Shown here piece by piece: positions 1 to 64,000 of a stretch of DNA of 64,000 bases. Both the position numbers and the translations under genes were made by a program. The notes under the pieces are model-generated. The model did not search any database and was not told where the DNA came from. It saw nothing but the letters and a program-made list of their open reading frames with translations. Source of the stretch: a bacterium (GTDB taxonomy: Bacteria; BMS3Abin14); assembly GCA_020350725.1 (NCBI GenBank), contig CP070719.1, positions 722,281 through 786,280 of the forward strand, given 5' to 3'. Numbering within the stretch: the first letter of the stretch is position 1; every line of letters starts with the position of its first letter.

Positions 1-66
1 CAGGCGAAAGAGGACGTGGGATTAAGGAGGCCGAATGACGGTAGCAGCCGGAAACCGAAAACCTGA
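1..66 (+). CDS. Possible C-terminal tail of an upstream CDS (partial)
   Basis: Frame 1 is open from the window edge to a TGA at 64-66 and would give a charged tail of 21 residues. Frame 3 also stays open to a TGA at 36-38. Too little is visible to choose between them or to name a product. Confidence 0.2.
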   Translation, partial: QAKEDVGLRRPNDGSSRKPKT

Positions 67-86
67 AACACGGGAGGATGAGACGG

Positions 87-590
87 ATGGACGAACTGGA
101 AGGGATTTACCGGGTGATCGAATACCTCAGCTCCACGAAACTCCTGTACACCATCGTCATAATCATCATCGCCGCCGCTTTCGGGGCTCTGGGCGGCCTC
201 ACACAATTCCTCGTCGGCAGGGACAAAACAGGCAGGGAGGACGACGCGAACAGGCCGTGGCTCTACTCGGTGGTCATCGGGGCTACCGCGGCGCTGGCCT
301 CCCTTTTCGTTTTTACGCCCACCGACCCCATCAAGCTGATCGGCCTCTGTCTCATCGCGGGCTATGCGGGAAAAGCGCTTCTCGACTCACTGAGGACATG
401 GCTGGACAACCTCGTCAACAGAAGGGTCGATGTCCGCGTGGAGGAGAAATTCGGAGCCATGGCCTCGGAGCTCATGGAGCACCAGGTGCCCGGCCTGGTG
501 GAGCAGAGGATCGAGGAGAGGTTGTCCGGACCGGAGAAAGGAACCCCGGGAGAGTCGGACACTGACCCGAAACGAGGTGGCACATCCTGA
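87..590 (+). CDS. Small integral membrane protein, unknown function
   Basis: A 167-residue protein with three hydrophobic stretches at about residues 20-44, 58-77 and 82-100, followed by a charged, probably helical cytoplasmic tail rich in Glu, Arg and Lys. I chose the ATG at 87 because GGGAGG at 72-77 gives a spacing of 9; the in-frame ATG at 78 touches that ribosome binding site. No family is recognised. The gene is convergent with the long FG-GAP gene and only about 50 bp separates them. The topology suggests an inner-membrane protein with a cytoplasmic C-terminal domain. That is inference, and no function can be assigned. Confidence 0.75.
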   Translation: MDELEGIYRVIEYLSSTKLLYTIVIIIIAAAFGALGGLTQFLVGRDKTGREDDANRPWLYSVVIGATAALASLFVFTPTDPIKLIGLCLIAGYAGKALLDSLRTWLDNLVNRRVDVRVEEKFGAMASELMEHQVPGLVEQRIEERLSGPEKGTPGESDTDPKRGGTS

Positions 591-641
591 CGGATTCGGG
601 ACTGACAGGTCACCGGGTTGGAAGGCTGCATCGCTGATGGA

Positions 642-2867
642 CTACCGCATCCGCGCTCGCCTGCCCCGATCCACCTCCAGCCACCAGGTAACACTCCCAG
701 CAAGAATCAGCATCGCCGGCAACATCAAGGGACCGGCGACCAGGATCATCCAGGCAACGGCTATCACCGGTAACAACAACATCATCAGGACATTCTTCGC
801 CCATCCGTGTCCATGGAGCCAGTCAGCCACGGGCGGGGAGTGGCGGTAGTAGAACCTGACGAGGACCCCTCCGAAAGGCGATCCGAGAAGAAACCGGTCT
901 CGAAACAGTCTCAGGGTGCGCACGCCGGGACCGTCCTCTCCCCCGAAAACGGCCGTGGCTATGAAACATCCTCCGACGCTGCCTCCGCCCGTCGAGGAGG
1001 TGGATTCCCCAACCAGAAGTACGCTGTAGGATCCGGGAGGGTCGACCAAAAAGTCCAGGACAGCGTCAAGATTCCCCTCGAGTGCCGGGGAGAAGGTAAC
1101 GGAAACCGTACAGGCCTCGCCCTGAGCGAGGATCCTCGGCGGAAGGCCGCAGGTGCTGACCGTACCGTCTCCGGGGTCAAGGGTGAAGGCGTCGGCGTCG
1201 ACTCCCAGGATCTCGATGCCCCCGATGGTCAGGTCCACGCTGCCCGTGTTGGTCAGGGTAACCGTTTCGGTGCCGGATTCCTCATTGACCCGCTTGACAC
1301 CATATTCAACCCTGCGGTCGTCATAGGGAAGAGTGCTGTCCTCGATGGTGACGCTGCCCCCGGTGTTGCCGGAAGTGGACTGGCCGACCAGTAGTACACT
1401 GTAGGATCCAAGGGAGTCGAATGAGAAGTCGAGGAAGGCGTCCAGGGTACCCTCACTCGCCGGCGAGAAAGTGACGGAAACCGTGCAGGACTCGCCCGCG
1501 GCGAGGAGTCTCGGCGGCGGACCACAAGTGTTGAGGGTGCCGTCCCCCGGGTCAAGGGTGAAGGCGTCGGCGTCGATTCCCAGGATCTCGATGCCCCCGA
1601 TGGTCAGATCCGCACCACCTGTGTTGGTCAGGGTAACCGTTTCGCTATCCGACTCCTCGTTGACCGGTATGGAGCCAAACTCAACCATGCGATCGTCATA
1701 CGGGGAGATGCTGTCCTCCACACGGACATTACGGTGGTCGTTCAGCCAGATCCTGTTGGCTCCGTCGTTCGCCACGATGGCATCCGTGTCCCCGTCACCG
1801 TCCACATCGGCCAGGGCACCGCCGTAGGTGCGCGTGTTGCCCAGGTTCAGACCGCTGTCCGATAAAACACCGCCCCCGTCATTCAGCGAGACCCTGTTAC
1901 CTCTATCGTTCATGTTAAAAGCGTCAGGGTCCCCGTCGCCGTCAAGATCTGCCAGAGCGACACCAAAACTGTTATCGTTGCGCAGGTTCTGGCCGCTGTC
2001 GGAGAAAACGCCGCCCCCGTCATTCAGCCAGACCCGGTTGGCCCCGTCGTTGGCCACGAAGGCGTCCACGTCCCCGTCGCCGTCCAGGTCGGCCAGGGCG
2101 ACACCGTTGCTGCGCACGCCCCCCAGCTCCTGACCGCTGTCGGAGAAACGGCCGGCACCATCGTTCAGCCAGACGCTGTTGTCCCCGTCATTGGCCAGGA
2201 AGGCGTCCACGTCCCCGTCGCCGTCCAGGTCGGCCAGGGCGACACCGTAGCTGCGCGCGTCCCCCAGCTCCTGACCGCTGTCCGAGAAAAGACCGGCACC
2301 GTCGTTCAGCCAGACCCGATTGGCCCCGTCGTTGGCCACGAAGGCGTCCACGTCCCCGTCGCCGTCCAGGTCGGCCAGGGCGACGCCATTGCTGCGCACG
2401 CCCCCCAGCCCCTGACCGCTGTCGGAGAAAAGGCCGGCACCGTCGTTCAGCCAGACCCTGTTTCCCCCGCTCCCCTCGTTGGCCACGAAGGCGTCCGCGT
2501 CCCCATCGCCGTCCAGGTCGGCCAGGGCGACGCCGTAACTGCGCGCGCTGCCCAGTTCCTGCCCGCTGTCGGAGAACAGACCACCGCCGTCGTTCAGCCA
2601 GACACTGTTGGCTCCGTCGTTTGCCACGAAGACGTCCACGTGGCCGTTGTCATCCAGGTCGGCAATGGCGGCTCCGTAGCTGCGCACGCTCCCCAGGGTC
2701 TGCCCGCTGTCGAAGAAACCGGCGGACACATCAACCGCAAATACCAATTGGAAAAGGAAAAGAATGGCCGTCAGGAAAAGACCTTTCCAACGCCGAACCG
2801 GGCCTTCTCCCTTGAGGACCCGCCGTTGCCAAATCAGTTGGTCCACCTCTGCGATCCCCCTCTTCAT
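642..2867 (-). CDS. Secreted FG-GAP/VCBS repeat protein with two choice-of-anchor D domains and a CFI-box C-terminus
   Basis: About 741 residues. A basic N-terminus and hydrophobic stretch (LFLTAILFLFQLVFA) form a signal peptide. Seven FG-GAP-like units of about 47 residues follow, each with the calcium-loop core ADLDGDGD and the phrase VWLNDG. Two repeats of about 100 residues then contain TVTLTNTG and CTVSVTFSP, typical of ASPM/SPD-2/Hydin-like choice-of-anchor D domains. The last 110 residues (bases 645-974) begin GGCFIATAVFG and carry FRDRFLL, a basic region and a long hydrophobic segment. This matches the CFI-box-CTERM type, thought to be a sorting or anchoring signal. The protein is probably displayed on or beyond the outer surface. 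The start is uncertain: ATGs at 2867, 2894 and 2999 are in frame, and 2867 sits directly before the signal peptide. Substrate or partner is unknown. Confidence 0.88.
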   Translation of the reverse strand: MKRGIAEVDQLIWQRRVLKGEGPVRRWKGLFLTAILFLFQLVFAVDVSAGFFDSGQTLGSVRSYGAAIADLDDNGHVDVFVANDGANSVWLNDGGGLFSDSGQELGSARSYGVALADLDGDGDADAFVANEGSGGNRVWLNDGAGLFSDSGQGLGGVRSNGVALADLDGDGDVDAFVANDGANRVWLNDGAGLFSDSGQELGDARSYGVALADLDGDGDVDAFLANDGDNSVWLNDGAGRFSDSGQELGGVRSNGVALADLDGDGDVDAFVANDGANRVWLNDGGGVFSDSGQNLRNDNSFGVALADLDGDGDPDAFNMNDRGNRVSLNDGGGVLSDSGLNLGNTRTYGGALADVDGDGDTDAIVANDGANRIWLNDHRNVRVEDSISPYDDRMVEFGSIPVNEESDSETVTLTNTGGADLTIGGIEILGIDADAFTLDPGDGTLNTCGPPPRLLAAGESCTVSVTFSPASEGTLDAFLDFSFDSLGSYSVLLVGQSTSGNTGGSVTIEDSTLPYDDRRVEYGVKRVNEESGTETVTLTNTGSVDLTIGGIEILGVDADAFTLDPGDGTVSTCGLPPRILAQGEACTVSVTFSPALEGNLDAVLDFLVDPPGSYSVLLVGESTSSTGGGSVGGCFIATAVFGGEDGPGVRTLRLFRDRFLLGSPFGGVLVRFYYRHSPPVADWLHGHGWAKNVLMMLLLPVIAVAWMILVAGPLMLPAMLILAGSVTWWLEVDRGRRARMR
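1741..2720 (-). repeat. Seven tandem FG-GAP coding repeats of about 141-147 bp
   Basis: The repeat-encoding part of the secreted protein is visibly repetitive at DNA level. The phrase coding ADLDGDGD recurs with the same codons in units 2 to 5, while units 1, 6 and 7 at the edges have diverged. Such homogenisation usually reflects recombination or conversion between units, so copy number may vary among strains. Confidence 0.85.
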
Positions 2868-3779
2868 TCTCCATCCCCATCCCTGGAGGTTCATCTCCCT
2901 GTGCTGACAATTCAGGCAATACGGAGAAACACTCCCATTCCGCGCGGCAGCGAAGATGCCCAAAGACCTGCCAGATGTACCGTCTATGACCTTCCCCACC
3001 CGGAGGAAAAAAGAATATCTTACCTCAACTTGTGGTTATTAACAAGCCGTTGATTTTTAAGGGATTTAGATACCGGAGTGCGGGAGAAGCGGGTCCCGGG
3101 ACGGGCAATTTCCTGTATCGGACTGGTAAACAAAATTCCCGGGCGGATGACAGCGGGCGTTGAGGGAAAGCTGCCGCCGACCCGGGATCCGGCACCCTCA
3201 AGGAGGAGGGGACCCTCTTTCGCCCTCCCGGGCCCTAAAGCCCTGAAGACATCCATCCCCCGGAGCACCGGTATGTTTCGGCCTGGTGCCGGTCGACCGG
3301 CCCGCATCAGGGCCCCTGTCGGGCAGGAGGTGGACAAACATGTTTAATTTTAAAGGCGAAAGAAATTGTTTAATTAATTCACCCTAATTAAGATATTCAG
3401 GACGAATGGAATTCCATTTTTTCTCCCCACCTTTGGGCTTCAGAAAACAGCTGAATCACAAAAAATCATTATTTTATAGTACTTTAGAAGGTGGGAGAAA
3501 CCATCATCGTTTTGGAAGTAAATGGGGAGATTGTACTGAATGTCAGGAAACGTCATCGTCATTTTTTGCCGGGACCCTCATGTTTTGCGGTCAACTGCCT
3601 TCCTGCAGTCCACTCCCTCCCGACCGGGGAACGGGAATGGATCAGGAGACCCTCATGCCGCCTCCAACGGCCCAGGACCACCTCTTGGCGACAGGCCCAT
3701 GCCCGGTGACGGGGAACCGGGGGAGGCGGAGCTTGCCTCTGGTCCTCGTTCCAGGCAACCGAGGTTTGCCCGTCCAGCA
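2868..3779. other. Long intergenic region, no gene seen
   Basis: About 900 bp between the signal-peptide start of the FG-GAP gene and the stop of the HD gene. Bases 3340-3400 and 3460-3490 are AT-rich and probably hold the promoter for the minus-strand FG-GAP gene. A GTG ORF at 3491-3709 (+) begins with a protein-like run of about 20 residues, then turns into Pro/Arg/Ser-rich sequence typical of non-coding GC-rich DNA. I see no riboswitch consensus here. Confidence 0.5.
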
Positions 3780-4298
3780 TCAGTTGCTGATCGGTAGAAG
3801 AGTGGAATATGCGATTTTTCGTCCGGCCCCTGTTTTGAACACCCTATCGATTTTCCTCTGCAGTTCTTCAACCGTCATTTCAGGATACCAGACGGGAATA
3901 TTGACGAGCCAGTCCGCGTCCCAGATGACCCTGAACTCCGTGGTGTCGATATCCCTATCAGAGTGGTGGTTGGCGATGATGCGGCACACGTGGTCTACCC
4001 GGTCCTCATCCATTCCAATCCGGTCAAGGATCTCCCTCGCGATCGGCGGCCCCTCGATCTCCTGGTAGTGCCCCGCCGGTGAACCGTATTTCCTCTCGGC
4101 TTCGTGAATCCCTATGTCGTGCAGGACCGCTGCGGACAGGATCACCTGGAAGTCTCCTCCCTCGACTTCGGATATCCGTTTCGCGTAATCGAGGACAGCC
4201 AGGGCGTGTTTGATCCGTCTCTCATCACCCCCGAAGGTGGCCTTCATAGCTTCAATGAGCAATCCCTCCGGCGTTTTACCGGCAACAGGTTTTTTCAT
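3780..4298 (-). CDS. HD-domain phosphohydrolase
   Basis: A 172-residue cytoplasmic protein. From the ATG at 4298 the HD-superfamily metal ligands are H31, H60-D61 (LHDIGIH), H111 (ANHH) and D127 (WDADWL). These belong to the metal-dependent phosphohydrolase superfamily that acts on nucleotides or cyclic nucleotides. The length fits a stand-alone HD protein with no sensory domain. The start at 4298 is preceded by AGGGGA at a spacing of 7; an earlier in-frame ATG at 4325 lacks this. The gene is followed on the same strand by nothing closely linked. The substrate cannot be predicted. Confidence 0.85.
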   Translation of the reverse strand: MKKPVAGKTPEGLLIEAMKATFGGDERRIKHALAVLDYAKRISEVEGGDFQVILSAAVLHDIGIHEAERKYGSPAGHYQEIEGPPIAREILDRIGMDEDRVDHVCRIIANHHSDRDIDTTEFRVIWDADWLVNIPVWYPEMTVEELQRKIDRVFKTGAGRKIAYSTLLPISN

Positions 4299-4481
4299 CT
4301 TACAGTCCCCTATTGCGTCCATCATCTGTTTTCATTTGTGTATTCTGCGTCTTAGCGACAGTCACCCGGCATACAAGAGTTCAAAAGGGGCTATCCCTCC
4401 GATACTCCGCCCGTCCCGTTAGTCCCGCCGGCGAGGAGCCTGCCGAAGCGAATCTACCCGGGGAGCGGAATAAAACGCCCA

Positions 4482-4904
4482 CTATTTCGCTTTACCCGCC
4501 AGGAACCGTCGACAGGCCTCAATGTTCTCCACGTGGACCCGCCTGATCCTGCCGAGGTCCTCCAGGACCTGTGGTTCCGACCAGTCGGAAAGGGCCTCAT
4601 CGAGCTTCCTCACCACCCACTCCTGCCCCTTGATGAGCAGGTTCAGCCTGTCCGCGGGATCGTCGACAGCCATGACCTTCAGATAAAACTCCCCGACGTT
4701 GCCGGAGGTGGCGCCGGCCTCCCTGACGATGGAACGGCCGATCAGCCGGCAACTCTCCTTCTCGCCGTCGAGGATCTGTTCCATCAGCTGCCGCTCCGCA
4801 TCCTCCGAAGATTCCTCCACCAGGAACCGGCCGGCAAAAACCCCCGCCCTTTCCGCCTCGAGGAGGACGGACAGCCTCTTGATCCTGTCATCAGCATTTC
4901 CCAT
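4482..4904 (-). CDS. Ferritin-like helical small protein (DUF6306-like)
   Basis: 140 residues, entirely helical by composition. It carries LLEAERAG near the N-terminus, a pattern I associate with the DUF6306 group, whose fold resembles ferritin-like or rubrerythrin-like bundles. Glu and His residues are present, but I cannot define a complete di-iron site. The ATG at 4904 has a perfect AGGAGG six bases upstream; a GTG at 4907 would be too close to it. It is monocistronic by spacing, upstream of the HD gene on the same strand and separated by about 180 bp. The family name is a moderate-confidence match, and the role (perhaps stress or metal related) is unknown. Confidence 0.7.
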   Translation of the reverse strand: MGNADDRIKRLSVLLEAERAGVFAGRFLVEESSEDAERQLMEQILDGEKESCRLIGRSIVREAGATSGNVGEFYLKVMAVDDPADRLNLLIKGQEWVVRKLDEALSDWSEPQVLEDLGRIRRVHVENIEACRRFLAGKAK

Positions 4905-5077
4905 CACGCACCTCCTGTAATGGTTTTATTCTCAGGTTTTCGACCTATCCCCGTCATTGACCTGGGTCAACTGTCGATCGGATGCCGGCACTCAGGGTTC
5001 TGAACCTCATCGGCGGAAAGGGGGACAGGGACCTCGGGCGGGAGGAAAGAGGGGCTATCCGGATCCCGACCCGGCTC

Positions 5078-6046
5078 CTACCACCTCCACAGGGCAAGGA
5101 TGAGGATGATCAGGGTGCATGCGACAAGATTGAAATAGGCGTTCAGGGTGAAGACCCGGACCACGGCCGGGGGACGGTCGGCCTCCCTGTAGAGATCCCC
5201 GACCATGCTGTATCTCTCGAGCACCTCAGGCCCGTGGGGAGCGTTCTTCAGGTATTCGGTCATATCCTGACCCGCCCTGTGTCGACCGGCGTGCAATCCG
5301 CCCTTCCACATGGGGCTGGATGACACGTCCCACACCTGACCCTGGACAGAGACCAGGATCCTGTCCCCCTGGCTTCCGTCATGGAATTTCAGCGCTTCGA
5401 CGGTGTACCTGCCTTCTCCGACCCCTCCCGGGGAGGCTTCAGGACTCCTTACCGCCCTTTTCAACCGTGGACCGATGAAGAGGGTGACGAAGGCGGCCGA
5501 TACCACCATCAGGGCGAAGATGGCGATCTTTCCGGCAAGCAGTCTGCCGAACATGGTGGAAAAGAGGCTCGGTGTCACCCTGATCCGATACGCCGTGAGG
5601 AGGATCCCTGTGACCCCTATAAGGGGCATGGAAACCCAGGCCAACCGGAGTTCGGACTTTGGAAGTCCCCCCACAGCGTATTTCGGCTTCAGGACCAGGT
5701 GGACGTAGAGGATCGTTCCCACCCAGACGATGCCGAACAGGATGTGAATATAGAGGACGGCAAGGTGGACAAGTCTGAAGAAGGTCGGGATCCTCTTCCT
5801 CGAACGCAGGGGAGGCTGCCAGCTGTCAGGGTCAACCCTGAATTCCTCACCGCTGGCCGTCAGTCCTCCACCTCCCGATCTCGAGACGTGACAGACGGAG
5901 CACTCCTGGCCGGTATCGGCTGCGTAATCCTCGGTAGCCGCAGCAGGGAGCGCTGCCACGATCACGGACACTGTAAGGATGCCGATTGTCAGAAAATACG
6001 TGCAACGCGAGCCCAAGACTTTCCCTCCCGCCCCGCGGTTCAACAT
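5078..6046 (-). CDS. Membrane fusion protein: c-type haem motif, CopD-like membrane domain and cytochrome b5-like domain
   Basis: 322 residues. An N-terminal signal/anchor (about 14-36) is followed by one CxxCH haem-attachment motif (CSVCH, 49-53). Four hydrophobic segments (about 88-210) then include a conserved LYIHILFGIVWVG stretch with a buried His, as in CopD-like or DUF4149-like membrane proteins. Next comes a soluble cytochrome b5-like domain (about 213-285) with VWDVSSSPMWKGG, HAGRHRAGQDM and APHG, and a last transmembrane helix. The CopD/b5 pairing recurs in delta-type genomes; the extra CxxCH makes it a three-part haem protein. The ATG at 6046 has no clear ribosome binding site. An in-frame TTG at 6016 is preceded by GGGAGG at a spacing of 7 and may be the true start. 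Electron transfer at the inner membrane is inferred. Confidence 0.82.
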   Translation of the reverse strand: MLNRGAGGKVLGSRCTYFLTIGILTVSVIVAALPAAATEDYAADTGQECSVCHVSRSGGGGLTASGEEFRVDPDSWQPPLRSRKRIPTFFRLVHLAVLYIHILFGIVWVGTILYVHLVLKPKYAVGGLPKSELRLAWVSMPLIGVTGILLTAYRIRVTPSLFSTMFGRLLAGKIAIFALMVVSAAFVTLFIGPRLKRAVRSPEASPGGVGEGRYTVEALKFHDGSQGDRILVSVQGQVWDVSSSPMWKGGLHAGRHRAGQDMTEYLKNAPHGPEVLERYSMVGDLYREADRPPAVVRVFTLNAYFNLVACTLIILILALWRW

Positions 6047-6252
6047 ACTTTATCTTACCATCTCGGAACGAAAAGCCCAGAACCCGGGAACCGATGCGGT
6101 CACCCGTCAAGGCCCTGTTCCAGGTTACCCCATCCGCTGGTAAAATTATCTGTAGGATGCAGGTGTGTTAAACTTTCACCGCTAGGCGGGTTAACCCCTG
6201 ATCGGGCCTGACCTGCACCACTCAGCAACGGGACCTGAAGGAGGTGGGAACC

Positions 6253-6741
6253 ATGTTCGAGATCAAAACCATTCTGTGTGCCGTGGATTTTTCCGACAAC
6301 ATGAACCAGATCATCATCACTGCCCTGAAGGAGGCCCAAGTCCACGATGCCTCTGTCCACGTCCTTCACGTCCTTCCCAGCCCCGACATGAGCATGGCCA
6401 TGCAGATGGCGACGGTGTTGGGGGATGAGAAGTACCGGGAACTCATAAAGGAACACAAGGTAGAACTGGAAGCCAACATCAGGACCAGGATCGATGAACT
6501 GCGTGGAACCATGACCGGGAGCCTCGAGGGGGCCGCGGGAAGGATCAGCGCCGTGTACATAACCGAGGGCGATCCGGTGATCGAGATCCTGAACAGGACC
6601 CTCAGCCTGAAAGCGGACATGTTGGTCATGGGAACCCACACCAGGGGGATGGTGGAGCACACCTTTTTCGGAAACGTTGCCCGCAAGGTGCTCAAGAGAA
6701 GCCGGGTGCCGGTCCTGGCCGTTCCACCGGTGAAGGAATAA
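6253..6741 (+). CDS. Universal stress protein, UspA family
   Basis: 162 residues, a single Usp domain. It begins FEIKTILCAVDFSDN, the first strand with its nucleotide-contacting Asp. It ends with the ATP-binding signature of the family, MGTHTRGM followed by GNVARKVL and SRVPVLAVPP. It is therefore likely to be an ATP-binding cytoplasmic Usp. The ATG at 6253 has GGAGG at a spacing of about 8. The gene stands alone, divergent from the haem fusion gene, and is closed by a strong terminator at 6837-6866. Usp proteins accumulate under starvation or redox stress; no binding site for a specific regulator is visible here. Confidence 0.93.
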   Translation: MFEIKTILCAVDFSDNMNQIIITALKEAQVHDASVHVLHVLPSPDMSMAMQMATVLGDEKYRELIKEHKVELEANIRTRIDELRGTMTGSLEGAAGRISAVYITEGDPVIEILNRTLSLKADMLVMGTHTRGMVEHTFFGNVARKVLKRSRVPVLAVPPVKE

Positions 6742-6836
6742 GGCTTTCTTTAACCAACCCCTCCACGGGTACTTCACCGGTGCTCATCGTCGAGCCTGAT
6801 ATCCACCAACGATGACATTCCTGTGGCTGCAAAGGA

Positions 6837-6866
6837 GCGGGCACCCCGAGGGGTGCCCGCCTTTTT
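6837..6866 (+). terminator. Intrinsic terminator after the universal stress gene
   Basis: A perfect 10-bp stem (GCGGGCACCC with GGGTGCCCGC) around a CGAG loop is followed by CTTTTT. It lies 95 bp after the usp stop and just before the stop of the convergent minus-strand gene. Confidence 0.92.
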
Positions 6867-6954
6867 ACATCAGGGAATATGTGATCCGGTTTTATATTCG
6901 GTTCTCGACCAAGGGAACAGCCTGCCGCACCTTCGATTTTCTTTCATGGAATGT

Positions 6955-7755
6955 TTATGGCTCTTCCGGGGTGAACACCAGGTCCTCGTCCTGCACGATT
7001 CCGACGCCGTAGGCGTAGATCTTGATGTCCTTCTCCGGGCTGCAGTCAGAGGAATCGATGATCATGACGCATTCGTTGAACGTCTCGCCATTCACCTCGC
7101 ATTCTTCAAAGATCTTGTGGACTTTCCCCTTGTCAAGGGCTTCGTCCGCGGGAGCGATCTCCTGGTAGAACCTGTATTTCACATCGATATCATCGAGGCC
7201 GGGCATGATCTGGCCGGCCAGGGCGCCTTCACCTTCCCTCCATTCCCCGGGATGGGTGATCCCCAGGAAGTTCCCCTCCTCGTCCCAGTTCCAAACGTCC
7301 ACGTCCTCACCATGGTAATACACCGCCCCGCTGTCCGGACAGAAGGTGAAGAAGTTGTACGAGATCTCGAGGGTCCTCAACACGGCCGCACCGTTTCCGT
7401 CATCGATGATCTCGAATTCCCTCTCCTCAACCACCCTCGTTTCTAGATCGCCCACCATCTCGGTGTCATCCGTGACCACGATCTCTACCAGTTCATCCTC
7501 GCTCGCCAGCACGATCTCGTAACCGGGTATCAGAGGGAAGTACGGATTGTCGCCTTCGGTCAGGAGTTCGCATTCAGACAGGTCCGGGAATATGCTCCTG
7601 AACTTGGGATCCGCGGTGAAATCTTCCAGCTCCTCTCCGCACTGCCCGAACAATCTCCCCTGGGATGTGCCCGGCGTAAAAACGGTCAATGCGACCGACA
7701 TCGCCAGCACAGCCACCGTCAATGTCTGTATCGTGTATTTCCTTTTGCCCACCAT
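6955..7755 (-). CDS. Secreted beta-rich protein with NPYFPL-PG motif, unknown function
   Basis: 266 residues with a clear signal peptide (basic start, then LTVAVLAMSVALTVF). The mature part contains NPYFPLIPGY, then short beta-like stretches with VTDDT, TRVVEE and VYYHGEDVD, and ends IYAYGVGIVQDEDL. It resembles a loose group of secreted bacterial proteins that share the NPY-PL-PG opening and a closing GVG motif but have no assigned function. It contains seven Cys, some probably paired in the periplasm. The ATG has AGGGGA at a spacing of about 6. A triple 11-bp direct repeat lies 125-150 bp upstream, so the neighbouring two-component system probably controls it. Confidence 0.85.
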   Translation of the reverse strand: MVGKRKYTIQTLTVAVLAMSVALTVFTPGTSQGRLFGQCGEELEDFTADPKFRSIFPDLSECELLTEGDNPYFPLIPGYEIVLASEDELVEIVVTDDTEMVGDLETRVVEEREFEIIDDGNGAAVLRTLEISYNFFTFCPDSGAVYYHGEDVDVWNWDEEGNFLGITHPGEWREGEGALAGQIMPGLDDIDVKYRFYQEIAPADEALDKGKVHKIFEECEVNGETFNECVMIIDSSDCSPEKDIKIYAYGVGIVQDEDLVFTPEEP

Positions 7756-7863
7756 CGCTTTCCCCTTTCTTTAAGGTTACCTGCGTGTCAGAGGTACGAC
7801 TGGCCTCCCCTTCGCCGGGCCGCTTCCCGAGCAAAACACCATGCCCTTGATCCCCTGGTCTAC

Positions 7864-7907
7864 AGGATACTCAAGTCCCGATTACGGGAAGATTATCGGC
7901 AGATTAT
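7864..7907 (-). promoter_or_regulatory. Triple 11-bp direct repeat plus -10 box upstream of the secreted protein gene
   Basis: On the plus strand GATTAC at 7880, GATTAT at 7891 and GATTAT at 7902 are spaced exactly 11 bp apart. On the minus strand a TATCCT element at 7869-7864 follows the last repeat after 10 bp, the arrangement seen when an OmpR/PhoB-type activator replaces the -35 element. Two matching sites lie at 10585-10612 and 12059-12086. Confidence 0.75.
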
Positions 7908-8007
7908 CGATCGGTAAGGAACGGGAGGTGCCTTCGGCGCAGATGAGAGCGTAATGTGGAATTTTGAGAAGGGAAACGGGCGCTATCGGTGTCGGGGGGT
8001 TGGAAGT

Positions 8008-8065
8008 CAGGGGTTATCTCTAGCCCTTGGTGCCTGGTTCCTTGGAGGTTGGCCCCTTATTCCCC
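8008..8065. repeat. Degenerate 7-bp repeat array downstream of the histidine kinase
   Basis: Units such as CTTGGTG, CCTGGTT and CCTTGGA follow one another with a 7-bp step up to the kinase stop. The array is weakly conserved compared with the others in the window. Confidence 0.4.
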
Positions 8066-9469
8066 TTACACCATGATCGGCAGGACCACGCTGAAGACGC
8101 TGCCGGCGCCGGGGCTGCTGACGACCGAGATGCCGCCTCCCATAGCCTCGGCAAAGGCCTTGGCGAGGGTGAGCCCGAGGCCGATCCCGGACTCGCATCG
8201 GCTCGCCTCCGACCTGTAGAAGCGGTCGAAGATATGGGGCCTGTCGTCCTCCGAGATCCCGATGCCGTTGTCCCTTATCTCGAAATGGAGGACAGATTCA
8301 CTTATGGAGGCGGAGAGGACCACTTCGCCGCCCTGATGAGAGTATTTGATCGCGTTCTCCAGGAGATTGGCCAGAACCCGCTGAAGCTTCCTCCTGTCCC
8401 CCGAAAACATCAGACCGCCCGACACTTCGACACGGATCGAGACCTCTTTATCGTCCGCAAGGGGTCGATAGATCTCGCATGCGTCGGAGAGCAGATCGCT
8501 CACGTTGAACTCATCCCTGGCGATATCCATGATCCCGGCTTCACTCTCCGTGATGTCGAGCATGGTGTTGATGATCTCGATGAGGTTGTCGCACTCGTCG
8601 ATGATGCCGGCGGCCATCTCCCTGAATCCATCCGGCGAGGTCTCCTTGAGAAGGGCCATCTCGGCCGATCCCCTGATCCGGGTCAGGGGACTTCTCAGAT
8701 CGTGAGCCACGTTATCGGTGAGCTCTCTCATCCCCTCTATCAAAACGTGGATCTCGTCCAGCATCCGGTTGAAGGTCTCCCCGAGCTCCCGGACCTCCCT
8801 GTACTTAAGGCCAACGTCCACCCTCATGTCATGGGCCCCCCGTGAGATCTCCCGGGCCGCATGGGTGACCTTCTCCACATCGGAGAGGGCCTTTTTGCCC
8901 ATGTAACGGCCGATGAATACCGAGAGGAGGAACACGGCAAGGAAGAGCAGGATGAACAGATTGCGGAAAATCTGGAGATAATCCTCGGCATCCTCCAGGG
9001 TCATGCCGATCTGGAGCACCAGTTCCGGACCTATGGAAGCGAAAATCGTTCTGGCATGATAGTCGCGGGTGGGGAGCTTGAGGGTTTTAAGGACGTTCTC
9101 CCTCTTCAAAGCGGATCCGATCGCTTCCCTGTCAACCGGCAGATCACCCCACGACGACAGGTCCGTGGAAGCCAGGACCTTCCCATCCCCGGAGTACAGG
9201 CGGAGGAAGATCTCTTTGGGGTCTTCCTCCTCGATCTCAAGGGACATTTCCCCCCTCACGCCCTCGACTCCGTCCTCTTCACTGATTTCAGCGAATTCCC
9301 CCACCTCCTCGATGAGCTCCTCGTCGACCTGGCTCATGGTCAGGGAGTGGATCCGGTAGTAGAAAACGGAGAAGGCAAGCAGTGAGGTGAGAGCGAAGAT
9401 GCCCGCGTAGATCACCGCCAGCCTGAACGAAAGGGTATCCCCTATATTAATCCCTCTCTTCGAGAACAT
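8066..9469 (-). CDS. Membrane sensor histidine kinase
   Basis: 467 residues: TM1 (about 15-37), a periplasmic sensor domain of about 125 residues, TM2 (about 169-189), HAMP, a dimerisation box with the phospho-accepting His in DNVAHDLRSPLTR (about H256), and a HATPase domain with LLENAIKYS, DNGIG and GIGLGL. It acts on the response regulator encoded just upstream. The ATG at 9469 overlaps the regulator stop by 23 bp and has AGGGGTG at a spacing of 8. The architecture resembles metal-sensing CusS-type kinases, but the sensor domain is acidic and gives no ligand clue. Targets next door are a porin and a secreted protein. Confidence 0.95.
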   Translation of the reverse strand: MFSKRGINIGDTLSFRLAVIYAGIFALTSLLAFSVFYYRIHSLTMSQVDEELIEEVGEFAEISEEDGVEGVRGEMSLEIEEEDPKEIFLRLYSGDGKVLASTDLSSWGDLPVDREAIGSALKRENVLKTLKLPTRDYHARTIFASIGPELVLQIGMTLEDAEDYLQIFRNLFILLFLAVFLLSVFIGRYMGKKALSDVEKVTHAAREISRGAHDMRVDVGLKYREVRELGETFNRMLDEIHVLIEGMRELTDNVAHDLRSPLTRIRGSAEMALLKETSPDGFREMAAGIIDECDNLIEIINTMLDITESEAGIMDIARDEFNVSDLLSDACEIYRPLADDKEVSIRVEVSGGLMFSGDRRKLQRVLANLLENAIKYSHQGGEVVLSASISESVLHFEIRDNGIGISEDDRPHIFDRFYRSEASRCESGIGLGLTLAKAFAEAMGGGISVVSSPGAGSVFSVVLPIMV

Positions 9470-10124
9470 AGCCGACACCCCTGACAGTGTGGATGAGTTT
9501 TCTGTCAAAATCCTTGTCTACCTTGTCGCGCAGATAGCAGATCCTGGCCTCGACGACGTTGGTCCTGGGGTTGAAGTTGTAGTCCCAGACGTGCTCCATG
9601 ATCATGGTTTTGGTCACCACCTGCCCCGTGTTCCTCATCAGATACTCCAGGAGGGAGAACTCCAGGGGCTGGAGGTATATCTCCCTGCCGCCCCTCGTGA
9701 CTTTCCTCCTGTAGACGTCCATAACCAGATCGGCCACCTCCAGCGTGGAGGGTCCGGCTGATCCGGTGGCCCGCCGGATGAGGGCCTGAACCCGGGCAAG
9801 GAGTTCCGAGAATGCGAAGGGTTTGGTCAGGTAATCGTCACCGCCGATCCTCAGCCCCCGGACCCTGTCATCAACGCTGCGCTTGGCGCTCAGGATAAGG
9901 ACGGGTGTCTTCACGCCCGACGATCGCATCCCCTCTATGATGGTCAACCCGTCGAGGAGCGGAAGCATGATGTCGATGACCGCCACATCGTAGGGTTCCG
10001 TCTGGGCAAGGTGAAGGCCCGTCTCGCCGTCCTGGGCGCAGTCGACGGCAAAACCGGCCTCCTGTAGCCCTTTCTGCACGAAGTCCGCGATTTTCGTGTC
10101 GTCTTCCACCAACAGGATCCGCAT
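9447..10124 (-). CDS. OmpR/PhoB-family response regulator
   Basis: 225 residues. The receiver domain has the acidic pocket E7-D8-D9, phospho-acceptor D51 (VIDIMLP) and K101 (LTKPF). The C-terminal winged helix ends with the usual LIHTVRGVGYVLE. Proteins of this family bind tandem direct repeats with an 11-bp period. Exactly such repeats occur in three promoter regions around this gene, one of them in its own leader (10585-10612), so autoregulation is likely. The ATG has AGGAGAGAG upstream. It is cotranscribed and overlapping with the histidine kinase. The leader is long (about 430 bp from the predicted promoter). Confidence 0.95.
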   Translation of the reverse strand: MRILLVEDDTKIADFVQKGLQEAGFAVDCAQDGETGLHLAQTEPYDVAVIDIMLPLLDGLTIIEGMRSSGVKTPVLILSAKRSVDDRVRGLRIGGDDYLTKPFAFSELLARVQALIRRATGSAGPSTLEVADLVMDVYRRKVTRGGREIYLQPLEFSLLEYLMRNTGQVVTKTMIMEHVWDYNFNPRTNVVEARICYLRDKVDKDFDRKLIHTVRGVGYVLEERD

Positions 10125-10439
10125 GCCTAACTCTCTCCTGAGACCCGGAGTCTCACCTGGCGCCCCGTCGGGGCCTCATGTTCTTTCTTCACCTGCCGGA
10201 CTGACCGAGTCTCTCTCGCACCGTGCTTCAACATTCCTCAAATTCCGAGGTTAGTAGAGCTGCCCGGATTTGTCCAGACAGGAGGTTGATGAAGACGCGG
10301 CCCCGTCCATCGCCCGTCCTCACGACTTCCTGGGAGAAGCCTTTCCCTGGAGGGAGTGCCTTTGACACCATCGGCACAACCGACTAGCCTTTGTCCTGTC
10401 CCCTCTGTCTCCCCGCAGCTGGTGTGTTCCCAACGGGGA

Positions 10440-10514
10440 TCATTGTCGGTCGAAATAGACCAGGAGCGCTATGCACCCTACACCCGCCAAAAGACCGAGG
10501 AGATAAAAGCTCAA
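10440..10514 (-). CDS. Possible 24-residue single-span membrane mini-protein in the regulator leader
   Basis: A TTG-initiated ORF of 24 codons encodes a strongly hydrophobic helix (core FYLLGLLAGVGCIALLVYF) closed by DRQ. It sits about 50 bp downstream of the predicted promoter at 10569-10574 and 316 bp before the response regulator start. Single-span mini-proteins in two-component regulons are known elsewhere, for example MgrB in the PhoPQ system. No strong ribosome binding site is visible, so this could be chance. Confidence 0.35.
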   Translation of the reverse strand: MSFYLLGLLAGVGCIALLVYFDRQ

Positions 10515-10568
10515 CAGATCACCAACCGAAGATCGAGATCGTCAGCCGTCACCGGCATCTACCCGTCA

Positions 10569-10612
10569 ACCATAAGGGATGGGAAATTATGGGGAGATTA
10601 TCCGAAGATTAC
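10569..10612 (-). promoter_or_regulatory. Triple 11-bp direct repeat plus -10 box in front of the response regulator operon
   Basis: AATTAT at 10585, GATTAT at 10596 and GATTAC at 10607 have an exact 11-bp period. TATGGT at 10574-10569 on the minus strand follows after 10 bp. Spacing and orientation match the sites at 7880 and 12059. Confidence 0.7.
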
Positions 10613-10635
10613 CGTTTGGTAAGGAAAAGCAAGTT

Positions 10636-10742
10636 TGGAAATTGGAAATTGGAGAATGGAGAATTAAGTTGCCAGCGGCCAGTGGCCAGTGGCCAGTGGC
10701 CAGTGGCTGGTGGCTGGTGGCTAGTGGCTGGTGGCTGGTGGC
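10636..10742. repeat. Heptanucleotide arrays, including a ten-copy near-perfect tandem repeat
   Basis: Bases 10636-10670 form a degenerate array (ATTGGAA, ATTGGAG type units). From 10673 to 10742 ten consecutive 7-bp units follow: one CAGCGGC, four CAGTGGC, then TGGTGGC and TAGTGGC variants. The near identity of the units suggests recent slippage, so length may vary between cells. Confidence 0.9.
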
Positions 10743-10823
10743 TAGCAAAGCATATAATTCGTAATTGATGAAAATCAATATGTGTATCCTAACAAATTAA
10801 TCACAAGTCACCAGTCACCGCCG

Positions 10824-11903
10824 TTAAAACTCCACCGCAAGCTGTGTCGTCACCGTATCCCTCGAATCCTCCGAGCTGAAGGAGCTGTCGAACTCGTCGT
10901 GGAGATACTCGAACGACAGGCTGGCGTTCTCCCACACACCGTAGGAGACACAGGCGCCGTACTGGGACTCGGGCTCGCCGGCCCACTCCGAGCTTCCTCC
11001 TATCCGAACGGCAAGCTCCAGGTCGTCTCGAAGATCGACTGCAATTTCCGCATTCCAGGCGGAGGGCCTATCGCCCTTCCCGTCCCCGTCTTCTTCCAGG
11101 TCGCCGGGATCGAACTCGTCCGAGGCGCCGAGGTGTTCGCCCAGGATCTCAAGACCGCCCAGCTCCAGGACGAAAAAGGCGCTCATCCCTGCCACCCGGT
11201 CGATATAATTCTGCGTCAACAGTTCGGCGTCGGTGTCGGCCATATCGATGAAATAGCTGGCCCCGAACTGGAGATTGTCGGACGGAGCGACCATGACCGA
11301 GAATCCCAGGTCATCGATCTGATCCTCGTCGCCGGCTTCCTCGAAGTCCCCGTTGGCTATCCAACCTAAGACGGCGAAACTCTCCCCTTCGTATCCGACG
11401 AGAATGGCCGTTTCCTTGACCTCCCCCAGGTCCTCCGTCAGGGGTCCCGAGATCATGTGGCTGGGAAAGTGTCCTGAGGGAAGGTCCTGGATTCCGAGCC
11501 TCAGGAACCAGGGACCCCGGGAGTAATCGACGGTCGCCTCGTCCACGTCGAGACCCGACGTGCCGTCCTCTTCGAACTCCAGGATGAGGATCGCATGGAG
11601 TTCCTCGGTCACTGTGGCCTCGAAACCGATCTGAGCCGTGGCCAGTTCGATGTCGCTCTCAGCCGTGTCGACGCCCGCCTCCTCTACGTTCGCCCATTTG
11701 ACCTCCACCTCGACCAACCCGGACATGGCTACATTCTCGGAGATCTTCGCTCCCGTACCGGCCTCCTTCTTGCCGGCCAGGGTGTGGTAGAGCTCGGCCT
11801 GGCCTTTCTCCAGCGCCTCGATCCGGTGCTCGATCTCATCGGCCCAGACGACGGACGGAACGGAAAAGACAAGTGCAGCAACCAGAAAGCCCCTGATCTT
11901 CAT
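10824..11903 (-). CDS. Outer-membrane porin, LbtU siderophore-porin family
   Basis: 359 residues. A signal peptide (cleavage near VVWA-DE) is followed by a short coiled coil (IEHRIEALEKGQAELYHTL), then many alternating beta strands rich in Gly, Glu and aromatic residues, and a C-terminal Phe typical of outer-membrane barrels. The N-terminal coiled coil plus barrel of this size fits the LbtU family, named for the Legionella legiobactin receptor; here the ligand may be something else. A triple 11-bp repeat and -10 box lie about 140 bp upstream, so the adjacent two-component system probably controls it. No Fur box is present at this promoter. Confidence 0.85.
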   Translation of the reverse strand: MKIRGFLVAALVFSVPSVVWADEIEHRIEALEKGQAELYHTLAGKKEAGTGAKISENVAMSGLVEVEVKWANVEEAGVDTAESDIELATAQIGFEATVTEELHAILILEFEEDGTSGLDVDEATVDYSRGPWFLRLGIQDLPSGHFPSHMISGPLTEDLGEVKETAILVGYEGESFAVLGWIANGDFEEAGDEDQIDDLGFSVMVAPSDNLQFGASYFIDMADTDAELLTQNYIDRVAGMSAFFVLELGGLEILGEHLGASDEFDPGDLEEDGDGKGDRPSAWNAEIAVDLRDDLELAVRIGGSSEWAGEPESQYGACVSYGVWENASLSFEYLHDEFDSSFSSEDSRDTVTTQLAVEF

Positions 11904-12043
11904 GGGAACGCATCCTTTCTCCGTTTTTACCTGGAGACCACGACAGGACGATGGTAGGGAAGATCTCTCCCTGACAGATCAGAGGATATCCCATGCCTTC
12001 GGCCCGATACCCGACATGATAAATCCTCTGAACTCCCTCCTGC

Positions 12044-12086
12044 AATATATAGATAGGGGATTATGTAAAGATTATCAAACGATCAC
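12044..12086 (-). promoter_or_regulatory. Triple 11-bp direct repeat plus -10 box upstream of the porin gene
   Basis: GATTAT at 12059, GATTAT at 12070 and the weaker GATCAC at 12081 keep the 11-bp period. TATATT at 12049-12044 on the minus strand follows after 9 bp. This is the third member of the set. Confidence 0.72.
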
Positions 12087-12378
12087 AAATTGTAAGCTCA
12101 GCCCCGGGGTCAGGTCCCCGTCTGTCCCACCGTATCGCCTCGTCCCGGGCGGAGAGTGTGCTCCGCCACCCTTGTCCTTCTCCAAAACCTCCCTCCGCGA
12201 TGTGCAGCCCGGTTCTCATCTCCGGTCGACAAGCGCGCAGAAGGCTTCACACGGGCAACCCGCCCTCAGGAAGCCTGCCTGTGAAACAGATGCGAAAACA
12301 ACAACTTGCATCGGCCTTTCTCCTCCAAAGGGGGCGGCACGTTCCTTGCCGATCCTCGGGCCAAAGGGGGTGAAGCCC
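12087..12378 (+). other. Leader region upstream of the glycerophosphodiesterase with a hairpin, no known riboswitch
   Basis: This region is GC-rich and without a convincing long ORF. Bases 12247-12285 can fold into a stem (TTCACACGGGCA with TGCCTGTGAA). I compared it by eye with c-di-GMP, SAM and cobalamin consensus elements and saw no match. Confidence 0.35.
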
Positions 12379-12465
12379 ATGGACAAGAAGCTGTCCATCA
12401 GCGACGTCCTCCGGGCCGTAAAGGGTCGGACACGGAGGAGCCTGGCCGGCCTTGGCGTCTGCTGA
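12379..12465 (+). CDS. Possible 28-residue small protein
   Basis: An ATG ORF preceded by AGGGGGTG at a spacing of about 6. The product is basic (SISDVLRAVKGRTRRSLAG) and ends in Cys. It lies 91 bp before the glycerophosphodiesterase start on the same strand and could be a leader peptide or chance. Confidence 0.3.
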   Translation: MDKKLSISDVLRAVKGRTRRSLAGLGVC

Positions 12466-12556
12466 GCCCCCCTCCCGAACCCGTGGAGGGGCGGCAAACC
12501 TTTGACGGGTACCCCAGGATTTCCCTGAGGACCCGAACTGGATCAAGGAGGGAGAG

Positions 12557-13630
12557 ATGAAAAAATTATCAGTGATGCTGACTGTCTTTGTTGTTCCACT
12601 TCTCTTTGCATCCCGGGCCCCGGTTGTCGCCGAACCTCACTATCTCGGGGAAGACAATCGATGGGTCATCGAGGATGTGCTCGATTCGGCCGCGAGGCCG
12701 TTCGCAATCGGCCACCGCGGGTACGGCGAGAACAGGGGAGAGATACCCGGTGAGCCCATCGAGAACACTGTCGAAGCCGCCACCCGCGCGTTCCGGGAGG
12801 GGGTGCAGATCGTCGAGGTCGATACCGTGCTGACCAGGGACAATATTCCCGTGGCACTGCATGACGACTATCTCGATGATCTCACCTGCGTCAACAGCCT
12901 CTATCTCGAGGAGCTGAAGGTGCGCTTGGAGGACGTGTCGACACTGCGCCACGTCCTTCAGAAGGCGCGGACCTTCAGCCAGGAGAGATCGAGTGACCGG
13001 CCGAGCGGGCTTGTGGTCGTTGAGATCAAGGCGCCGTCTCCGCTGTGTGATCCTGAGGACGAAACGATTCCCGCCCTGGTCGACGCCGTCCTCGGCGATA
13101 TCGCGGCAACCAAGATGGAGAACCAGGTGATCGTCGAATCCTATTCGCCGGAGATCCTGGGACTTGTGATGATGCATGAGCTCGACATCCCGCGCATGTT
13201 GGCCGTCAGCCTTCTCCAGTTGCTGCCCGCCGAGGTGATAGAGGCGATGACGGACCTTGAGGTCACGCCGATCGAAAAAGATGCGGGATTCGACCTGCAA
13301 TGGGGAGAGATCGGGATGGAGATCGGCGGCCAGATCATCAATCTCTACCGCATGCCCGGGTATGTTTCCCTCGAACAATATACGGGCACTCTTTTCGCCA
13401 CGGGATCGAGATCCGCCTCCCTGGAAAAGGACATCCTGGCGATGCTCGATCAGCCCCCGCTCAGTTCTCCGATGGATCTTATCGACACGCTGCACGGCCT
13501 GAGCTTCGACGTGCTGGTGTTCACCGTCAACAGCGAACTCGAGTGGACGGCTGTCGCTGCCTGGGGTGCCGACGGGATGTATGTCGACGACATTCCGTTG
13601 GGGCTGTCCCTGGAGGGGTGCACACCCTGA
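12557..13630 (+). CDS. Secreted glycerophosphodiester phosphodiesterase
   Basis: 357 residues with a signal peptide (MLTVFVVPLLFASRAP). The GDPD fold signatures are present: AIGHRGYGEN with the catalytic His-Arg, ENTVEAATRAF, the metal ligands in VEVDTVLTRDNIPVALHDDYLDDL, and VVEIKAPSP in the second metal strand. The enzyme hydrolyses glycerophosphodiesters to glycerol 3-phosphate and an alcohol. Export suggests phospholipid-derived substrates in the periplasm or outside the cell. The ATG has AGGAGGGAGAG directly upstream. It is monocistronic and followed by a bidirectional terminator. Length is somewhat greater than simple GDPDs because of an insertion at about residues 245-285. Confidence 0.92.
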   Translation: MKKLSVMLTVFVVPLLFASRAPVVAEPHYLGEDNRWVIEDVLDSAARPFAIGHRGYGENRGEIPGEPIENTVEAATRAFREGVQIVEVDTVLTRDNIPVALHDDYLDDLTCVNSLYLEELKVRLEDVSTLRHVLQKARTFSQERSSDRPSGLVVVEIKAPSPLCDPEDETIPALVDAVLGDIAATKMENQVIVESYSPEILGLVMMHELDIPRMLAVSLLQLLPAEVIEAMTDLEVTPIEKDAGFDLQWGEIGMEIGGQIINLYRMPGYVSLEQYTGTLFATGSRSASLEKDILAMLDQPPLSSPMDLIDTLHGLSFDVLVFTVNSELEWTAVAAWGADGMYVDDIPLGLSLEGCTP

Positions 13631-13703
13631 TCCTGCAGAGGGCGGAGCGGCTCCGTCCGTCATCGATAAGACGGGGGCGGACCGGAACCTGCCTTACAGA
13701 AAG

Positions 13704-13738
13704 AAAGGCCCCCCGGATATTTCCCGGGGGGCCTTTTT
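13704..13738. terminator. Bidirectional intrinsic terminator
   Basis: A long G/C stem (AAAGGCCCCCCGG with CCGGGGGGCCTTT, one C unpaired) around a short AT loop, with TTTTT on the plus side and an A-run on the other. It separates the convergent glycerophosphodiesterase and PilZ genes. Confidence 0.92.
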
Positions 13739-13772
13739 GACGAAAGCGGCCGGAGATGGGCAGTCAAGGAGG

Positions 13773-14165
13773 TTAGGATCGGTTCATGAACGGTTCCAGC
13801 TTGGCCCCCATTTCGGGGCCGACGTCCACGATCTGGAGACCGATCCGGCGGATCACCTCGGAGGAGTATGTCGAATACAGGACCACCCGGCTGTCCGAGA
13901 TCTTCCGGCACCGTATGTTGTCCAGAAAATATCCTTCCTTGGTCGAATGGATGCTGACGACCGTTTCCTCGGGAATCGCCTCCTCACCGTAGTTGTAGAT
14001 GGCGAGTCCCCCTCCGCTGATGTCCATGATCCAGTAGAAACGCCCCTCGAGCAGGGCATGGGTCCCCTCGACAGGAGGATATCGATCCCATCTGCGCTGA
14101 TCGCTGGGAGAGTCCTTCCAGGCCTGATACCAGTCCTGAATGTCCATTTTGTCTTTGGTTTTCAT
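13773..14165 (-). CDS. PilZ-domain protein (cyclic di-GMP receptor)
   Basis: 130 residues, a single PilZ domain with a short N-terminal extension. The two c-di-GMP contact motifs are visible: RRWDR at 24-28 (RxxxR type) and DISGGG at 48-53 (D/NxSxxG type). The remainder forms the beta-barrel strands, ending VDVGPEMGAKLEPF. It is presumably a cytoplasmic effector acting on a partner protein, since no output domain is attached. It is convergent with the phosphodiesterase gene, and no motility or polysaccharide gene is nearby to suggest a target. Confidence 0.9.
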   Translation of the reverse strand: MKTKDKMDIQDWYQAWKDSPSDQRRWDRYPPVEGTHALLEGRFYWIMDISGGGLAIYNYGEEAIPEETVVSIHSTKEGYFLDNIRCRKISDSRVVLYSTYSSEVIRRIGLQIVDVGPEMGAKLEPFMNRS

Positions 14166-14272
14166 GGAGACTTTACCCCAGATCCACCTACACCTAGATT
14201 AAAATTATAACATTTTTCTCCTCAAGGAGACAAGGCCGGGAAAGAGGGGGGCGATCAGGATGTCCGATCGGG

Positions 14273-14842
14273 CTACCCGCCCCCCAGCTTCACCCCGAGC
14301 CGAAAGGCGTCCTCCAGAAGCTGTTCGTTGCCCTCGATCTGCCCGGCCCCGGCCGCCGTGCCGTAGACCATCCCGACGATCTCGGTCCCCAGATATCCCG
14401 ATATATCCTGGAACATGCGGAGGGCGTTGACGGCTCCCGACGTGAACGGGTCCGAATCGGCGTAGACCATGAGGATCCCCAAGTTCTTACCGGCGAGGAT
14501 GTTGTCATCCCCCACTCCCACGGCGTAGAGGCGGTCGATAACGGTCTTGATCTGGGCGGTAACGGAGAACCAGTAGACGGGGGTCGCGAACACGATGGAG
14601 TCAGCATCCGCCAGTTTGCCGTAGATCGGCTGCATGTCGTCATCGACGACGCATCCCCGGGAACCCTCACGGTGGCATCCTTCACACGCCGTACAGGGGT
14701 TGATGTCGAGGTCGTGCAGGTAGAACCTGTCCACCTCGGAGCCCACGGATCTTGCCCCTTCGGCGAGCCGGCCGGCCAGGATCGCGCTGTTTCCCGCCTT
14801 TCGCGGGCTGCCGAGAAGGATAAGGACTTTTCTTCCGCTCAT
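14273..14842 (-). CDS. Flavodoxin-fold NAD(P)H-dependent FMN reductase with cysteine cluster
   Basis: 189 residues. LLGSPRKAGNSAILAG is the FMN-phosphate loop, and ATPVYWFSVTAQIKTVIDRL is the second flavin loop of the NADPH-dependent FMN reductase / iron-sulfur flavoprotein family. Between them lies a Cys pattern (CTACEGCHREG, then CVVDDDM) like the cluster-binding region of iron-sulfur flavoproteins, so an Fe-S centre is possible. The ATG has GGGAG at a spacing of 7. A paralogue lies at 57431-58009. The reduced partner is unknown; a role in oxidative stress or flavin-linked reduction is inferred. Confidence 0.88.
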   Translation of the reverse strand: MSGRKVLILLGSPRKAGNSAILAGRLAEGARSVGSEVDRFYLHDLDINPCTACEGCHREGSRGCVVDDDMQPIYGKLADADSIVFATPVYWFSVTAQIKTVIDRLYAVGVGDDNILAGKNLGILMVYADSDPFTSGAVNALRMFQDISGYLGTEIVGMVYGTAAGAGQIEGNEQLLEDAFRLGVKLGGG

Positions 14843-15052
14843 GTCTGCTCCCAGAGTACTCTGTGATAGGGTGCCGGCCCCCTGATCTCCCCAGGCGTTT
14901 CGAGTCCGGCCAGTCCACCGTTAACGGCCGAAGCGATCAGGAGAAATCCCTTCGGCGCGGGGTGACCGTCCCAGTCAGGGCGGTAACCCTTTCACCTCTA
15001 TTGACGGCTGCTCTCCTGCCTCCCTGTGGCGAACGGCGCCGTGCATCCTCAC

Positions 15053-16048
15053 CTAGACCGTCTTCTGAAAGAGGGACGGCCTCAGGCCGGCAAAATGGCA
15101 GGCTGCCGAGTGGCCGGATGCCAGTTCCCTCATCTCCGGCTCGTGCTCCCGGCAGACCTCCTCGACATACGGGCATCGGGTGTGAAAACGGCAGCCTGTC
15201 GGTGGCGCGATGGGGGACGGGACCTCGCCCTTGAGGATCGTGTGCACCGGTTTCCGGTGGGGATCGGCCATGGGGGCTGCGGACAGCAGAGCCTGGGTGT
15301 AGGGATGAAGCGGGTTGGTGTGGATGATGGACGAATCCGCCAGTTCGACTATCTTCCCCATATACATCACGGCCACCCTGTCCGAGATGTGCTCGACAAC
15401 GGACAGGTCGTGGGAGATGAAAAGGTACGTCAGTCCGAACTCCTCCTGCAGATCCTGGAGCAGGTTTATGACCTGGGCCTGGATGGACACGTCCAGGGCC
15501 GACACGGCCTCGTCGCAGACAATGAGTTTGGGGTTGAGCGCCAGCGCCCGGGCGACGCCGATACGCTGGCGCTGTCCCCCTGAGAACTGATGGGGATAGC
15601 GGCGCATGTGTTCCCGGCGCAGCCCCACCACCTCGAGCAGGTCCTGCACCCGCTCCTCCCTTTCCCTGCGGCTCCTCATGCCGTGGACGAGCAGGGGCTC
15701 GCCCACGATATGGGCGACATTCTTGCGGGGGTTGAGGGACGAGAAGGGGTCCTGGAAGATGATCTGCATCTCATCCCTCATGCAGCGCAGGTCCTCCCTG
15801 CTGCAGGAGAGGACGTCCTCGCCGTTGAAAAGGACTTCCCCGCTGGTGGGCTCCTCCAGCCTCAGGATAAGCCTTCCCAGGGTGGATTTGCCGCACCCCG
15901 ACTCACCCACCAGCCCGAGGGTCTCACCCCGCTGGATGGCGAAGCTCACCCCGTCCACCGCATGGACCTTGCCGATCCGGCGCAGCAGGACGCCGCCGGT
16001 CACCGGGAAGTGCTTGACGAGACGGCGGACCTCCACCAGGGGTGTCAT
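15053..16048 (-). CDS. dppF: Peptide ABC transporter ATP-binding protein, DppF/OppF type
   Basis: 331 residues. Walker A is GESGCGKS, the signature is FSGGQRQR, and Walker B ([12 protein letters not shown]) is followed by the switch His in LFISHDL. The C-terminal oligopeptide-transporter extension contains [12 protein letters not shown], a Cys-bearing motif typical of Dpp/Opp ATPases. It pairs with DppD to energise peptide import through the DppBC channel. It is the last gene of the five-gene minus-strand set dppA-B-C-D-F, about 118 bp after dppD. Substrate class (dipeptide, oligopeptide or nickel) cannot be fixed from the ATPase. Confidence 0.93.
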
Positions 16049-16166
16049 GACCGATCCTCGATCCCGGAGACAGCGGACAACGACCTTCGGCCCCGTCCCT
16101 GATAAGCCGGGAACATGAAATGAACTCCGACAGGTTTAACCCTTCCCACTTTCCCCCTGATCCTCT

Positions 16167-17135
16167 CTAGGGCATGTGATTCCAGCACCTGACGAAATGG
16201 TCGGGCGCGACCTCCGTGACACCCGGAAGGCTGTCGCGGCATATGTCCGAGGCGCTGGGACAGCGCTCGTAGTAGGGGCATCCGACGGGAAGGTTGAACA
16301 GCGACGGTACCACCCCCGGGATGGTGGCCAGCCGGTCCTTGCCCCTGCTCATGGCGGGGATGGAGTTCATCAGACCGATAGTGTACGGGTGCCTCGGTTC
16401 ATCGAACAGGGATACGACCCGGGCGTACTCCATGACCTTTCCCGCGTACATGACCGCCACCCGCTGGGCCATCTCGGCAATGACGCTCAGGTCGTGGGTG
16501 ATGAACAGGATGGACGCCCCGGTCTCTGACTTGAGCTTGTTCATCAAATCCAGGATCTGAGCCTGAATGGTCACATCAAGGGCGGTCGTCGGCTCGTCGG
16601 CGATCATGAGCCGCGGGCTGCAGGCCAGGGCCATGGCGATCATCACTCGCTGGCGCATTCCCCCGCTCATCCTGTGAGGGTGCTCTCCCACCCTGGACTC
16701 GGCAGCGGGGATCCCCACCTGGCCGAAAACATCTATTACCTTGGCCATGGCCTCCCTGCGGGACAGCCCCTGGTGAAGCCGGATGACCTCGGCCACCTGC
16801 TCCCCCACCGTATACACGGGATTCAGGGACGTCATCGGCTCCTGGAAGATCATGGAGACCCGGTTGCCCCGGATCCTTCTCATCCGGGCCTCGCTGAGTG
16901 CGAGCAGATCGTCCCCCTCGAACAGGATACGGCCCCCGGCGATCTTGCCCGGCGGCTGGGGGACAAGGCGCATGATGGCAGACGCGGTCACCGACTTGCC
17001 GCACCCAGACTCCCCCACCAGGCCCAGCGTCTCCCCCGGAGCGATGGTGAAGCTCACGTCGTCCACCGCCTTAAGGGTGACGCCCCGGACCTCGAAATGA
17101 ACCTCGAGGTTTCTCACTTCCAAGAGAGATCGCAT
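16167..17135 (-). CDS. dppD: Peptide ABC transporter ATP-binding protein, DppD/OppD type
   Basis: 322 residues from the ATG at 17135. Walker [10 protein letters not shown]-loop [10 protein letters not shown], signature MSGGMRQR, Walker [13 protein letters not shown] and switch ITHDL are all intact. The C-terminal extension has the Cys motif [10 protein letters not shown]. An upstream in-frame TTG at 17153 lies inside a 7-bp repeat array (17138-17172), so the ATG is preferred although it has no strong ribosome binding site. A gap of about 177 bp to dppC holds the repeats and an unusual run of short tandem motifs. Confidence 0.92.
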
Positions 17136-17137
17136 TA

Positions 17138-17330
17138 CAGATCCAAGATCCAAGGTCGAAAACCCAGAATAACCCCCTCAATTCCCTCTATAAACGTTTC
17201 TTCTTTGCTGACCTTGCTTCTTTTCGCGAGACAATATTCTTCCCGCGAAACTCTGCGAACTCCGCCGCCAATGCCTTTCCTTATCACCTATCTCTTGGCA
17301 CTTAGCACTGCTCTAATCCCTCAGCCTCGG
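17138..17330. repeat. Two degenerate 7-bp arrays between dppC and dppD
   Basis: Bases 17138-17172 run GATCCAA, GATCCAA, GGTCGAA and then AACCCAG. Bases 17288-17322 run CTTGGCA, CTTAGCA and related units. Both keep a strict 7-bp step. No obvious inverted partner was found for either. Confidence 0.7.
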
Positions 17331-18209
17331 ATCCAGCGCGTCCCTCAGGCCGTCGCCGAGCAGGTTGAAACCCAGCACGCCCAGCAGGATGGCGATGCCG
17401 GGGAACGTCATCACCCACCACGCCCGCAGGATCATGGATCTCCCCATGGCGATCATGGCCCCCCACTCGGGTATGGGAGGCTGGGCACCGAGGCCGAGAA
17501 AACTGAGGCCCGCCGCATCCAGAATGGCCGAGCCGAAACCCAGAGACGCCTGGACGATGATGGGGGCCAGACAGTTGGGCAGGATGGCGTTGAAGATAAT
17601 GCGGCCGTTTTTCGCCCCCACCGCCCTGGCCGCCAGGACGTAGTCCTTTTCGTACTCCTCCATGACCGACGCGCGCACGATGCGGGCAAAGCGCGGTATG
17701 GAGATAACCCCGATGGCGATCATGGCGTTCCGGAGGCCCGGGCCCAGGTAGGCCACGATGACGATGGCGAGCAGGATGCCGGGGAAGGCGAGGATGATAT
17801 CCATGACCCTCATGATGACGTTGTCCGGCCATCCCTTGAAATAACCGGCAATCGCCCCGAACAGGGTGCCGAGGAAGACGGCGATCCCCACGCTCACGAC
17901 TCCCACCATGAGGGACACCCTCGCCCCGAAGATGAGCCGGGAGAGGATGTCCCGGCCCAGATCGTCGGTGCCGAGAAGATTGCTGGATCTACCCCCCTCC
18001 TTCCACGCAGGGGGTTTGAGCTGTTCATAGAGAGCGTTCTCCACGGGGTCGTGGGGAGCGATAAAGGGAGCGAACACCGCGCACAGGACGAAAACGGAGA
18101 TGATGATCAGACCGGCCACACCCGTCCTGTTCCGGAACAGCTTCTCCAATTGATCGAAGAACGGGTGACGCGTCTCCGGGTCGGTGAACCTGTTGAGGAG
18201 CCTGATCAT
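17313..18209 (-). CDS. dppC: Peptide ABC transporter permease, DppC/OppC type
   Basis: 298 residues. An N-terminal OppC-type segment and TM1 (VAGLIIISVFVLCAVFAPF) is followed by a large periplasmic loop and five more hydrophobic segments. The ATPase-contact EAA region appears as YVLAARAVGAKNGRIIFNAILPN. It ends with FNLLGDGLRDALDPRLRD, the typical DppC C-terminus. It forms the inner-membrane channel with DppB; nine bases separate its start from the dppB stop, so the two are cotranscribed. Confidence 0.94.
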   Translation of the reverse strand: MIRLLNRFTDPETRHPFFDQLEKLFRNRTGVAGLIIISVFVLCAVFAPFIAPHDPVENALYEQLKPPAWKEGGRSSNLLGTDDLGRDILSRLIFGARVSLMVGVVSVGIAVFLGTLFGAIAGYFKGWPDNVIMRVMDIILAFPGILLAIVIVAYLGPGLRNAMIAIGVISIPRFARIVRASVMEEYEKDYVLAARAVGAKNGRIIFNAILPNCLAPIIVQASLGFGSAILDAAGLSFLGLGAQPPIPEWGAMIAMGRSMILRAWWVMTFPGIAILLGVLGFNLLGDGLRDALDPRLRD

Positions 18210-18218
18210 GGCTGCGAC

Positions 18219-19223
18219 CTACTGTATGGAGATCCTGGGGTTGATGACGGCGTAAAGGATATCCACCAGTGTGTTGACCACGACGAAGGCGGTGGCCACC
18301 AGCATGGTCCCGCCCTGTATGACCATGTAGTCCCTCTTGACAACACCCTCGTAGATCCACTTGCCCACCCCGGGCCATGCGAACACGGTCTCGGTGAGGA
18401 TGGCGCCGCCGAGGAGGATGCCGAACTGGAGGCCAACCACGGTGACCACTGGTATGAGGCCGTTCCTGAGGGCATGCTTGAACACCACCTTGATCTCGCT
18501 CAGACCCTTGGCCCTGGCCGTCCGAATGTAGTCCTGCCGGAGCACCTCCAGCATGGACGAGCGGGTCATCCGCGCCACGATGGCCAAGGGGATGGTGGAA
18601 AGGGCGACCGCCGGCAAAGTCAGATGATGGAGGACATCGGCAAGAGCCCGCCAGTTTCTGGTCCAGATGGCGTCAATGACGTAGAAGTTGGTGATCACCT
18701 CGAGGTCGGTGCCGATGCCGATCCGCCCCGACACCGGAAACCACCCCAGGTTGAGGGCGAACACGAGAATGAGGACCAGGCCGAGCCAGAACACCGGCAT
18801 GCTCACTCCCACCAGGGACCCAAGCATGCTCAGGTAGTCAAAGGCGGAGTATTGTCTCGTCGCCGACACGATCCCCAGGGTGATCCCGAACAGGCAGGAC
18901 AGGAACATGGCGGCAAGGGACAGTTCGATGGTGGCCGGGAAACGCTCCTTGATCTCGACGATGACCTTCTGCCGGGTCCAGATCGTCTCTCCCAGGTCCA
19001 GTTTTACCAGCCGCTTAAGGAACAGGCCGTACTGGACATGGAGGGGCTTTTTGAGGCCCAGGTACTCACGCATGGCATCCAGGGATTCCTCCGTGGCCCG
19101 CTCCCCGAGGAGCAGTTCCGCCGGGTCGCCCGGGGTGATGGCCAGCAGCATGAAGACAACGACGGACACCCCCAGCAGGGTGGGAACGATGATGAGAGTG
19201 CGGCGGATGATGAAACCTAGCAT
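18219..19223 (-). CDS. dppB: Peptide ABC transporter permease, DppB/OppB type
   Basis: 334 residues, six hydrophobic segments. The start GFIIRRTLIIVPTLLGVSVVVF is the classic DppB first helix. The EAA loop reads YIRTARAKGLSEIKVVFKHA, and the C-terminus ends VDILYAVINPRISIQ. It is the partner of DppC. It is separated from dppA by a terminator hairpin and a pair of 7-bp arrays, so it may be expressed at a lower level than the binding protein. Confidence 0.94.
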   Translation of the reverse strand: MLGFIIRRTLIIVPTLLGVSVVVFMLLAITPGDPAELLLGERATEESLDAMREYLGLKKPLHVQYGLFLKRLVKLDLGETIWTRQKVIVEIKERFPATIELSLAAMFLSCLFGITLGIVSATRQYSAFDYLSMLGSLVGVSMPVFWLGLVLILVFALNLGWFPVSGRIGIGTDLEVITNFYVIDAIWTRNWRALADVLHHLTLPAVALSTIPLAIVARMTRSSMLEVLRQDYIRTARAKGLSEIKVVFKHALRNGLIPVVTVVGLQFGILLGGAILTETVFAWPGVGKWIYEGVVKRDYMVIQGGTMLVATAFVVVNTLVDILYAVINPRISIQ

Positions 19224-19232
19224 GGCACCAGC

Positions 19233-19313
19233 AAGGTTAAGGGGAAAAGGACAAAGGTTAAAGGGAAAACTTTATGCGATCTCCTTTACACCTTTAACTC
19301 TTTACTTTCCACT
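19233..19313. repeat. Inverted pair of 7-bp arrays in the dppA-dppB gap
   Basis: Left array (19233-19270) has units AGGTTAA, GGGGAAA, AGGACAA. The right array (19282-19313) has TTTACAC, CTTTAAC, TCTTTAC type units, close to the reverse complement of the left. The pair is followed by the dppA terminator. Confidence 0.75.
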
Positions 19314-19321
19314 GAATTGGC

Positions 19322-19353
19322 AAAAAAAGGGGAGAGGTGACCCTCTCCCCTTT
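19322..19353 (-). terminator. Intrinsic terminator after dppA
   Basis: A perfect 12-bp stem (AAAGGGGAGAGG with CCTCTCCCCTTT) around TGAC. On the minus strand it is followed by a run of seven T. It lies 17 bp after the dppA stop and probably limits read-through into dppBCDF. Confidence 0.9.
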
Positions 19354-19369
19354 CCCTTTTGGGAACTGT

Positions 19370-21007
19370 CTACTCCTTCCACACGCTCTTCATCCTCACC
19401 GAGGCGGTGGGGTGGAGCTTGAAGTTCATGACGCTCTTGCGCATGGGCCAGATCACCGTTGAGTGGGCCACCGGGATGGCAGCCACCTCGTCGAACATGA
19501 TCTGCTGGGCCTCCCTGTAGATCCTGGCCCGTTCCCCCTGGTCGATGGTCTGTTTTCCCTTGAGCATGAGCTCGTGGTAGCGCTCGTTCTTCCACTGGGT
19601 CCTGATGGCCGGGGAGGCCAGGCCGTCAAAAAGGACGGCCAGGAAGTTGTCCGGGTCGCCGTTGTCACCGGTCCAGCCGAGCTGGAACAGATCCCTGTCG
19701 TCCGGCTGTTCCCTCTGGCGCTTCAGGTAGGTTCCCCAGTCATAGCTGACGATGCGGGCGCGGATCCCCGCCTTGCCCATATCGCCGAGCATGGCGATAC
19801 CGACTTTCAGGCCCTCCGGATTGTAGGGCCTTGGCACGGGCATGGACCACAGGGTCAATTCGGGCAGGCCCTCACCGTCCGGATACCCGGCCAGGTTCAG
19901 CTCCTTCTTGGCCAGCTCCGGATCGTAGGCGTACCCGGGGACATCGTCATTGTAGCCCCACATGGTGGGGGGGATGCCGTTCTTGGCGATCTGACCCATT
20001 CCCTGGTAGATGTTGTCCACGATCGCCTGCCGGTTGACGGCGTGGGCCACAGCCCTGCGCAGGTGCACATTCTTCCACATGTCCTTGGTGTGGTTGAAGC
20101 CCAGGTAGCCCACATTCATGCCCGGCTGGCTGACCAGCTTCAGGTTCGGGTCCTTTCTCGCCAGGTCGACATCGGCCGGATTGGGGAACTGACAGATGTC
20201 TACGTTGCCTGCCTTCAGCTCAAGGAACCGGACCGAGTTCTCCGGGATGGCTCTGAAGACGACCTTGTCCAGATAGGGACCCTTGTCCTTGTCCCAGTAA
20301 TCGGCGAAGGCCGTGAGGACGATCCGGTCGTCGGCGACCCACTCGACGAACTTGAAGGGCCCGCTGCCCACCGGATTGCGGACGAAGGCCTTGGGGTCCT
20401 TGACGAACGCGGTGGGGCTGATGATGCTGGCAAAATCCATCCCCATATTGGCGATAAAGGGTGCCTCGACCCTCTTGAGGTTAAAGACCACTGTGTACTC
20501 GCCGGTGGCCTCGATGGAGCCCACCGTGTCGTCCATCTCCATGGACACCCAGTACTCCGGCGGCCTTTCCTGGGCCGGGATCTCGAAGCCCTCGCCGAAG
20601 AACTTGACGTTCCTCTCCTTCATCATCCGTCCGATGGAGAAGACCACGGCATCGGCGTTAAAGGGCGTCCCGTCGTGGAATGTCACCCCTTCCCTCAGGT
20701 TGAAGGTGTATTTCAGCCCGTCGGGGGAAATCTCCCACGAGGTGGCCAGACCGGGCTCGATGTCCGTTGACTCGTCCTTGTAGGCAACGAGCTGCTCGTA
20801 GATGTTGTCGCACACCATGAAGGAATTGCCGTCGGTCTCGTAGGCCGGATCCAATCCGACGGAATCCCCTCCCCGGCCGAAGACGAGGGTTCCGCCCTTC
20901 TTCGGCCCTTCCGCCGCTGGCGCAACCTTGGGCGCTTCCTCCTTCGGTGCACAGCCCAGCATGGCAACGAACAGGACCAGACCTAAAATGAGAAGTTTCT
21001 TTTTCAT
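19370..21007 (-). CDS. dppA: Peptide-binding lipoprotein of the ABC importer, DppA/OppA type (SBP family 5)
   Basis: 545 residues. The lipobox is AMLGCAPKE after a short hydrophobic signal, so it is a lipid-anchored periplasmic binding protein. The family 5 signature region GLATSWEISPDGLKYTFNLREGVTFHDGTPFNADAVVFS is present, cut here into its recognisable parts PGLATSW, DGLTYTF-like and FHDGTPF. DPDNFL and VWSMPVPRPYNP-like elements follow in the C-terminal lobe. The ATG at 21007 has GGAGGG at a spacing of about 6. A -10-like TATAAT sits on the minus strand at 21165-21160. It is first in the dpp set and has its own terminator, fitting higher expression of the binding protein. Confidence 0.93.
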   Translation of the reverse strand: MKKKLLILGLVLFVAMLGCAPKEEAPKVAPAAEGPKKGGTLVFGRGGDSVGLDPAYETDGNSFMVCDNIYEQLVAYKDESTDIEPGLATSWEISPDGLKYTFNLREGVTFHDGTPFNADAVVFSIGRMMKERNVKFFGEGFEIPAQERPPEYWVSMEMDDTVGSIEATGEYTVVFNLKRVEAPFIANMGMDFASIISPTAFVKDPKAFVRNPVGSGPFKFVEWVADDRIVLTAFADYWDKDKGPYLDKVVFRAIPENSVRFLELKAGNVDICQFPNPADVDLARKDPNLKLVSQPGMNVGYLGFNHTKDMWKNVHLRRAVAHAVNRQAIVDNIYQGMGQIAKNGIPPTMWGYNDDVPGYAYDPELAKKELNLAGYPDGEGLPELTLWSMPVPRPYNPEGLKVGIAMLGDMGKAGIRARIVSYDWGTYLKRQREQPDDRDLFQLGWTGDNGDPDNFLAVLFDGLASPAIRTQWKNERYHELMLKGKQTIDQGERARIYREAQQIMFDEVAAIPVAHSTVIWPMRKSVMNFKLHPTASVRMKSVWKE

Positions 21008-21204
21008 ATATGCCCTCCTTGTCAAAACCGGAAAAGTCGTTCCCCTTCAGGAAGGGAACCGCCAGTGACCTCCCGAATAACCTATTGACCGGCTTGGCTT
21101 TCGGATAAAAAAATCCTGACTTCGTGGAGTTCGGCCTCGGCCGCAAGCAGTATGCGTCAATTATAGCGGAGAAATGTTGAGAGTGGCGGGCATCGGTGTT
21201 GATC

Positions 21205-21477
21205 TCAGGAGGATCCGGAGCCGGGCCTCTCCCCTCCCTCCAGAACGCCCTTCCTCTCCTCGAATTCCTCGGTGGAGATCTCACCCCGTGCGTATCTCTC
21301 CTTGAGGATATCCATCGGGTCCCGTGCACCCGGCTGTGAAGATGACACACCCCCTCCCGTCATGGACCTGACGACGAGGACGATGAGGACGACGATGACC
21401 ACCCAGAAAAGAAGCATGCCGATCCCACCGAACCAGCCCATGCCCCACCAGCCGTGACCCTGACCTCCCCAGCCCAT
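21205..21477 (-). CDS. Small SHOCT-domain membrane protein
   Basis: 90 residues. A Gly/Trp-rich N-terminus (GHGWWGMGWFGG) leads into one transmembrane helix (LLFWVVIVVLIVLVV). A short Ser/Gly linker is followed by a C-terminal SHOCT motif, DILKERYARGEISTEEFEER, a short two-helix element often found at the end of membrane proteins. The ATG has GGGGGAGAGG upstream. It is monocistronic, between dppA and the ccm genes. Such proteins are common in delta-type genomes, and their role is unknown. Confidence 0.88.
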   Translation of the reverse strand: MGWGGQGHGWWGMGWFGGIGMLLFWVVIVVLIVLVVRSMTGGGVSSSQPGARDPMDILKERYARGEISTEEFEERKGVLEGGERPGSGSS

Positions 21478-22003
21478 CGCCTCTCCCCCATCACCGCCTC
21501 TCGGTTCGAAAGGACCGGTTTATTATTTGTAATATAGCATCTTTTGGTGTGCCGGTACTACGAAGGCATCGGGTCTGCATGATGAGAGGCGACTATGCTT
21601 TCCCCGGGCGCTGGATGGTGTCCGATCCACCTCCCCCCTGACAGCCGATGAACAGGGGTCCGGCCCTCCCTTTAGGTATTTTATTTACAGGCGTCCACCA
21701 TCAATGTGGGGGTTGCGCACAGGTTAAATAGTTGTTAAATAGGCTCTGGGAATAGGAGCCCCGAACCGGACCGGAGGGGGAACAGAGAGTTGAACCGAGT
21801 GAAAGGCTCCTGCCCCGAATTTCGTTGTCTATCCGGCAAACCGCCCCGGGGGCGGGTCCTTGCCTTAGCAGACCACGGATCGAATCCCCTACCCATAGAA
21901 CACAAGGCGCCAGAGAGCGGGCACTTCAGGGCCGGATTCATCGTCCATGTCATCCCCAAGTTCCTGAGTTCGTTGTGATCGTGACGTGAGAGGAACCATC
22001 ATT
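21478..22003. other. Intergenic region upstream of ccmE
   Basis: About 525 bp. It contains a probable promoter at 21713-21741 and a GC hairpin at about 21836-21865 (GGCAA and TTGCC flanking complementary CCGCCCC and GGGCGGG). No ORF here looks like a protein. Confidence 0.5.
21713..21742 (+). promoter_or_regulatory. Candidate sigma-70 promoter for the ccm operon, with 11-bp direct repeat
   Basis: TTGCGC (21713-21718) and TAAATA (21736-21741) are 17 bp apart. The nonamer GTTAAATAG occurs at 21723 and again at 21734, an 11-bp period across the spacer and -10 element, which may be a regulator site. It is about 260 bp before ccmE. Confidence 0.5.
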
Positions 22004-22447
22004 ATGACCAAAGGGAAGGTAAATATTCGAACCATCGTCGCCGTCCTGGCCCTGCTGGGTGGAGTCGCCTATCTGATCGTGTCGAGTATCTCCGAAACCG
22101 GCGTGTATTACCGCACTGTCAGCGAGGTTCTCGCCAGCCCCACGCTGGACCGAGCCCTGAGGGTCAGCGGAAAGGTGGTGGAGGGGACGGTGAATGTCAA
22201 CCAGGAAAGGCTCTTTCTCGCCTTCGAGGTTTCCGACCTGGAAGACAGGACCAAGACACTCAAGGCCATTTACAGCGGTGTGGTCCCCGACGCCTTCAAG
22301 GAGGATGCCGAGGTCATCCTCGAGGGGAGCTACGATAGGGCATCCAACACCTTCAATGCCGTTACCCTGTTGGCCAAGTGTCCGTCCAAATACGTGGCGG
22401 ACGCTTCCCAGACAGAGGCCTCGGCGGAAAAAGAGCACGGGAGATAG
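22004..22447 (+). CDS. ccmE: Cytochrome c maturation haem chaperone CcmE, CxxxY type
   Basis: 147 residues from the ATG at 22004; a GTG at 21986 is the alternative. An N-terminal membrane anchor (VAVLALLGGVAYLIV) precedes an OB-fold domain with YYRTVSEVL, LRVSGKVVEGTV and AIYSGVVPDAFKE. The haem-linking motif is CPSKY (C126, Y130) where the Escherichia coli protein has HxxxY. The CxxxY form is known from Desulfovibrio-type and archaeal systems. It carries haem to CcmF at the periplasmic face of the inner membrane. ccmF starts 7 bp downstream, so they form an operon. Confidence 0.95.
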   Translation: MTKGKVNIRTIVAVLALLGGVAYLIVSSISETGVYYRTVSEVLASPTLDRALRVSGKVVEGTVNVNQERLFLAFEVSDLEDRTKTLKAIYSGVVPDAFKEDAEVILEGSYDRASNTFNAVTLLAKCPSKYVADASQTEASAEKEHGR

Positions 22448-22454
22448 GGAAACA

Positions 22455-24431
22455 ATGTCTCAATTCGGAAGCTACACCATCTACCTGGCCCTCGCTTTCT
22501 CTCTGGCGTCCATCGTAGCGCTTCTCCTGGGGGTTTCGAAAAACGACTTCAGGTACCTGTTGAGCGGCCGAAGATCCCTGGCCTTCACAGCCCTGTTTAC
22601 CACCCTGGCGGCCGCGGCCATGACCTACCTGTTCGCGGCGGACCGTTTTGACATCGAATACGTATACTCCTACTCCGACCGGGCTCTTCCCCTTTTCTAC
22701 AAGCTCACGGCCTTCTGGGCCGGGCAGAGGGGGTCGCTGTTGTTCTGGGCGTGGGTCCTGTCCCTGTTCGCCCTCGTGGTGGTCTACAACACCCGACAGG
22801 ACCTCGAGAACCGCACCACCCCATACATCTACCTCGTCCTGGGCGGAACCCTGAGTTTTTTCCTCTACCTCCTGGCCACCATATCAGATCCCTTCGCGGT
22901 CATTCCCGGGGGGGTGGTACCCCCGGACGGCAAGGGATTGAACCCCCTTCTCCAGAACCCGGGTATGATCTTCCACCCGCCGACCCTCTTTCTCGGCTAC
23001 GTGGGATTCACCGTTCCCTTCGCGTACGCGGTAGCCGCCATGGTGACGGGTAAAGTGGATGAGACCTGGTTGAGAAAGACCCGGATCTGGAATGTCCTGT
23101 CCTGGGTTTTTCTGAGCATCGGCATCATCCTCGGGGGACAGTGGGCCTACGTCGAGCTCGGCTGGGGAGGTTACTGGGCCTGGGATCCGGTGGAGAACGC
23201 ATCCTTTATACCCTGGCTGGTGGCCACCGCTTTTATCCACACCGCCATCATTCAGGAACGGCGCAACATCATGAGGGTGTGGAACATGGTGCTCATTGTC
23301 CTCACCTTTGTCCTGTGCATCTTCGGCACCTACCTGGTGCGCAGCGGCATCCTCCAGTCGGTCCACGACTTCGGGGCCACCGGTCTGGGAGGCTTCTTCC
23401 TCTTTTTCATGTTCTTCGTGATGCTGGTGGGCATCGTCCTCATCTCAGCCAGCTACCGGGACCTGAGGACCGACCACTCCCTGGAGTCCTTTCTGTCCCG
23501 GGAGAGCACCTTCCTGTTCAACAACGTGGTCCTGCTGGCCCTGGCCTTCTCCACCCTGTTCGGAACGATGTTTCCCCTCATCTCCGAGGCGGTGACCGGC
23601 AACAAGCTCACCGTGAGCCAGCCCTTTTTCAACCGGGTCAACACACCCCTGTTTCTGTCCCTGATCCTGATCACCGGCCTGTGCCCGCTCATCGGCTGGC
23701 GCAAGGCATCGACCGACAACCTGAAGAAGAACTTCCTGATGCCTCTCGCGGCTATGGGCTCCGGGACGGCAGTCCTGTTCGTTCTTGGGGTGAGGGGGGT
23801 TTACCCGCTGCTGGCTTTTGCCCTGTCCATCTTCGTGGCCGCCACCATCGGGCGGGAATTCTGGTCCGGGACCAGGGCGCGGGCACGCCTGACGGGCGAG
23901 GGGGCCCTGGTAGCCTTTCCCAGGCTCCTGTGGAACATGCGCCGCAGGTACGGAGGATTCGTGGCCCACCTGGGAATGGTCCTGATGGTCATCGGTATCA
24001 CGGGGTCGAACGCCTACAAGGTCGAGAATCAGGCCACGCTGCAGAAGGGCCAGAGCATGAGCGTGGGGGAGTACACCCTGCGCTACGACCGCCTGGGTAA
24101 GTACTCCGATCGTAACCGCGAGGTCTACGTCGCTACCCTGGCGGTCTTCAGGGAAGGCCAACCGGTGGGCGTCATCAGACCGGAGAAGAGATTCTACAGC
24201 AAGGCCGACCAGCCCACCACCGAGGTCAGCCTCAGGTCCACCCTCCTGGAGGACCTCTATGTGACCATGCCCACCATCGGCGACAGGACGGTTGTGACCG
24301 TGCGGGCAGCCGTCAATCCCCTTGTGATATGGGTCTGGATAGGCGCCTTCATCATGGTGGGTGGCGGCGTGATGGCAGTCATCCCGAGGTGGAAAAGAAA
24401 AGGAGAGATCCGTGAGATTCCCGAGAGCTAA
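22455..24431 (+). CDS. ccmF: Cytochrome c haem lyase subunit CcmF
   Basis: 658 residues, about 14-15 transmembrane segments. The haem-handling WWD region reads WGGYWAWDPVENASFIPWL. Conserved His-bearing loops include NPGMIFHPPTLFLGYVG and FGATGLGGFF after VHD. A C-terminal periplasmic domain with strands such as YTLRYDRLG precedes the last helix. It transfers haem from CcmE to apocytochromes. The start ATG at 22455 has AGGGAAAC upstream and lies 7 bp after ccmE; the stop overlaps ccmH by 20 bp. I see no ccmABCD in the window, so haem delivery genes must lie elsewhere. Confidence 0.96.
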   Translation: MSQFGSYTIYLALAFSLASIVALLLGVSKNDFRYLLSGRRSLAFTALFTTLAAAAMTYLFAADRFDIEYVYSYSDRALPLFYKLTAFWAGQRGSLLFWAWVLSLFALVVVYNTRQDLENRTTPYIYLVLGGTLSFFLYLLATISDPFAVIPGGVVPPDGKGLNPLLQNPGMIFHPPTLFLGYVGFTVPFAYAVAAMVTGKVDETWLRKTRIWNVLSWVFLSIGIILGGQWAYVELGWGGYWAWDPVENASFIPWLVATAFIHTAIIQERRNIMRVWNMVLIVLTFVLCIFGTYLVRSGILQSVHDFGATGLGGFFLFFMFFVMLVGIVLISASYRDLRTDHSLESFLSRESTFLFNNVVLLALAFSTLFGTMFPLISEAVTGNKLTVSQPFFNRVNTPLFLSLILITGLCPLIGWRKASTDNLKKNFLMPLAAMGSGTAVLFVLGVRGVYPLLAFALSIFVAATIGREFWSGTRARARLTGEGALVAFPRLLWNMRRRYGGFVAHLGMVLMVIGITGSNAYKVENQATLQKGQSMSVGEYTLRYDRLGKYSDRNREVYVATLAVFREGQPVGVIRPEKRFYSKADQPTTEVSLRSTLLEDLYVTMPTIGDRTVVTVRAAVNPLVIWVWIGAFIMVGGGVMAVIPRWKRKGEIREIPES

Positions 24432-24897
24432 CATCGTCTTGCTTTTCCTTGTCCTCGCCGCGCTGATCGTTCCGCCTGCGGCCATGGCCCTGACCAGCTC
24501 AGAGGTCGAGGGGGAACTCATGTGCGACTGCGGGTGTGGGGACGTTCTGGTCAACTGCACCTGCGACCGGTCAGAGGAGCTGAGGGCCATCATCAACGGG
24601 ATGATCCAGAGCGGGAAGACCAAGGAGGAGATCCTCCAGATCTTCGTGGACCAGTTCGGTGAGGTCATCCTTTCCGCTCCACCCCGAAGGGGGTTCAACC
24701 TGGTCGCCTACGGCGCCCCCGCCGCGGGCCTGCTCATAGGCACCGCGTTGGCCGTGGTTGTCGTCAGGCGGTGGTCGGCCGCCGGGCGCCGTGAGGAGGA
24801 CGAGGAGGCATCGCCTGACGAAGCGGTGTCCGAGTCCCTTCCTGAAGATGTTGAGAGAAAAATTGACGAGGAGCTCGGCCGGATCGAGGAGGACTGA
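24412..24897 (+). CDS. ccmH: CcmH/CycL-type thiol protein with five-cysteine motif
   Basis: 161 residues from a GTG with AAAGGAG upstream. A signal or anchor helix precedes LMCDCGCGDVLVNCTC (Cys 38, 40, 42, 49, 51), in place of the LRCxxC motif of classical CcmH. EELRAIINGMIQSGKTKEEI and a second transmembrane helix (about 100-118) follow, as in CcmH. A charged cytoplasmic tail ends the protein. It is expected to reduce apocytochrome cysteines before haem attachment. A diverged relative with almost the same Cys spacing lies at 42431-42991. It overlaps ccmF and is followed 3 bp later by the ccmI-like gene. Confidence 0.88.
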   Translation: MRFPRANIVLLFLVLAALIVPPAAMALTSSEVEGELMCDCGCGDVLVNCTCDRSEELRAIINGMIQSGKTKEEILQIFVDQFGEVILSAPPRRGFNLVAYGAPAAGLLIGTALAVVVVRRWSAAGRREEDEEASPDEAVSESLPEDVERKIDEELGRIEED

Positions 24898-24900
24898 TCC

Positions 24901-25446
24901 ATGATAACGGTTATCTCACTGGCCCTTTTTGCGGGGGCCATGTATTACGCCTTCTCACCCCTTACGGGGCAGCGCGTGGACTGGCTGGATTCCGAGGAGT
25001 GGATGGACGAGGAACGGAGGGGTCTCGAGACGGAAAAGAGGATCTTCCTCAAGTCCCTCAAGGATATCGAGTTCGAGCGGGCGTCGGGCAAGATAAACGA
25101 CGATGACTTCAATGACCTCAGGACCTACTACCGGAAAAAAGTGTCTGATCTCCTCGACGAGATCCAGGCCATGGGCGAGGAGGAGTTCGACGACGAGGAC
25201 GAAGAGGACGGATACGAAGGTGAGCACCGGGACCCAGATGACGAGGATGAGAACGATTTCGAGGGGGAAGAGGAATACGAGGAAGACGGGGGATACGACG
25301 ACGAGGAATACGAGGAGGACGACGAGGATTACCACTCGACCGAGGTCCCCCGGAACCGTCGCGAGAACACATTCCTGGGTTTCTTCTGGTTCGTCCTGGT
25401 CGTCATGGTCGGTCTCATCGGGATGGCCGTGGTGAGGGGGGTGTAG
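24901..25446 (+). CDS. CcmI-like membrane protein with acidic linker
   Basis: 181 residues. An N-terminal hydrophobic helix (MITVISLALFAGAMYYAF) is followed by a helical stretch (IFLKSLKDIEFERASGKI, then DFNDLRTYYRKK) like the cytoplasmic loop of CcmI/CycH. A run of about 60 residues is almost all Asp, Glu, Gly and Tyr, and a C-terminal helix FFWFVLVVMVGLIGMAV ends the protein. CcmI chaperones apocytochromes; the usual TPR domain is absent, so this is a reduced form at best. It is last in the ccm operon, 3 bp after ccmH. Confidence 0.8.
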   Translation: MITVISLALFAGAMYYAFSPLTGQRVDWLDSEEWMDEERRGLETEKRIFLKSLKDIEFERASGKINDDDFNDLRTYYRKKVSDLLDEIQAMGEEEFDDEDEEDGYEGEHRDPDDEDENDFEGEEEYEEDGGYDDEEYEEDDEDYHSTEVPRNRRENTFLGFFWFVLVVMVGLIGMAVVRGV

Positions 25447-25478
25447 GGGAGGAAGGTTTCGGGTTTCAATATCAGAAG

Positions 25479-25513
25479 TATTCAGGATTCAGTAGTCGGT
25501 ATTCAGAATTGAG
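25479..25513. repeat. Degenerate 7-bp array (TATTCAG type)
   Basis: TATTCAG, GATTCAG, TAGTCGG, TATTCAG and AATTGAG follow one another without gaps just after the ccm operon. The units are near copies of those upstream of lexA at 43243-43272. Confidence 0.8.
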
Positions 25514-25659
25514 GCAGTTTCAAGAATCCCCGATTCCGGACTTTAACCGATACTCCGATACACCCTTACCACCATACTTTTTCTCTCCCCCTCGCCCACT
25601 CAGTGAGGTTTTCCCCGCGTCTCCGTGTACCCTTGTCCGTTCTTCGCCTGCCCTGCCTG

Positions 25660-25692
25660 CCGTGAGCTTGTCGAACGGAGCCTATCGAAGGA
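25660..25692. repeat. Short REP-like element (GAGCTTGTCGAA type)
   Basis: GTGAGCTTGTCGAACGG is followed by CCTATCGAAGG. The core GAGCTTGTCGAA recurs inside copA at 35919-35933. This short element is widespread between genes in many bacteria. Confidence 0.6.
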
Positions 25693-25716
25693 CCCTCTCG
25701 TACTCCCCCCCTTTTT

Positions 25717-26544
25717 TCAGTCCCGGGCCTGATCCGCCAAATGGACATTCATACTCCCCTGGCGGTATCCCTGCAGGTCCACCGTCACGTAATCAAACCC
25801 CAACCCAACAAGGCGGCCGGTTATCTCCTCACGATGTCCGGTCAGAAGGGTATCGATATCGGGGGCTTCAACTTCGATACGGGCTATTTCCCCGTGCGAT
25901 CTGACTCTGCATTGGCGAATGCCCAGCGAACGCAGGTAATCCTCTGCTAGTGCCACGCGGTTGAGTTTCTCCTCGGTGATCTCCTCGTAATAGGGAAAAC
26001 GGCTGGCCAGGCAGGCGAAAGCCGGTTTATTCCAAGTGGGTATTCCCAGTTGCCTCGACAGGAGCCGGATATCCTCCTTGTCCATGCCGGCCTCCAGGAG
26101 GGGCGAAACCACGCCCATCTCACGGGCTGCTTTTCGACCTTGACGATGGTCGTCGAGGTCACTGACTGTGGCACCGTCAGCGACATGATCGAGCTGTTCC
26201 TCGTCAGCTATCTGTCTCAGGATCCGGAACAGCTCTGATTTGCAGTAGTAGCATCTGTCCGGGGGGTTCTGGCTGAAAGAGGGGATTGCCAGCTCTGACG
26301 TTTCCACGATCCTGTGCCGAAATCCGAAAAGCTCTGCAAGAGATGCAGCCTCTTCATTTTCCCGTTTCGGATAGGTCTCTGATCGGGCTGTGACAGCGAG
26401 CGATCTGTCCTTGAGTTCATTCGCCGCTACCCACATGAGGAAGGTGCTGTCGACACCTCCCGAGAAAGCAACCACAACCGATCCGAGATCCCTGAGGATC
26501 TCGCGCAGTCGGGCTAACTTCTCCTGAGAGTTCACGCTTGTCAT
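25717..26544 (-). CDS. larE: LarE-type ATP-dependent sacrificial sulfur transferase
   Basis: 275 residues. The PP-loop ATP pyrophosphatase motif is SGGVDS (28-33). RSETYPKRENEEA and PDRCYYCKSELF are typical LarE stretches. Cys178 in FACLASRFPY corresponds to the sacrificial cysteine of Lactiplantibacillus LarE. That enzyme turns its cysteine into dehydroalanine to thiolate the nickel-pincer cofactor of lactate racemase. Here larB, larC and larA are absent from the neighbourhood and the gene ends a cysteine/methionine run, so its acceptor may be different or encoded elsewhere. The ATG has GGGAGGG at a spacing of about 6. Confidence 0.9.
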   Translation of the reverse strand: MTSVNSQEKLARLREILRDLGSVVVAFSGGVDSTFLMWVAANELKDRSLAVTARSETYPKRENEEAASLAELFGFRHRIVETSELAIPSFSQNPPDRCYYCKSELFRILRQIADEEQLDHVADGATVSDLDDHRQGRKAAREMGVVSPLLEAGMDKEDIRLLSRQLGIPTWNKPAFACLASRFPYYEEITEEKLNRVALAEDYLRSLGIRQCRVRSHGEIARIEVEAPDIDTLLTGHREEITGRLVGLGFDYVTVDLQGYRQGSMNVHLADQARD

Positions 26545-26603
26545 CCTGATCCCTCCCTGTCACATGATCGGTTACTGGATCCGAAACCTTGGACTTCAGG
26601 AAA

Positions 26604-27560
26604 TCAACCACCGATGCCATCGAAAAGGACCGTGGAAAGATAACGTTCTCCGGCGTCGGGGAGGATCACCACGATGGTTTTGCCCCTGAATTCATCCTGC
26701 TCCGAGAGCCTGGCAGCCACCGCTGCGGCCGCACCGCACGAGATGCCGCTTAAGATACCCTCTTCCCTTGCCAGTCGGCGCGCGAACTCGATGGATTCCT
26801 CGTTGGTTACCAGCTCGACACGATCGACCATCGCCAGATCGAGCGTGTCGGGTATGAATCCGGCTCCGATCCCCTGGATCTTGTGGGGAGATGGCTGAGG
26901 GGGTTGTCCGGCCAGGGTCTGGGTGATGACCGGGCTGGCCTCGGGCTCCACCGCTACCGAGAGAATATCTTTTCCCATGGTGTTCTTAAGGTACTTCGAG
27001 ACGCCGGTGATCGTTCCGCCCGTGCCGACGCCGGAGACCAGGACGTCTATCTCCCCATCCGTGTCGTCCCATATCTCCGGTCCGGTGGTCTGTTCGTGGA
27101 TCAGGGGGTTGGCTGGATTCTTGAACTGCTGAGGCAGGAAATACCTCTCAGGGTCACCGGCGGCTATCTCCTCAGCCCTGCGGACAGCACCCGGCATTCC
27201 TTCCCCACCGGGGGTCAGGATCAGATCGGCCCCGAACATGGCCAGGACCTGTCTCCGTTCCAGGCTCATCGTCTCGGGCATGGTCAGGGTGATCCTGTAA
27301 CCTCTGGACGCCGCCACAAAGGCCAAGGCGATACCCGTATTTCCGCTGGTCGGCTCGATGATCTCCACCCCGGGTTTTAACAGACCCCGCTCCTCCGCAT
27401 CCCAGATCATGGACGCTCCGATACGGCATTTCACCGAATATGCCGGGTTCCTGCCCTCGATCTTCCCGAGGACTGTGGCACCCGCGCCCGCAATCCGGTT
27501 CAGCCTCACCAGGGGCGTTCTGCCGATGGCTCTCGAATTGTCACCGTAGAAATTGCTCAT
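26604..27560 (-). CDS. cysK: Cysteine synthase A (O-acetylserine sulfhydrylase)
   Basis: 318 residues. The PLP lysine is K44 in [11 protein letters not shown]. The substrate loop TSGNTG is at 71-76, and the phosphate-binding glycines are in [11 protein letters not shown]. It joins O-acetylserine with sulfide to give cysteine in the cytoplasm. I chose the ATG at 27560 because GGAGAGGAG lies upstream and the product begins with the family N-terminus ([13 protein letters not shown]); the frame stays open further upstream but without similarity. It lies between the periplasmic sulfurtransferase and larE on the same strand, in a sulfur cluster. Confidence 0.95.
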
Positions 27561-27642
27561 GTGAACTTCTCCTCTCCAGGATCTGTGAATATGACTTGCC
27601 GTATCCTTTAAACCTGATCTTCCCGGAAGCACCCCGATTCGG

Positions 27643-28563
27643 TCACAGACCCATGTGTCTGCCCCCAAGACCGGCCTGCTCGCTGGAACCTTCAACAGGG
27701 AAGTTGTGGCAGTTGGCCCATTCGATCCAGGATCCGTCGTAGTTCTTTGCTCGATATCCCAGGGACAGAAGGACGAGTGTCGCATACGAGGACCGTATGC
27801 CCGTCTGGCAGTGTGCGATGATCTCAAGATTCCGGCTGATGCCCGCGGCTTCAAGGATCATCTGGATCTCTTTTTCACTCTTGAGGACCTTTACCCCCTT
27901 TTCATCCCTGAGAAGATCCAGCCATTCCAGGTGGACAGCCCCGGGAATATGGCCTCCTCTGGCGGCCCTGACTTCCGTTCCCGTGAACTCGCTTTTTCTC
28001 CGTGTGTCCCAGATGAATGTTAACGGGTTGTTCAGCCGAGCCAGCACATAATCTCCACCCGCCCTGATGTCGGCCGACCCTGAAACCCTGTATCCGGAGA
28101 CCCGGTCAACCCTCCCCGTCATCAGGGAGGTGGAACGCCCCTCCGTAACCCATTTATCGTAACCTCCATCAAGAAGGTAGGATCGTTCGTGGCCGTGGAA
28201 TCTGAGGGTCCAGACGAAACGCGCCATATACGGATTGTTGTCTTCAGAATACGCCACGACCACCATCTCCGGTGTTATGCCGTATCGGTCCATGAGCAAT
28301 TCGAACTCCTTTACTGTGGGAACCAGGCATTTGGTACCGTGGCGGGTGCTGAGAAACTCACTCCTGTCGATGTTGACCGCGCCCTCAATATGACCCAGAA
28401 GGTAAAGAGCTGGATTTCTCACATCCACGATCTTCACCTTCTCCCTGTTATTGTCCAGCCAATCAGTCTCCACAAAATAGTCACCCAACCCGGCAAAGGC
28501 CTCAGTTGTTATCAAGAGGACCATGAGAAAGACCCCTATCCGAAACACCCGCCTGCGAATCAT
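27643..28563 (-). CDS. Exported two-domain sulfurtransferase (rhodanese family)
   Basis: 306 residues with a signal peptide ([18 protein letters not shown]). Two rhodanese domains are seen. The first ([20 protein letters not shown]) lacks the active Cys; the second has the catalytic loop CQTGIRSS (C252). The product is a thiosulfate or 3-mercaptopyruvate sulfurtransferase acting outside the inner membrane, giving persulfide for later use. The ATG has AAGGAG at a spacing of about 8. The nearby cysK, metY and larE suggest a link to sulfide or thiosulfate handling, which is inference. Confidence 0.9.
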
Positions 28564-28669
28564 GCCACATCTCCTTCCCGTAACTAGCCGGAATTAAAAG
28601 AAACATCTGACACGTTATAAGCCATGAAAAATACCCTACAAATAGGATTGTTAAAATTCGAATCTTTAA

Positions 28670-28731
28670 TTACCATTTAAATACAATTAAAGTCAACTTT
28701 GTAATTTTATATTCACCTTAAATTAATGGTA
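28670..28731. promoter_or_regulatory. AT-rich inverted repeat upstream of the sulfurtransferase gene
   Basis: TTACCATTTAA (28670-28680) and TTAATGGTAA (28722-28731) are inverted copies about 41 bp apart in an AT-rich stretch. This is unusual for this GC-rich window and lies between metW and the sulfurtransferase. It may be an operator or a promoter with long dyad. Confidence 0.35.
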
Positions 28732-28792
28732 AAATATTCGAGGACATGGACGTTCCCAAGTTCCGCAGGATCTGGATGAGCAGGAGGTGCCT

Positions 28793-29472
28793 CTAACGGG
28801 ATAGACAGAACATGGCCGACGAGGCCCTCAGGTTAGGCCACACCCTCACCGGGTGGAATCTGCCGTCCGCACCGGGGGAGGAGTAGGATTCTTTCAGAAC
28901 ACTCAGGCCGAGCCGGCGGCACAGGTTCCTGAAATCCTTCACCGTCACCAGACGGATATTGGGGGTGTCGTGCCACTGATAGGGAAGTGATGGGGTGACC
29001 GGAAGGCGGCCGCGCAGGAGCAGTTGGAAACGGGTTCTCCACACGGCAAAATTGGGAAAGGTCACGATCACCCTCCGGCCTACACGGAGAGATTCCTCGA
29101 TGAGGGTAACGGGGTCGCGGATAACGGTGATCACCTGGTTGAGGATGACGACATCGCAGGACCCATCACCCAGGTCTCCGAGACCCTCCTCCAGATCTCC
29201 ATGCACGACCGACAGTCCCCTGGCGATGGCCCCGGTGACGGCCTTGCCGTCGATCTCGATCCCTTGCTCATGGACTTTCCTCTCCCATTTAAGCCGGTCA
29301 AGGAGGTCCCCCTGGCCGCAGCCGAGATCCAGAACCCGATCCCCGACATTAACACTGGAGACGATCTGATCGTCCAGAGCCCTGTCCCGAAGGTGGGTCA
29401 GGGTCCAGTCCACATGGCGCAGTGACTCGGCCCGCGTACTTTTCACCTCCGTTGCGAGGGCCTGGATTCCGC

Positions 29473-29476
<4 letters not shown>
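28793..29476 (-). CDS. metW: MetW, methionine biosynthesis methyltransferase-like protein
   Basis: 227 residues. The SAM-binding loop is VLDLGCGQGDLL; IEIDG marks strand 2, and CDVVILNQVITVI and VIVTFPNFAVWRTR are characteristic MetW stretches. MetW is regularly paired with MetX and is required for, or supports, homoserine acylation in many bacteria. Its start overlaps the metX stop by 4 bp (ATGA), which indicates translational coupling. It closes the metY-metX-metW unit. Confidence 0.93.
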
Positions 29477-32426
<2,950 letters not shown>

Positions 32427-33041
32427 TTAAGGTTCGGCTTCGATCCATTTGACAATATCCGATTTCAGGTTCTCCTCAACACGGATCTTCCAGCCTGCCT
32501 TCTTCAGGTTCTCAGGGGTCCTCCGGTTGATGTTGGCACCCGTCAGCCTGACTGTCAGAGGATTGAGGATATCGAAGAGAAACCCCTTTAAGGACGATTG
32601 CGGCCGAACATGTTCGAGAAGGATGAGGCGGCCTCCAGCCCGGCACACCCTCCTGACCTCCGCCAGCCCTCTTACCGGGTCCGGCACCGAGCAGAAGACG
32701 AATGTCGCGAAAATGGTATCGAAGGTGTTGTCGGGGAAGGCCAATTGCTGAACATCCATCTCCGCCAGGTTGACGCTGGCGCCGTCATCCCTGGCTCGCC
32801 TGGCTGCCCGTTCAAGCATCCGGGGGCTGAGGTCCACGCCGGTAACGGTAATCCCAGGTGGATAGCAGGAAAAATTCTTGCCTGTCCCGACCCCGACTTC
32901 AAGAATCTCTTCGCCCTCGACCACCGTGGTCAACCTCCTCCTCCACGGGGCGAAAAGGAGCCGCTCCATGGGCATTTCCATCAGGTCGTAGAGCCAAGCT
33001 ATTCGATTGTAACGGTTTCGGGTCTGTCTCGTTGTGGGCAT
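32427..33041 (-). CDS. Class I SAM-dependent methyltransferase, UbiE-like
   Basis: 204 residues. The SAM loop is ILEVGVGTGKNFSCYP, strand 2 is VTGVDLSPRMLERA, motif II is FDTIFATFVFCSVPDP, and motif III is GGRLILLEHVRP. These match the Methyltransf_11/UbiE-like group, and the C-terminal ANINRRTPENLKKAGWKI also occurs in those. It lies 64 bp after copA on the same strand and may be cotranscribed with the copper ATPase. Homologues next to metal genes are common, but the substrate is unknown. The start lacks a strong ribosome binding site. Confidence 0.88.
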   Translation of the reverse strand: MPTTRQTRNRYNRIAWLYDLMEMPMERLLFAPWRRRLTTVVEGEEILEVGVGTGKNFSCYPPGITVTGVDLSPRMLERAARRARDDGASVNLAEMDVQQLAFPDNTFDTIFATFVFCSVPDPVRGLAEVRRVCRAGGRLILLEHVRPQSSLKGFLFDILNPLTVRLTGANINRRTPENLKKAGWKIRVEENLKSDIVKWIEAEP

Positions 33042-33105
33042 TTCAGGTCTGGTTTAAAAAGTGTCCCCGGTTCTGAAAGGGACGAGATTTTCGTCCTGGA
33101 CTGTC

Positions 33106-36066
33106 TCAGATCTTTCGCCTGTACCGGCGCATCAGAAGCGAATTGGTCACCACGGAGACGGAGCTGAAGGCCATGGCCGCGCCGGCGACTATGGGGCTGA
33201 GCAGGAAACCGGTAAAGGGGTACAGGATGCCTGCGGCGACGGGGATACCGAGGGAGTTGTAGATGAATGCCCAGAACAGGTTCTGTTTGATCTTCCGCAT
33301 TGAGAAGCTGGACAGGTCCATTGCCATGACGACGTCCCGGATGTCGTCTTTTATGAGGACGATGTCACCGGACTCGATGGCCACGTCGGTACCGCTCCCG
33401 ATAGCGATGCCGATATCAGCCTGGGTCAGGGCCGGCGCGTCGTTGATCCCGTCCCCCACCATGGCCACCCGGTGACCATCACCCTGGAGCCTCTTCACCT
33501 CCGCGGACTTGTCCTGCGGAAGCACCTCGCTTAGAACCTTCCTGATACCGACCTGGGCGGCGATGGCTTCCCCGGTGCGCCGGTTGTCCCCGGTGATCAT
33601 GACCACTTCCTTGCCCATACCCTGAAGCGCCTGAACGGCAGCTTTTGAGTGCTCCTTCAGGGTGTCGGCAACGGCCAGGATGCCGGCGATCTCGTCGTCC
33701 GCCCCGACGATCATGGCCGTTTTGCCCTGTGCCTCCAGTTCCACCATGGCCCTGTCAAGGTCGTTCAGGTCAAGATCCAAGCCGGTAAAGTGGGCCCTGT
33801 TACCGATCGCGATCTTCCTGCCGTCAACCGTGCCCTCGACACCCTTGCCGGTCACAGAGTGGAAGTCCTTCACCGGGAGGATCTCGAGGCCTCTCTTCTC
33901 AGCCCCGGCCACTACGGCCTCCCCGAGGGGGTGCTCGGAGCTCTTCTCCACCGAGGCGGCCAGTTGAAGCACCAGGTCCCGGTCCCGGTTACCGAAGGGC
34001 ACCACGTCCGTGAGCTCGGGCTCCCCCTTGGTCAGGGTCCCGGTCTTGTCGAAAACCACCGTGTCGATCTTATGGGCAATCTGGAGCGCCTCGGCGCTCT
34101 TGATGAGCACACCGTTTTTCGCCCCCAGCCCGGTACCCACCATGACGGCCGTGGGGGTCGCCAGGCCAAGGGCGCAGGGACAGGCGATGATGAGGACAGC
34201 GATGAAAACGGTCAGGGCGAAGATGAAACTCTGGCCCGCCAGCATCCAGATGCCAAAGGCGAGGGCGGCGATGACGACCACCGCCGGCACGAAATAGGCC
34301 GAGATAAGATCCGCCAGGGCCTGGATAGGGGCTTTCGAGCCCTGAGCCTCCTCGACGAGCTTGATGATCTGCGCTAAAGCCGTGTCCTTACCCACCTTGG
34401 TGGCCCTGAATCGGAAGGAGCCGGTCCTGTTGATCGTCGCCCCCACGACCTCTGATCCCACGGTCTTCTCGACCGGGATGCTCTCGCCGGTGAGCATGGA
34501 TTCGTCCACCGCCGAGTATCCGTCGATGACCACCCCGTCCACCGGGATCTTCTGGCCCGGCCTGACGAGCACCTCATCGCCCGTGTGCACCTCCTCGACG
34601 GGGACCTCCATCTCCTTGCCGTTCCGGACGACCAGGGCCGTTTTCGCCTGGAGGCCCATCAGGGACTTGATAGCCTCGGAGGTCTTTCCCTTGGCGATGG
34701 CCTCGAGGTATTTCCCCAGGAGGATGAAAACGATGAGAAGGCCGGCGACCTCGAAATACAGGTTATCCTTTGAATAGCCTGCCTTGCCCATCCAGATGGC
34801 AGCCAGGACCGCCGTGCTGTAGGCCCACGCCGCCCCGGTGCCGAGGGCCACGAGGGTGTCCATGGTGGCCATCCTGGTCCTGGCAACGGCGAGGATGCCC
34901 CGCGTGTAGAACTGGTAGTTGGCCAGCAGGATCGGCGTCGCGAGCAGTAATTGGACAAGGGCCTCCCACCTGTCGGGGATATGGGGAACAGGCAGCCCCA
35001 CCATCGGACCCATGGTCAGCAGCACCAGCGGTATTCCCAGGAGGGCCGAGAAAACAAATTTAAGCCTGAGGGTCTTTATCTCCCTCTCTCTGGCCTCCTT
35101 TTCCCTGTCCAGAACCTCTTCCGTCTCCTCGACCGGGGTGTACCCGGCGTCGCGGATAGCCCGGAGAATCTCCTCCCTGCTGGTGATGGAGGGATCGAAG
35201 CTGATCCTGGCCCTTTCGTTGATGAACAGCTCTTTTGACGTAATTCCAGACAGGCGGTTCAGGGCGCCGTCCACCGTCCCCAGACAGTGGGGATTGTCCA
35301 TCCCCACCACCTTCAGCTCGAGCCGTCCCCCCGGCTCCTGCCGGGCGTGGGGTGTGTATCCCGCATCCTCAATGGCCTTTTCCAGATCGGCGTATGCGGT
35401 GTGTGACGGATCGAACCGGACGGATGCCGATTCGGCGGCGAAATTCACGTGCGCCTCCGAGACACCGTCCAGTCTCATCAGAGCTTTCTCGATGGACGCG
35501 GCACAGGAGGCGCAGTTCATCCCGGTGATGCCGATGGTGACTTTTTCCTCCGGGACCTCACGGAGGTGGGGCGTATAGCCTGCGTCCCTGACTGCCTGTT
35601 TAAGCTCCTCGACCCCGACCTTCTCCGGGTCGTACTCCACGGTCCCTGATTCGGTGGCGATGTTGACCGCGGCACTGGTTACCCCGTCGACTTTTTTCAG
35701 GGCCTTCTCGGTGTTGGCGGCGCAGGAGGCACAGTGCATGCCGGTGATCCCCATGGTGAGTTTCTTCGACACCCTTCCAACCTCCGACTCAACCGATACC
35801 GGGATCTCACACGCCTCCCCGTTAATCAGGGTTTCAGGTGTTCGGGTTTGTGTGGTCAGGTGAATATCTTCGCTTTCCGACCCTATTGGATTTTGCCCCT
35901 CGACATTGCTCGGGGTCCTGAGCTTGTCGAAGGGGGTTTTGGATCTTGGATTCAGAAACTCCTCCCTGCACCCCTCACTGCAGAAATAGTAGGTCTCGCC
36001 GTCCTTCACGCCCGACAGAGCCGCATTCTCATCCACCTCCATTTTGCACACCGGATCAATGGCCAT
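33106..36066 (-). CDS. copA: Copper-exporting P1B-type ATPase with N-terminal YHS domain
   Basis: 986 residues from the ATG at 36066. An N-terminal YHS domain ([16 protein letters not shown]) is followed by an unusual linker and three HMA domains. Two of these have CxxC (GMHCASC, GMNCASC); the third has lost it (GMDNPHCLG). P1B-1 features follow: the membrane site [11 protein letters not shown], phosphorylation DKTGTLTKG, the HP motif [11 protein letters not shown] and GDGINDAP. It expels Cu(I) from the cytoplasm. The linker between YHS and the first HMA contains the translated REP-like phrase FDKLRT and 7-bp array sequence, suggesting a YHS gene fused onto copA through intergenic DNA. It is downstream of csoR on the same strand. 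Confidence 0.96.
35820..35960. repeat. REP-like element and 7-bp repeat units inside the copA linker
   Basis: On the minus strand the codons for [17 protein letters not shown] come from AATCCAA, GATCCAA units, then CTTCGACAAGCTCAGG, then more short units including AACCCGA. The same unit types are intergenic elsewhere (17138-17172, 41808-41841, 25660-25692). Confidence 0.65.
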
Positions 36067-36123
36067 TTTCTTTCCCCGCATACTGCTTTTTTCGTTTTCA
36101 ATTGAGTCCAACAATGAACTCTT

Positions 36124-36318
36124 TTATCCGCAACATCCTCCCCCTCTTTTCCTGAAACCGGGGTCAGGGCTGCTTTTGCCCTCAGAATCGCGGTTACCGC
36201 TTATCATGTTATCTTCCTCAGCATGTTGCCCCCCGTGGCAGCTGCCCCCGCGGCGGGGCCGAAATATCATAAATGCCACTAGAAGGAGCACCGCCCACCC
36301 TATAACCTTGGATATCAT
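36124..36318 (-). CDS. Small membrane protein with Cys/His-rich tail
   Basis: 64 residues. One transmembrane helix (KVIGWAVLLLVAFMIF) and a polar tail with CHGGQH and a terminal GGGCCG. The Cys and His pairs suggest metal binding. The ATG at 36318 has GAGGAGA at a spacing of about 8; the frame continues upstream over the csoR stop. It sits between csoR and copA on the same strand and is probably cotranscribed. No named family fits well. Confidence 0.7.
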   Translation of the reverse strand: MISKVIGWAVLLLVAFMIFRPRRGGSCHGGQHAEEDNMISGNRDSEGKSSPDPGFRKRGGGCCG

Positions 36319-36344
36319 TATGGTTGTCTCCTCGATCGCGGGGA

Positions 36345-36605
36345 TCACCTGAACCTGGAAAGAAGATCCAGCACCTCATCGATCTTCGCTTTCCTGTCCA
36401 CGGAGTCGTCCCCGGACAGGGAATCCTTGACACAGCTCTCCAGGTGACCTTTGAAGATATTTTCCTGCACCTTCGCCAGGGCGTTCGAGGCTGATCGAAT
36501 CTGGGTCAGGATATCCACACAGTAACGATCTTCCTCGATCATTCTCCTGATCCCCCTTATCTGGCCCTCGATCCTGTTGAGCCTGACAATCTGAGCTTCG
36601 TGCAT
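36345..36605 (-). CDS. csoR: CsoR-family copper-sensing repressor
   Basis: 86 residues, all-helical DUF156/CsoR fold. The Cu(I) ligands C29, H54 and C58 have the spacing of Mycobacterium CsoR (C36, H61, C65). It lacks the residues of the RcnR or FrmR types, so copper is the likely inducer. The ATG has GAGGAGGG at a spacing of about 6. Its own promoter (36651-36680) contains an inverted repeat, and a second similar site lies in a divergent promoter (36729-36757). It therefore probably represses both csoR-copA and the plus-strand DUF2933 gene set. Confidence 0.94.
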   Translation of the reverse strand: MHEAQIVRLNRIEGQIRGIRRMIEEDRYCVDILTQIRSASNALAKVQENIFKGHLESCVKDSLSGDDSVDRKAKIDEVLDLLSRFR

Positions 36606-36650
36606 AATTACCCTCCTCTTAATTGGCTATCATCCTAATTATTTAGACTA

Positions 36651-36680
36651 TTTATACCATACCCACCCATGGTATGTCAA
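36651..36680 (-). promoter_or_regulatory. csoR promoter with overlapping inverted-repeat operator
   Basis: On the minus strand TTGACA (36680-36675) and TATAAA (36656-36651) are 18 bp apart. The spacer carries ATACCAT and ATGGTAT (36654-36660, 36669-36675) around a G/C core, as in CsoR operators. Confidence 0.78.
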
Positions 36681-36728
36681 ATAATATAATTATGGTTGAT
36701 TAAAAACAACCTGAAAAAGCAAAAAAAC

Positions 36729-36757
36729 TTGCATACCCCTCCAGGGTATGGTATTGA
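36729..36757 (+). promoter_or_regulatory. Divergent promoter with CsoR-type operator
   Basis: TTGCAT (36729-36734) and TATTGA (36752-36757) are 17 bp apart. Between them lies CATACCC-CTCCA-GGGTATG (36732-36750), the classic CsoR inverted repeat. It points at the DUF2933 gene at 36832. Confidence 0.8.
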
Positions 36758-36831
36758 AATGATGGAGGGAGAGGAGAAGCCGGTTGGGAGCCAAGCAAGA
36801 ATGAGGCCGACTTCTCTGGAGACCGTCGGGC

Positions 36832-37047
36832 ATGGACAGTAACGGTGAGAGGAAAATCTCAACCCGTTCGAAAAAAAGAGATCTCCTTTTTGCGGCCATG
36901 GGTCTTGGTGTCCTGGCCCCTCCCATTCTGACCTACCTCTGGACCAGCCACAAGGACCACATTCTGGGCCTGTTACCATGGGCCCTCGTTCTGCTCTGCC
37001 CCATTATGCATCTCTTTCTCCACGGAAAACATGGCAAGGGACACTGA
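36832..37047 (+). CDS. DUF2933-family small membrane protein
   Basis: 71 residues. Two hydrophobic segments (LLFAAMGLGVLAPPILTYL and ILGLLPWALVLLCPIMHLF) end with the His-rich HGKHGKGH. The phrase LLCPIMHLFLHG is the hallmark of DUF2933 proteins, which recur in copper and other metal resistance clusters. The terminal His could bind metal at the membrane surface. It is under the operator-bearing promoter at 36729-36757, so copper-inducible expression is likely. Seven base pairs separate it from the next gene. Confidence 0.88.
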   Translation: MDSNGERKISTRSKKRDLLFAAMGLGVLAPPILTYLWTSHKDHILGLLPWALVLLCPIMHLFLHGKHGKGH

Positions 37048-37053
37048 TTTTCC

Positions 37054-37341
37054 ATGACCCCCAATCGGCTATTCAATAGGGCACCTGTACTACCTGTCAT
37101 CCTCGTCTTGGCGTTAGTCGCTGCTGTTTCCTTGGTGACATTCCATGGCATTGGCGCCCTTGGGGGAAAAACCACCTGCCACCAAAGCGGCATCTTCTCC
37201 TGCCTGTATTCCATCTGCGTTGTCATCCTCACCGTTCCCATCCTTATAGTAGTTACCTTTTTTTACACTCTGGTTCTTGACTCAAAATTATCTTTCAGCA
37301 CCAATTCGGTATCCCCCCCGCACCGCCCTCCCCGCGCCTAA
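37054..37341 (+). CDS. Small membrane protein, unknown function
   Basis: 95 residues, two transmembrane segments (VLPVILVLALVAAVSLVTF and ICVVILTVPILIVVTFFYTLVL). The loop between them holds two Cys (TTCHQSGIFSC). It follows the DUF2933 gene by 6 bp, consistent with an operon, though its ribosome binding site is weak. The C-terminus is Pro/Arg-rich and may run into non-coding sequence. No family recognised. Confidence 0.6.
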   Translation: MTPNRLFNRAPVLPVILVLALVAAVSLVTFHGIGALGGKTTCHQSGIFSCLYSICVVILTVPILIVVTFFYTLVLDSKLSFSTNSVSPPHRPPRA

Positions 37342-37436
37342 CGCCCCAAGGTCTACAGCTACACGTGCGCACCGGCAGTTGTCCACACAACCGTCGGGGT
37401 CGGATCGTCCCCCTTTTTCCGCATAGGAGATGAGTA

Positions 37437-37640
37437 ATGGAACCAAAGGTAGACGCGGACCGGTGGAGGGAGATCGCACAGGTGCTGTCTGTTATCCGGG
37501 CAAATTACAGCCACCGGGTGCGTTTTCTTCTTCAATCCAGCTGCAGGATGGCAAACGGAGCTCGAAACGCAGAGACCCCTGGTGGGCTCCTTGGTGAACC
37601 AGGATTTTCAATCCATTTCAAAGAAAGGTCTTCAAGATGA
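37437..37640 (+). CDS. Small protein of unknown function
   Basis: 67 residues. The ATG has AGGAGATGAG directly upstream. The first 28 residues look helical and protein-like (DADRWREIAQVLSVIRANYSH); the rest is basic and of low complexity. Its stop overlaps the next start by 4 bp (ATGA), which argues for real translation. No family recognised; it may be a truncated gene kept as a translational leader. Confidence 0.5.
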   Translation: MEPKVDADRWREIAQVLSVIRANYSHRVRFLLQSSCRMANGARNAETPGGLLGEPGFSIHFKERSSR

Positions 37641-37852
37641 CAAAGCAGAGCTCGAGAAAAATGATCCTGCAGGGAACGTGTTCACAATGTGAAAAAAATT
37701 TTCGGGACCGGCAGACCCGTTTCGTTATTGGATATTTCCCCGCCGACCAGTTCTGTTCCTTAAAATGTATGGAATTGTTCCTCGAGAAGGACGATGGCAG
37801 GACACGAGCCGTTTCACTGTCTTCCATCTTCAGCCAATTTAACGGCTCTTAA
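37637..37852 (+). CDS. TRASH-like treble-clef metal-binding small protein
   Basis: 71 residues. Four Cys are arranged as CSQC (15-18) and CSLKC (40-44), with a short beta hairpin between, like TRASH/MYM-type metal-binding knuckles found in copper chaperones and regulators. The overlap of 4 bp with the preceding ORF indicates coupling. Its position in the CsoR-linked island suggests a role in copper or zinc binding, which is inference. There is no other domain. Confidence 0.7.
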   Translation: MTKQSSRKMILQGTCSQCEKNFRDRQTRFVIGYFPADQFCSLKCMELFLEKDDGRTRAVSLSSIFSQFNGS

Positions 37853-38247
37853 AAAAACCAACGGGATTTCAATTTTAATACTCAATGGTTGAGAACCGGA
37901 ATTATTAACGGATACTTCGCCTCCGGAACTCACTCCTTCAACACAGGAAAGGTAGGTTAGATAACTGGGCTTTGAAGTTTATGCGACTTTTCCGTTCCCT
38001 GGGTTTAGGGTCAGAACTGATATTTTAACTGGGTAATTTGGGAACAGTACTCTATCGATCCACTGGGAGTTTTTTACGCATCTACAACCGGGGCTGATTT
38101 TCACATAAGCAAAAAAATCCATTAATATCAAATACTTGATCTTCTTTTTCGATCAAACGTATCTTTGGCACGGTAGGTGCTTTGAAGTAGACAACAAAAC
38201 TTCCGCCGGCCAAGCGGCCGGCGCAGAGATCAAAGGAGGTCTGTACC
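37853..38247. other. AT-rich intergenic region with a probable sigma-54 promoter
   Basis: About 395 bp of lower GC than the neighbours and no protein-like ORF. It contains the inverted repeat TTGATC/GATCAA at 38140-38156, the -24/-12 element at 38166-38181 and a GC hairpin (GCCGGCC, GGCCGGC) at about 38206-38223 before the next ribosome binding site. Confidence 0.6.
38166..38181 (+). promoter_or_regulatory. Probable sigma-54 (-24/-12) promoter
   Basis: TGGCACGGTAGGTGCT keeps the invariant GG and GC exactly 12 bp apart and matches TGGCACG-N4-TTGCT with one mismatch. It is 67 bp before the start of the His/Gly-rich protein gene. An upstream activator would be needed, and the dyad at 38140-38156 may be its site. 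Confidence 0.65.
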
Positions 38248-38670
38248 ATGAGTAAAAGAGGAACTCTGATCACGGCAGTGAGTCTCACGATCGTCCTGGC
38301 CGGCTACGGCCTCGTCCAGGCCCACGGGGGATGGAGCGACCGCGATTACGCCCGCGGTTGGGGCCACATGGGTGGCTATGGCGGCCACATGATGGATTAC
38401 GGTCACATGGGCTATGGGAGCAGAAACTATGACTACGAACCCTGCTGGACCGACTCGAGTGAGGCCAAAAGGGCGGATATCAACAAGGAAACCGCCGAGG
38501 AGATGATCACCCGTTACTTGAGCCGGACCAATCCCAGGTTGGAGGTCGGCAAGGTCACCGGAACCGATGACGGGTTTGAGGTCCAGGTGGTCACGAAAAA
38601 GGGCCAGGCAATCGTTGACAAATTCCTGGTTGAGAAGGACACCGGCAGAGTCTACCGGCTCTACGAATAA
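38248..38670 (+). CDS. Periplasmic His/Gly/Met-rich protein with PepSY-like C-terminus
   Basis: 140 residues. The signal peptide (ITAVSLTIVLAGYGLVQA) is followed by a segment (27-66) dominated by Gly, His, Met and Tyr (GHMGGYGGHMMDYGHMGYG), likely to bind soft metals. The C-terminal 65 residues (ETAEEMITRYL, LEVGKVTGTDDGFEVQVV, VYRLYE) look like a PepSY-type domain. The ATG has AAAGGAGG at a spacing of 8. It is first of the set 38248-41831, behind the sigma-54-like promoter. Copper or silver buffering in the periplasm is inferred. Confidence 0.82.
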   Translation: MSKRGTLITAVSLTIVLAGYGLVQAHGGWSDRDYARGWGHMGGYGGHMMDYGHMGYGSRNYDYEPCWTDSSEAKRADINKETAEEMITRYLSRTNPRLEVGKVTGTDDGFEVQVVTKKGQAIVDKFLVEKDTGRVYRLYE

Positions 38671-38677
38671 CCATGGT

Positions 38678-38710
38678 GAACGGGAAGGGAATGTGCTTCC
38701 CTTCCCGTTC
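38678..38710 (+). terminator. Strong hairpin after the His/Gly-rich gene
   Basis: A perfect 14-bp stem (GAACGGGAAGGGAA with TTCCCTTCCCGTTC) around TGTGC begins 7 bp after the stop. No clear T-run follows, so it may be a partial terminator or an mRNA-stabilising structure. Confidence 0.65.
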
Positions 38711-38756
38711 TTGCGCTTGGCAGATCATAACCGGTGAAGACAAGGGGAAATTGGAG

Positions 38757-39317
38757 ATGAGGACGGACAGTCCAGTGATCAGATCCGTGCTGTGGGGGTT
38801 TACCGCCGGCGGCACCCTGGCAGCCCTTTACTTCATCGTCCTGTCCCTTTCCAACTCCCTCCAGCACGCCCTTGAGGAACTGCGGGCCCTTTGGTTCTGG
38901 CTCCTTCCCCTGATCACAGGTTTCGGGGTCCAGGCAGGTCTGTATTTCTTTATCAGGGGAACGATAAAGCAAAGAGCGGAAAGGTCTGCCACCGCCTCGG
39001 TGGTAGCTTCAGGCGGCACCTCCACAGCGGCCATGGTGGCCTGCTGCATGCACCACGTGACAGACATCCTGCCCATTTTCGGGACGTCAGCGGCAGCTCT
39101 GTTTCTGGCGCGATACCAGACCGTTTTTCTGGCTTTGGGCGTGGCGTCCAACGTGGTGGGAATTATCATGATGCTGCGGATCATTCAGCAAAAAGGGCTT
39201 TACGGAGAAAACAATCGGATCCTCGTCCAGATCATGAGGCTTGATATGGGAAAGGTTTTTTTCGTTGCTGTCCTGGCCGGAACGGCATTCATCGGATCGA
39301 TCGTTTCCTTGGCATGA
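38757..39317 (+). CDS. Integral membrane protein with CCMHH motif
   Basis: 186 residues, about five transmembrane segments. The middle helix region holds MVACCMHHVTDILPIFGTSAA, where adjacent Cys and His pairs sit in a membrane segment and could be a metal site or path. VFFVAVLAGTAFIGSIV ends it. The ATG at 38757 has AGGGGA at a spacing of 9. It lies inside a periplasmic metal-related set. Similar proteins with the CC-HH pattern occur near copper genes, but I know no characterised member. Confidence 0.72.
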   Translation: MRTDSPVIRSVLWGFTAGGTLAALYFIVLSLSNSLQHALEELRALWFWLLPLITGFGVQAGLYFFIRGTIKQRAERSATASVVASGGTSTAAMVACCMHHVTDILPIFGTSAAALFLARYQTVFLALGVASNVVGIIMMLRIIQQKGLYGENNRILVQIMRLDMGKVFFVAVLAGTAFIGSIVSLA

Positions 39318-39371
39318 GGCAAAGCGGATTTTTATACCTTTCAGGTCCCGGTCGATTCAAAGGAGAATATT

Positions 39372-39890
39372 GTGAGGACTGTATATTTCTATCTGATCGC
39401 ATTTGTAGGAATCGCAGGCATCCTTGGCGGCATTCCCGCCTTCGCCGGAATGGGCGGAGGCGGGGGTCCAGGTGGAGGGGCCAGCGGAGGAATGGGCGGA
39501 GATTCCGGAATGGAGACCAGCCCCATGCCCCGGGGTACCGGTCAGGGGATGAGAGGTCCGGTAGACATCGACTCCATGCCCAGCATATCCACTGGCGGCA
39601 TGAACAGCGGCAACGCCACCATCGAGATGAAACCCTACAGGTTCAGCGATGGCAGACTGGAGTTGAAGTACTACGCGAATACACACACCGTGAGCCTGGG
39701 AAAATACGATCTCATGGAACTGACCACCCTGGAAGTCGACGGCAATATCTACAGACCGTTAAGCATCGCCCGGATGAGGGGACACCATGCCGGGGGCAGG
39801 ATCGTCTTCGAGGTGCCCGAGATGCCCAGGCAGTTTCGGGTGATTATACGCGGCGTCCCCAGCGTGGAGGAACGGATCTACGAATGGTAG
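39372..39890 (+). CDS. Secreted Gly/Met-rich protein of unknown function
   Basis: 172 residues from a GTG with AGGAGA at a spacing of about 6. The signal peptide (YFYLIAFVGIAGILGGIPAFA) precedes a Gly/Met-rich part (24-75) and a C-terminal beta domain (about 80-172) with METTTLEVDG-like strands and a closing FRVIIRGVPSVEERIYEW. The Met and Gly content recalls periplasmic copper proteins, but no motif is decisive. It lies between the CCMHH membrane protein and the DUF1573 lipoprotein on the same strand. Confidence 0.72.
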   Translation: MRTVYFYLIAFVGIAGILGGIPAFAGMGGGGGPGGGASGGMGGDSGMETSPMPRGTGQGMRGPVDIDSMPSISTGGMNSGNATIEMKPYRFSDGRLELKYYANTHTVSLGKYDLMELTTLEVDGNIYRPLSIARMRGHHAGGRIVFEVPEMPRQFRVIIRGVPSVEERIYEW

Positions 39891-39956
39891 GAGATCCGGA
39901 AGAATCATTATAGGGATGTTCCGCTTTAAAAGCGGACAGTAACAGAAAGGTCGGTC

Positions 39957-40967
39957 ATGGTTAAAATGTCCACTGGTCTGATTCTTTCTCTCCTGGCTGT
40001 CCTCCTTGCTGTCGTACTGGCGGCATGCACCAGAGGGAGCAGCCCGGAAACCAACAATCCGCCATCCGCCGAGCAGGCAAAAGCGAAACCCCAAGGCAGG
40101 ATCGGGACTGACGACGCCCTCGAGGTCGAACTGGGGTCGGTCAACATCAAGGGGGGCCATATAAAGCGGACCTTCACCCTGAGAAATGTAGGGGAGGGAG
40201 CCCTCACCCTCCGGGGAGCGTTCACGTCCTGTGCGTGCACCGTCGCATCGATAATACTTTCAGACCCTCCCGTTTCCGAAAAATTCGGAATGAAACTGCC
40301 GAGGAACTGGAGCCAGGTGGTCAAACCCGGCCAAAGCTTCGAAATCGAGGTTGATTTTGATCCCCTGTACCACGGCGAAACCGACACCGGTCCCTTCACC
40401 AGAACCGTTTACCTCATCACGGATGCGCCCTCGGACGACCACCTTTCGACCAATCTTCCGATCATCCAAAACGGGACCGTGACAACGATCCTTCTGAAAG
40501 GAACGACTCTTTCGGAGGGTGAATTCAGGACTGCGAGGGCCGACTCCCTTTACCGGGAAATCAGCGGCGATTTCAGATATACGAAGACGGAATACGACCT
40601 GGGTAAGGTCAAACAGAGCCAGGGCATCGTCAAACAAGAGTTCCCCTTCCTCTATGCCGGTGAGATGCCGATTACTGTTAAGGGCACTCCCACCAGCTGC
40701 GGTTGCACAAGGGCCTATGTCACCAACAAGGACCTGAGGCCGGGAGATGAGGGGGTCCTCGTGGTGGAGTTCGACCCTAATTTTCACGAGGAGCCGGAGG
40801 GTAAATTTTTCAAGACGATCTCCCTTCTCACCGATCCGCCTCTGCGTGAACGGTCCGAGGTGAGGATCTGGGCCGAGATCGACCTCGATCTGGGACCGAA
40901 TGCCTACAAGTATGTGGGCCACAAGGACGAAGACGAGGAGCATGATGACGACGGGGAGACCAATTGA
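39957..40967 (+). CDS. Lipoprotein with two DUF1573 domains
   Basis: 336 residues. The lipobox is VVLAACTRG after a hydrophobic signal. Two Ig-like DUF1573 domains follow, each with a two-Cys loop: FTSCACTVAS in the first and PTSCGCTRAY in the second. Typical FTLRNVGEGALTLRG strands are present. It ends with an acidic His-containing tail (HKDEDEEHDDD). It is a periplasmic lipoprotein, and the paired Cys loops may bind a metal or undergo thiol chemistry. lgt, the enzyme needed to lipidate it, begins 3 bp downstream, so they are cotranscribed. Confidence 0.9.
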   Translation: MVKMSTGLILSLLAVLLAVVLAACTRGSSPETNNPPSAEQAKAKPQGRIGTDDALEVELGSVNIKGGHIKRTFTLRNVGEGALTLRGAFTSCACTVASIILSDPPVSEKFGMKLPRNWSQVVKPGQSFEIEVDFDPLYHGETDTGPFTRTVYLITDAPSDDHLSTNLPIIQNGTVTTILLKGTTLSEGEFRTARADSLYREISGDFRYTKTEYDLGKVKQSQGIVKQEFPFLYAGEMPITVKGTPTSCGCTRAYVTNKDLRPGDEGVLVVEFDPNFHEEPEGKFFKTISLLTDPPLRERSEVRIWAEIDLDLGPNAYKYVGHKDEDEEHDDDGETN

Positions 40968-40970
40968 CAG

Positions 40971-41831
40971 ATGTACCCTGAACTGCTTCACCTCGGACCG
41001 TTCGTCATCCACACCTACGGTTTCTTCTTCGCTCTGGCAATACTGGCCGGAATAACATTGGCCGAACATCTTCACCGAAGGGATGGCGGGCAGCCGGGGA
41101 CCTTCGCTGATCTGGGCCTTATAGTTATCATCGGAGTGCTGATCGGCGCCAGGACCCTCTTTATTATCGTCAACTGGAAGTATTTCCTGGACAATCCAGC
41201 CGAGATCCCCATGATCTGGCGGGGTGGACTGGTGTTCTACGGAGGGTTGATCGGTGGAGCATTGGCATTCATAGCCGCCGTTCGGCTCAAGGGATTGCAG
41301 CTCTGGCGATCCGTCGACACATTGGCGCCCGCCCTGGCTCTTGGCCACGCTATCGGCCGTTTGGGATGTTTCTTCGCCGGCTCGTGTTACGGCAAGCCAA
41401 CGGATCTGCCCTGGGCCGTCACCTACACCGATCCCAGGTCACTGGCCGGTGACATGCTCGACGTTCCGGTCCACCCGACCCAGCTTTACTCCTCAGCAGC
41501 TCTCCTGGTCCTGACCGTTGTACTTATGAAAGTAAGATCCCGAAAGGTCTTCGACGGCCAGGTCGCCGCTCTTTACGGCCTTCTCTACGGGACATGGCGA
41601 TTCTTTATCGAGTTCCTGCGGGGAGACCCGCGGGGAGCTGTGACCGTATTTGACCTGACCCTTTCCACCAGCCAGATCGTCAGTCTGTTCCTGGTGCCTT
41701 TGTCGGTGGCCGGCTTTCTGGTATTGAGGAGAAAGGGTTTGGGTATTCCGGGGAAAAAGGTCCCCATTGGACAGGAATCGGCAGTCAACCTTCCCTCAGT
41801 CCAAAGTCCAAAACCCAAAGCCCAAAATTGA
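40971..41831 (+). CDS. lgt: Prolipoprotein diacylglyceryl transferase
   Basis: 286 residues with seven transmembrane segments. HTYGFFFALAILAG and the Lgt signature GRLGCFFAGSCYGKPTDLPW are present, as is RGGLVFYGGLIG with the catalytic-region residues. The enzyme moves diacylglycerol from phosphatidylglycerol to the lipobox Cys of prolipoproteins. The C-terminal residues SVQSPKPKAQN are encoded by a 7-bp array (41808-41841), so the natural end of the protein was probably earlier. It is followed by a bidirectional terminator. Confidence 0.96.
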   Translation: MYPELLHLGPFVIHTYGFFFALAILAGITLAEHLHRRDGGQPGTFADLGLIVIIGVLIGARTLFIIVNWKYFLDNPAEIPMIWRGGLVFYGGLIGGALAFIAAVRLKGLQLWRSVDTLAPALALGHAIGRLGCFFAGSCYGKPTDLPWAVTYTDPRSLAGDMLDVPVHPTQLYSSAALLVLTVVLMKVRSRKVFDGQVAALYGLLYGTWRFFIEFLRGDPRGAVTVFDLTLSTSQIVSLFLVPLSVAGFLVLRRKGLGIPGKKVPIGQESAVNLPSVQSPKPKAQN

Positions 41832-41841
41832 AAATTCAAGA
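41808..41841. repeat. 7-bp array forming the end of lgt
   Basis: AGTCCAA, AACCCAA, AGCCCAA, AATTGAA units follow one another and cross the lgt stop codon. The units match those upstream of imuB and in the copA linker. Confidence 0.8.
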
Positions 41842-41856
41842 CCAGCGATAAAAAAA

Positions 41857-41884
41857 CGGTCCCGGGTGAATCCGGGACCGCCTT
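41857..41884. terminator. Bidirectional terminator between lgt and the small Cys-Cys gene
   Basis: A perfect 9-bp stem (CGGTCCCGG with CCGGGACCG) with loop GTGAAT, followed by CCTTTAA on the plus strand and TTTTTT on the minus strand. Confidence 0.92.
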
Positions 41885-41915
41885 TAACGTTGATTTAGGT
41901 ATTCCTCGAAGTCTC

Positions 41916-42089
41916 TCAGTGCTGCGAGGAATCTTTCTCCTGATCCAGTTTAGGGACCACGGGGGGATTGCAGCAGTCCACCGGTTTCTTCGGGTTGCTT
42001 GCCACCGAATCCTCCTTCAACTCCTCGAAGATCCTCTTGACACTGGAGTTTATCCTTTTCCAGAAGCTGTTCTCTTTTCTCGCTTCCAT
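41916..42089 (-). CDS. 57-residue protein with Cys-Cys motif
   Basis: A short gene with an ATG at 42089 and GGGAGAAGG upstream. The N-terminal half is basic and helical (NSFWKRINSSVKRIFEELKE); the second half holds KKPVDCCNPPVVPKLD. Adjacent Cys with prolines suggest a metal or disulfide function. It is closed by the strong minus-strand terminator at 41857-41884, which supports that it is transcribed. No family is known to me. Confidence 0.65.
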   Translation of the reverse strand: MEARKENSFWKRINSSVKRIFEELKEDSVASNPKKPVDCCNPPVVPKLDQEKDSSQH

Positions 42090-42150
42090 GGTTCCTTCTC
42101 CCTTTCTACAATCTCAGTGTATCCTGACTGTCCCCGCCGAGGCAAATTCT

Positions 42151-42438
42151 CTAGGGCCTCTGGGGCCTGAAAAGGAGGTTGGTTTTGTTTTTTCCTTTCC
42201 CGGAGGTTCTGCCTAATACCGTTTCGGGCCGCATGGATGGAAAGGGCATGACGAAGGTTGACAGGACAAGGGCACACAGGAGGATCAGGCAGTCGATCAG
42301 GCCACCCGGTATATCCCCCCTGTGGTGAACCAGAAAGGCGATCCCGGCCAGTACCGCCATCATGGTCGGGAGAAAGGTCATCCCTGTTAAGCGTCCCCTG
42401 TCCACAGTAATCTGCCTCCTGCCATGCGCCTTAATCAT
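42151..42438 (-). CDS. Small membrane protein coupled to the CcmH-like gene
   Basis: 95 residues, two transmembrane segments (LPTMMAVLAGIAFLV and LIDCLILLCALVLSTFVM) and a basic tail. Its ATG overlaps the stop of the upstream CcmH-like gene by 8 bp, so translation is probably coupled. There is no Shine-Dalgarno of its own. Function unknown; a joint role with the CcmH-like protein is inferred from the overlap. Confidence 0.65.
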   Translation of the reverse strand: MIKAHGRRQITVDRGRLTGMTFLPTMMAVLAGIAFLVHHRGDIPGGLIDCLILLCALVLSTFVMPFPSMRPETVLGRTSGKGKNKTNLLFRPQRP

Positions 42439-42991
42439 GGAGATAATCGTCCAGCAGATCGTCATCATCCCCATCGCGGAACCCGGAATCCCTTCCCTTT
42501 TTCCTCTCCGGGCCTGACGACCCCTTCCTCGCCCGGGTTTCCGGGGGTCGTCCTTTCCCGGAAGACCTGCCCCGTCCCGAAGGCTGGGGCGCGGACCGTG
42601 CGTACCTGAACATCATCATCCCCGCCAGTGACAGTCCGAAAACGACGAGGACGATTCCCACCGTCTGCTTGCTCAGTCCGCCCCTGCCTCCGATGGATCT
42701 GGCCGGAGGCGCGGCGGCGGCGTTGGCCACCAGCACGGACGCTCCAAATCGATCGATGAACTCGCTGATGATCTGATCCTCCGACATGCCCCTGTTGACC
42801 ATGTCCTCGAGATCCGCTCGGTAGCCGTCCGACTGAGGACATTCGCACTCGGACAGTGTCTCGTCACAGGTACCGCAGGCGCACATGAAGTTCAGGGCGA
42901 CCTTGAAGGGGGAGAGGGCAAAGGTCAGGCTGGGCAGCAGAAGCACCAGGACGAAAACAACGGGAATTGCAGAAAGGTGAAGCCTTCCCAT
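42431..42991 (-). CDS. Second, divergent CcmH-like thiol protein
   Basis: 186 residues from the ATG at 42991 (AAGGAG at a spacing of 8). A signal helix precedes NFMCACGTCDETLSECEC with Cys 37, 39, 42, 49 and 51, nearly the same spacing as in the ccm-operon protein at 24412. A helical stretch (YRADLEDMVNRGMSEDQII) like the CcmH domain, a membrane helix (VGIVLVVFGLSLAGMMMF) and a basic/acidic tail follow. It is not next to other ccm genes but to lgt and DUF1573. It may serve a special cytochrome or thiol partner. Similarity is from motif spacing, not alignment. Confidence 0.72.
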   Translation of the reverse strand: MGRLHLSAIPVVFVLVLLLPSLTFALSPFKVALNFMCACGTCDETLSECECPQSDGYRADLEDMVNRGMSEDQIISEFIDRFGASVLVANAAAAPPARSIGGRGGLSKQTVGIVLVVFGLSLAGMMMFRYARSAPQPSGRGRSSGKGRPPETRARKGSSGPERKKGRDSGFRDGDDDDLLDDYLHD

Positions 42992-43041
42992 CTGAGGGTC
43001 TCCTTCCCCCTCCCAAAACTGTATTTTCGGCTCCAAACGGA

Positions 43042-43068
43042 AAAGGACCTTCCGGGGGAAGGTCCTTT
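43042..43068. other. Perfect hairpin upstream of the CcmH-like gene
   Basis: A 12-bp stem (AAAGGACCTTCC with GGAAGGTCCTTT) around GGG, in the leader of the minus-strand gene. It could be an attenuator or the terminator of a lost gene. Confidence 0.5.
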
Positions 43069-43204
43069 CTCAAGTCAAATAGTAGTTATTTAAACAGCCC
43101 CTGTCAAGGCATACACGCATTTTATTGATAGGCCAATCAAACCCTCTGATGTCCAACCTCTCCTCTCTCGCTTATCATTCCCCTTTCCCAGCCCATACCA
43201 ACTC

Positions 43205-43233
43205 TTGACTTACGCAAAACTTACGCCTATATT
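43205..43233 (+). promoter_or_regulatory. lexA promoter with an 11-bp-period direct repeat, candidate LexA operator
   Basis: TTGACT (43205-43210) and TATATT (43228-43233) are 17 bp apart. CTTACGC occurs at 43209 and 43220. The direct-repeat layout (7 bp, 4-bp spacer) matches the architecture of alphaproteobacterial LexA boxes, although the bases differ. Confidence 0.6.
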
Positions 43234-43242
43234 ATTCTAAAA

Positions 43243-43329
43243 AGGATTCAGTAGTCAACATTCAGAATTCAGGAGAACCTTTCTTTTGCTCCTTCAACTG
43301 AATACTGATTACAGAATACTGACTACTCT
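43243..43329. repeat. Inverted pair of 7-bp arrays between the lexA promoter and start
   Basis: Left array: GATTCAG, TAGTCAA, CATTCAG, AATTCAG. The right array has CTGAATA, CTGATTA type units, the reverse complement. The pair lies in the lexA leader and would fold into a stem in the mRNA. Confidence 0.85.
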
Positions 43330-43339
43330 GGAGGTCCTT

Positions 43340-43942
43340 ATGTCCCCCCTCACCCCCAAGCAGAAACGGATCCTTGATTTCATCCGGGAGCACATCGAGA
43401 CGGAGGATTACGCCCCCTCACAGCAGGAGATCGCCGACGCCTTCGGCTTCTCGTCCCTGGGCACGGTGCAGAACTACCTGATCCGCCTGGAGCGGGAGGG
43501 CCACCTGACGCGGTCATGGAACGCCCGCCGTGGAATCAGCGTCCCACCACCCGGCTCCTCCCACTTCGAACTCCCCCTGGCCGGGACCGTGGCCGCGGGA
43601 AAACCCATCGAGGCGGTGGAGGTCTCCGACACCATCGAGGTGCCGCCCTCCATGGCCGGCTCCGGAGACAACTTCGTCCTGCGCGTAAAGGGGGATTCCA
43701 TGATCGAGGACGGGATCCTCGACGGGGACTATGTCGTCGTCCGCAAACAGGAGACCGCCGACAGCGGCCAGACGGTGGTGGTCCTCGTCGACAACGAGGC
43801 CACGGTCAAGCGACTGGTGAGGAAGGACCATCTCGTCGAGTTGCATCCGGCCAATCCGGCCATGGTCCCTATCGTTCTCGAGGAGGGGGCGGAGCTCAGG
43901 ATCGTGGGAGTGGTCGTCGGGGTGATCCGATACTGCGGATAG
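43340..43942 (+). CDS. lexA: LexA SOS repressor
   Basis: 200 residues from the ATG at 43340 (GGAGG upstream). A winged helix-turn-helix domain (1-68) starts PLTPKQKRILDFI. The cleavage site is A86-G87 in VAAGKP. The peptidase catalytic residues are S120 (KGDSMIEDG) and K157 (ATVKRLV). RecA-stimulated self-cleavage would relieve repression of its own operon. The following imuB and dnaE2 make this a classical mutasome cassette. An 11-bp-period direct repeat in the promoter is the likely operator. Confidence 0.96.
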   Translation: MSPLTPKQKRILDFIREHIETEDYAPSQQEIADAFGFSSLGTVQNYLIRLEREGHLTRSWNARRGISVPPPGSSHFELPLAGTVAAGKPIEAVEVSDTIEVPPSMAGSGDNFVLRVKGDSMIEDGILDGDYVVVRKQETADSGQTVVVLVDNEATVKRLVRKDHLVELHPANPAMVPIVLEEGAELRIVGVVVGVIRYCG

Positions 43943-43945
43943 GCG

Positions 43946-44073
43946 AATCCAAAGTCAAAAATCCAAAGTCCAAAATAAACCTCAACCAGATGCTTTCATT
44001 GACACAGTGTGCCTATTCCGATTCCGGGAGCTTCATAAATTTTGGATCTTGGACCTTGGATTTTGGATTTATT
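43946..44073. repeat. Inverted pair of 7-bp arrays between lexA and imuB
   Basis: Left array (43946-43980): AATCCAA, AGTCAAA, AATCCAA. The right array (44040-44073): TTTTGGA, TCTTGGA, CCTTGGA, the reverse complement type. The spacer is about 60 bp. Confidence 0.85.
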
Positions 44074-44078
44074 AAACA

Positions 44079-45281
44079 ATGGACCGCGACATCCTGCACG
44101 TCTGCATTCCCCACTTCCCCATCGCCCTGGCACGGGTGGTGGACCACTCCCTCAGGGAGCGGCCGGTGGCCTTGGCCCCAGGCCATTCCGGCCGGTCCAT
44201 CATCCAGTGCGTCTCGCCCGAAGCGGAATCCGACGGTGTCCTCGAGGGCATGCCCGTCTTCCGCGCCCTCCGGTATTGTCCCTCCCTCATCCTTCTGCCT
44301 CCGGATCCCCGCCTCGAGGCGAAGGGGAACCGGGCCCTTTTGGACCTGTCATGGCACTACACGCCCCTGTGGGAGCCCTCGACGCCCGGTCGGTTCTTTC
44401 TCGACCTCACCGGGAGCAGTCGGCTCCTCGGTCCCGGACGGGACGCCGCCGCCCGCCTCGACCGGGAGATCGCCGACAGGCTGTCCCTCAGGGGTTCCGT
44501 GGGGGTGGCCGGCAACAAGATGATATCCCGCATCGCCTCCGGCTGCCTGCATCACCCCGGCGTCTGCGACGTCCTGCGCGGCAGTGAAGCATCCTTCATC
44601 GCCCCCCTTCCCGTCTCGGTACTGCCCGGCATCGGGCTGGTCAGGGAGAGAACCCTGCTGACTGACCTGAACCTCCATCGCGTCGAGGAGCTCGCCGCCC
44701 TGACCGTCTCCCAGCTGGGCCTCCTCTTCGGCCCGTTTTCCCGTCTCATCCATCAGCGGGCCCTGGGAATAGACCCTTCGCCGGTTCAGCCCCCTGAAAG
44801 GACCCGGGACATCACGGAGGAATCCTTCCTGGCCAGGGAGGACAACAGCGATGAGGTTCTCTCGGCGGAACTGTGCCGCCTGGCGGAGGGGTGCGGCATG
44901 CGTCTGAGGGGTCTCCGAAAAGCGGCGGGCAGGCTGACTCTCACCATACATTACTCCGACGGCATGTCGGCCCGTCGTTCCGCCGACCTCTCACCTCCGG
45001 CGTGGAGGGACCAGGATCTGATCACGCACCTTTCCGATCTCTTCTCGAAGACCTGCACGCGGAGGGTCAGGGTCAAGGGCCTGCGCCTCTCCTGCCGGAA
45101 CCTGGCGGACGCGGACCGCCAGCTCGACCTCTTTGCACCGGCCGATCGGCGGTCCCTCCGACGGGACGCCCTTCAGGAGGCACTGGACGGGATCCGCGAG
45201 AAATACGACAGGGACGCGATCAGATGGGGAACCGCCCTCCCGGTCGGCGGCCCGGATCAGAAAGGGGAAAGGTTAAAGTGA
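44079..45281 (+). CDS. imuB: ImuB-type Y-family polymerase homologue lacking catalytic acids
   Basis: 400 residues with the UmuC/DinB fold (VSPEAESDGVLEGMPV, GVAGNKMISRIAS). The first catalytic Asp is replaced (LHVCIP around residue 8) and the SxDE motif is missing (STPGRFFLDLTG, 101-112). A beta-clamp motif RQLDLF lies at 347-352. These losses are typical of ImuB, a non-catalytic partner that recruits DnaE2 during damage-induced mutagenesis. No separate imuA is visible. The C-terminal KGERLK is encoded by 7-bp array DNA. It lies between lexA and dnaE2 and is expected to be LexA controlled. Confidence 0.9.
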   Translation: MDRDILHVCIPHFPIALARVVDHSLRERPVALAPGHSGRSIIQCVSPEAESDGVLEGMPVFRALRYCPSLILLPPDPRLEAKGNRALLDLSWHYTPLWEPSTPGRFFLDLTGSSRLLGPGRDAAARLDREIADRLSLRGSVGVAGNKMISRIASGCLHHPGVCDVLRGSEASFIAPLPVSVLPGIGLVRERTLLTDLNLHRVEELAALTVSQLGLLFGPFSRLIHQRALGIDPSPVQPPERTRDITEESFLAREDNSDEVLSAELCRLAEGCGMRLRGLRKAAGRLTLTIHYSDGMSARRSADLSPPAWRDQDLITHLSDLFSKTCTRRVRVKGLRLSCRNLADADRQLDLFAPADRRSLRRDALQEALDGIREKYDRDAIRWGTALPVGGPDQKGERLK

Positions 45282-45342
45282 AAAAGGAACCGCATGCTCT
45301 TTTTCTTCTTTCCACCTTCCACTTTTCACTTTCCACTTGATA
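45261..45342. repeat. Inverted pair of 7-bp arrays between imuB and dnaE2
   Basis: The left array covers the end of imuB (AAGGGGA, AAGGTTA, AAGTGAA). The right array (45308-45342) has TTTCCAC, CTTCCAC, TTTTCAC and ends at the dnaE2 start. Confidence 0.8.
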
Positions 45343-45346
45343 TCCC

Positions 45347-48300
45347 ATGTCTTCCTTCGTCCACCTCCACGTTCACTCGTCCTTCTCCCCCGGCTGGGGA
45401 GTCCACGGTCCCGAAGCTCTGTGCCGGGCGGCACGGTCGATGGGGTACACGCGCCTTGCCCTCACCGACACCAACGGCCTGTACGGCATCGTCCGGTTCA
45501 TTGAAGCCGCCAGAGAGGCAGGCATGGAACCGATCATCGGCGCCGAGGCGGCGACCGGCACGCACCGGGCTGTCCTCCTCGTCGAGAACGAGGGCGGATA
45601 CGCCAACCTGTGCCGCGTCCTGTCGGACCTCCACTGCCGGGGGGATTTCGACCTCGTCAGGTCCCTGTTGGATCGTCACGACGGCCTTCACATCCTCACC
45701 GACGACCCGGGTGTCGTGAAACCGCTCAAGCGGACCGCTCGGGACCGCCTCCATGTCGAGCTGTCGCCGGGTCACGACATGCACAGGGCCCTGGCGCTGT
45801 CCAGGGAGACAGGCCTTCCTCCCGTGGCAACCACCCGGGCCGTTCTTCTCCATCCGGACGATCTTTTCCTCCACCGGGTCCTTCGGGCCATCGACATGAA
45901 CACCACCCTGTCACGCCTGACCCCGTCCGACACCGCCGGGACCGCCGACCTTCTCCTGCCCGCAGCCGGAGCGGCCGACTATTTCCCCCACTGCCCGGAG
46001 GCGATCGCCAACACGGACCGTCTGGCCCGGCGCTGCTGGACCGGTTGGGATTTCAACCGGGTCATCTTTCCCGCCTTCCGGGGGATGGAGGCGGAGGAGG
46101 CCTTTCACCTGCTGGAGGAGCGGGCCCGCTTGGGGATCAGGTGGCGCTACGGGGAGACCACGGACGACATCGAGAGCCGGCTGGCCAAGGAGCTGTCCCT
46201 CATCCGGGAAAAGGGCTTCGCCCACTACTTCCTGGTGGTGGAGGAACTGGCAAAACGGTCACCGAGGACCTGCGGGCGGGGGAGCGCCGCCGCCTCCCTC
46301 GTGGCCTACTGCCTTGGGATCACCCACGTGGATCCACTGAAGCACAACCTCTTCTTCGAGCGGTTTCTGAACCCGGGCCGGATCGATCCGCCTGACATCG
46401 ACGTGGATTTCCCCTGGGACGAGCGGGACGACATCCTCGATTTCGCCTTCGCCCGGTACGGGTCGGTGAGGACGGCCATGGTGGCCAACCAGGTGGGTTT
46501 CCGGGCGCGGGCCGCCGTCAGGGAGGTCGCGAAAGTATTCGGGATGACGCCTGCTGAGATCAAGGACTTCACGAGGCGGCTGTCCGGCTACTGGAGGCCG
46601 GCCAAAGCCGCGTCGGCCGCCAGCTCCCATCCCCTCTTCGACGGCCGGGAGCTGAACGGTGACTGGGAGAGGGTCCTGGACACCGCCGCCAGGCTCGAGG
46701 GTCAGATGCGCCACCTCTCCCTGCACTGCGGCGGCCTGGTGATCGTTCCCGACGACATCCGCCGCTACGTCCCGGTCCAGGTGTCGGCCAAGGGGCTGCC
46801 GGTCATTCAATGGGAGAAGGACCAGACGGAGGCCGCGGGTCTTGTCAAGATCGACATCCTGGGCAACCGGTCCCTGGCCGTTATCCGGGATGCCCTGGCT
46901 GCAATCAAGGCGAACACGGGGGCCGATATCGATTACGCCAGGTGGCAGCCCCTCGAAGATGAACCCACCCGGCGCCTGATCCGGACCGGACGGACCATGG
47001 GCTGTTTCTATATCGAATCTCCCGCCACCCGCCAACTGCTCAGGAGGATGTGGGGAGAGAAGCCCGAACCCCACACCCTCCGGTGCGATCTTTTCGAGCA
47101 CTTGGTCATGGCCTCCTCCATCATCCGGCCGGCGGCCAACGCCTTCATCATGGAGTTCGTGGCCCGCATGCGGGGCAAACCGTGGCGGTCGCTGCACCCC
47201 CTTCTGGACGACGTCCTGAACGAGACCTACGGCATCGCCATCTACCAGGAACAGATCACCCGGATGGTGATGGCCCTGGCGGACTTCTCGGCCTGCGACG
47301 GGGACCAGCTGCGCAAGATCGTCACCAAAAAGCACAGGACCGGGAGGCTCGAGGACTACCGTCAGCGGTTTCTCGCCGGAGGACGGCGCAAGGGTGTCGA
47401 CGGGAACACGCTGGAAAAGGTCTGGGACCAGATCCTGTCCTTCGCAGGGTACTCCTTCTGCAAACCGCACTCGGCATCCTACGCGCTGGTCAGCTGCAAA
47501 TCGGCATTCCTGAAGGCCAACCATCCTGCCGAGTTCACGGCTGCGGTCATTTCCAATCAGGGCGGTTTCTACTCGGCCCTCTCCTACCTCTCCGAGGCAC
47601 GGCGGGCGGGCCTCGACATCCGGCAGCCGGACATCAACCACAGCCGATACCACTACACCGGGAGAGGGGATGAGGTACGGGTGGGACTGATGCAGATCCA
47701 GGGCCTGGGCAGGAAGGTCGCCGACCGGATCCTCGAGGAGAGGGACGACGGCGGACCTTACCGGAGCTTCACGGACTTTCTCAACAGGGTCCGACCGGAC
47801 CCGACGGATGCCAGGGCCCTGGTCAAAGCGGGGTGCTTCGACGCTCTCGAGGGTCTGCAAAACCGGCCCGCCCTCCTCTGGCAGCTCCTGGCCCACGGTC
47901 ACGGAGAGACTGAACGGACGCCGTCCCTGTTCGAGGAGGAGACGAGGGAGCTGCCGGTGCCCTTGCCGTACGATGAGAGCACCGTCCTGGATCAGGAGCT
48001 CGACACCCTGGGATTCCTCGCCTCCCGACACCCCCTGGACCTGTACAGGCAGGCCCTGGACCGGATCCGCACCGTCCCCGCAGCGGAGATGGACCTCTGG
48101 GCCGGACGGCACGTCACCATGGCCGGCTGGTGGGTCACCGCCAAACCGGTGCGTACCAGGCACGGAGAGCCGATGGAATTTGTCACCTTCGAGGATACCA
48201 CCGGCACCTTCGACGCCACCTTCTTTCCCCGCGCCTACGCCCGGTTCTGTCGGAAGCTCACCCGCCACCGACCTTACGTGGTCAAGGGCAGGGTCGAGGT

Positions 48301-48382
48301 GGAGTTCGGTGTGGCGACGCTGAACGTGAAGTGGGTCGAAGCGGTGGGGTGGGAAAAGGGGAATGTGAAAAGTGAAAAGTGA
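45347..48382 (+). CDS. dnaE2: Error-prone DNA polymerase III alpha-like subunit DnaE2
   Basis: 1011 residues. The PHP domain (FVHLHVHSSFSPGWG) is followed by palm motifs with the catalytic acids in PPDIDVDFPW and DILGNRSL, and a C-terminal helix-hairpin-helix (GLGRKVADRILEERD) and OB region. The length is near DnaE2 (about 1050) and shorter than replicative DnaE. With ImuB it forms the SOS translesion system. The ATG at 45347 directly follows a 7-bp array and has no Shine-Dalgarno. The last residues EKGNVKSEK come from another 7-bp array at 48350-48383. Confidence 0.93.
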   Translation: MSSFVHLHVHSSFSPGWGVHGPEALCRAARSMGYTRLALTDTNGLYGIVRFIEAAREAGMEPIIGAEAATGTHRAVLLVENEGGYANLCRVLSDLHCRGDFDLVRSLLDRHDGLHILTDDPGVVKPLKRTARDRLHVELSPGHDMHRALALSRETGLPPVATTRAVLLHPDDLFLHRVLRAIDMNTTLSRLTPSDTAGTADLLLPAAGAADYFPHCPEAIANTDRLARRCWTGWDFNRVIFPAFRGMEAEEAFHLLEERARLGIRWRYGETTDDIESRLAKELSLIREKGFAHYFLVVEELAKRSPRTCGRGSAAASLVAYCLGITHVDPLKHNLFFERFLNPGRIDPPDIDVDFPWDERDDILDFAFARYGSVRTAMVANQVGFRARAAVREVAKVFGMTPAEIKDFTRRLSGYWRPAKAASAASSHPLFDGRELNGDWERVLDTAARLEGQMRHLSLHCGGLVIVPDDIRRYVPVQVSAKGLPVIQWEKDQTEAAGLVKIDILGNRSLAVIRDALAAIKANTGADIDYARWQPLEDEPTRRLIRTGRTMGCFYIESPATRQLLRRMWGEKPEPHTLRCDLFEHLVMASSIIRPAANAFIMEFVARMRGKPWRSLHPLLDDVLNETYGIAIYQEQITRMVMALADFSACDGDQLRKIVTKKHRTGRLEDYRQRFLAGGRRKGVDGNTLEKVWDQILSFAGYSFCKPHSASYALVSCKSAFLKANHPAEFTAAVISNQGGFYSALSYLSEARRAGLDIRQPDINHSRYHYTGRGDEVRVGLMQIQGLGRKVADRILEERDDGGPYRSFTDFLNRVRPDPTDARALVKAGCFDALEGLQNRPALLWQLLAHGHGETERTPSLFEEETRELPVPLPYDESTVLDQELDTLGFLASRHPLDLYRQALDRIRTVPAAEMDLWAGRHVTMAGWWVTAKPVRTRHGEPMEFVTFEDTTGTFDATFFPRAYARFCRKLTRHRPYVVKGRVEVEFGVATLNVKWVEAVGWEKGNVKSEK

Positions 48383-48383
48383 G
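48350..48383. repeat. 7-bp array at the dnaE2 stop
   Basis: GGGGAAT, GTGAAAA, GTGAAAA, GTGAGGA units cross the stop codon of dnaE2. No inverted partner was found close by. Confidence 0.75.
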
Positions 48384-48571
48384 GAGACTGAAAAGGCAGT
48401 CGCCGGGCGGCAGGATTCTCATTTGGACAAGAGGCTGAGGTGCGGCGAGCTTTGGATCCTGAATTCGCAACAGTTTCGACTTCGCCGATCCCCTTTATCC
48501 GATCTACCCGCTTGCATTATCGGCCCATTCCCTCTAGATTGACCGGGCTTTGCCAGCCAGGGGGAATTCCA

Positions 48572-49498
48572 TTGAATAAAGGGACCTTCAAGGCCGACAT
48601 GCTGCTCCTGATCACCGCCGCCATCTGGGGGTTCGCCTTCGTGGCCCAGCGTGCCGGCATGGAGTACGTGGGGCCCTTCACTTTCAACGGTGTCCGGTTC
48701 GGCCTGGGCAGCGTCTCCCTTATTCCCCTCATCCTGTACCTGAGGCGAAGGGAGGACGGCGAAGGCCCCTGGCGAGGATCGCTTAGACTCACCCTGGCCC
48801 TGCGGTTCAGCGTCCTGACCGGGGTCGTCCTCTTCGCCGGTGCCTCTCTCCAGCAGGTGGGCATCGTCTACACGACGGCGGGTAAGGCGGGATTCATCAC
48901 CGGCCTCTATGTGATCCTGGTCCCCATTATCGGTTACCGATGGGGACAGCGGACCACGCCGGGGACCTGGGCCGGCGCCATCCTCGCGTTGGCCGGCCTC
49001 TACCTCCTCAGTGTCACAGAGACCTTCTCCATTGAGAGGGGCGACCTCCTCGTCCTCTCCAGCGCCCTGTTCTGGGCGATCCATGTCCTGCTCATCGGCT
49101 GGCTGTCGCCTCAGATGAATCCCATCGTCCTCGCCTCCATCCAGTTCGCCGTGTGCTCGGCCCTCAGTATGATCGCGGCCTTCGCCGTCGAGACCGTGGC
49201 CCTGAAAACGATCCTCGAGGGGATCGTCCCCATCCTCTACGGCGGCCTGTGCTCCGTGGGTATCGCCTACACCCTCCAGGTGGTCGCCCAGCGAACCGCC
49301 CATCCCGCCCACGCCTCCATCATCCTGACCATGGAGGGTGCCTTCGCGGTCCTGGGGGGCTGGCTGCTTCTCAGCGAAGTCCTCTCCCTGAGGGCCCTGA
49401 CCGGTTGCGCCCTGATGCTGACGGGGATGATCGTGTCGGAGATCACCGCATTCTACATTTCAGACAGATCATCGCCGGCAGGTTCTCACCTGAAATAA
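48572..49498 (+). CDS. EamA-family (DMT) transporter
   Basis: 308 residues from a TTG at 48572 with AGGGGG at a spacing of about 7. Ten hydrophobic segments in two EamA repeats are seen, with the first helix ITAAIWGFAFVAQRAG and the second-half signature LFWAIHVLLIGWLS. HASIILTMEGAFAVLGGWLLLSE is the usual final pair. It is a drug/metabolite exporter of the inner membrane; substrate unknown. It stands alone after dnaE2, separated by 190 bp without recognised features. Confidence 0.9.
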   Translation: MNKGTFKADMLLLITAAIWGFAFVAQRAGMEYVGPFTFNGVRFGLGSVSLIPLILYLRRREDGEGPWRGSLRLTLALRFSVLTGVVLFAGASLQQVGIVYTTAGKAGFITGLYVILVPIIGYRWGQRTTPGTWAGAILALAGLYLLSVTETFSIERGDLLVLSSALFWAIHVLLIGWLSPQMNPIVLASIQFAVCSALSMIAAFAVETVALKTILEGIVPILYGGLCSVGIAYTLQVVAQRTAHPAHASIILTMEGAFAVLGGWLLLSEVLSLRALTGCALMLTGMIVSEITAFYISDRSSPAGSHLK

Positions 49499-49654
49499 TG
49501 GTCAAGGGTATGGAAAAGGGAGGGTGGATCCACTTCAGTGCCGGCAGAGATCTTTTTACACAGGAACCACAGGGAGGGCCCTTAAGCCCTCGTCACGGAG
49601 AATCGGAGAAAAACAGGATCACAGGTTTTAACTGTGAACTATCCTTTGGGACTT

Positions 49655-49700
49655 TGGATTTTGGATTGTTTTTTTCTCTGTGGCCCTCTGTGTTAAACTT
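49655..49700. repeat. Degenerate 7-bp units after the EamA gene
   Basis: ACTTTGG, ATTTTGG, ATTG units, then CTGTGGC, CCTCTGT. Weak and short compared with the other arrays. Confidence 0.45.
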
Positions 49701-49746
49701 ACCCGGATAAAGGTTTAAAGACCGAACAGGGAAAGGAGGGCAGACC

Positions 49747-49974
49747 ATGTCCTGTTACTTCAGGCACATGAAGGACGTTCTGGAAGAGGCCGGAATAGAG
49801 CCGACGCCGGAGAACAAAAAGGACGTGGACCGCATCATCCACGGGCTGGTGGAGGTGGAGTACAAGAACTGCTCCCCGGCGTGGAAAATCGTCAAGGAGG
49901 CGGTCAGGGGGGACGAAAAACTGCGTGCCGATTTCGTCGCCAGGCTGCGGCAGGAGTGGGATAAACAAAAGTAA
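49747..49974 (+). CDS. 75-residue conserved-looking helical protein, unknown function
   Basis: 75 residues, starting MSCYFRHMKDVLEEAGIEP, then KKDVDRIIHGLVEVEYKNC and a closing RADFVARLRQEWDKQ. It is helical and charged with no membrane segment. Two Cys are spaced widely. The ATG has AAAGGAGGG at a spacing of about 8, which makes it a convincing gene. Small proteins with this opening occur in other delta-type genomes, but I cannot name the family. Confidence 0.75.
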   Translation: MSCYFRHMKDVLEEAGIEPTPENKKDVDRIIHGLVEVEYKNCSPAWKIVKEAVRGDEKLRADFVARLRQEWDKQK

Positions 49975-50085
49975 TGGGCTATAGTCTATAGCAATAGGAT
50001 GTGCCGGAAGGACCTGCAAAAGAGATTGTCCGGCCCGTTCTTCCCTATAACCATTACCATAAACTATATACTATTACCTATTGCC
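49970..50085. repeat. Inverted pair of 7-bp arrays upstream of acuI
   Basis: Left array: GGCTATA, GTCTATA, GCAATAG. Right array: CCATTAC, TATATAC, TATTACC, TATTGCC, the reverse complement type. The spacer is about 45 bp. Confidence 0.8.
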
Positions 50086-50096
50086 GAGGAGGTCAC

Positions 50097-51098
50097 ATGT
50101 CCGAACAGACATTCGAATGCCTGTGGGTGGAGGAGAGAGAGGACAAGGTCTTCACCAGGAGCATCATCACCCGCAGTGTGGACGATCTGCCCGAGGGAGA
50201 GCTGGTGGTCAAGGTCCACTATTCCTCCCTGAACTACAAGGACGCCCTGTCCGCCACAGGCAACAGGGGCGTCACCCGCCATTTCCCTCACACGCCGGGA
50301 ATCGACGCCGCCGGTGAGGTGGTGCGCTGCGACGACGGCCGCTTCGCCCACGGTGACATGGTGGTGGTCACCGGTTTCGACCTGGGCATGAACACCCCCG
50401 GCGGCTTCGGTCAGTACATCCGCATCCCGTCCTCGTGGGCAATGAAACTGCCCGAGGGGCTGTCCCTTGCCGAGAGCATGGCCCTGGGGACAGCCGGTTT
50501 CACAGCCGGTCTGTGTGTTGAAAAGCTCGTCAACGGGGGAGTCGGTCCTGGGGACGGCGAGATCGTCGTCACCGGGGCCACCGGCGGCGTCGGGAGCATC
50601 GCCGTTTCCATCCTCCGCCAGGCCGGCTACCGGGTGGTGGCCGTCACCGGCAAGGAGGGGGAGGCGGATTTCCTCAGATCCCTCGGCGCCGAGGAGGTAG
50701 TGACCCGTCAGGAGGTCACCGACGACAGCGGCCGGCCCATGCTCAAGGAGCGGTGGGCGGGGGCGGTGGACGTGGTGGGCGGGGACATGCTGTCCTCCAT
50801 CATCAGGGCCACCCGGTACGGCGGCGTGGTCACCTGCTGCGGTCTGGTCGGGTCGCCGGACCTTCCCCTCAACGTCTACCCCTTCATCCTCCGGGGCGTC
50901 AGCCTGATGGGGGTGGACTCCGTCCAGGTGCCCATGGGGGAGCGCCTGCCGGTGTGGGAGAAACTGGCCGGGCCCTGGAAGCCCGCCCACCTCATGGAAA
51001 CCGTCACGGAGTGCTCCCTCGAGGAGCTGGACTCGAGGATCGACGCTATCCTGAAGGGTCAGTTGAAGGGCAGGACGTTGGTTGAAATCAGCGCTTAG
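50097..51098 (+). CDS. acuI: Quinone oxidoreductase, YhdH/AcuI family (acrylyl-CoA reductase type)
   Basis: 333 residues, medium-chain dehydrogenase fold without zinc. NYKDALSATGN, PGIDAAGEVV and the NADPH loop VVTGATGGVGSIAVSILRQ are family marks; GLVGSPDLPLNVYPFILRGVSLMG fits the YhdH/AcuI subgroup, whose characterised members reduce acryloyl-CoA. The ATG at 50097 has GAGGAGG at a spacing of 6; earlier in-frame ATG codons lie inside a 7-bp array. No acrylate or DMSP gene is nearby, so the substrate here is not certain. Confidence 0.9.
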   Translation: MSEQTFECLWVEEREDKVFTRSIITRSVDDLPEGELVVKVHYSSLNYKDALSATGNRGVTRHFPHTPGIDAAGEVVRCDDGRFAHGDMVVVTGFDLGMNTPGGFGQYIRIPSSWAMKLPEGLSLAESMALGTAGFTAGLCVEKLVNGGVGPGDGEIVVTGATGGVGSIAVSILRQAGYRVVAVTGKEGEADFLRSLGAEEVVTRQEVTDDSGRPMLKERWAGAVDVVGGDMLSSIIRATRYGGVVTCCGLVGSPDLPLNVYPFILRGVSLMGVDSVQVPMGERLPVWEKLAGPWKPAHLMETVTECSLEELDSRIDAILKGQLKGRTLVEISA

Positions 51099-51296
51099 CA
51101 CTCCGTCCCGTTTAACGGCCGCCTTATCTATGGTGTCCATCATAACAGGATACAAATAGTTTTTTTTCGGCTAAAATGCCTTTCCTTCCGAGTTCCCAAC
51201 CGGAAAAAGGTGGTTATATTGACACCTGTTTACTGATCTCCATCCACCCCCCCGAACGGGAAGGGAAAACCGGCAAGAAGGACCGTTACACCCACC

Positions 51297-52751
51297 ATGA
51301 GGAACCATCCCCCGTCGGCGAGCACGCTCGACCGGAACGTCTCGACACTGACATTCCTCGGTGTCCTGCTCTTCACCGCAGTCGCCATCACTTCCTGCGC
51401 CCACGTGGCTGAGGAGGGCCGTTCCGACCCCGGTTTCCCCATGCCCGACACCTATAGCCTCTACGAGGAGACCGCTCCCGCACCCGACCGCTGGTGGGAG
51501 GGGTTCGGTTCGGAAGAGCTCAACACGCTCGTTGAAGGAGCGCTGAAGGGCAGCCTGACCCTGAGGCAGGCCTATGCCCGCCTCGAGCAGTCCAGGGCTC
51601 TCGCGGTTCAGGCGGGAGCGGACAGGGTGCCGGACCTCGATCTGGGCGCCTCGGCGTCGGAGACCCGGAGAAATGCCGACGGGGAAACCGTCACGGACAG
51701 TTCCAGGAGCCTGACCCTCGTCACCGCCTACGAGATCGACTTCTGGGGCCGACTCCGGTCTGAGCATCAGGCGGCCCTCCTGGAAGTGGAGGCGTCACAG
51801 GACGATCTCTGCACTGCGGCCCTCACCCTGGCCTCAGAGGTGACCCTTAAGTGGCTGGAGCTCCTGTCGGTCCGCCAGCAACTGGAGATTCTCGACACAC
51901 AGATCGAGACCAACCGGACGATTCTCGATCTCATCGAGCTCCGCTACCTGAAGGGCGCCGCCTCAGCCCTGGATATCTATCAGCAGAGACAGGTGCTGGC
52001 CGAATCCATGGCGGGGATCCCTCAGCTCGAGGCACGCCGGCAGACGCTGCTCAACGATCTGGCCGTCCTGACGGGTGAACCTCCCCGCACGGATCTCGGC
52101 CTGAGGGCTGTCGCTTTCCCCGAGGTGGGATCTTTGCCGGAAACCGGCGTTCCGGCAGATCTCCTCGCCCGCAGGCCCGACGTCCGGGCGGCCGGTCACG
52201 AACTGTTCGCCGCCCGGAGCCAGCTCAGGGCGGCCCGGGCTGACAGGCTTCCATCGGTGAACCTGACGGCCACCGCCGGCTTCAGGGCCGACGGCTGGGG
52301 GAACCTCTTCGACAGCTGGCTCGCCTCCCTGGCGGCCAACCTCTCCCTGTCCCTCTTCAACGCGGGGGCAATCCGGGCGGAGGTGACCAGGAGGGAGTGG
52401 ATTGCCGACGAGCGCCTGGCGACCTACGGCCAGACCGTCCTGACCGCCATCCTCGAGGTGGAGGAAGCCATGATCAACGAGGTCAAGCAGGTTGAGTATA
52501 TCCAGGCTCAGGAATCCCGCCTGAAGATCGCCGCGGACAGCTATCGTGAGGCCCTCCAGCGTTACCGGAAAGGCCTCATCGACTACCTGCCGGCCCTCGA
52601 ATCCCTGATCTCAGCCCAGAGGCTGGAGCGGACCGTCGTCCAGGCGCGTTTCGACAGGTTGAGCTACCGGGTGAAGCTCCACCGCGCCCTGGGCGGAACG
52701 TGGATGGGGGAGATCATGGAGGGGAAAGAGAACAGAAGTCCTCAGAGATAA
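51297..52751 (+). CDS. Outer-membrane efflux lipoprotein, TolC/NodT family
   Basis: 484 residues. The lipobox is AITSCAH after a hydrophobic signal. Two outer-membrane efflux repeats contain YARLEQSRALAVQAGADRVPDL and ARSQLRAARADRLPSV, and the NodT-type phrase DLLARRPDVRAAG is present. It forms the outer-membrane duct of the RND pump encoded downstream. The gene is first of the three-gene set. The ATG at 51297 has no strong ribosome binding site. Confidence 0.93.
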   Translation: MRNHPPSASTLDRNVSTLTFLGVLLFTAVAITSCAHVAEEGRSDPGFPMPDTYSLYEETAPAPDRWWEGFGSEELNTLVEGALKGSLTLRQAYARLEQSRALAVQAGADRVPDLDLGASASETRRNADGETVTDSSRSLTLVTAYEIDFWGRLRSEHQAALLEVEASQDDLCTAALTLASEVTLKWLELLSVRQQLEILDTQIETNRTILDLIELRYLKGAASALDIYQQRQVLAESMAGIPQLEARRQTLLNDLAVLTGEPPRTDLGLRAVAFPEVGSLPETGVPADLLARRPDVRAAGHELFAARSQLRAARADRLPSVNLTATAGFRADGWGNLFDSWLASLAANLSLSLFNAGAIRAEVTRREWIADERLATYGQTVLTAILEVEEAMINEVKQVEYIQAQESRLKIAADSYREALQRYRKGLIDYLPALESLISAQRLERTVVQARFDRLSYRVKLHRALGGTWMGEIMEGKENRSPQR

Positions 52752-52841
52752 GTGATAAGAGATAAGCGGTCCTAATTTTACTTATCTCATATCTCTTAGC
52801 ACTTAGGACTCATTATCCTTTAACCTTTGACCTTTAACCTG
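52744..52841. repeat. Inverted pair of 7-bp arrays plus a third array, between the TolC-type and MFP genes
   Basis: AGAGATA, AGTGATA (52744-52768) face ACTTATC, TCATATC (52779-52806). A third array, CTTTAAC, CTTTGAC, CTTTAAC, follows at 52819-52839. The stop of the upstream gene lies within the left array. Confidence 0.85.
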
Positions 52842-52858
52842 ATTTAAGGAACACCCCA

Positions 52859-54097
52859 ATGGCAGAAGACAACAACAGGCAACCCCTCACGGCGAAGGAG
52901 AAAGTTGCCCTCACAGTGGCCGGCATCGTCATCCTGGCGGTTTCGGGTTCGGCGGCATTCTACATGATGACCCACAAGCCCAAGCCCCAGAGACGCACTC
53001 CCCAGCCCATTGCCCCCCTGGTCAATGTCAGGGAGGTGATGCCCTCCTCCCAACGCATAACGGTGCCGGTCATGGGAACGGTGGTTCCCGCCATCGAGGT
53101 GGATCTGAAGGCCAGGGTGGGCGGTGAGGTGATCTGGACCCATCCCGAGTTCGTGGAGGGGGGGGTGATAGAGAAGGGCCAGCCCCTGGCCAAGATCAAC
53201 CCGGTGGACTACGAGCTCGCTCTCACCTCCAGGAAGGCTGTGCTCGAGGCGGCTATCTACGATCTCAAGGTGGAGCAGGGCCAGCAGGAGATCGCCCGGA
53301 CCGAGTGGGAACTTCTGGGCCTGGGGGATGACGCCTCGGCCCTGGACCGCGAGCTTGCCCTGCGCCAGCCCCAACTGGCCGCCATGGAGGCCAGACTGGA
53401 GGCCGCCAGGGCGGAGGTCAGGCAGGCCGAACTCGATCTCGAGAGAACCGTCATCAAAGCACCCTTTAACGCCGTCATAAAGTCGACGGATATCGACATC
53501 GGAGGCCAGGCCACGGTCCAGGGAACCCTCGCCCACCTTGTGAACTCCGATATCTTCTACGTCCAGGCTCTGGTCCCCCTGGACATGCTCAAGTGGATCA
53601 TCCTTCCGGAGGGGTCCCGCTCTCAGGCATCCACCGCAACGGTGAACTCGGGCACCGGGAGGAAGCACGTGGGCCGGGTATACAAGCTCATGAGCGATCT
53701 CGAACCCAACGGCAGGCTGGCCAGGCTTCTCATCGAGGTGGACGACCCCCTTGACCTCAAATATCCCAATGGGGAGAGGAACCCCATGCTGCTGGGGGAC
53801 TACGTGAGCGCGGACATCCAGGGCCGCACCGTGGATAATGTTTTCTCCATCGACCTTGAATATCTGCAGGACGGCAGCACCATCTACACCGTGGACTCCG
53901 ATGACCGGATCCGCATCGTGGAAGTGGACGTGGTCTGGCGGGAAATGGATCGGGTCCTGGTGCGGGGGATCGAGGCCGGCCATCGGCTGGTTGTGTCCAG
54001 CATATCGGCGCCGGTTGAGGGCATGGAGGTCCGGATCCACGGTGAAACAGAGGCCCAGGCCGGCGGCGGAGCCGAGAGCCGGATGGGGGCGGAATGA
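52859..54097 (+). CDS. RND efflux membrane fusion protein
   Basis: 412 residues. An N-terminal membrane anchor (VALTVAGIVILAVSGSAAFYMM) is followed by a biotinyl-lipoyl-like half (VDLKARVGGEVIWTHPEFVEGGVI), a long helical hairpin with EARLEAARAEVRQAELDLERTVI, KAPFNAVI and the beta-barrel and membrane-proximal domains. It bridges the inner-membrane pump and the outer-membrane duct. It lies 107 bp after the TolC-type gene, separated by 7-bp arrays. Confidence 0.93.
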   Translation: MAEDNNRQPLTAKEKVALTVAGIVILAVSGSAAFYMMTHKPKPQRRTPQPIAPLVNVREVMPSSQRITVPVMGTVVPAIEVDLKARVGGEVIWTHPEFVEGGVIEKGQPLAKINPVDYELALTSRKAVLEAAIYDLKVEQGQQEIARTEWELLGLGDDASALDRELALRQPQLAAMEARLEAARAEVRQAELDLERTVIKAPFNAVIKSTDIDIGGQATVQGTLAHLVNSDIFYVQALVPLDMLKWIILPEGSRSQASTATVNSGTGRKHVGRVYKLMSDLEPNGRLARLLIEVDDPLDLKYPNGERNPMLLGDYVSADIQGRTVDNVFSIDLEYLQDGSTIYTVDSDDRIRIVEVDVVWREMDRVLVRGIEAGHRLVVSSISAPVEGMEVRIHGETEAQAGGGAESRMGAE

Positions 54098-54219
54098 TCC
54101 ATCACAGGCAGAAATGCCCGGGACCGGCTCTGGGGTTCGGGGGAACGGATGACCGGGCGGCTTACCGAAGAAACCGGACGTCCGGGTTCTCTCACTCGCT
54201 TTGGGCGGGGTAAGAAACC

Positions 54220-57200
54220 ATGTCTGACGGTAGCCACCAATCCTCAGTCCAGGATTCCCGGCAGACCGCCCGCGGGGCGATCGGCTGGATGGCCCACAAC
54301 CCTGTCGCGGCAAACCTCATCATGGTCGCGTGCCTCCTTGGCGGATTTCTCATGCTGGGCAAGATCACCCAGGAGGTCTTCCCCAGTACCGAGGCGGACA
54401 TCGTCCGGATCTCGCTCTCCTACCCGGGTGCCAGTCCGGAGGAGGTGGAGCAGGGCCTCATCCTCGTGGTGGAAGAGGCGATAAGGGGACTGGACGGCGT
54501 CCACGAGGTCAGTTCCACCGCGGGAGAGGGCAGCGGCTCTGTTGAGGTGGAACTTCTGGAGGGCCAGGACCTCCAGAAACTCGCCAACGACATCGAGAGC
54601 GAGGTCACCCGCATCAGCACGTTCCCCCTGGATGCCGACGATCCGGAGGTGAACATCGTCTCCCGGCGGCGGAACGTCATCGACCTGGTCCTGTACGGCC
54701 AGACCAGCGAGGCGGCCCTCCACGAACTGGGCGAACTGGCCAGGGACCAGCTGCTCTCAGATCCCGGCATCACCCAGGTGGAACTGGACGGCGTCAGACC
54801 CCTGGAGATCAGCGTCGAGATCCCCCAGGAGAACCTGCGGCGGTACAACCTGACCCTGGATGAAGTGGCGGCCAGGCTGCGCAGCGCAGCGGTGGATCTC
54901 CCCGGCGGCGGCATCAAGACGGCCACCGGCGAGATCCTCCTCAGGATGAAGGAACGGCGCGACTACGGCCGCCAGTTCGCGAACATCCCTGTGATCACGG
55001 CCCCGGACGGGACCCGGGTCCTGCTCCAGGACATCGCAGCTATTGACGACTCCTACGAGGAGGCCGACAGCTACGCCAAGTTCAACGGCAAACCGGCCGT
55101 TTTCCTCGACGTCTACCGCATCGGAGACCAGACACCCATACAGGTCGCCGACGCCGTCTTTCGACAGCTTGAGATCCTCCGGACCACCCTGCCGGAGGGG
55201 ATCGGCATCTCCGTTCTCCGGGACCGGGCCGAGGTCTACCGCCAGCGGGCCGAGCTGCTCATTCGGAACGGCATTCTGGGTATCGTGCTCGTCCTCGTCA
55301 TCCTCGGCATCTTCCTGGAGCTTCGCCTGGCCTTCTGGGTGATGATGGGCATTCCCATCTCCTTCCTGGGGTCCCTGCTCTTCTTCCCCGTCCTGGGCAT
55401 CTCCATCAACATGATCACCCTCTTCGCTTTCATCATGGCCGTGGGGATCGTGGTGGACGACGCCGTCATCGTGGGGGAGAACGTTTACTACTACTACCAG
55501 GAGGGGGATTCACTTCTGGACGCCGCCGTCAAGGGGGCCCGAGAGATCGCCACCCCTGTGACCTTCAGCATCCTGACCAACGTGGCCGCCTTCATGCCCC
55601 TTTACTTCATCCCGGGGGTCATGGGAAAGGTCTTCAAGATGATCCCGCTGGTGGTCTGCACGGCCTTCATGATCTCCCTCTTCGAATCCCTCTTCATCCT
55701 GCCGGCCCACCTCGGGCACAGACGGGAGAGAAAGCTGGGCCCCGTCCGGGAATGGATCCACCGGCACCAGCAGGCCTTCTCCCGGTGGTTCACTAATTGG
55801 GTGCGCGATCGATTCGGGCCCTTCCTCGACGGCGCCCTGTCGAGGCGCTACCTGGTCCTTGCCATCGCCGTCGCGGTCCTCGCCTTCTTCCTCGCTTACG
55901 CCGGCAGCGGACGCATGGGACTGGGGCTCTTCCCCCGGGTGGAGTCGGACTTCGCCAGGGCATCGGCCAGTCTGCCCTACGGGTCGCCGGTGGAGAAGAC
56001 CGAGGCGGTGGCGGCCATAATGCATGAGGCGGCCATGAGGGTGGTGGAGGAGTCGGGGCACCCGGAACTGGTCACGGGGATCTACACGCGGGTGGGGAGG
56101 GGCGGCAGCCACAACCTTTACATGACCGTCTACCTGGCGGAGCCGGAGATCCGCGACAGCATCATGACCACAAGGGACTTCACCCGGAAGTGGCGGGAGG
56201 CAGTGGGCGATGTTCCGGAGACGGACAGTCTCAACTTCGCCTCCGATTTCGGCGGGCCCGGCTCGGGGGCGGCGATCACGGTGGAGCTTTCCCACCGGGA
56301 CACGGCCATTCTGGAGCAGGCCAGCACCGAACTGGCCGAAGAGCTCCTCCACTATTCGGTGGTCAAGGACATTGACGACGGGTACTCCCCCGGCAAGGAG
56401 CAGCTCGACTTTTCCCTCACACCCGAGGGCAAGGCCCTCGGCCTCACCGCCCAGGAGGTGGCCCGGCAGATAAGGAGCGCCTTCTACGGTTCCAGGGTCC
56501 TCCGCCAGCAGAGGGGCCGCAACGAACTCACCGTCACTGTCCGGCTGCCCAGGGACGAGCGGACCTCAGAGTACAACCTCCAGGAGATGATGGTCAAAAC
56601 CCCCACCGGTGTTTTCGTGCCCCTCAGGGAGGTGGTGGAGATCCACCGGGGCCGGGCGTTTACCACCATCGTCAGGCGGGCCGGACGGCGGGTGGTCCAG
56701 GTCACGGCCGACATTAACGACCGCAGCCGGGCCGGGGAGGTGGAAAGCGCTCTGCGGGACGAGGAGATGCCCAAGCTCATGGCCAGTTTTCCCGGGCTCC
56801 AGTACAGCTTCGAGGGAAGGGCCGCCGACACCCGGGAGAGCATGTCGAGCCTCAAGATCGGCTTCACCATGGCCATCCTCATGATCTTCACCATGTTGGC
56901 CATCCCCTTCCGGTCCTACATCCAGCCTCTCATTGTCATGACAAGCATCCCCTTCGGCATCATCGGGGCCGTTATCGGGCACATGATCATGGGCTATTCC
57001 CTGAGCGTGGTGAGCATGTTCGGTATCGTGGCGCTGTCCGGGGTGGTGGTCAACGACAGCCTCATCCTCATAGACTTCGCCAACCACAGGATCAGGGACC
57101 GGGGGATGTCTGTGCACGACGCGGTCCTCGACGCCGCCATCCAGCGCTTCAGGCCCATCCTGCTCACCACCGCCACCACTTTCGGCGGCCTGGCCCCCAT

Positions 57201-57396
57201 GATGTTCGAGCGCGCCCTCCAGGCCCGGTTCATGATCCCCATGGCCATAAGCCTCGGTTACGGCATCCTCTTCGCCACCGTCATCACCCTGGTTCTGGTA
57301 CCTTCCCTCTACATGGTCGTGGAGGACGCGCAAAGGGGATTTGCCACCCTGGGCAGATCGTGGCGGAAGCTGACCGGCTCCTATATCGGGGACTAG
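54220..57396 (+). CDS. RND-family efflux permease (HAE/AcrB-like)
   Basis: 1058 residues with twelve transmembrane segments and two large periplasmic loops. The proton-relay acids are in GIVVDDAVIVGENV, and the early motif EVFPSTEADIVRISLSYPGASPEEVEQG is typical of the AcrB/MexF-like and NolG-like groups. It exports drugs, lipids or metabolites powered by proton flow. The start GTG or ATG is near 54220 (ATG). No dedicated regulator is next to the operon. Confidence 0.94.
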   Translation: MSDGSHQSSVQDSRQTARGAIGWMAHNPVAANLIMVACLLGGFLMLGKITQEVFPSTEADIVRISLSYPGASPEEVEQGLILVVEEAIRGLDGVHEVSSTAGEGSGSVEVELLEGQDLQKLANDIESEVTRISTFPLDADDPEVNIVSRRRNVIDLVLYGQTSEAALHELGELARDQLLSDPGITQVELDGVRPLEISVEIPQENLRRYNLTLDEVAARLRSAAVDLPGGGIKTATGEILLRMKERRDYGRQFANIPVITAPDGTRVLLQDIAAIDDSYEEADSYAKFNGKPAVFLDVYRIGDQTPIQVADAVFRQLEILRTTLPEGIGISVLRDRAEVYRQRAELLIRNGILGIVLVLVILGIFLELRLAFWVMMGIPISFLGSLLFFPVLGISINMITLFAFIMAVGIVVDDAVIVGENVYYYYQEGDSLLDAAVKGAREIATPVTFSILTNVAAFMPLYFIPGVMGKVFKMIPLVVCTAFMISLFESLFILPAHLGHRRERKLGPVREWIHRHQQAFSRWFTNWVRDRFGPFLDGALSRRYLVLAIAVAVLAFFLAYAGSGRMGLGLFPRVESDFARASASLPYGSPVEKTEAVAAIMHEAAMRVVEESGHPELVTGIYTRVGRGGSHNLYMTVYLAEPEIRDSIMTTRDFTRKWREAVGDVPETDSLNFASDFGGPGSGAAITVELSHRDTAILEQASTELAEELLHYSVVKDIDDGYSPGKEQLDFSLTPEGKALGLTAQEVARQIRSAFYGSRVLRQQRGRNELTVTVRLPRDERTSEYNLQEMMVKTPTGVFVPLREVVEIHRGRAFTTIVRRAGRRVVQVTADINDRSRAGEVESALRDEEMPKLMASFPGLQYSFEGRAADTRESMSSLKIGFTMAILMIFTMLAIPFRSYIQPLIVMTSIPFGIIGAVIGHMIMGYSLSVVSMFGIVALSGVVVNDSLILIDFANHRIRDRGMSVHDAVLDAAIQRFRPILLTTATTFGGLAPMMFERALQARFMIPMAISLGYGILFATVITLVLVPSLYMVVEDAQRGFATLGRSWRKLTGSYIGD

Positions 57397-57430
57397 GCGG
57401 AAGGAGTGCGGGCCGGGCCCGGGCGGGACG

Positions 57431-58009
57431 TCAGGCGCCGTGTATCTTCTTCATCAACCAGGCCATGTTGCCGCCCAGGTTCCGCATGGTCTGCATCCCC
57501 TCCTCATCCCCCTCCACCTCGCCCGGGTTGAGGCCGAAGGCGAAGTTCCAGTAGGAGGAACCGGGGACGACCATCTGGTTGATGAAGAAGAAGCGGTTGA
57601 TGCTGTCGAACGTCGTCACCGCGCCCCCACGCCTCACCGCCACCACGGCAGCGCCGACCTTTCTGGCGAACATGTGGTCGTTGGCGATGGCCACCAGTCC
57701 GGTCCTGTCCATGAGGGCCTTTATCTCGGAGGAGACGGTGGCGAAGTAGACGGGAGAGGCCAGGATGATTCCGTCCGCCTGGTCCATCTTCTCGATGCAG
57801 GCGTTAACGTCGTCATCTCTCACGTTGCACCTCCGGTCCCTGTTCTCGAAGCACCGGAAGCAGGCGATGCATCCCCTGATCTTTTTCCCGGCCAGCTGGA
57901 CCAGTTCCGTCCCGATGCCCTCCTTTTTCAGCTCCTCGAACACCTTTCCCACCAGAAAAGCTGTATTTCCATCTTTACGGGCGCTTCCGCTGAAAGCCAC
58001 GATCTTCAT
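57431..58009 (-). CDS. Flavodoxin-fold FMN reductase with cysteine cluster (paralogue of 14273-14842)
   Basis: 192 residues. FSGSARKDGNTAFLVG is the FMN-phosphate loop, CIACFRCFENRDRRCNVRDD the Cys cluster seen in iron-sulfur flavoproteins, and ASPVYFATVSSEIKALMDRTG the second flavin loop. It has the same layout as the protein at 14273. The gene is convergent with the RND permease gene (34 bp apart) and upstream of the Fe transporter ATPase, which could hint at iron reduction. That is inference. Confidence 0.88.
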   Translation of the reverse strand: MKIVAFSGSARKDGNTAFLVGKVFEELKKEGIGTELVQLAGKKIRGCIACFRCFENRDRRCNVRDDDVNACIEKMDQADGIILASPVYFATVSSEIKALMDRTGLVAIANDHMFARKVGAAVVAVRRGGAVTTFDSINRFFFINQMVVPGSSYWNFAFGLNPGEVEGDEEGMQTMRNLGGNMAWLMKKIHGA

Positions 58010-58163
58010 TGCTCCCTCCTTTGAAACCGCTTGAACCTTAAAGGATATAACAGTGCGGTGGTTTTAGGCCATCGGGAATCCGGTCGGGACACGGTAATGG
58101 GATTCCGGATGGATGGGATACATTTCCAGGAGTCAATTGTCATATTATCCGCATTGGAGAAGT

Positions 58164-59300
58164 TTACTGAGCGGAAAGTTCCAGGGTGCCGCGGGCTGAG
58201 GTTTTTGAGCCATCCTTTCCACTTTCCCCTTCATACCTTCCCCTTGCTTCCCCACTGTCCATGGGAAAGAGGACCAGGTCCTCAACCTGGACCCTGATAC
58301 CGAGTTTCTCACCGATGTGGTGGTTATGGTGGCTGGGGACGAGGGACAGGATGCGCTCGTCGGTCGAGGTGCGGAGGGAGAACATGATATTCGGTCCCCG
58401 GTAATCCTTCTGCTCGATGGTGGCCAGGCACTGGCTGTGATCGTCGTGGACGATATCCTCCGGCCGAATGAGCACCTCAACGCCAGCGCCGTCGGCATAG
58501 GGCCCATTCATCCTTCCCCTGATGAGTCCGAGGGCCGTCTGGACGCCGACGCCCCGGACAACTGAGCCGGGAATCAGCACACCCTCTCCGATGAAGGCGG
58601 CCACCCTTCTGTCCGCCGGGTGATGGTAGATCTCGTGGGCGGTGCCCCACTGGAGCATGTGTCCTCCTTCCATGACGCCGATCTCGTCGGCCACTGCGAA
58701 GGCCTCGTGCTGGTTGTGGGTCACCAGGAGCGCCGTGGAGCCCAGGTCCTTGATGACCCGTCTGACCTCCCTGGAAAGGGCATCCCGAAGCGAGAGGTCC
58801 AGGTTGGAGAAGGGCTCGTCCAGGAGGATGATCTCCGGCTCGGGCGCCAGGGCGCGGGCCAGAGCGACCCTCTGCTGCTGACCTCCCGACAGCTCGTGGG
58901 GGTAATTGTCCTCCAGCCCTTCAAGGCCCGCTTTCCGGATCAGCGTCTCCACTTTCCGATCTTTCAGATCGCGGGGAAGGTCACTGAGGCCGAAGCCGAC
59001 GTTCCCACATACGGTGAGGTGGGGAAAAAGGGCATAGTCCTGGAACACCATGCCGACCTTCCTGTTCTCCGGAGGGACGTTGAGGCGGTCATCCGCCACG
59101 GTGCGCCCGTGCAGTACGACACTGCCCTTATCGGGGGTCTCGAAACCGGCTATCAACCTCAGGAGGGTGGTCTTTCCGCATCCGCTCGGGCCGAGCAGAC
59201 ATCCGATCCGGCCCCTTTCCAGGGCAAAGCTGACCCTTTCCAGGACCCCTCGACCGGAGAAGGTTTTTTCCAGGTTTTTCACTTCCAGGACGATATCCAT
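58164..59300 (-). CDS. fbpC: Iron(III) ABC transporter ATP-binding protein, FbpC type
   Basis: 378 residues. Walker A GPSGCGKTT, signature LSGGQQQRVALARAL, Walker B IILLDEPFSNLD and switch LVTHNQHEA are intact. A C-terminal TOBE/FbpC domain follows with IRPEDIVHDDHS. I chose the ATG at 59300 because AAGGAG lies 9 bp upstream; the ATG at 59309 overlaps the fbpB stop as ATGA and is the alternative. It energises iron import. It is last of the fbpA-B-C operon under the Fur box at 62050-62068. Confidence 0.93.
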   Translation of the reverse strand: MDIVLEVKNLEKTFSGRGVLERVSFALERGRIGCLLGPSGCGKTTLLRLIAGFETPDKGSVVLHGRTVADDRLNVPPENRKVGMVFQDYALFPHLTVCGNVGFGLSDLPRDLKDRKVETLIRKAGLEGLEDNYPHELSGGQQQRVALARALAPEPEIILLDEPFSNLDLSLRDALSREVRRVIKDLGSTALLVTHNQHEAFAVADEIGVMEGGHMLQWGTAHEIYHHPADRRVAAFIGEGVLIPGSVVRGVGVQTALGLIRGRMNGPYADGAGVEVLIRPEDIVHDDHSQCLATIEQKDYRGPNIMFSLRTSTDERILSLVPSHHNHHIGEKLGIRVQVEDLVLFPMDSGEARGRYEGESGKDGSKTSARGTLELSAQ

Positions 59301-59305
59301 TCCGT

Positions 59306-61024
59306 TCATCTCCTTCGGTTTTTTTCCGATGGCCGACCGTCCTCCGAGAGCTTTGTCAGAAGGTAGACGGGCAGCAGGCCGGTCAGGACCAGGGTGATCG
59401 CGGGCAGGGCGGCCCGCTCCCACTCCCCCTCGGAGGTCAGTTCGAAGATCTTGGTGGCCAGGGTACCCATGCCGAACGACCTCGTCATCAGGGTAATGGG
59501 CATCTCCTTCATGACGTCCACGAAGACGAGGACCGCGGCGGTGAGAACTCCTCCCCGCAGGATGGGGAGATAGACCCTCCTCAACAGACCCATGCCCTGC
59601 ACGCCCATGACCCTCGCGCTCTCGTGGATGCTCCTGGTTATCCGGTGCATGGAGCTGTCGATGGAACTGTGGCCCACCGCCATGAACCGGACCATGTAGG
59701 CCAGGATCATGACGACCATGGTCCCCTGCAGCAGGGGGCCGTCAGGGACACCGGCAAAGGAGGACCAGGTTCGATGGAGTACCGCGTCGAGGCCCGCCAC
59801 GGTCATGAACACCCCGACCGCCAGGACCGTCCCGGGCAGGGCATACCCCAAGGTGGACAGGCGAGCAAGGTGCCCAACGGCGGGCTTCGTGTTTCTCCTT
59901 GCCGCGTAGGAGATGACGAGGGAGAGAAGACAGATGACGGCGGCCGAGATGCCGCCCAGCATCAGGGTGTTCTTGAGAAGGCCGGCGTACCTCGCGTCGA
60001 ACTCGTCAGCGAAGGATCCGCCCGCCCACAGGAGAAGCTGGCCTGCCGGCAGGAGAAAAGCCAGAGCAAGGACGAGGGCGGCATAGACGGTGGCCAGGTA
60101 CCTCCACGGAGGCCCGAGGCGAAGATGCCCTGCACGGTCACCGCTCCGGCCCATTCCGGTAAAGGCGGTTCGGGCCCGCATCCTTCTCTCCACTGTGACA
60201 GCCATGAACGCCAGCAGGATCAGGGGCAGGGAGAGCTTCGCCGCCGCAGGAAGGGAGAAGAAACCGAACCACGCCTTGTAAATGGATGTGGTGAAGGTGT
60301 CGAAATTGAAGATGGAGACGGCCCCAAAATCCGCCATGGTCTCCATGAGAACCAGCATGACTCCGCTGACGATCCATGGCCTGGCCATGGGGAGCGCGAC
60401 ACGGAGGAAGCCTCCCAGATGTCCCTGTCCGAGGGACCTTGCCGCCTCGAGGGCCCCCCGTCCCTGGGTCCTGAAAGCGTTCCTGGCAAGGAGGTAAACG
60501 TAGGGATAAAGGGCCAGGGACATGACGGTGACCACCCCTCCCGGTGACCGGATGTCCGGGAGACCAGGCAGGGATGCCCCCCGCAGATAGGTCTGAACCG
60601 GCCCCGCGTAATCGAACAGACCGATAAAGGTGAAAGCCAGGACGTAAGTGGGCATCGCCATGGGAAGAAGCAGTGCCCAGGTGAAGAGCTTTCTGCCTGG
60701 AAAATCACATACCGCGGTCAGCCAGGCCAGGCTGACGCCCAGAACCAGGGTCCCCGTTCCCACTCCCAGGATCAGGGCGGCCGTGTTCCCCAGAAGACGG
60801 AGAAGGAGGGTGGAGGCGATGTGCCCGATGACGTCCCCGGCCGGCTCGAGGGCTGTCAGAACGACGGCCAGAAGCGGCGCTGACACGATACCGGCAGAGG
60901 CAGCGGTGATGATCAGCCAGGGATCGGACACACGCCTTGACCGCGGGCCGGCCATGCGTGGACGGGCCGTTCTGCGACGATCCCAAAGGCGGATCGATCT
61001 CCGACGGGGCAGGGTCAGATTCAT
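59306..61024 (-). CDS. fbpB: Iron(III) ABC transporter permease, FbpB type (fused two-half permease)
   Basis: 572 residues, about twelve transmembrane segments in two homologous halves. The two EAA-type loops read ALEAARSLGQGHLGGFLRVALP and SARVMGVQGMGLLRRVYLP. Together they form the whole inner-membrane channel. The start is 3 bp after the fbpA stop, and its stop overlaps the fbpC region, so the operon is tight. The basic N-terminus before TM1 is long but unremarkable. Confidence 0.94.
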   Translation of the reverse strand: MNLTLPRRRSIRLWDRRRTARPRMAGPRSRRVSDPWLIITAASAGIVSAPLLAVVLTALEPAGDVIGHIASTLLLRLLGNTAALILGVGTGTLVLGVSLAWLTAVCDFPGRKLFTWALLLPMAMPTYVLAFTFIGLFDYAGPVQTYLRGASLPGLPDIRSPGGVVTVMSLALYPYVYLLARNAFRTQGRGALEAARSLGQGHLGGFLRVALPMARPWIVSGVMLVLMETMADFGAVSIFNFDTFTTSIYKAWFGFFSLPAAAKLSLPLILLAFMAVTVERRMRARTAFTGMGRSGDRAGHLRLGPPWRYLATVYAALVLALAFLLPAGQLLLWAGGSFADEFDARYAGLLKNTLMLGGISAAVICLLSLVISYAARRNTKPAVGHLARLSTLGYALPGTVLAVGVFMTVAGLDAVLHRTWSSFAGVPDGPLLQGTMVVMILAYMVRFMAVGHSSIDSSMHRITRSIHESARVMGVQGMGLLRRVYLPILRGGVLTAAVLVFVDVMKEMPITLMTRSFGMGTLATKIFELTSEGEWERAALPAITLVLTGLLPVYLLTKLSEDGRPSEKNRRR

Positions 61025-61027
61025 GTC

Positions 61028-62032
61028 CTATCGGTATCCGGCCCGGTCCATGAGCCTTATCGCCTCTCCCTGAAGCTCTCCGGCCCTGGCCAGGTTCATA
61101 CCACTCTGCTTGAAAGTGCCCCAGGCCTTCACCGCGGGGTGGGGTTCGATCCCCGGGTTTGCCGGATATTCCAGGTTGGCCTCGGCAAAGATCCCCTGGG
61201 CACTGGATGAGGACAGCCACTCGAGGAGCCTGACGGCCTCTTCCCTATGCCTGGCATGCCTGGTCACTCCGGCCCCCGAGACATTGACGTGGACGCCGCC
61301 GCCGTTCTGGTCCGGCCAGAAGAGGGCCAGGGGCAGTTCGGGATCCTCTCTGGACAGGCGGCCGTAATAATAGGTGTTGACGATACCCACATCCCCCTGG
61401 CCCGCCAGGATCGCTTCCATGACCTTGGTGTCGTTGGAGAGGGGATCGACGGCAAGGTTTCCGACCCAGGACCTGACGATCCTTTCGGTCTTTTCCACAC
61501 CGTGATCGGCGATGAGCATGGCGACCAGCGACTGATTGTAGACCTTCTTGGAGGTTCGAAGGAGCAGGCGTCCCCTCCACTCGGGCCCGCCGAGGGCCTC
61601 GTATGTGGACAGGTCCGCCGGATCGACCCTGTCCGTACTGTACACGATGGTCCTCGCCCGGACCGAGAGGCCGAACCACCTGCCCTCCGGATCCCTGAGG
61701 TGGGATGGGATGTTCTCCTCCAGGGTCGGTGACTTAACGGGCTGCAGAAGACCCTGATCGGCCGCATACCAGAGATTGCCCGCGTCCACGGTGATGAAGA
61801 GATCCGCCTGGGTGCGGCGACCCTCGGATCGAATCCGCTGAACGAGGGCTCCTGCCTGGTCGGTGATGAACTTGACCCGGATGCCGGTCTCCCCGGTAAA
61901 GCGGTCGAAAAGAGGCTGGATGAGATGCTCGTTGCGGGCCGAATACACGACCACCTCCGCCGCCCGCAGCGGGGCGGTGGACGCCAGAAGGACGAGAAAC
62001 AGGGTAAGGGCCAGCAATGACTTCTTATTCAT
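61028..62032 (-). CDS. fbpA: Periplasmic iron(III)-binding protein, FbpA/FutA type
   Basis: 334 residues. The signal peptide (LLALTLFLVLLASTAPLRA) precedes VVVYSARNEHLIQPLFDRF, the standard FbpA opening. NTYYYGRL carries the iron-ligand tyrosines. It captures ferric iron in the periplasm for FbpBC. The ATG has AGGAGATC at a spacing of 7. A Fur box lies 18 bp upstream, so expression rises when iron is scarce. fur itself is the next gene upstream. Confidence 0.95.
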   Translation of the reverse strand: MNKKSLLALTLFLVLLASTAPLRAAEVVVYSARNEHLIQPLFDRFTGETGIRVKFITDQAGALVQRIRSEGRRTQADLFITVDAGNLWYAADQGLLQPVKSPTLEENIPSHLRDPEGRWFGLSVRARTIVYSTDRVDPADLSTYEALGGPEWRGRLLLRTSKKVYNQSLVAMLIADHGVEKTERIVRSWVGNLAVDPLSNDTKVMEAILAGQGDVGIVNTYYYGRLSREDPELPLALFWPDQNGGGVHVNVSGAGVTRHARHREEAVRLLEWLSSSSAQGIFAEANLEYPANPGIEPHPAVKAWGTFKQSGMNLARAGELQGEAIRLMDRAGYR

Positions 62033-62049
62033 GACGGATCTCCTAAAAT

Positions 62050-62068
62050 GAAAATGATATCCATTATC
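62050..62068. promoter_or_regulatory. Fur box upstream of fbpA
   Basis: GAAAATGATATCCATTATC agrees with the 19-bp Fur consensus at most positions and lies between fur and fbpA. Confidence 0.9.
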
Positions 62069-62088
62069 AATTACTCCTCAAAAAAATA

Positions 62089-62511
62089 TCACTCCCTGCA
62101 ATCCGAGCAGACGCCGTACAGGACCATCCTGTGGGAGATCAGGTCAAAGCCGTGCTTCCTGGCCTGCTTTTCCTGAAGGTCCTCGATGGTTGGATCGCTG
62201 AACTCCACCTGACGAAAGCACTTCTCGCAGATTATGTGATCGTGATGGTTCTGTGAGTCCTTCCGTTCATACCTGCTGACCCCGTCGCCGAACCGGACCT
62301 CTTCGGCGATCCCGGCCTCCGAAAACAGTTTAAGGGTCCTGTACACCGTGGCCTGTCCGATGCCCGGGTTCCTGGCCTTGACGATGTCGTAGAGCTCCTC
62401 CGAGGAGACGTGCCCTCCCTGGTTGAGGAAAACCTCCAGGATAAGCTTCCGCTGGGGGGTCAGTTTCAGATTTTTCCCGGACAGATATTTTATGATCGCC
62501 TTCTCAGCCAT
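62089..62511 (-). CDS. fur: Ferric uptake regulator Fur
   Basis: 140 residues. The winged helix includes LTPQRKLILEVF and ATVYRTLKLFSEAGI. Metal sites are HHDH (89-92), CEKC (95-98) and CSDC (135-138), the usual structural zinc cysteines of Fur proteins. With Fe(II) it represses genes that carry Fur boxes, here fbpABC and probably fur itself, since a near-perfect box lies 17 bp before its start. Other family members (Zur, PerR) are less likely given the iron genes alongside. Confidence 0.94.
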   Translation of the reverse strand: MAEKAIIKYLSGKNLKLTPQRKLILEVFLNQGGHVSSEELYDIVKARNPGIGQATVYRTLKLFSEAGIAEEVRFGDGVSRYERKDSQNHHDHIICEKCFRQVEFSDPTIEDLQEKQARKHGFDLISHRMVLYGVCSDCRE

Positions 62512-62527
62512 GAAAGGAATCCAAATA

Positions 62528-62546
62528 GAAAATGATAATCATTATC
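62528..62546. promoter_or_regulatory. Fur box upstream of fur
   Basis: GAAAATGATAATCATTATC is near identical to the 19-bp consensus and directly precedes the fur gene, which implies autoregulation. Confidence 0.92.
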
Positions 62547-62610
62547 ACCTCTGACTGTTTAACACACAGGCGGGTCCCTGTCAATGAGGTGACTTCCTAA
62601 TGGGCAATCC

Positions 62611-63948
62611 CTACCCGCCGATCAGGATGATGTGAAGGTCCATGACATTGGTCATGGTCGGCCCCGTGATGAGGAGGTCCCCCAGAGCCGTGAAGAAATG
62701 GTAGGAGTCGTTGTTCTCCAGGTACCGGTTCGGATCGAGGCCGGCGCTCCGGGCCCGGGCTACCGTCGTGCCGTCGGCCACGGCGCCGGCCGCCTCGGTG
62801 GTCCCATCGGTGCCGTCCGTCCCCCCTGACAGCATCACCACCCCGGGCAGGCCGTCGATTGCCATGGCCGCCGCCAGGGCAAACTCCTGGTTCCGGCCGC
62901 CTTTTCCGCTCCCCTTGACCGTCACCGTCGTCTCACCACCCGATATGATGCAGGCCGGCGGCGGGACCGGGGAACCCTTCTCGAGGACTTCCCGGGCGAT
63001 AGAGCTCTGGACGCCGGCCACGGCACGGGTCTCTCCCGTGACGGAGGTGGACAGGACGACGGTGCGGTACTCCAGTTCACGGGCCTTTTCGGCCGATGCC
63101 CCGACCGCAATGGTGTTGGTTCCGATGAGAAGGTTGGCCACGCCCGCGAGCTCCGGGGCGCCCGGCTTCGGCGTCTCCGGGACCCCGCCGTCCGCGCCTC
63201 TTCTCAGCCGTGTGAGAACACGGGCCGGAACCCGGTCCAGGATCCCGTACTTCTCCAGCGCCCCGAGGGCCGTCCGGAAGGTCGTCGGATCCGGGACCGT
63301 GGGCCCGGAGGCGATGACGTCCAGGGAATCCCCGACGACATCGGAAAGGATCAGGGTCAGGACGCGGGCCGGATAGGCCATACGCGCCAAACCTCCCCCC
63401 TTGATGAGGGAGAGATGCTTCCTGACGGCGTTGATCTCCCCGATCTCAGCCCCACTCCTCAGCAGGAGGTCGGTGACGGCCTGTTTGTCCTCCAGGGTAA
63501 CGGGCGGCGCGGGGAGGGGAAGGAGGGCCGATCCCCCCCCCGAGATCAGGCAGATAACGAGGTCCCCCTCGGAGGCCGACTCGAGGATCCTCGTCATGGC
63601 CACCGCGGCGTCATACCCGTTGCCGTCGGGCACGGGATGCCCCGCCTCGACGATCCGGATCCGATCAGCAGGCGCCAGATGACCGTATTTGACGCAGACC
63701 AACCCGCCGGTGATCCGGTCTCCCAGGACCTCCTCGACAGCCGAGGCCATGGGCGCTCCCGCTTTTCCACCGCCGACGACGAATATCCGGCTGCCGGCGG
63801 CAAGGTGAAGGGAGTGGTCACCCGCGTGGAGGGTGTCCCCATGGACCGTGAGGTGGGTGATGACCGCCCGGCGGGGCTCCACGGCCTGGAGTCCCGCCCG
63901 GAAGATCGCCTCGGCGTCCTGCCGCAGTTTGTTCAGGTCTCTGTTCAT
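62611..63948 (-). CDS. Glycerate 2-kinase (DUF4147 + MOFRL type)
   Basis: 445 residues. The N-terminal GckA/TtuD-type domain has FVVGGGKAGAPMASAVEEVLGDR-like loops, seen here as VVGGGKAGAPMA, and EAGHPVPDGNG. CLISGGGSALLPLPAPPVTL and the C-terminal MOFRL domain (IISGGETTVTVKGSGKGGRNQEFALA) follow. The enzyme phosphorylates D-glycerate to 2-phosphoglycerate using ATP. I chose the ATG at 63948 because it has AGAGG upstream, though close; the frame extends to 63993. It is monocistronic, transcribed away from the window edge. Confidence 0.95.
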   Translation of the reverse strand: MNRDLNKLRQDAEAIFRAGLQAVEPRRAVITHLTVHGDTLHAGDHSLHLAAGSRIFVVGGGKAGAPMASAVEEVLGDRITGGLVCVKYGHLAPADRIRIVEAGHPVPDGNGYDAAVAMTRILESASEGDLVICLISGGGSALLPLPAPPVTLEDKQAVTDLLLRSGAEIGEINAVRKHLSLIKGGGLARMAYPARVLTLILSDVVGDSLDVIASGPTVPDPTTFRTALGALEKYGILDRVPARVLTRLRRGADGGVPETPKPGAPELAGVANLLIGTNTIAVGASAEKARELEYRTVVLSTSVTGETRAVAGVQSSIAREVLEKGSPVPPPACIISGGETTVTVKGSGKGGRNQEFALAAAMAIDGLPGVVMLSGGTDGTDGTTEAAGAVADGTTVARARSAGLDPNRYLENNDSYHFFTALGDLLITGPTMTNVMDLHIILIGG

Positions 63949-64000
63949 AACCTCTACTTTATTCAAGCTCCGGCAATCTCGAAAGACCCCCATGATCCCT

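Follow-up and report, generated by a model that had tools for sequence, protein, structure and literature searches.

MerT is a small membrane protein with vicinal cysteines that is sometimes fused to an HMA domain (MerT-MerP). The Salmonella CHASRI island, for its part, is reportedly a copper cluster that contains a DUF2933 gene. In Alteromonas, DUF2933 is found beside copA and a cupredoxin gene (PMC8478169), and the operators bound by the copper-sensing repressor CsoR take the form TAC-X9-GTA (PMC3902906). Members of the DUF1573 family occur as selenoproteins with a UGC motif (PMC9312934, PMC13188914). Further, cytochrome c maturation is known to be hit by an excess of periplasmic copper (PMC8456105). 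Here, we analyze an island of small genes around csoR and copA in a window of 64,000 nucleotides, drawn from a bacterial genome of 2.78 Mb on a single contig (Table 1). With little better than even confidence, we read this island as an envelope system for copper handling that would shield cytochrome c maturation, in which two proteins that we term cc and gly may form a copper relay.

Composition of the island

Every gene that the first-pass annotation had listed, from csoR-copA to the second CcmH-like protein, was found in the sequence. Two starts have been corrected, that of cc (38757 is more likely) and that of the CcmH-like gene (42991 is more likely), and two genes that had gone unmentioned have been added: smC, which separates csoR from copA, and a methyltransferase gene after copA. 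Signal peptides, the lipobox and the ligand pattern of CsoR were read from the sequence. No Rfam element was detected between 36000 and 43400.

Table 1. Features of the island and of related genes in the window (positions are those of the window)
Feature	Position	Strand	Basis
ccmE-ccmF-ccmH-ccmI-like operon	21986..25446	+	this window
SAM methyltransferase (UbiE-like), beside copA	32427..33041	-	Pfam
copA, Cu+ P-type ATPase, YHS and three HMA domains	33106..36066	-	Pfam
smC, small protein, one TM, Cys/His-rich tail ending GGGCCG	36124..36348	-	sequence
csoR, copper-sensing repressor	36345..36605	-	PF02583, 3.2e-27
CsoR operator, csoR promoter	36656..36678		PWM 27.8
CsoR operator towards the DUF2933 gene	36730..36752		PWM 22.7; TAC-X9-GTA match
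DUF2933 small membrane protein	36832..37047	+	PF11666, 3.4e-14
o95, 95-aa membrane protein	37054..37341	+	relatives in 4 other family genomes
Possible 67-aa ORF, overlaps next start (ATGA)	37437..37640	+	position
TRASH-like 71-aa protein, CxxC...FCxxxC	37637..37852	+	motif by reading; relatives in 5 other family genomes
His/Met-rich secreted protein, PepSY-like C-terminal half	38248..38670	+	reading
cc, predicted five-helix membrane protein, invariant CCxHH	38757..39317	+	alignment, model
gly, predicted secreted, Gly/Met-rich N-part and beta-sandwich domain	39372..39890	+	alignment, model
Lipoprotein, two DUF1573 domains, CxC loops TSCACT and TSCGCT	39957..40967	+	PF07610, 5.5e-26
lgt paralogue	40971..41831	+	Pfam, 7e-65
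smCC, 57-aa protein, conserved DCCNPP	41916..42089	-	relatives in G002, G003, G004, G009
Second CcmH-like protein, CACGTC... TM	42431..42991	-	PF03918, 3.8e-6

The likeness of the His/Met-rich protein to PepSY comes from reading only; the protein has no Pfam match to PF03413. Assignment of the DUF1573 lipoprotein to the OS_HP2 selenoprotein family was rejected, as it reaches 49.1 bits against the NF041425 cut-off of 100. The island lgt cannot be the sole housekeeping copy, given that the genome contains four Lgt-family matches including this one (the others are at G000:C1 1808058, 2740030 and 117029). The CcmH-like protein passes PF03918 marginally (26.6 vs. 25 bits), and it is indeed a second copy, the first CcmH being encoded at 24412-24897. 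Between this second copy and smCC lies an ORF of 107 amino acids with a transmembrane stretch (42151-42474); the distance separating these two genes is far shorter in two sister genomes (G003 and G009) than in the window. Adjoining the island, positions 43286-48382 hold a LexA gene (Pfam), behind which come genes that, by reading, resemble ImuB-type and DnaE2-type polymerases; the run is likely a mutagenesis cassette.

CsoR operators and the divergent units

CsoR, the only copy in the genome, scores 95.2 bits (PF02583; cut-off 22.8) and has, by reading, the Cys-His-Cys copper pattern. E1-E2 ATPase, hydrolase and HMA domains are present in CopA according to Pfam, and a CPC motif was found by reading; the ORF reaches 36114, with a probable ATG at 36066. 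Within copA, at 35917-35933, the palindromic repeat CCTGAGCNNGTCGAAGG is inserted in frame in the linker that joins the YHS domain to the first HMA domain. This repeat is dispersed, with 31 copies in the genome, and the copA of G004 has a comparable insert (by reading). No Pfam family matched smC above its cut-off; in G009 and G010, too, csoR and copA are separated by an smC-like gene (62-73 amino acids).

An operator matrix was built from eight csoR promoters of the window's family, which have in common a pseudopalindrome like GACATACCATAGGGGGGTATGGT. The site in the csoR promoter of the window is itself among these eight, and the site facing the DUF2933 gene was left out of the building. The third-best score in the window is 9.7, leaving only two strong sites. 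The second of these has the exact published TAC-X9-GTA form in a pattern search; the first has it by reading. A site scoring 22.4 also precedes o95-TRASH-csoR2 at a separate locus in G003. The claim that CsoR operators point both ways, between csoR-copA and the DUF2933 gene, is upheld. The same cannot be said of the view that the whole island is one system under CsoR: the operators occur only at the divergent units, at 36.1-37.9 kb. Because the matrix scan found no CsoR site for the operon at 38248-41831, either in the window or in G003, G009, G010 and G011, CsoR control is most likely limited to the two divergent units.

In the rightward unit, the DUF2933 protein is secure (PF11666, 53.1 bits vs. 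a cut-off of 21). Our sample of the window's family comprises 12 genomes, some of them incomplete; o95 is present in five of the 12, each time with the TRASH-like gene. The latter was recognized by its cysteine pattern, with no family match above the cut-off (Pfam E of only 0.029-0.07 for the TRASH/YHS zinc ribbon). The 67-aa ORF has positional counterparts in G005 and G011, with a sequence similarity (E 0.28) that is not significant.

The cc and gly families and their neighbours

None of 29 cc members passes a Pfam or NCBIfam family, and solved structures contain no sequence match. The alignment reveals two invariant elements, GFGxQ and CCxHH. Members have four to five predicted helices; the AlphaFold model (pLDDT 87) has five long ones, with CCMHH late in helix 3, and its structural matches in a fold search are noise. 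A cation diffusion facilitator was considered and rejected (PF01545, 17.1 vs. 26.6 bits; fold search E 1.2). As with cc, no gly sequence (of 39) passes a Pfam or NCBIfam family, nor did solved structures yield a sequence match. The invariant residues in its alignment are TH, L, HH, G and W, with the T nearly so and the HH lying within GHH. The gly model is a confident beta-sandwich (pLDDT 92) without a significant structural match, the best being unrelated Ig-like domains (fold E 0.017). With neither a profile match nor a significant fold match, a known copper-chaperone fold was rejected for gly.

Loop charges predict that cc has its N-terminus inside and its C-terminus outside. This topology suits two kinds of fusion: a copper-chaperone-like HMA domain is joined to the N-terminus, predicted to be cytosolic, at five loci (L012, L045, L072, L079 and L092), and gly is joined to the predicted outer C-terminus of five-helix forms at four (L015, L016, L018 and L121). 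No single cc carries both fusions among the loci seen. At L011 (6776-7417, in G009), the front half of cc is fused to gly by an apparent deletion that takes out CCMHH; this joining could be genuine, or else an artefact of assembly.

The HMA fusions recall those of MerT and MerP, and one might suppose that cc acts like MerT in import of, or resistance to, another soft metal such as mercury or silver. A marginal NCBIfam match to MerT (E 0.009) could be adduced for this idea, but it concerns one of the 29 members, Pfam gives none, and MerT identity was rejected for cc. The copper ligand pattern of CsoR, the predicted inside location of the HMA domain and the lack of mer genes in the loci read all speak against it, making it the least probable of the explanations that we weighed.

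The neighbourhood recurs in other genera of the family. G003 and G009 have the order ccmE-ccmF-ccmH-ccmI-PepSY-cc-gly-DUF1573-lgt, with smCC and CcmH2 convergent. PepSY-cc-gly-DUF1573 is retained in G010 and also in G011, where a single 9.7-kb contig further bears a second gly, o95, TRASH, a CcdA-like gene and a two-component pair. The neighbours of csoR-copA are lgt, gly and smCC in G002, CcmH2-smCC in G004, the PepSY-like gene in G010, and o95-TRASH in G009. Owing to these arrangements, nearly every island gene has, in another genus, a link with either csoR-copA or the cc operon. The distribution of cc is patchy (5/12 family genomes). Three sister genomes (L010, L114 and L115) encode a sensor kinase together with an NtrC-like regulator, next to either gly2/TRASH or the PepSY-like gene; this pair is not in the window.

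Beyond the family, a scan of GTDB genomes with the cc alignment returned 94 encoding stretches, of which 80 were kept; a single-sequence scan of GTDB contigs returned nothing, and a plasmid collection held no match. The hosts are mostly Chloroflexota, with Spirochaetes, Armatimonadetes and Omnitrophica also represented, as well as bins labelled ANME-2, Thaumarchaeota, Micrarchaeota and Nanohaloarchaea; some of the archaeal and small-genome bins may be misbinned. Within 6 kb of 88 cc loci, gly was found 82 times, DUF2933-like genes 41 times, DUF1573 25 times and CcdA-like genes 18 times. Removal of near-duplicates left 31 loci, at 27 of which gly adjoins or is fused with cc; DUF2933-like and DUF1573 genes occur at eight each and CcdA-like genes at seven. 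Here "DUF2933-like" denotes a family defined by our own profile, since in a Pfam spot-check of seven members only four passed (one fell below the cut-off and two had no match). CcmH is present at six of the 31; CopA-type genes and HMA domains (alone or fused) stand at seven each, counts that are low partly because the contigs are short. A second survey, of 337 genomes from the family and across the domain, found cc in eight, gly in 17 and DUF2933 in seven; all eight cc genomes have gly. Outside the family, gly accompanies cc in three of three genomes, against 9/325 overall (hypergeometric 1.5e-5).

One unrelated genome, G314, mirrors the order in the window: copA, methyltransferase, DUF2933-like, a cc::gly fusion, an HMA protein and a second copA (L121). 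At L121:12357-12812, ahead of the HMA protein and copA, is a gene for a small DCCN protein with an smCC-like motif. Just downstream of cc-gly at L079:5289-6299, and at nine other loci, is a 336-aa protein with no Pfam family.

The first-pass annotation had staked its proposal in part on co-occurrence of these genes in other genomes. The neighbourhood does recur, in the family and, as regards its core of cc, gly, DUF2933 and DUF1573, across phyla, and the proposal survives on this point. It is conceivable that two unrelated clusters became neighbours by chance, and the cc operon and csoR-copA are on separate contigs in G003 and G009. However, several genera show such links, each time with other partners, and DUF2933, cc and gly occur together across phyla. 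This explanation, already disfavoured, is very unlikely, and the family and G314 neighbourhoods led us to abandon the notion of two unrelated modules, csoR-copA and the cc operon.

Proposed function and relation to known systems

As regards function, the first-pass idea of a periplasmic metal-handling or cofactor-assembly system has fared well in one respect, in that the neighbourhood joins copper genes, His/Cys-rich proteins and cytochrome c maturation genes; a single system under CsoR is not supported. The invariant Cys and His residues, the HMA fusions, the CopA, CsoR and DUF2933 neighbours, and the placement of DUF2933 beside copA in Alteromonas (PMC8478169) point to a role in copper. We propose that CsoR would repress both divergent units, csoR-smC-copA and DUF2933-o95-(67 aa)-TRASH, and that binding of Cu(I) to CsoR would free them, a response presumed from the CsoR family. 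The second part of the island, made up of the PepSY-like, cc, gly, DUF1573 and lgt genes with smCC and CcmH2 on the opposite strand, would act beyond the inner membrane on copper and thiols, and would keep copper off cytochrome c maturation. Here, cc could be the membrane conduit. A cytosolic HMA donor, either CopA-type or a separate domain, would hand Cu(I) to the helix-3 site, CCxHH, from where it would go on to the TH/GHH site of gly. The PepSY-like and DUF1573 proteins might then buffer the copper, or maintain both the metal and nearby thiols in reduced form. It is possible, if doubtful, that cc-gly constitutes a kind of transmembrane copper relay, so far undescribed, that bacteria and archaea possess apart from P-type ATPases, RND pumps and MerT. 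Copper binding, transport and its direction, like the link to cytochrome c maturation, are matters that we infer, and the topology of cc is predicted. Export is favoured over import on account of the company of CopA only.

A reason for the joining of copper handling with cytochrome assembly is suggested by the Ccm and CcdA neighbours, the ccm-linked operon and the finding that copper harms cytochrome c maturation (PMC8456105). The same neighbours also underlie the main rival to our reading, namely that the cc-gly-DUF1573 operon serves cytochrome c maturation, as a thiol-redox module or an accessory one. The CCxHH of cc could be a redox-active site instead of a metal relay, or be haem-linked, and the copper genes would be nearby since both act on exported thiols. 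The position of the cc operon after ccmE-F-H-I in G003 and G009 fits this proposal, as do CcmF/CcmH near cc in Chloroflexota and adjoining it in an ANME-2 bin, the CcdA-like and CcmH genes at the non-redundant loci, and TlpA-like genes nearby (by reading). Further, the UGC motif of DUF1573 selenoproteins implies a redox-active cysteine (PMC9312934, PMC13188914). Yet Ccm genes are absent within 6 kb of most cc loci, and the HMA fusions and the DUF2933, CopA, CsoR and multicopper oxidase neighbours favour copper; we consider a purely cytochrome-related role unlikely.

Another possibility is that cc-gly loads copper into an exported cuproenzyme, e.g., a multicopper oxidase. Such a gene lies within 6 kb of cc at 23 of the 88 loci, nearly all of them in Anaerolineae, but at just one of the 31 non-redundant ones. 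The complete genome studied here has no COX1, so that copper supply to a haem-copper oxidase was rejected as unlikely, and its one multicopper oxidase match is about 1.5 Mb from the island; delivery to those enzymes is therefore unlikely in this organism. G003 and G009 have neither gene. We regard this proposal as quite improbable, and retain copper handling that protects cytochrome c maturation as the preferred reading. If it is true, it provides two new metal-linked protein families with invariant residues, a context for three families of unknown function (DUF2933, DUF1573 and the o95/TRASH-like proteins), and a genetic connection from the control of copper to the maturation of cytochrome c.

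CsoR, CopA, DUF2933, Lgt and CcmH are of known kinds. With CsoR-CopA efflux operons the island shares the CsoR copper ligands, G-tract TAC-X9-GTA operators and the HMA domains of CopA; it differs in the presence of smC, which parts csoR from copA, and in the DUF2933-o95-TRASH unit that diverges from them under a second operator. The copper clusters typified by Alteromonas (PMC8478169) likewise have DUF2933 beside copA, but the island adds cc, gly, PepSY-like, DUF1573 and CcmH genes, and no cupredoxin gene was seen in the window's cluster. Like the DUF1573 proteins, including the OS_HP2 relatives, the island lipoprotein has an Ig-like fold and a CxC loop; unlike them, it unites two domains in one lipoprotein and falls below the OS_HP2 cut-off. 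System I cytochrome c maturation (CcmE, CcmF, CcmH, CcmI) is represented in the island by the CcmH-like protein, and in sister genomes the ccm operon ends with the cc operon; the Ccm components do not, however, include cc, gly or the PepSY-like protein. As small membrane proteins with vicinal cysteines and an occasional HMA fusion, cc and MerT/MerP are alike; cc nonetheless stands outside the MerT sequence family, with five predicted helices, CCxHH, an HMA domain predicted to be inside and gly as an outer partner. As far as Pfam, NCBIfam, solved structures and open-access papers extend, the conserved cc-gly pair, its two-ended fusions and its recurrent linkage to copper and cytochrome genes are undescribed.
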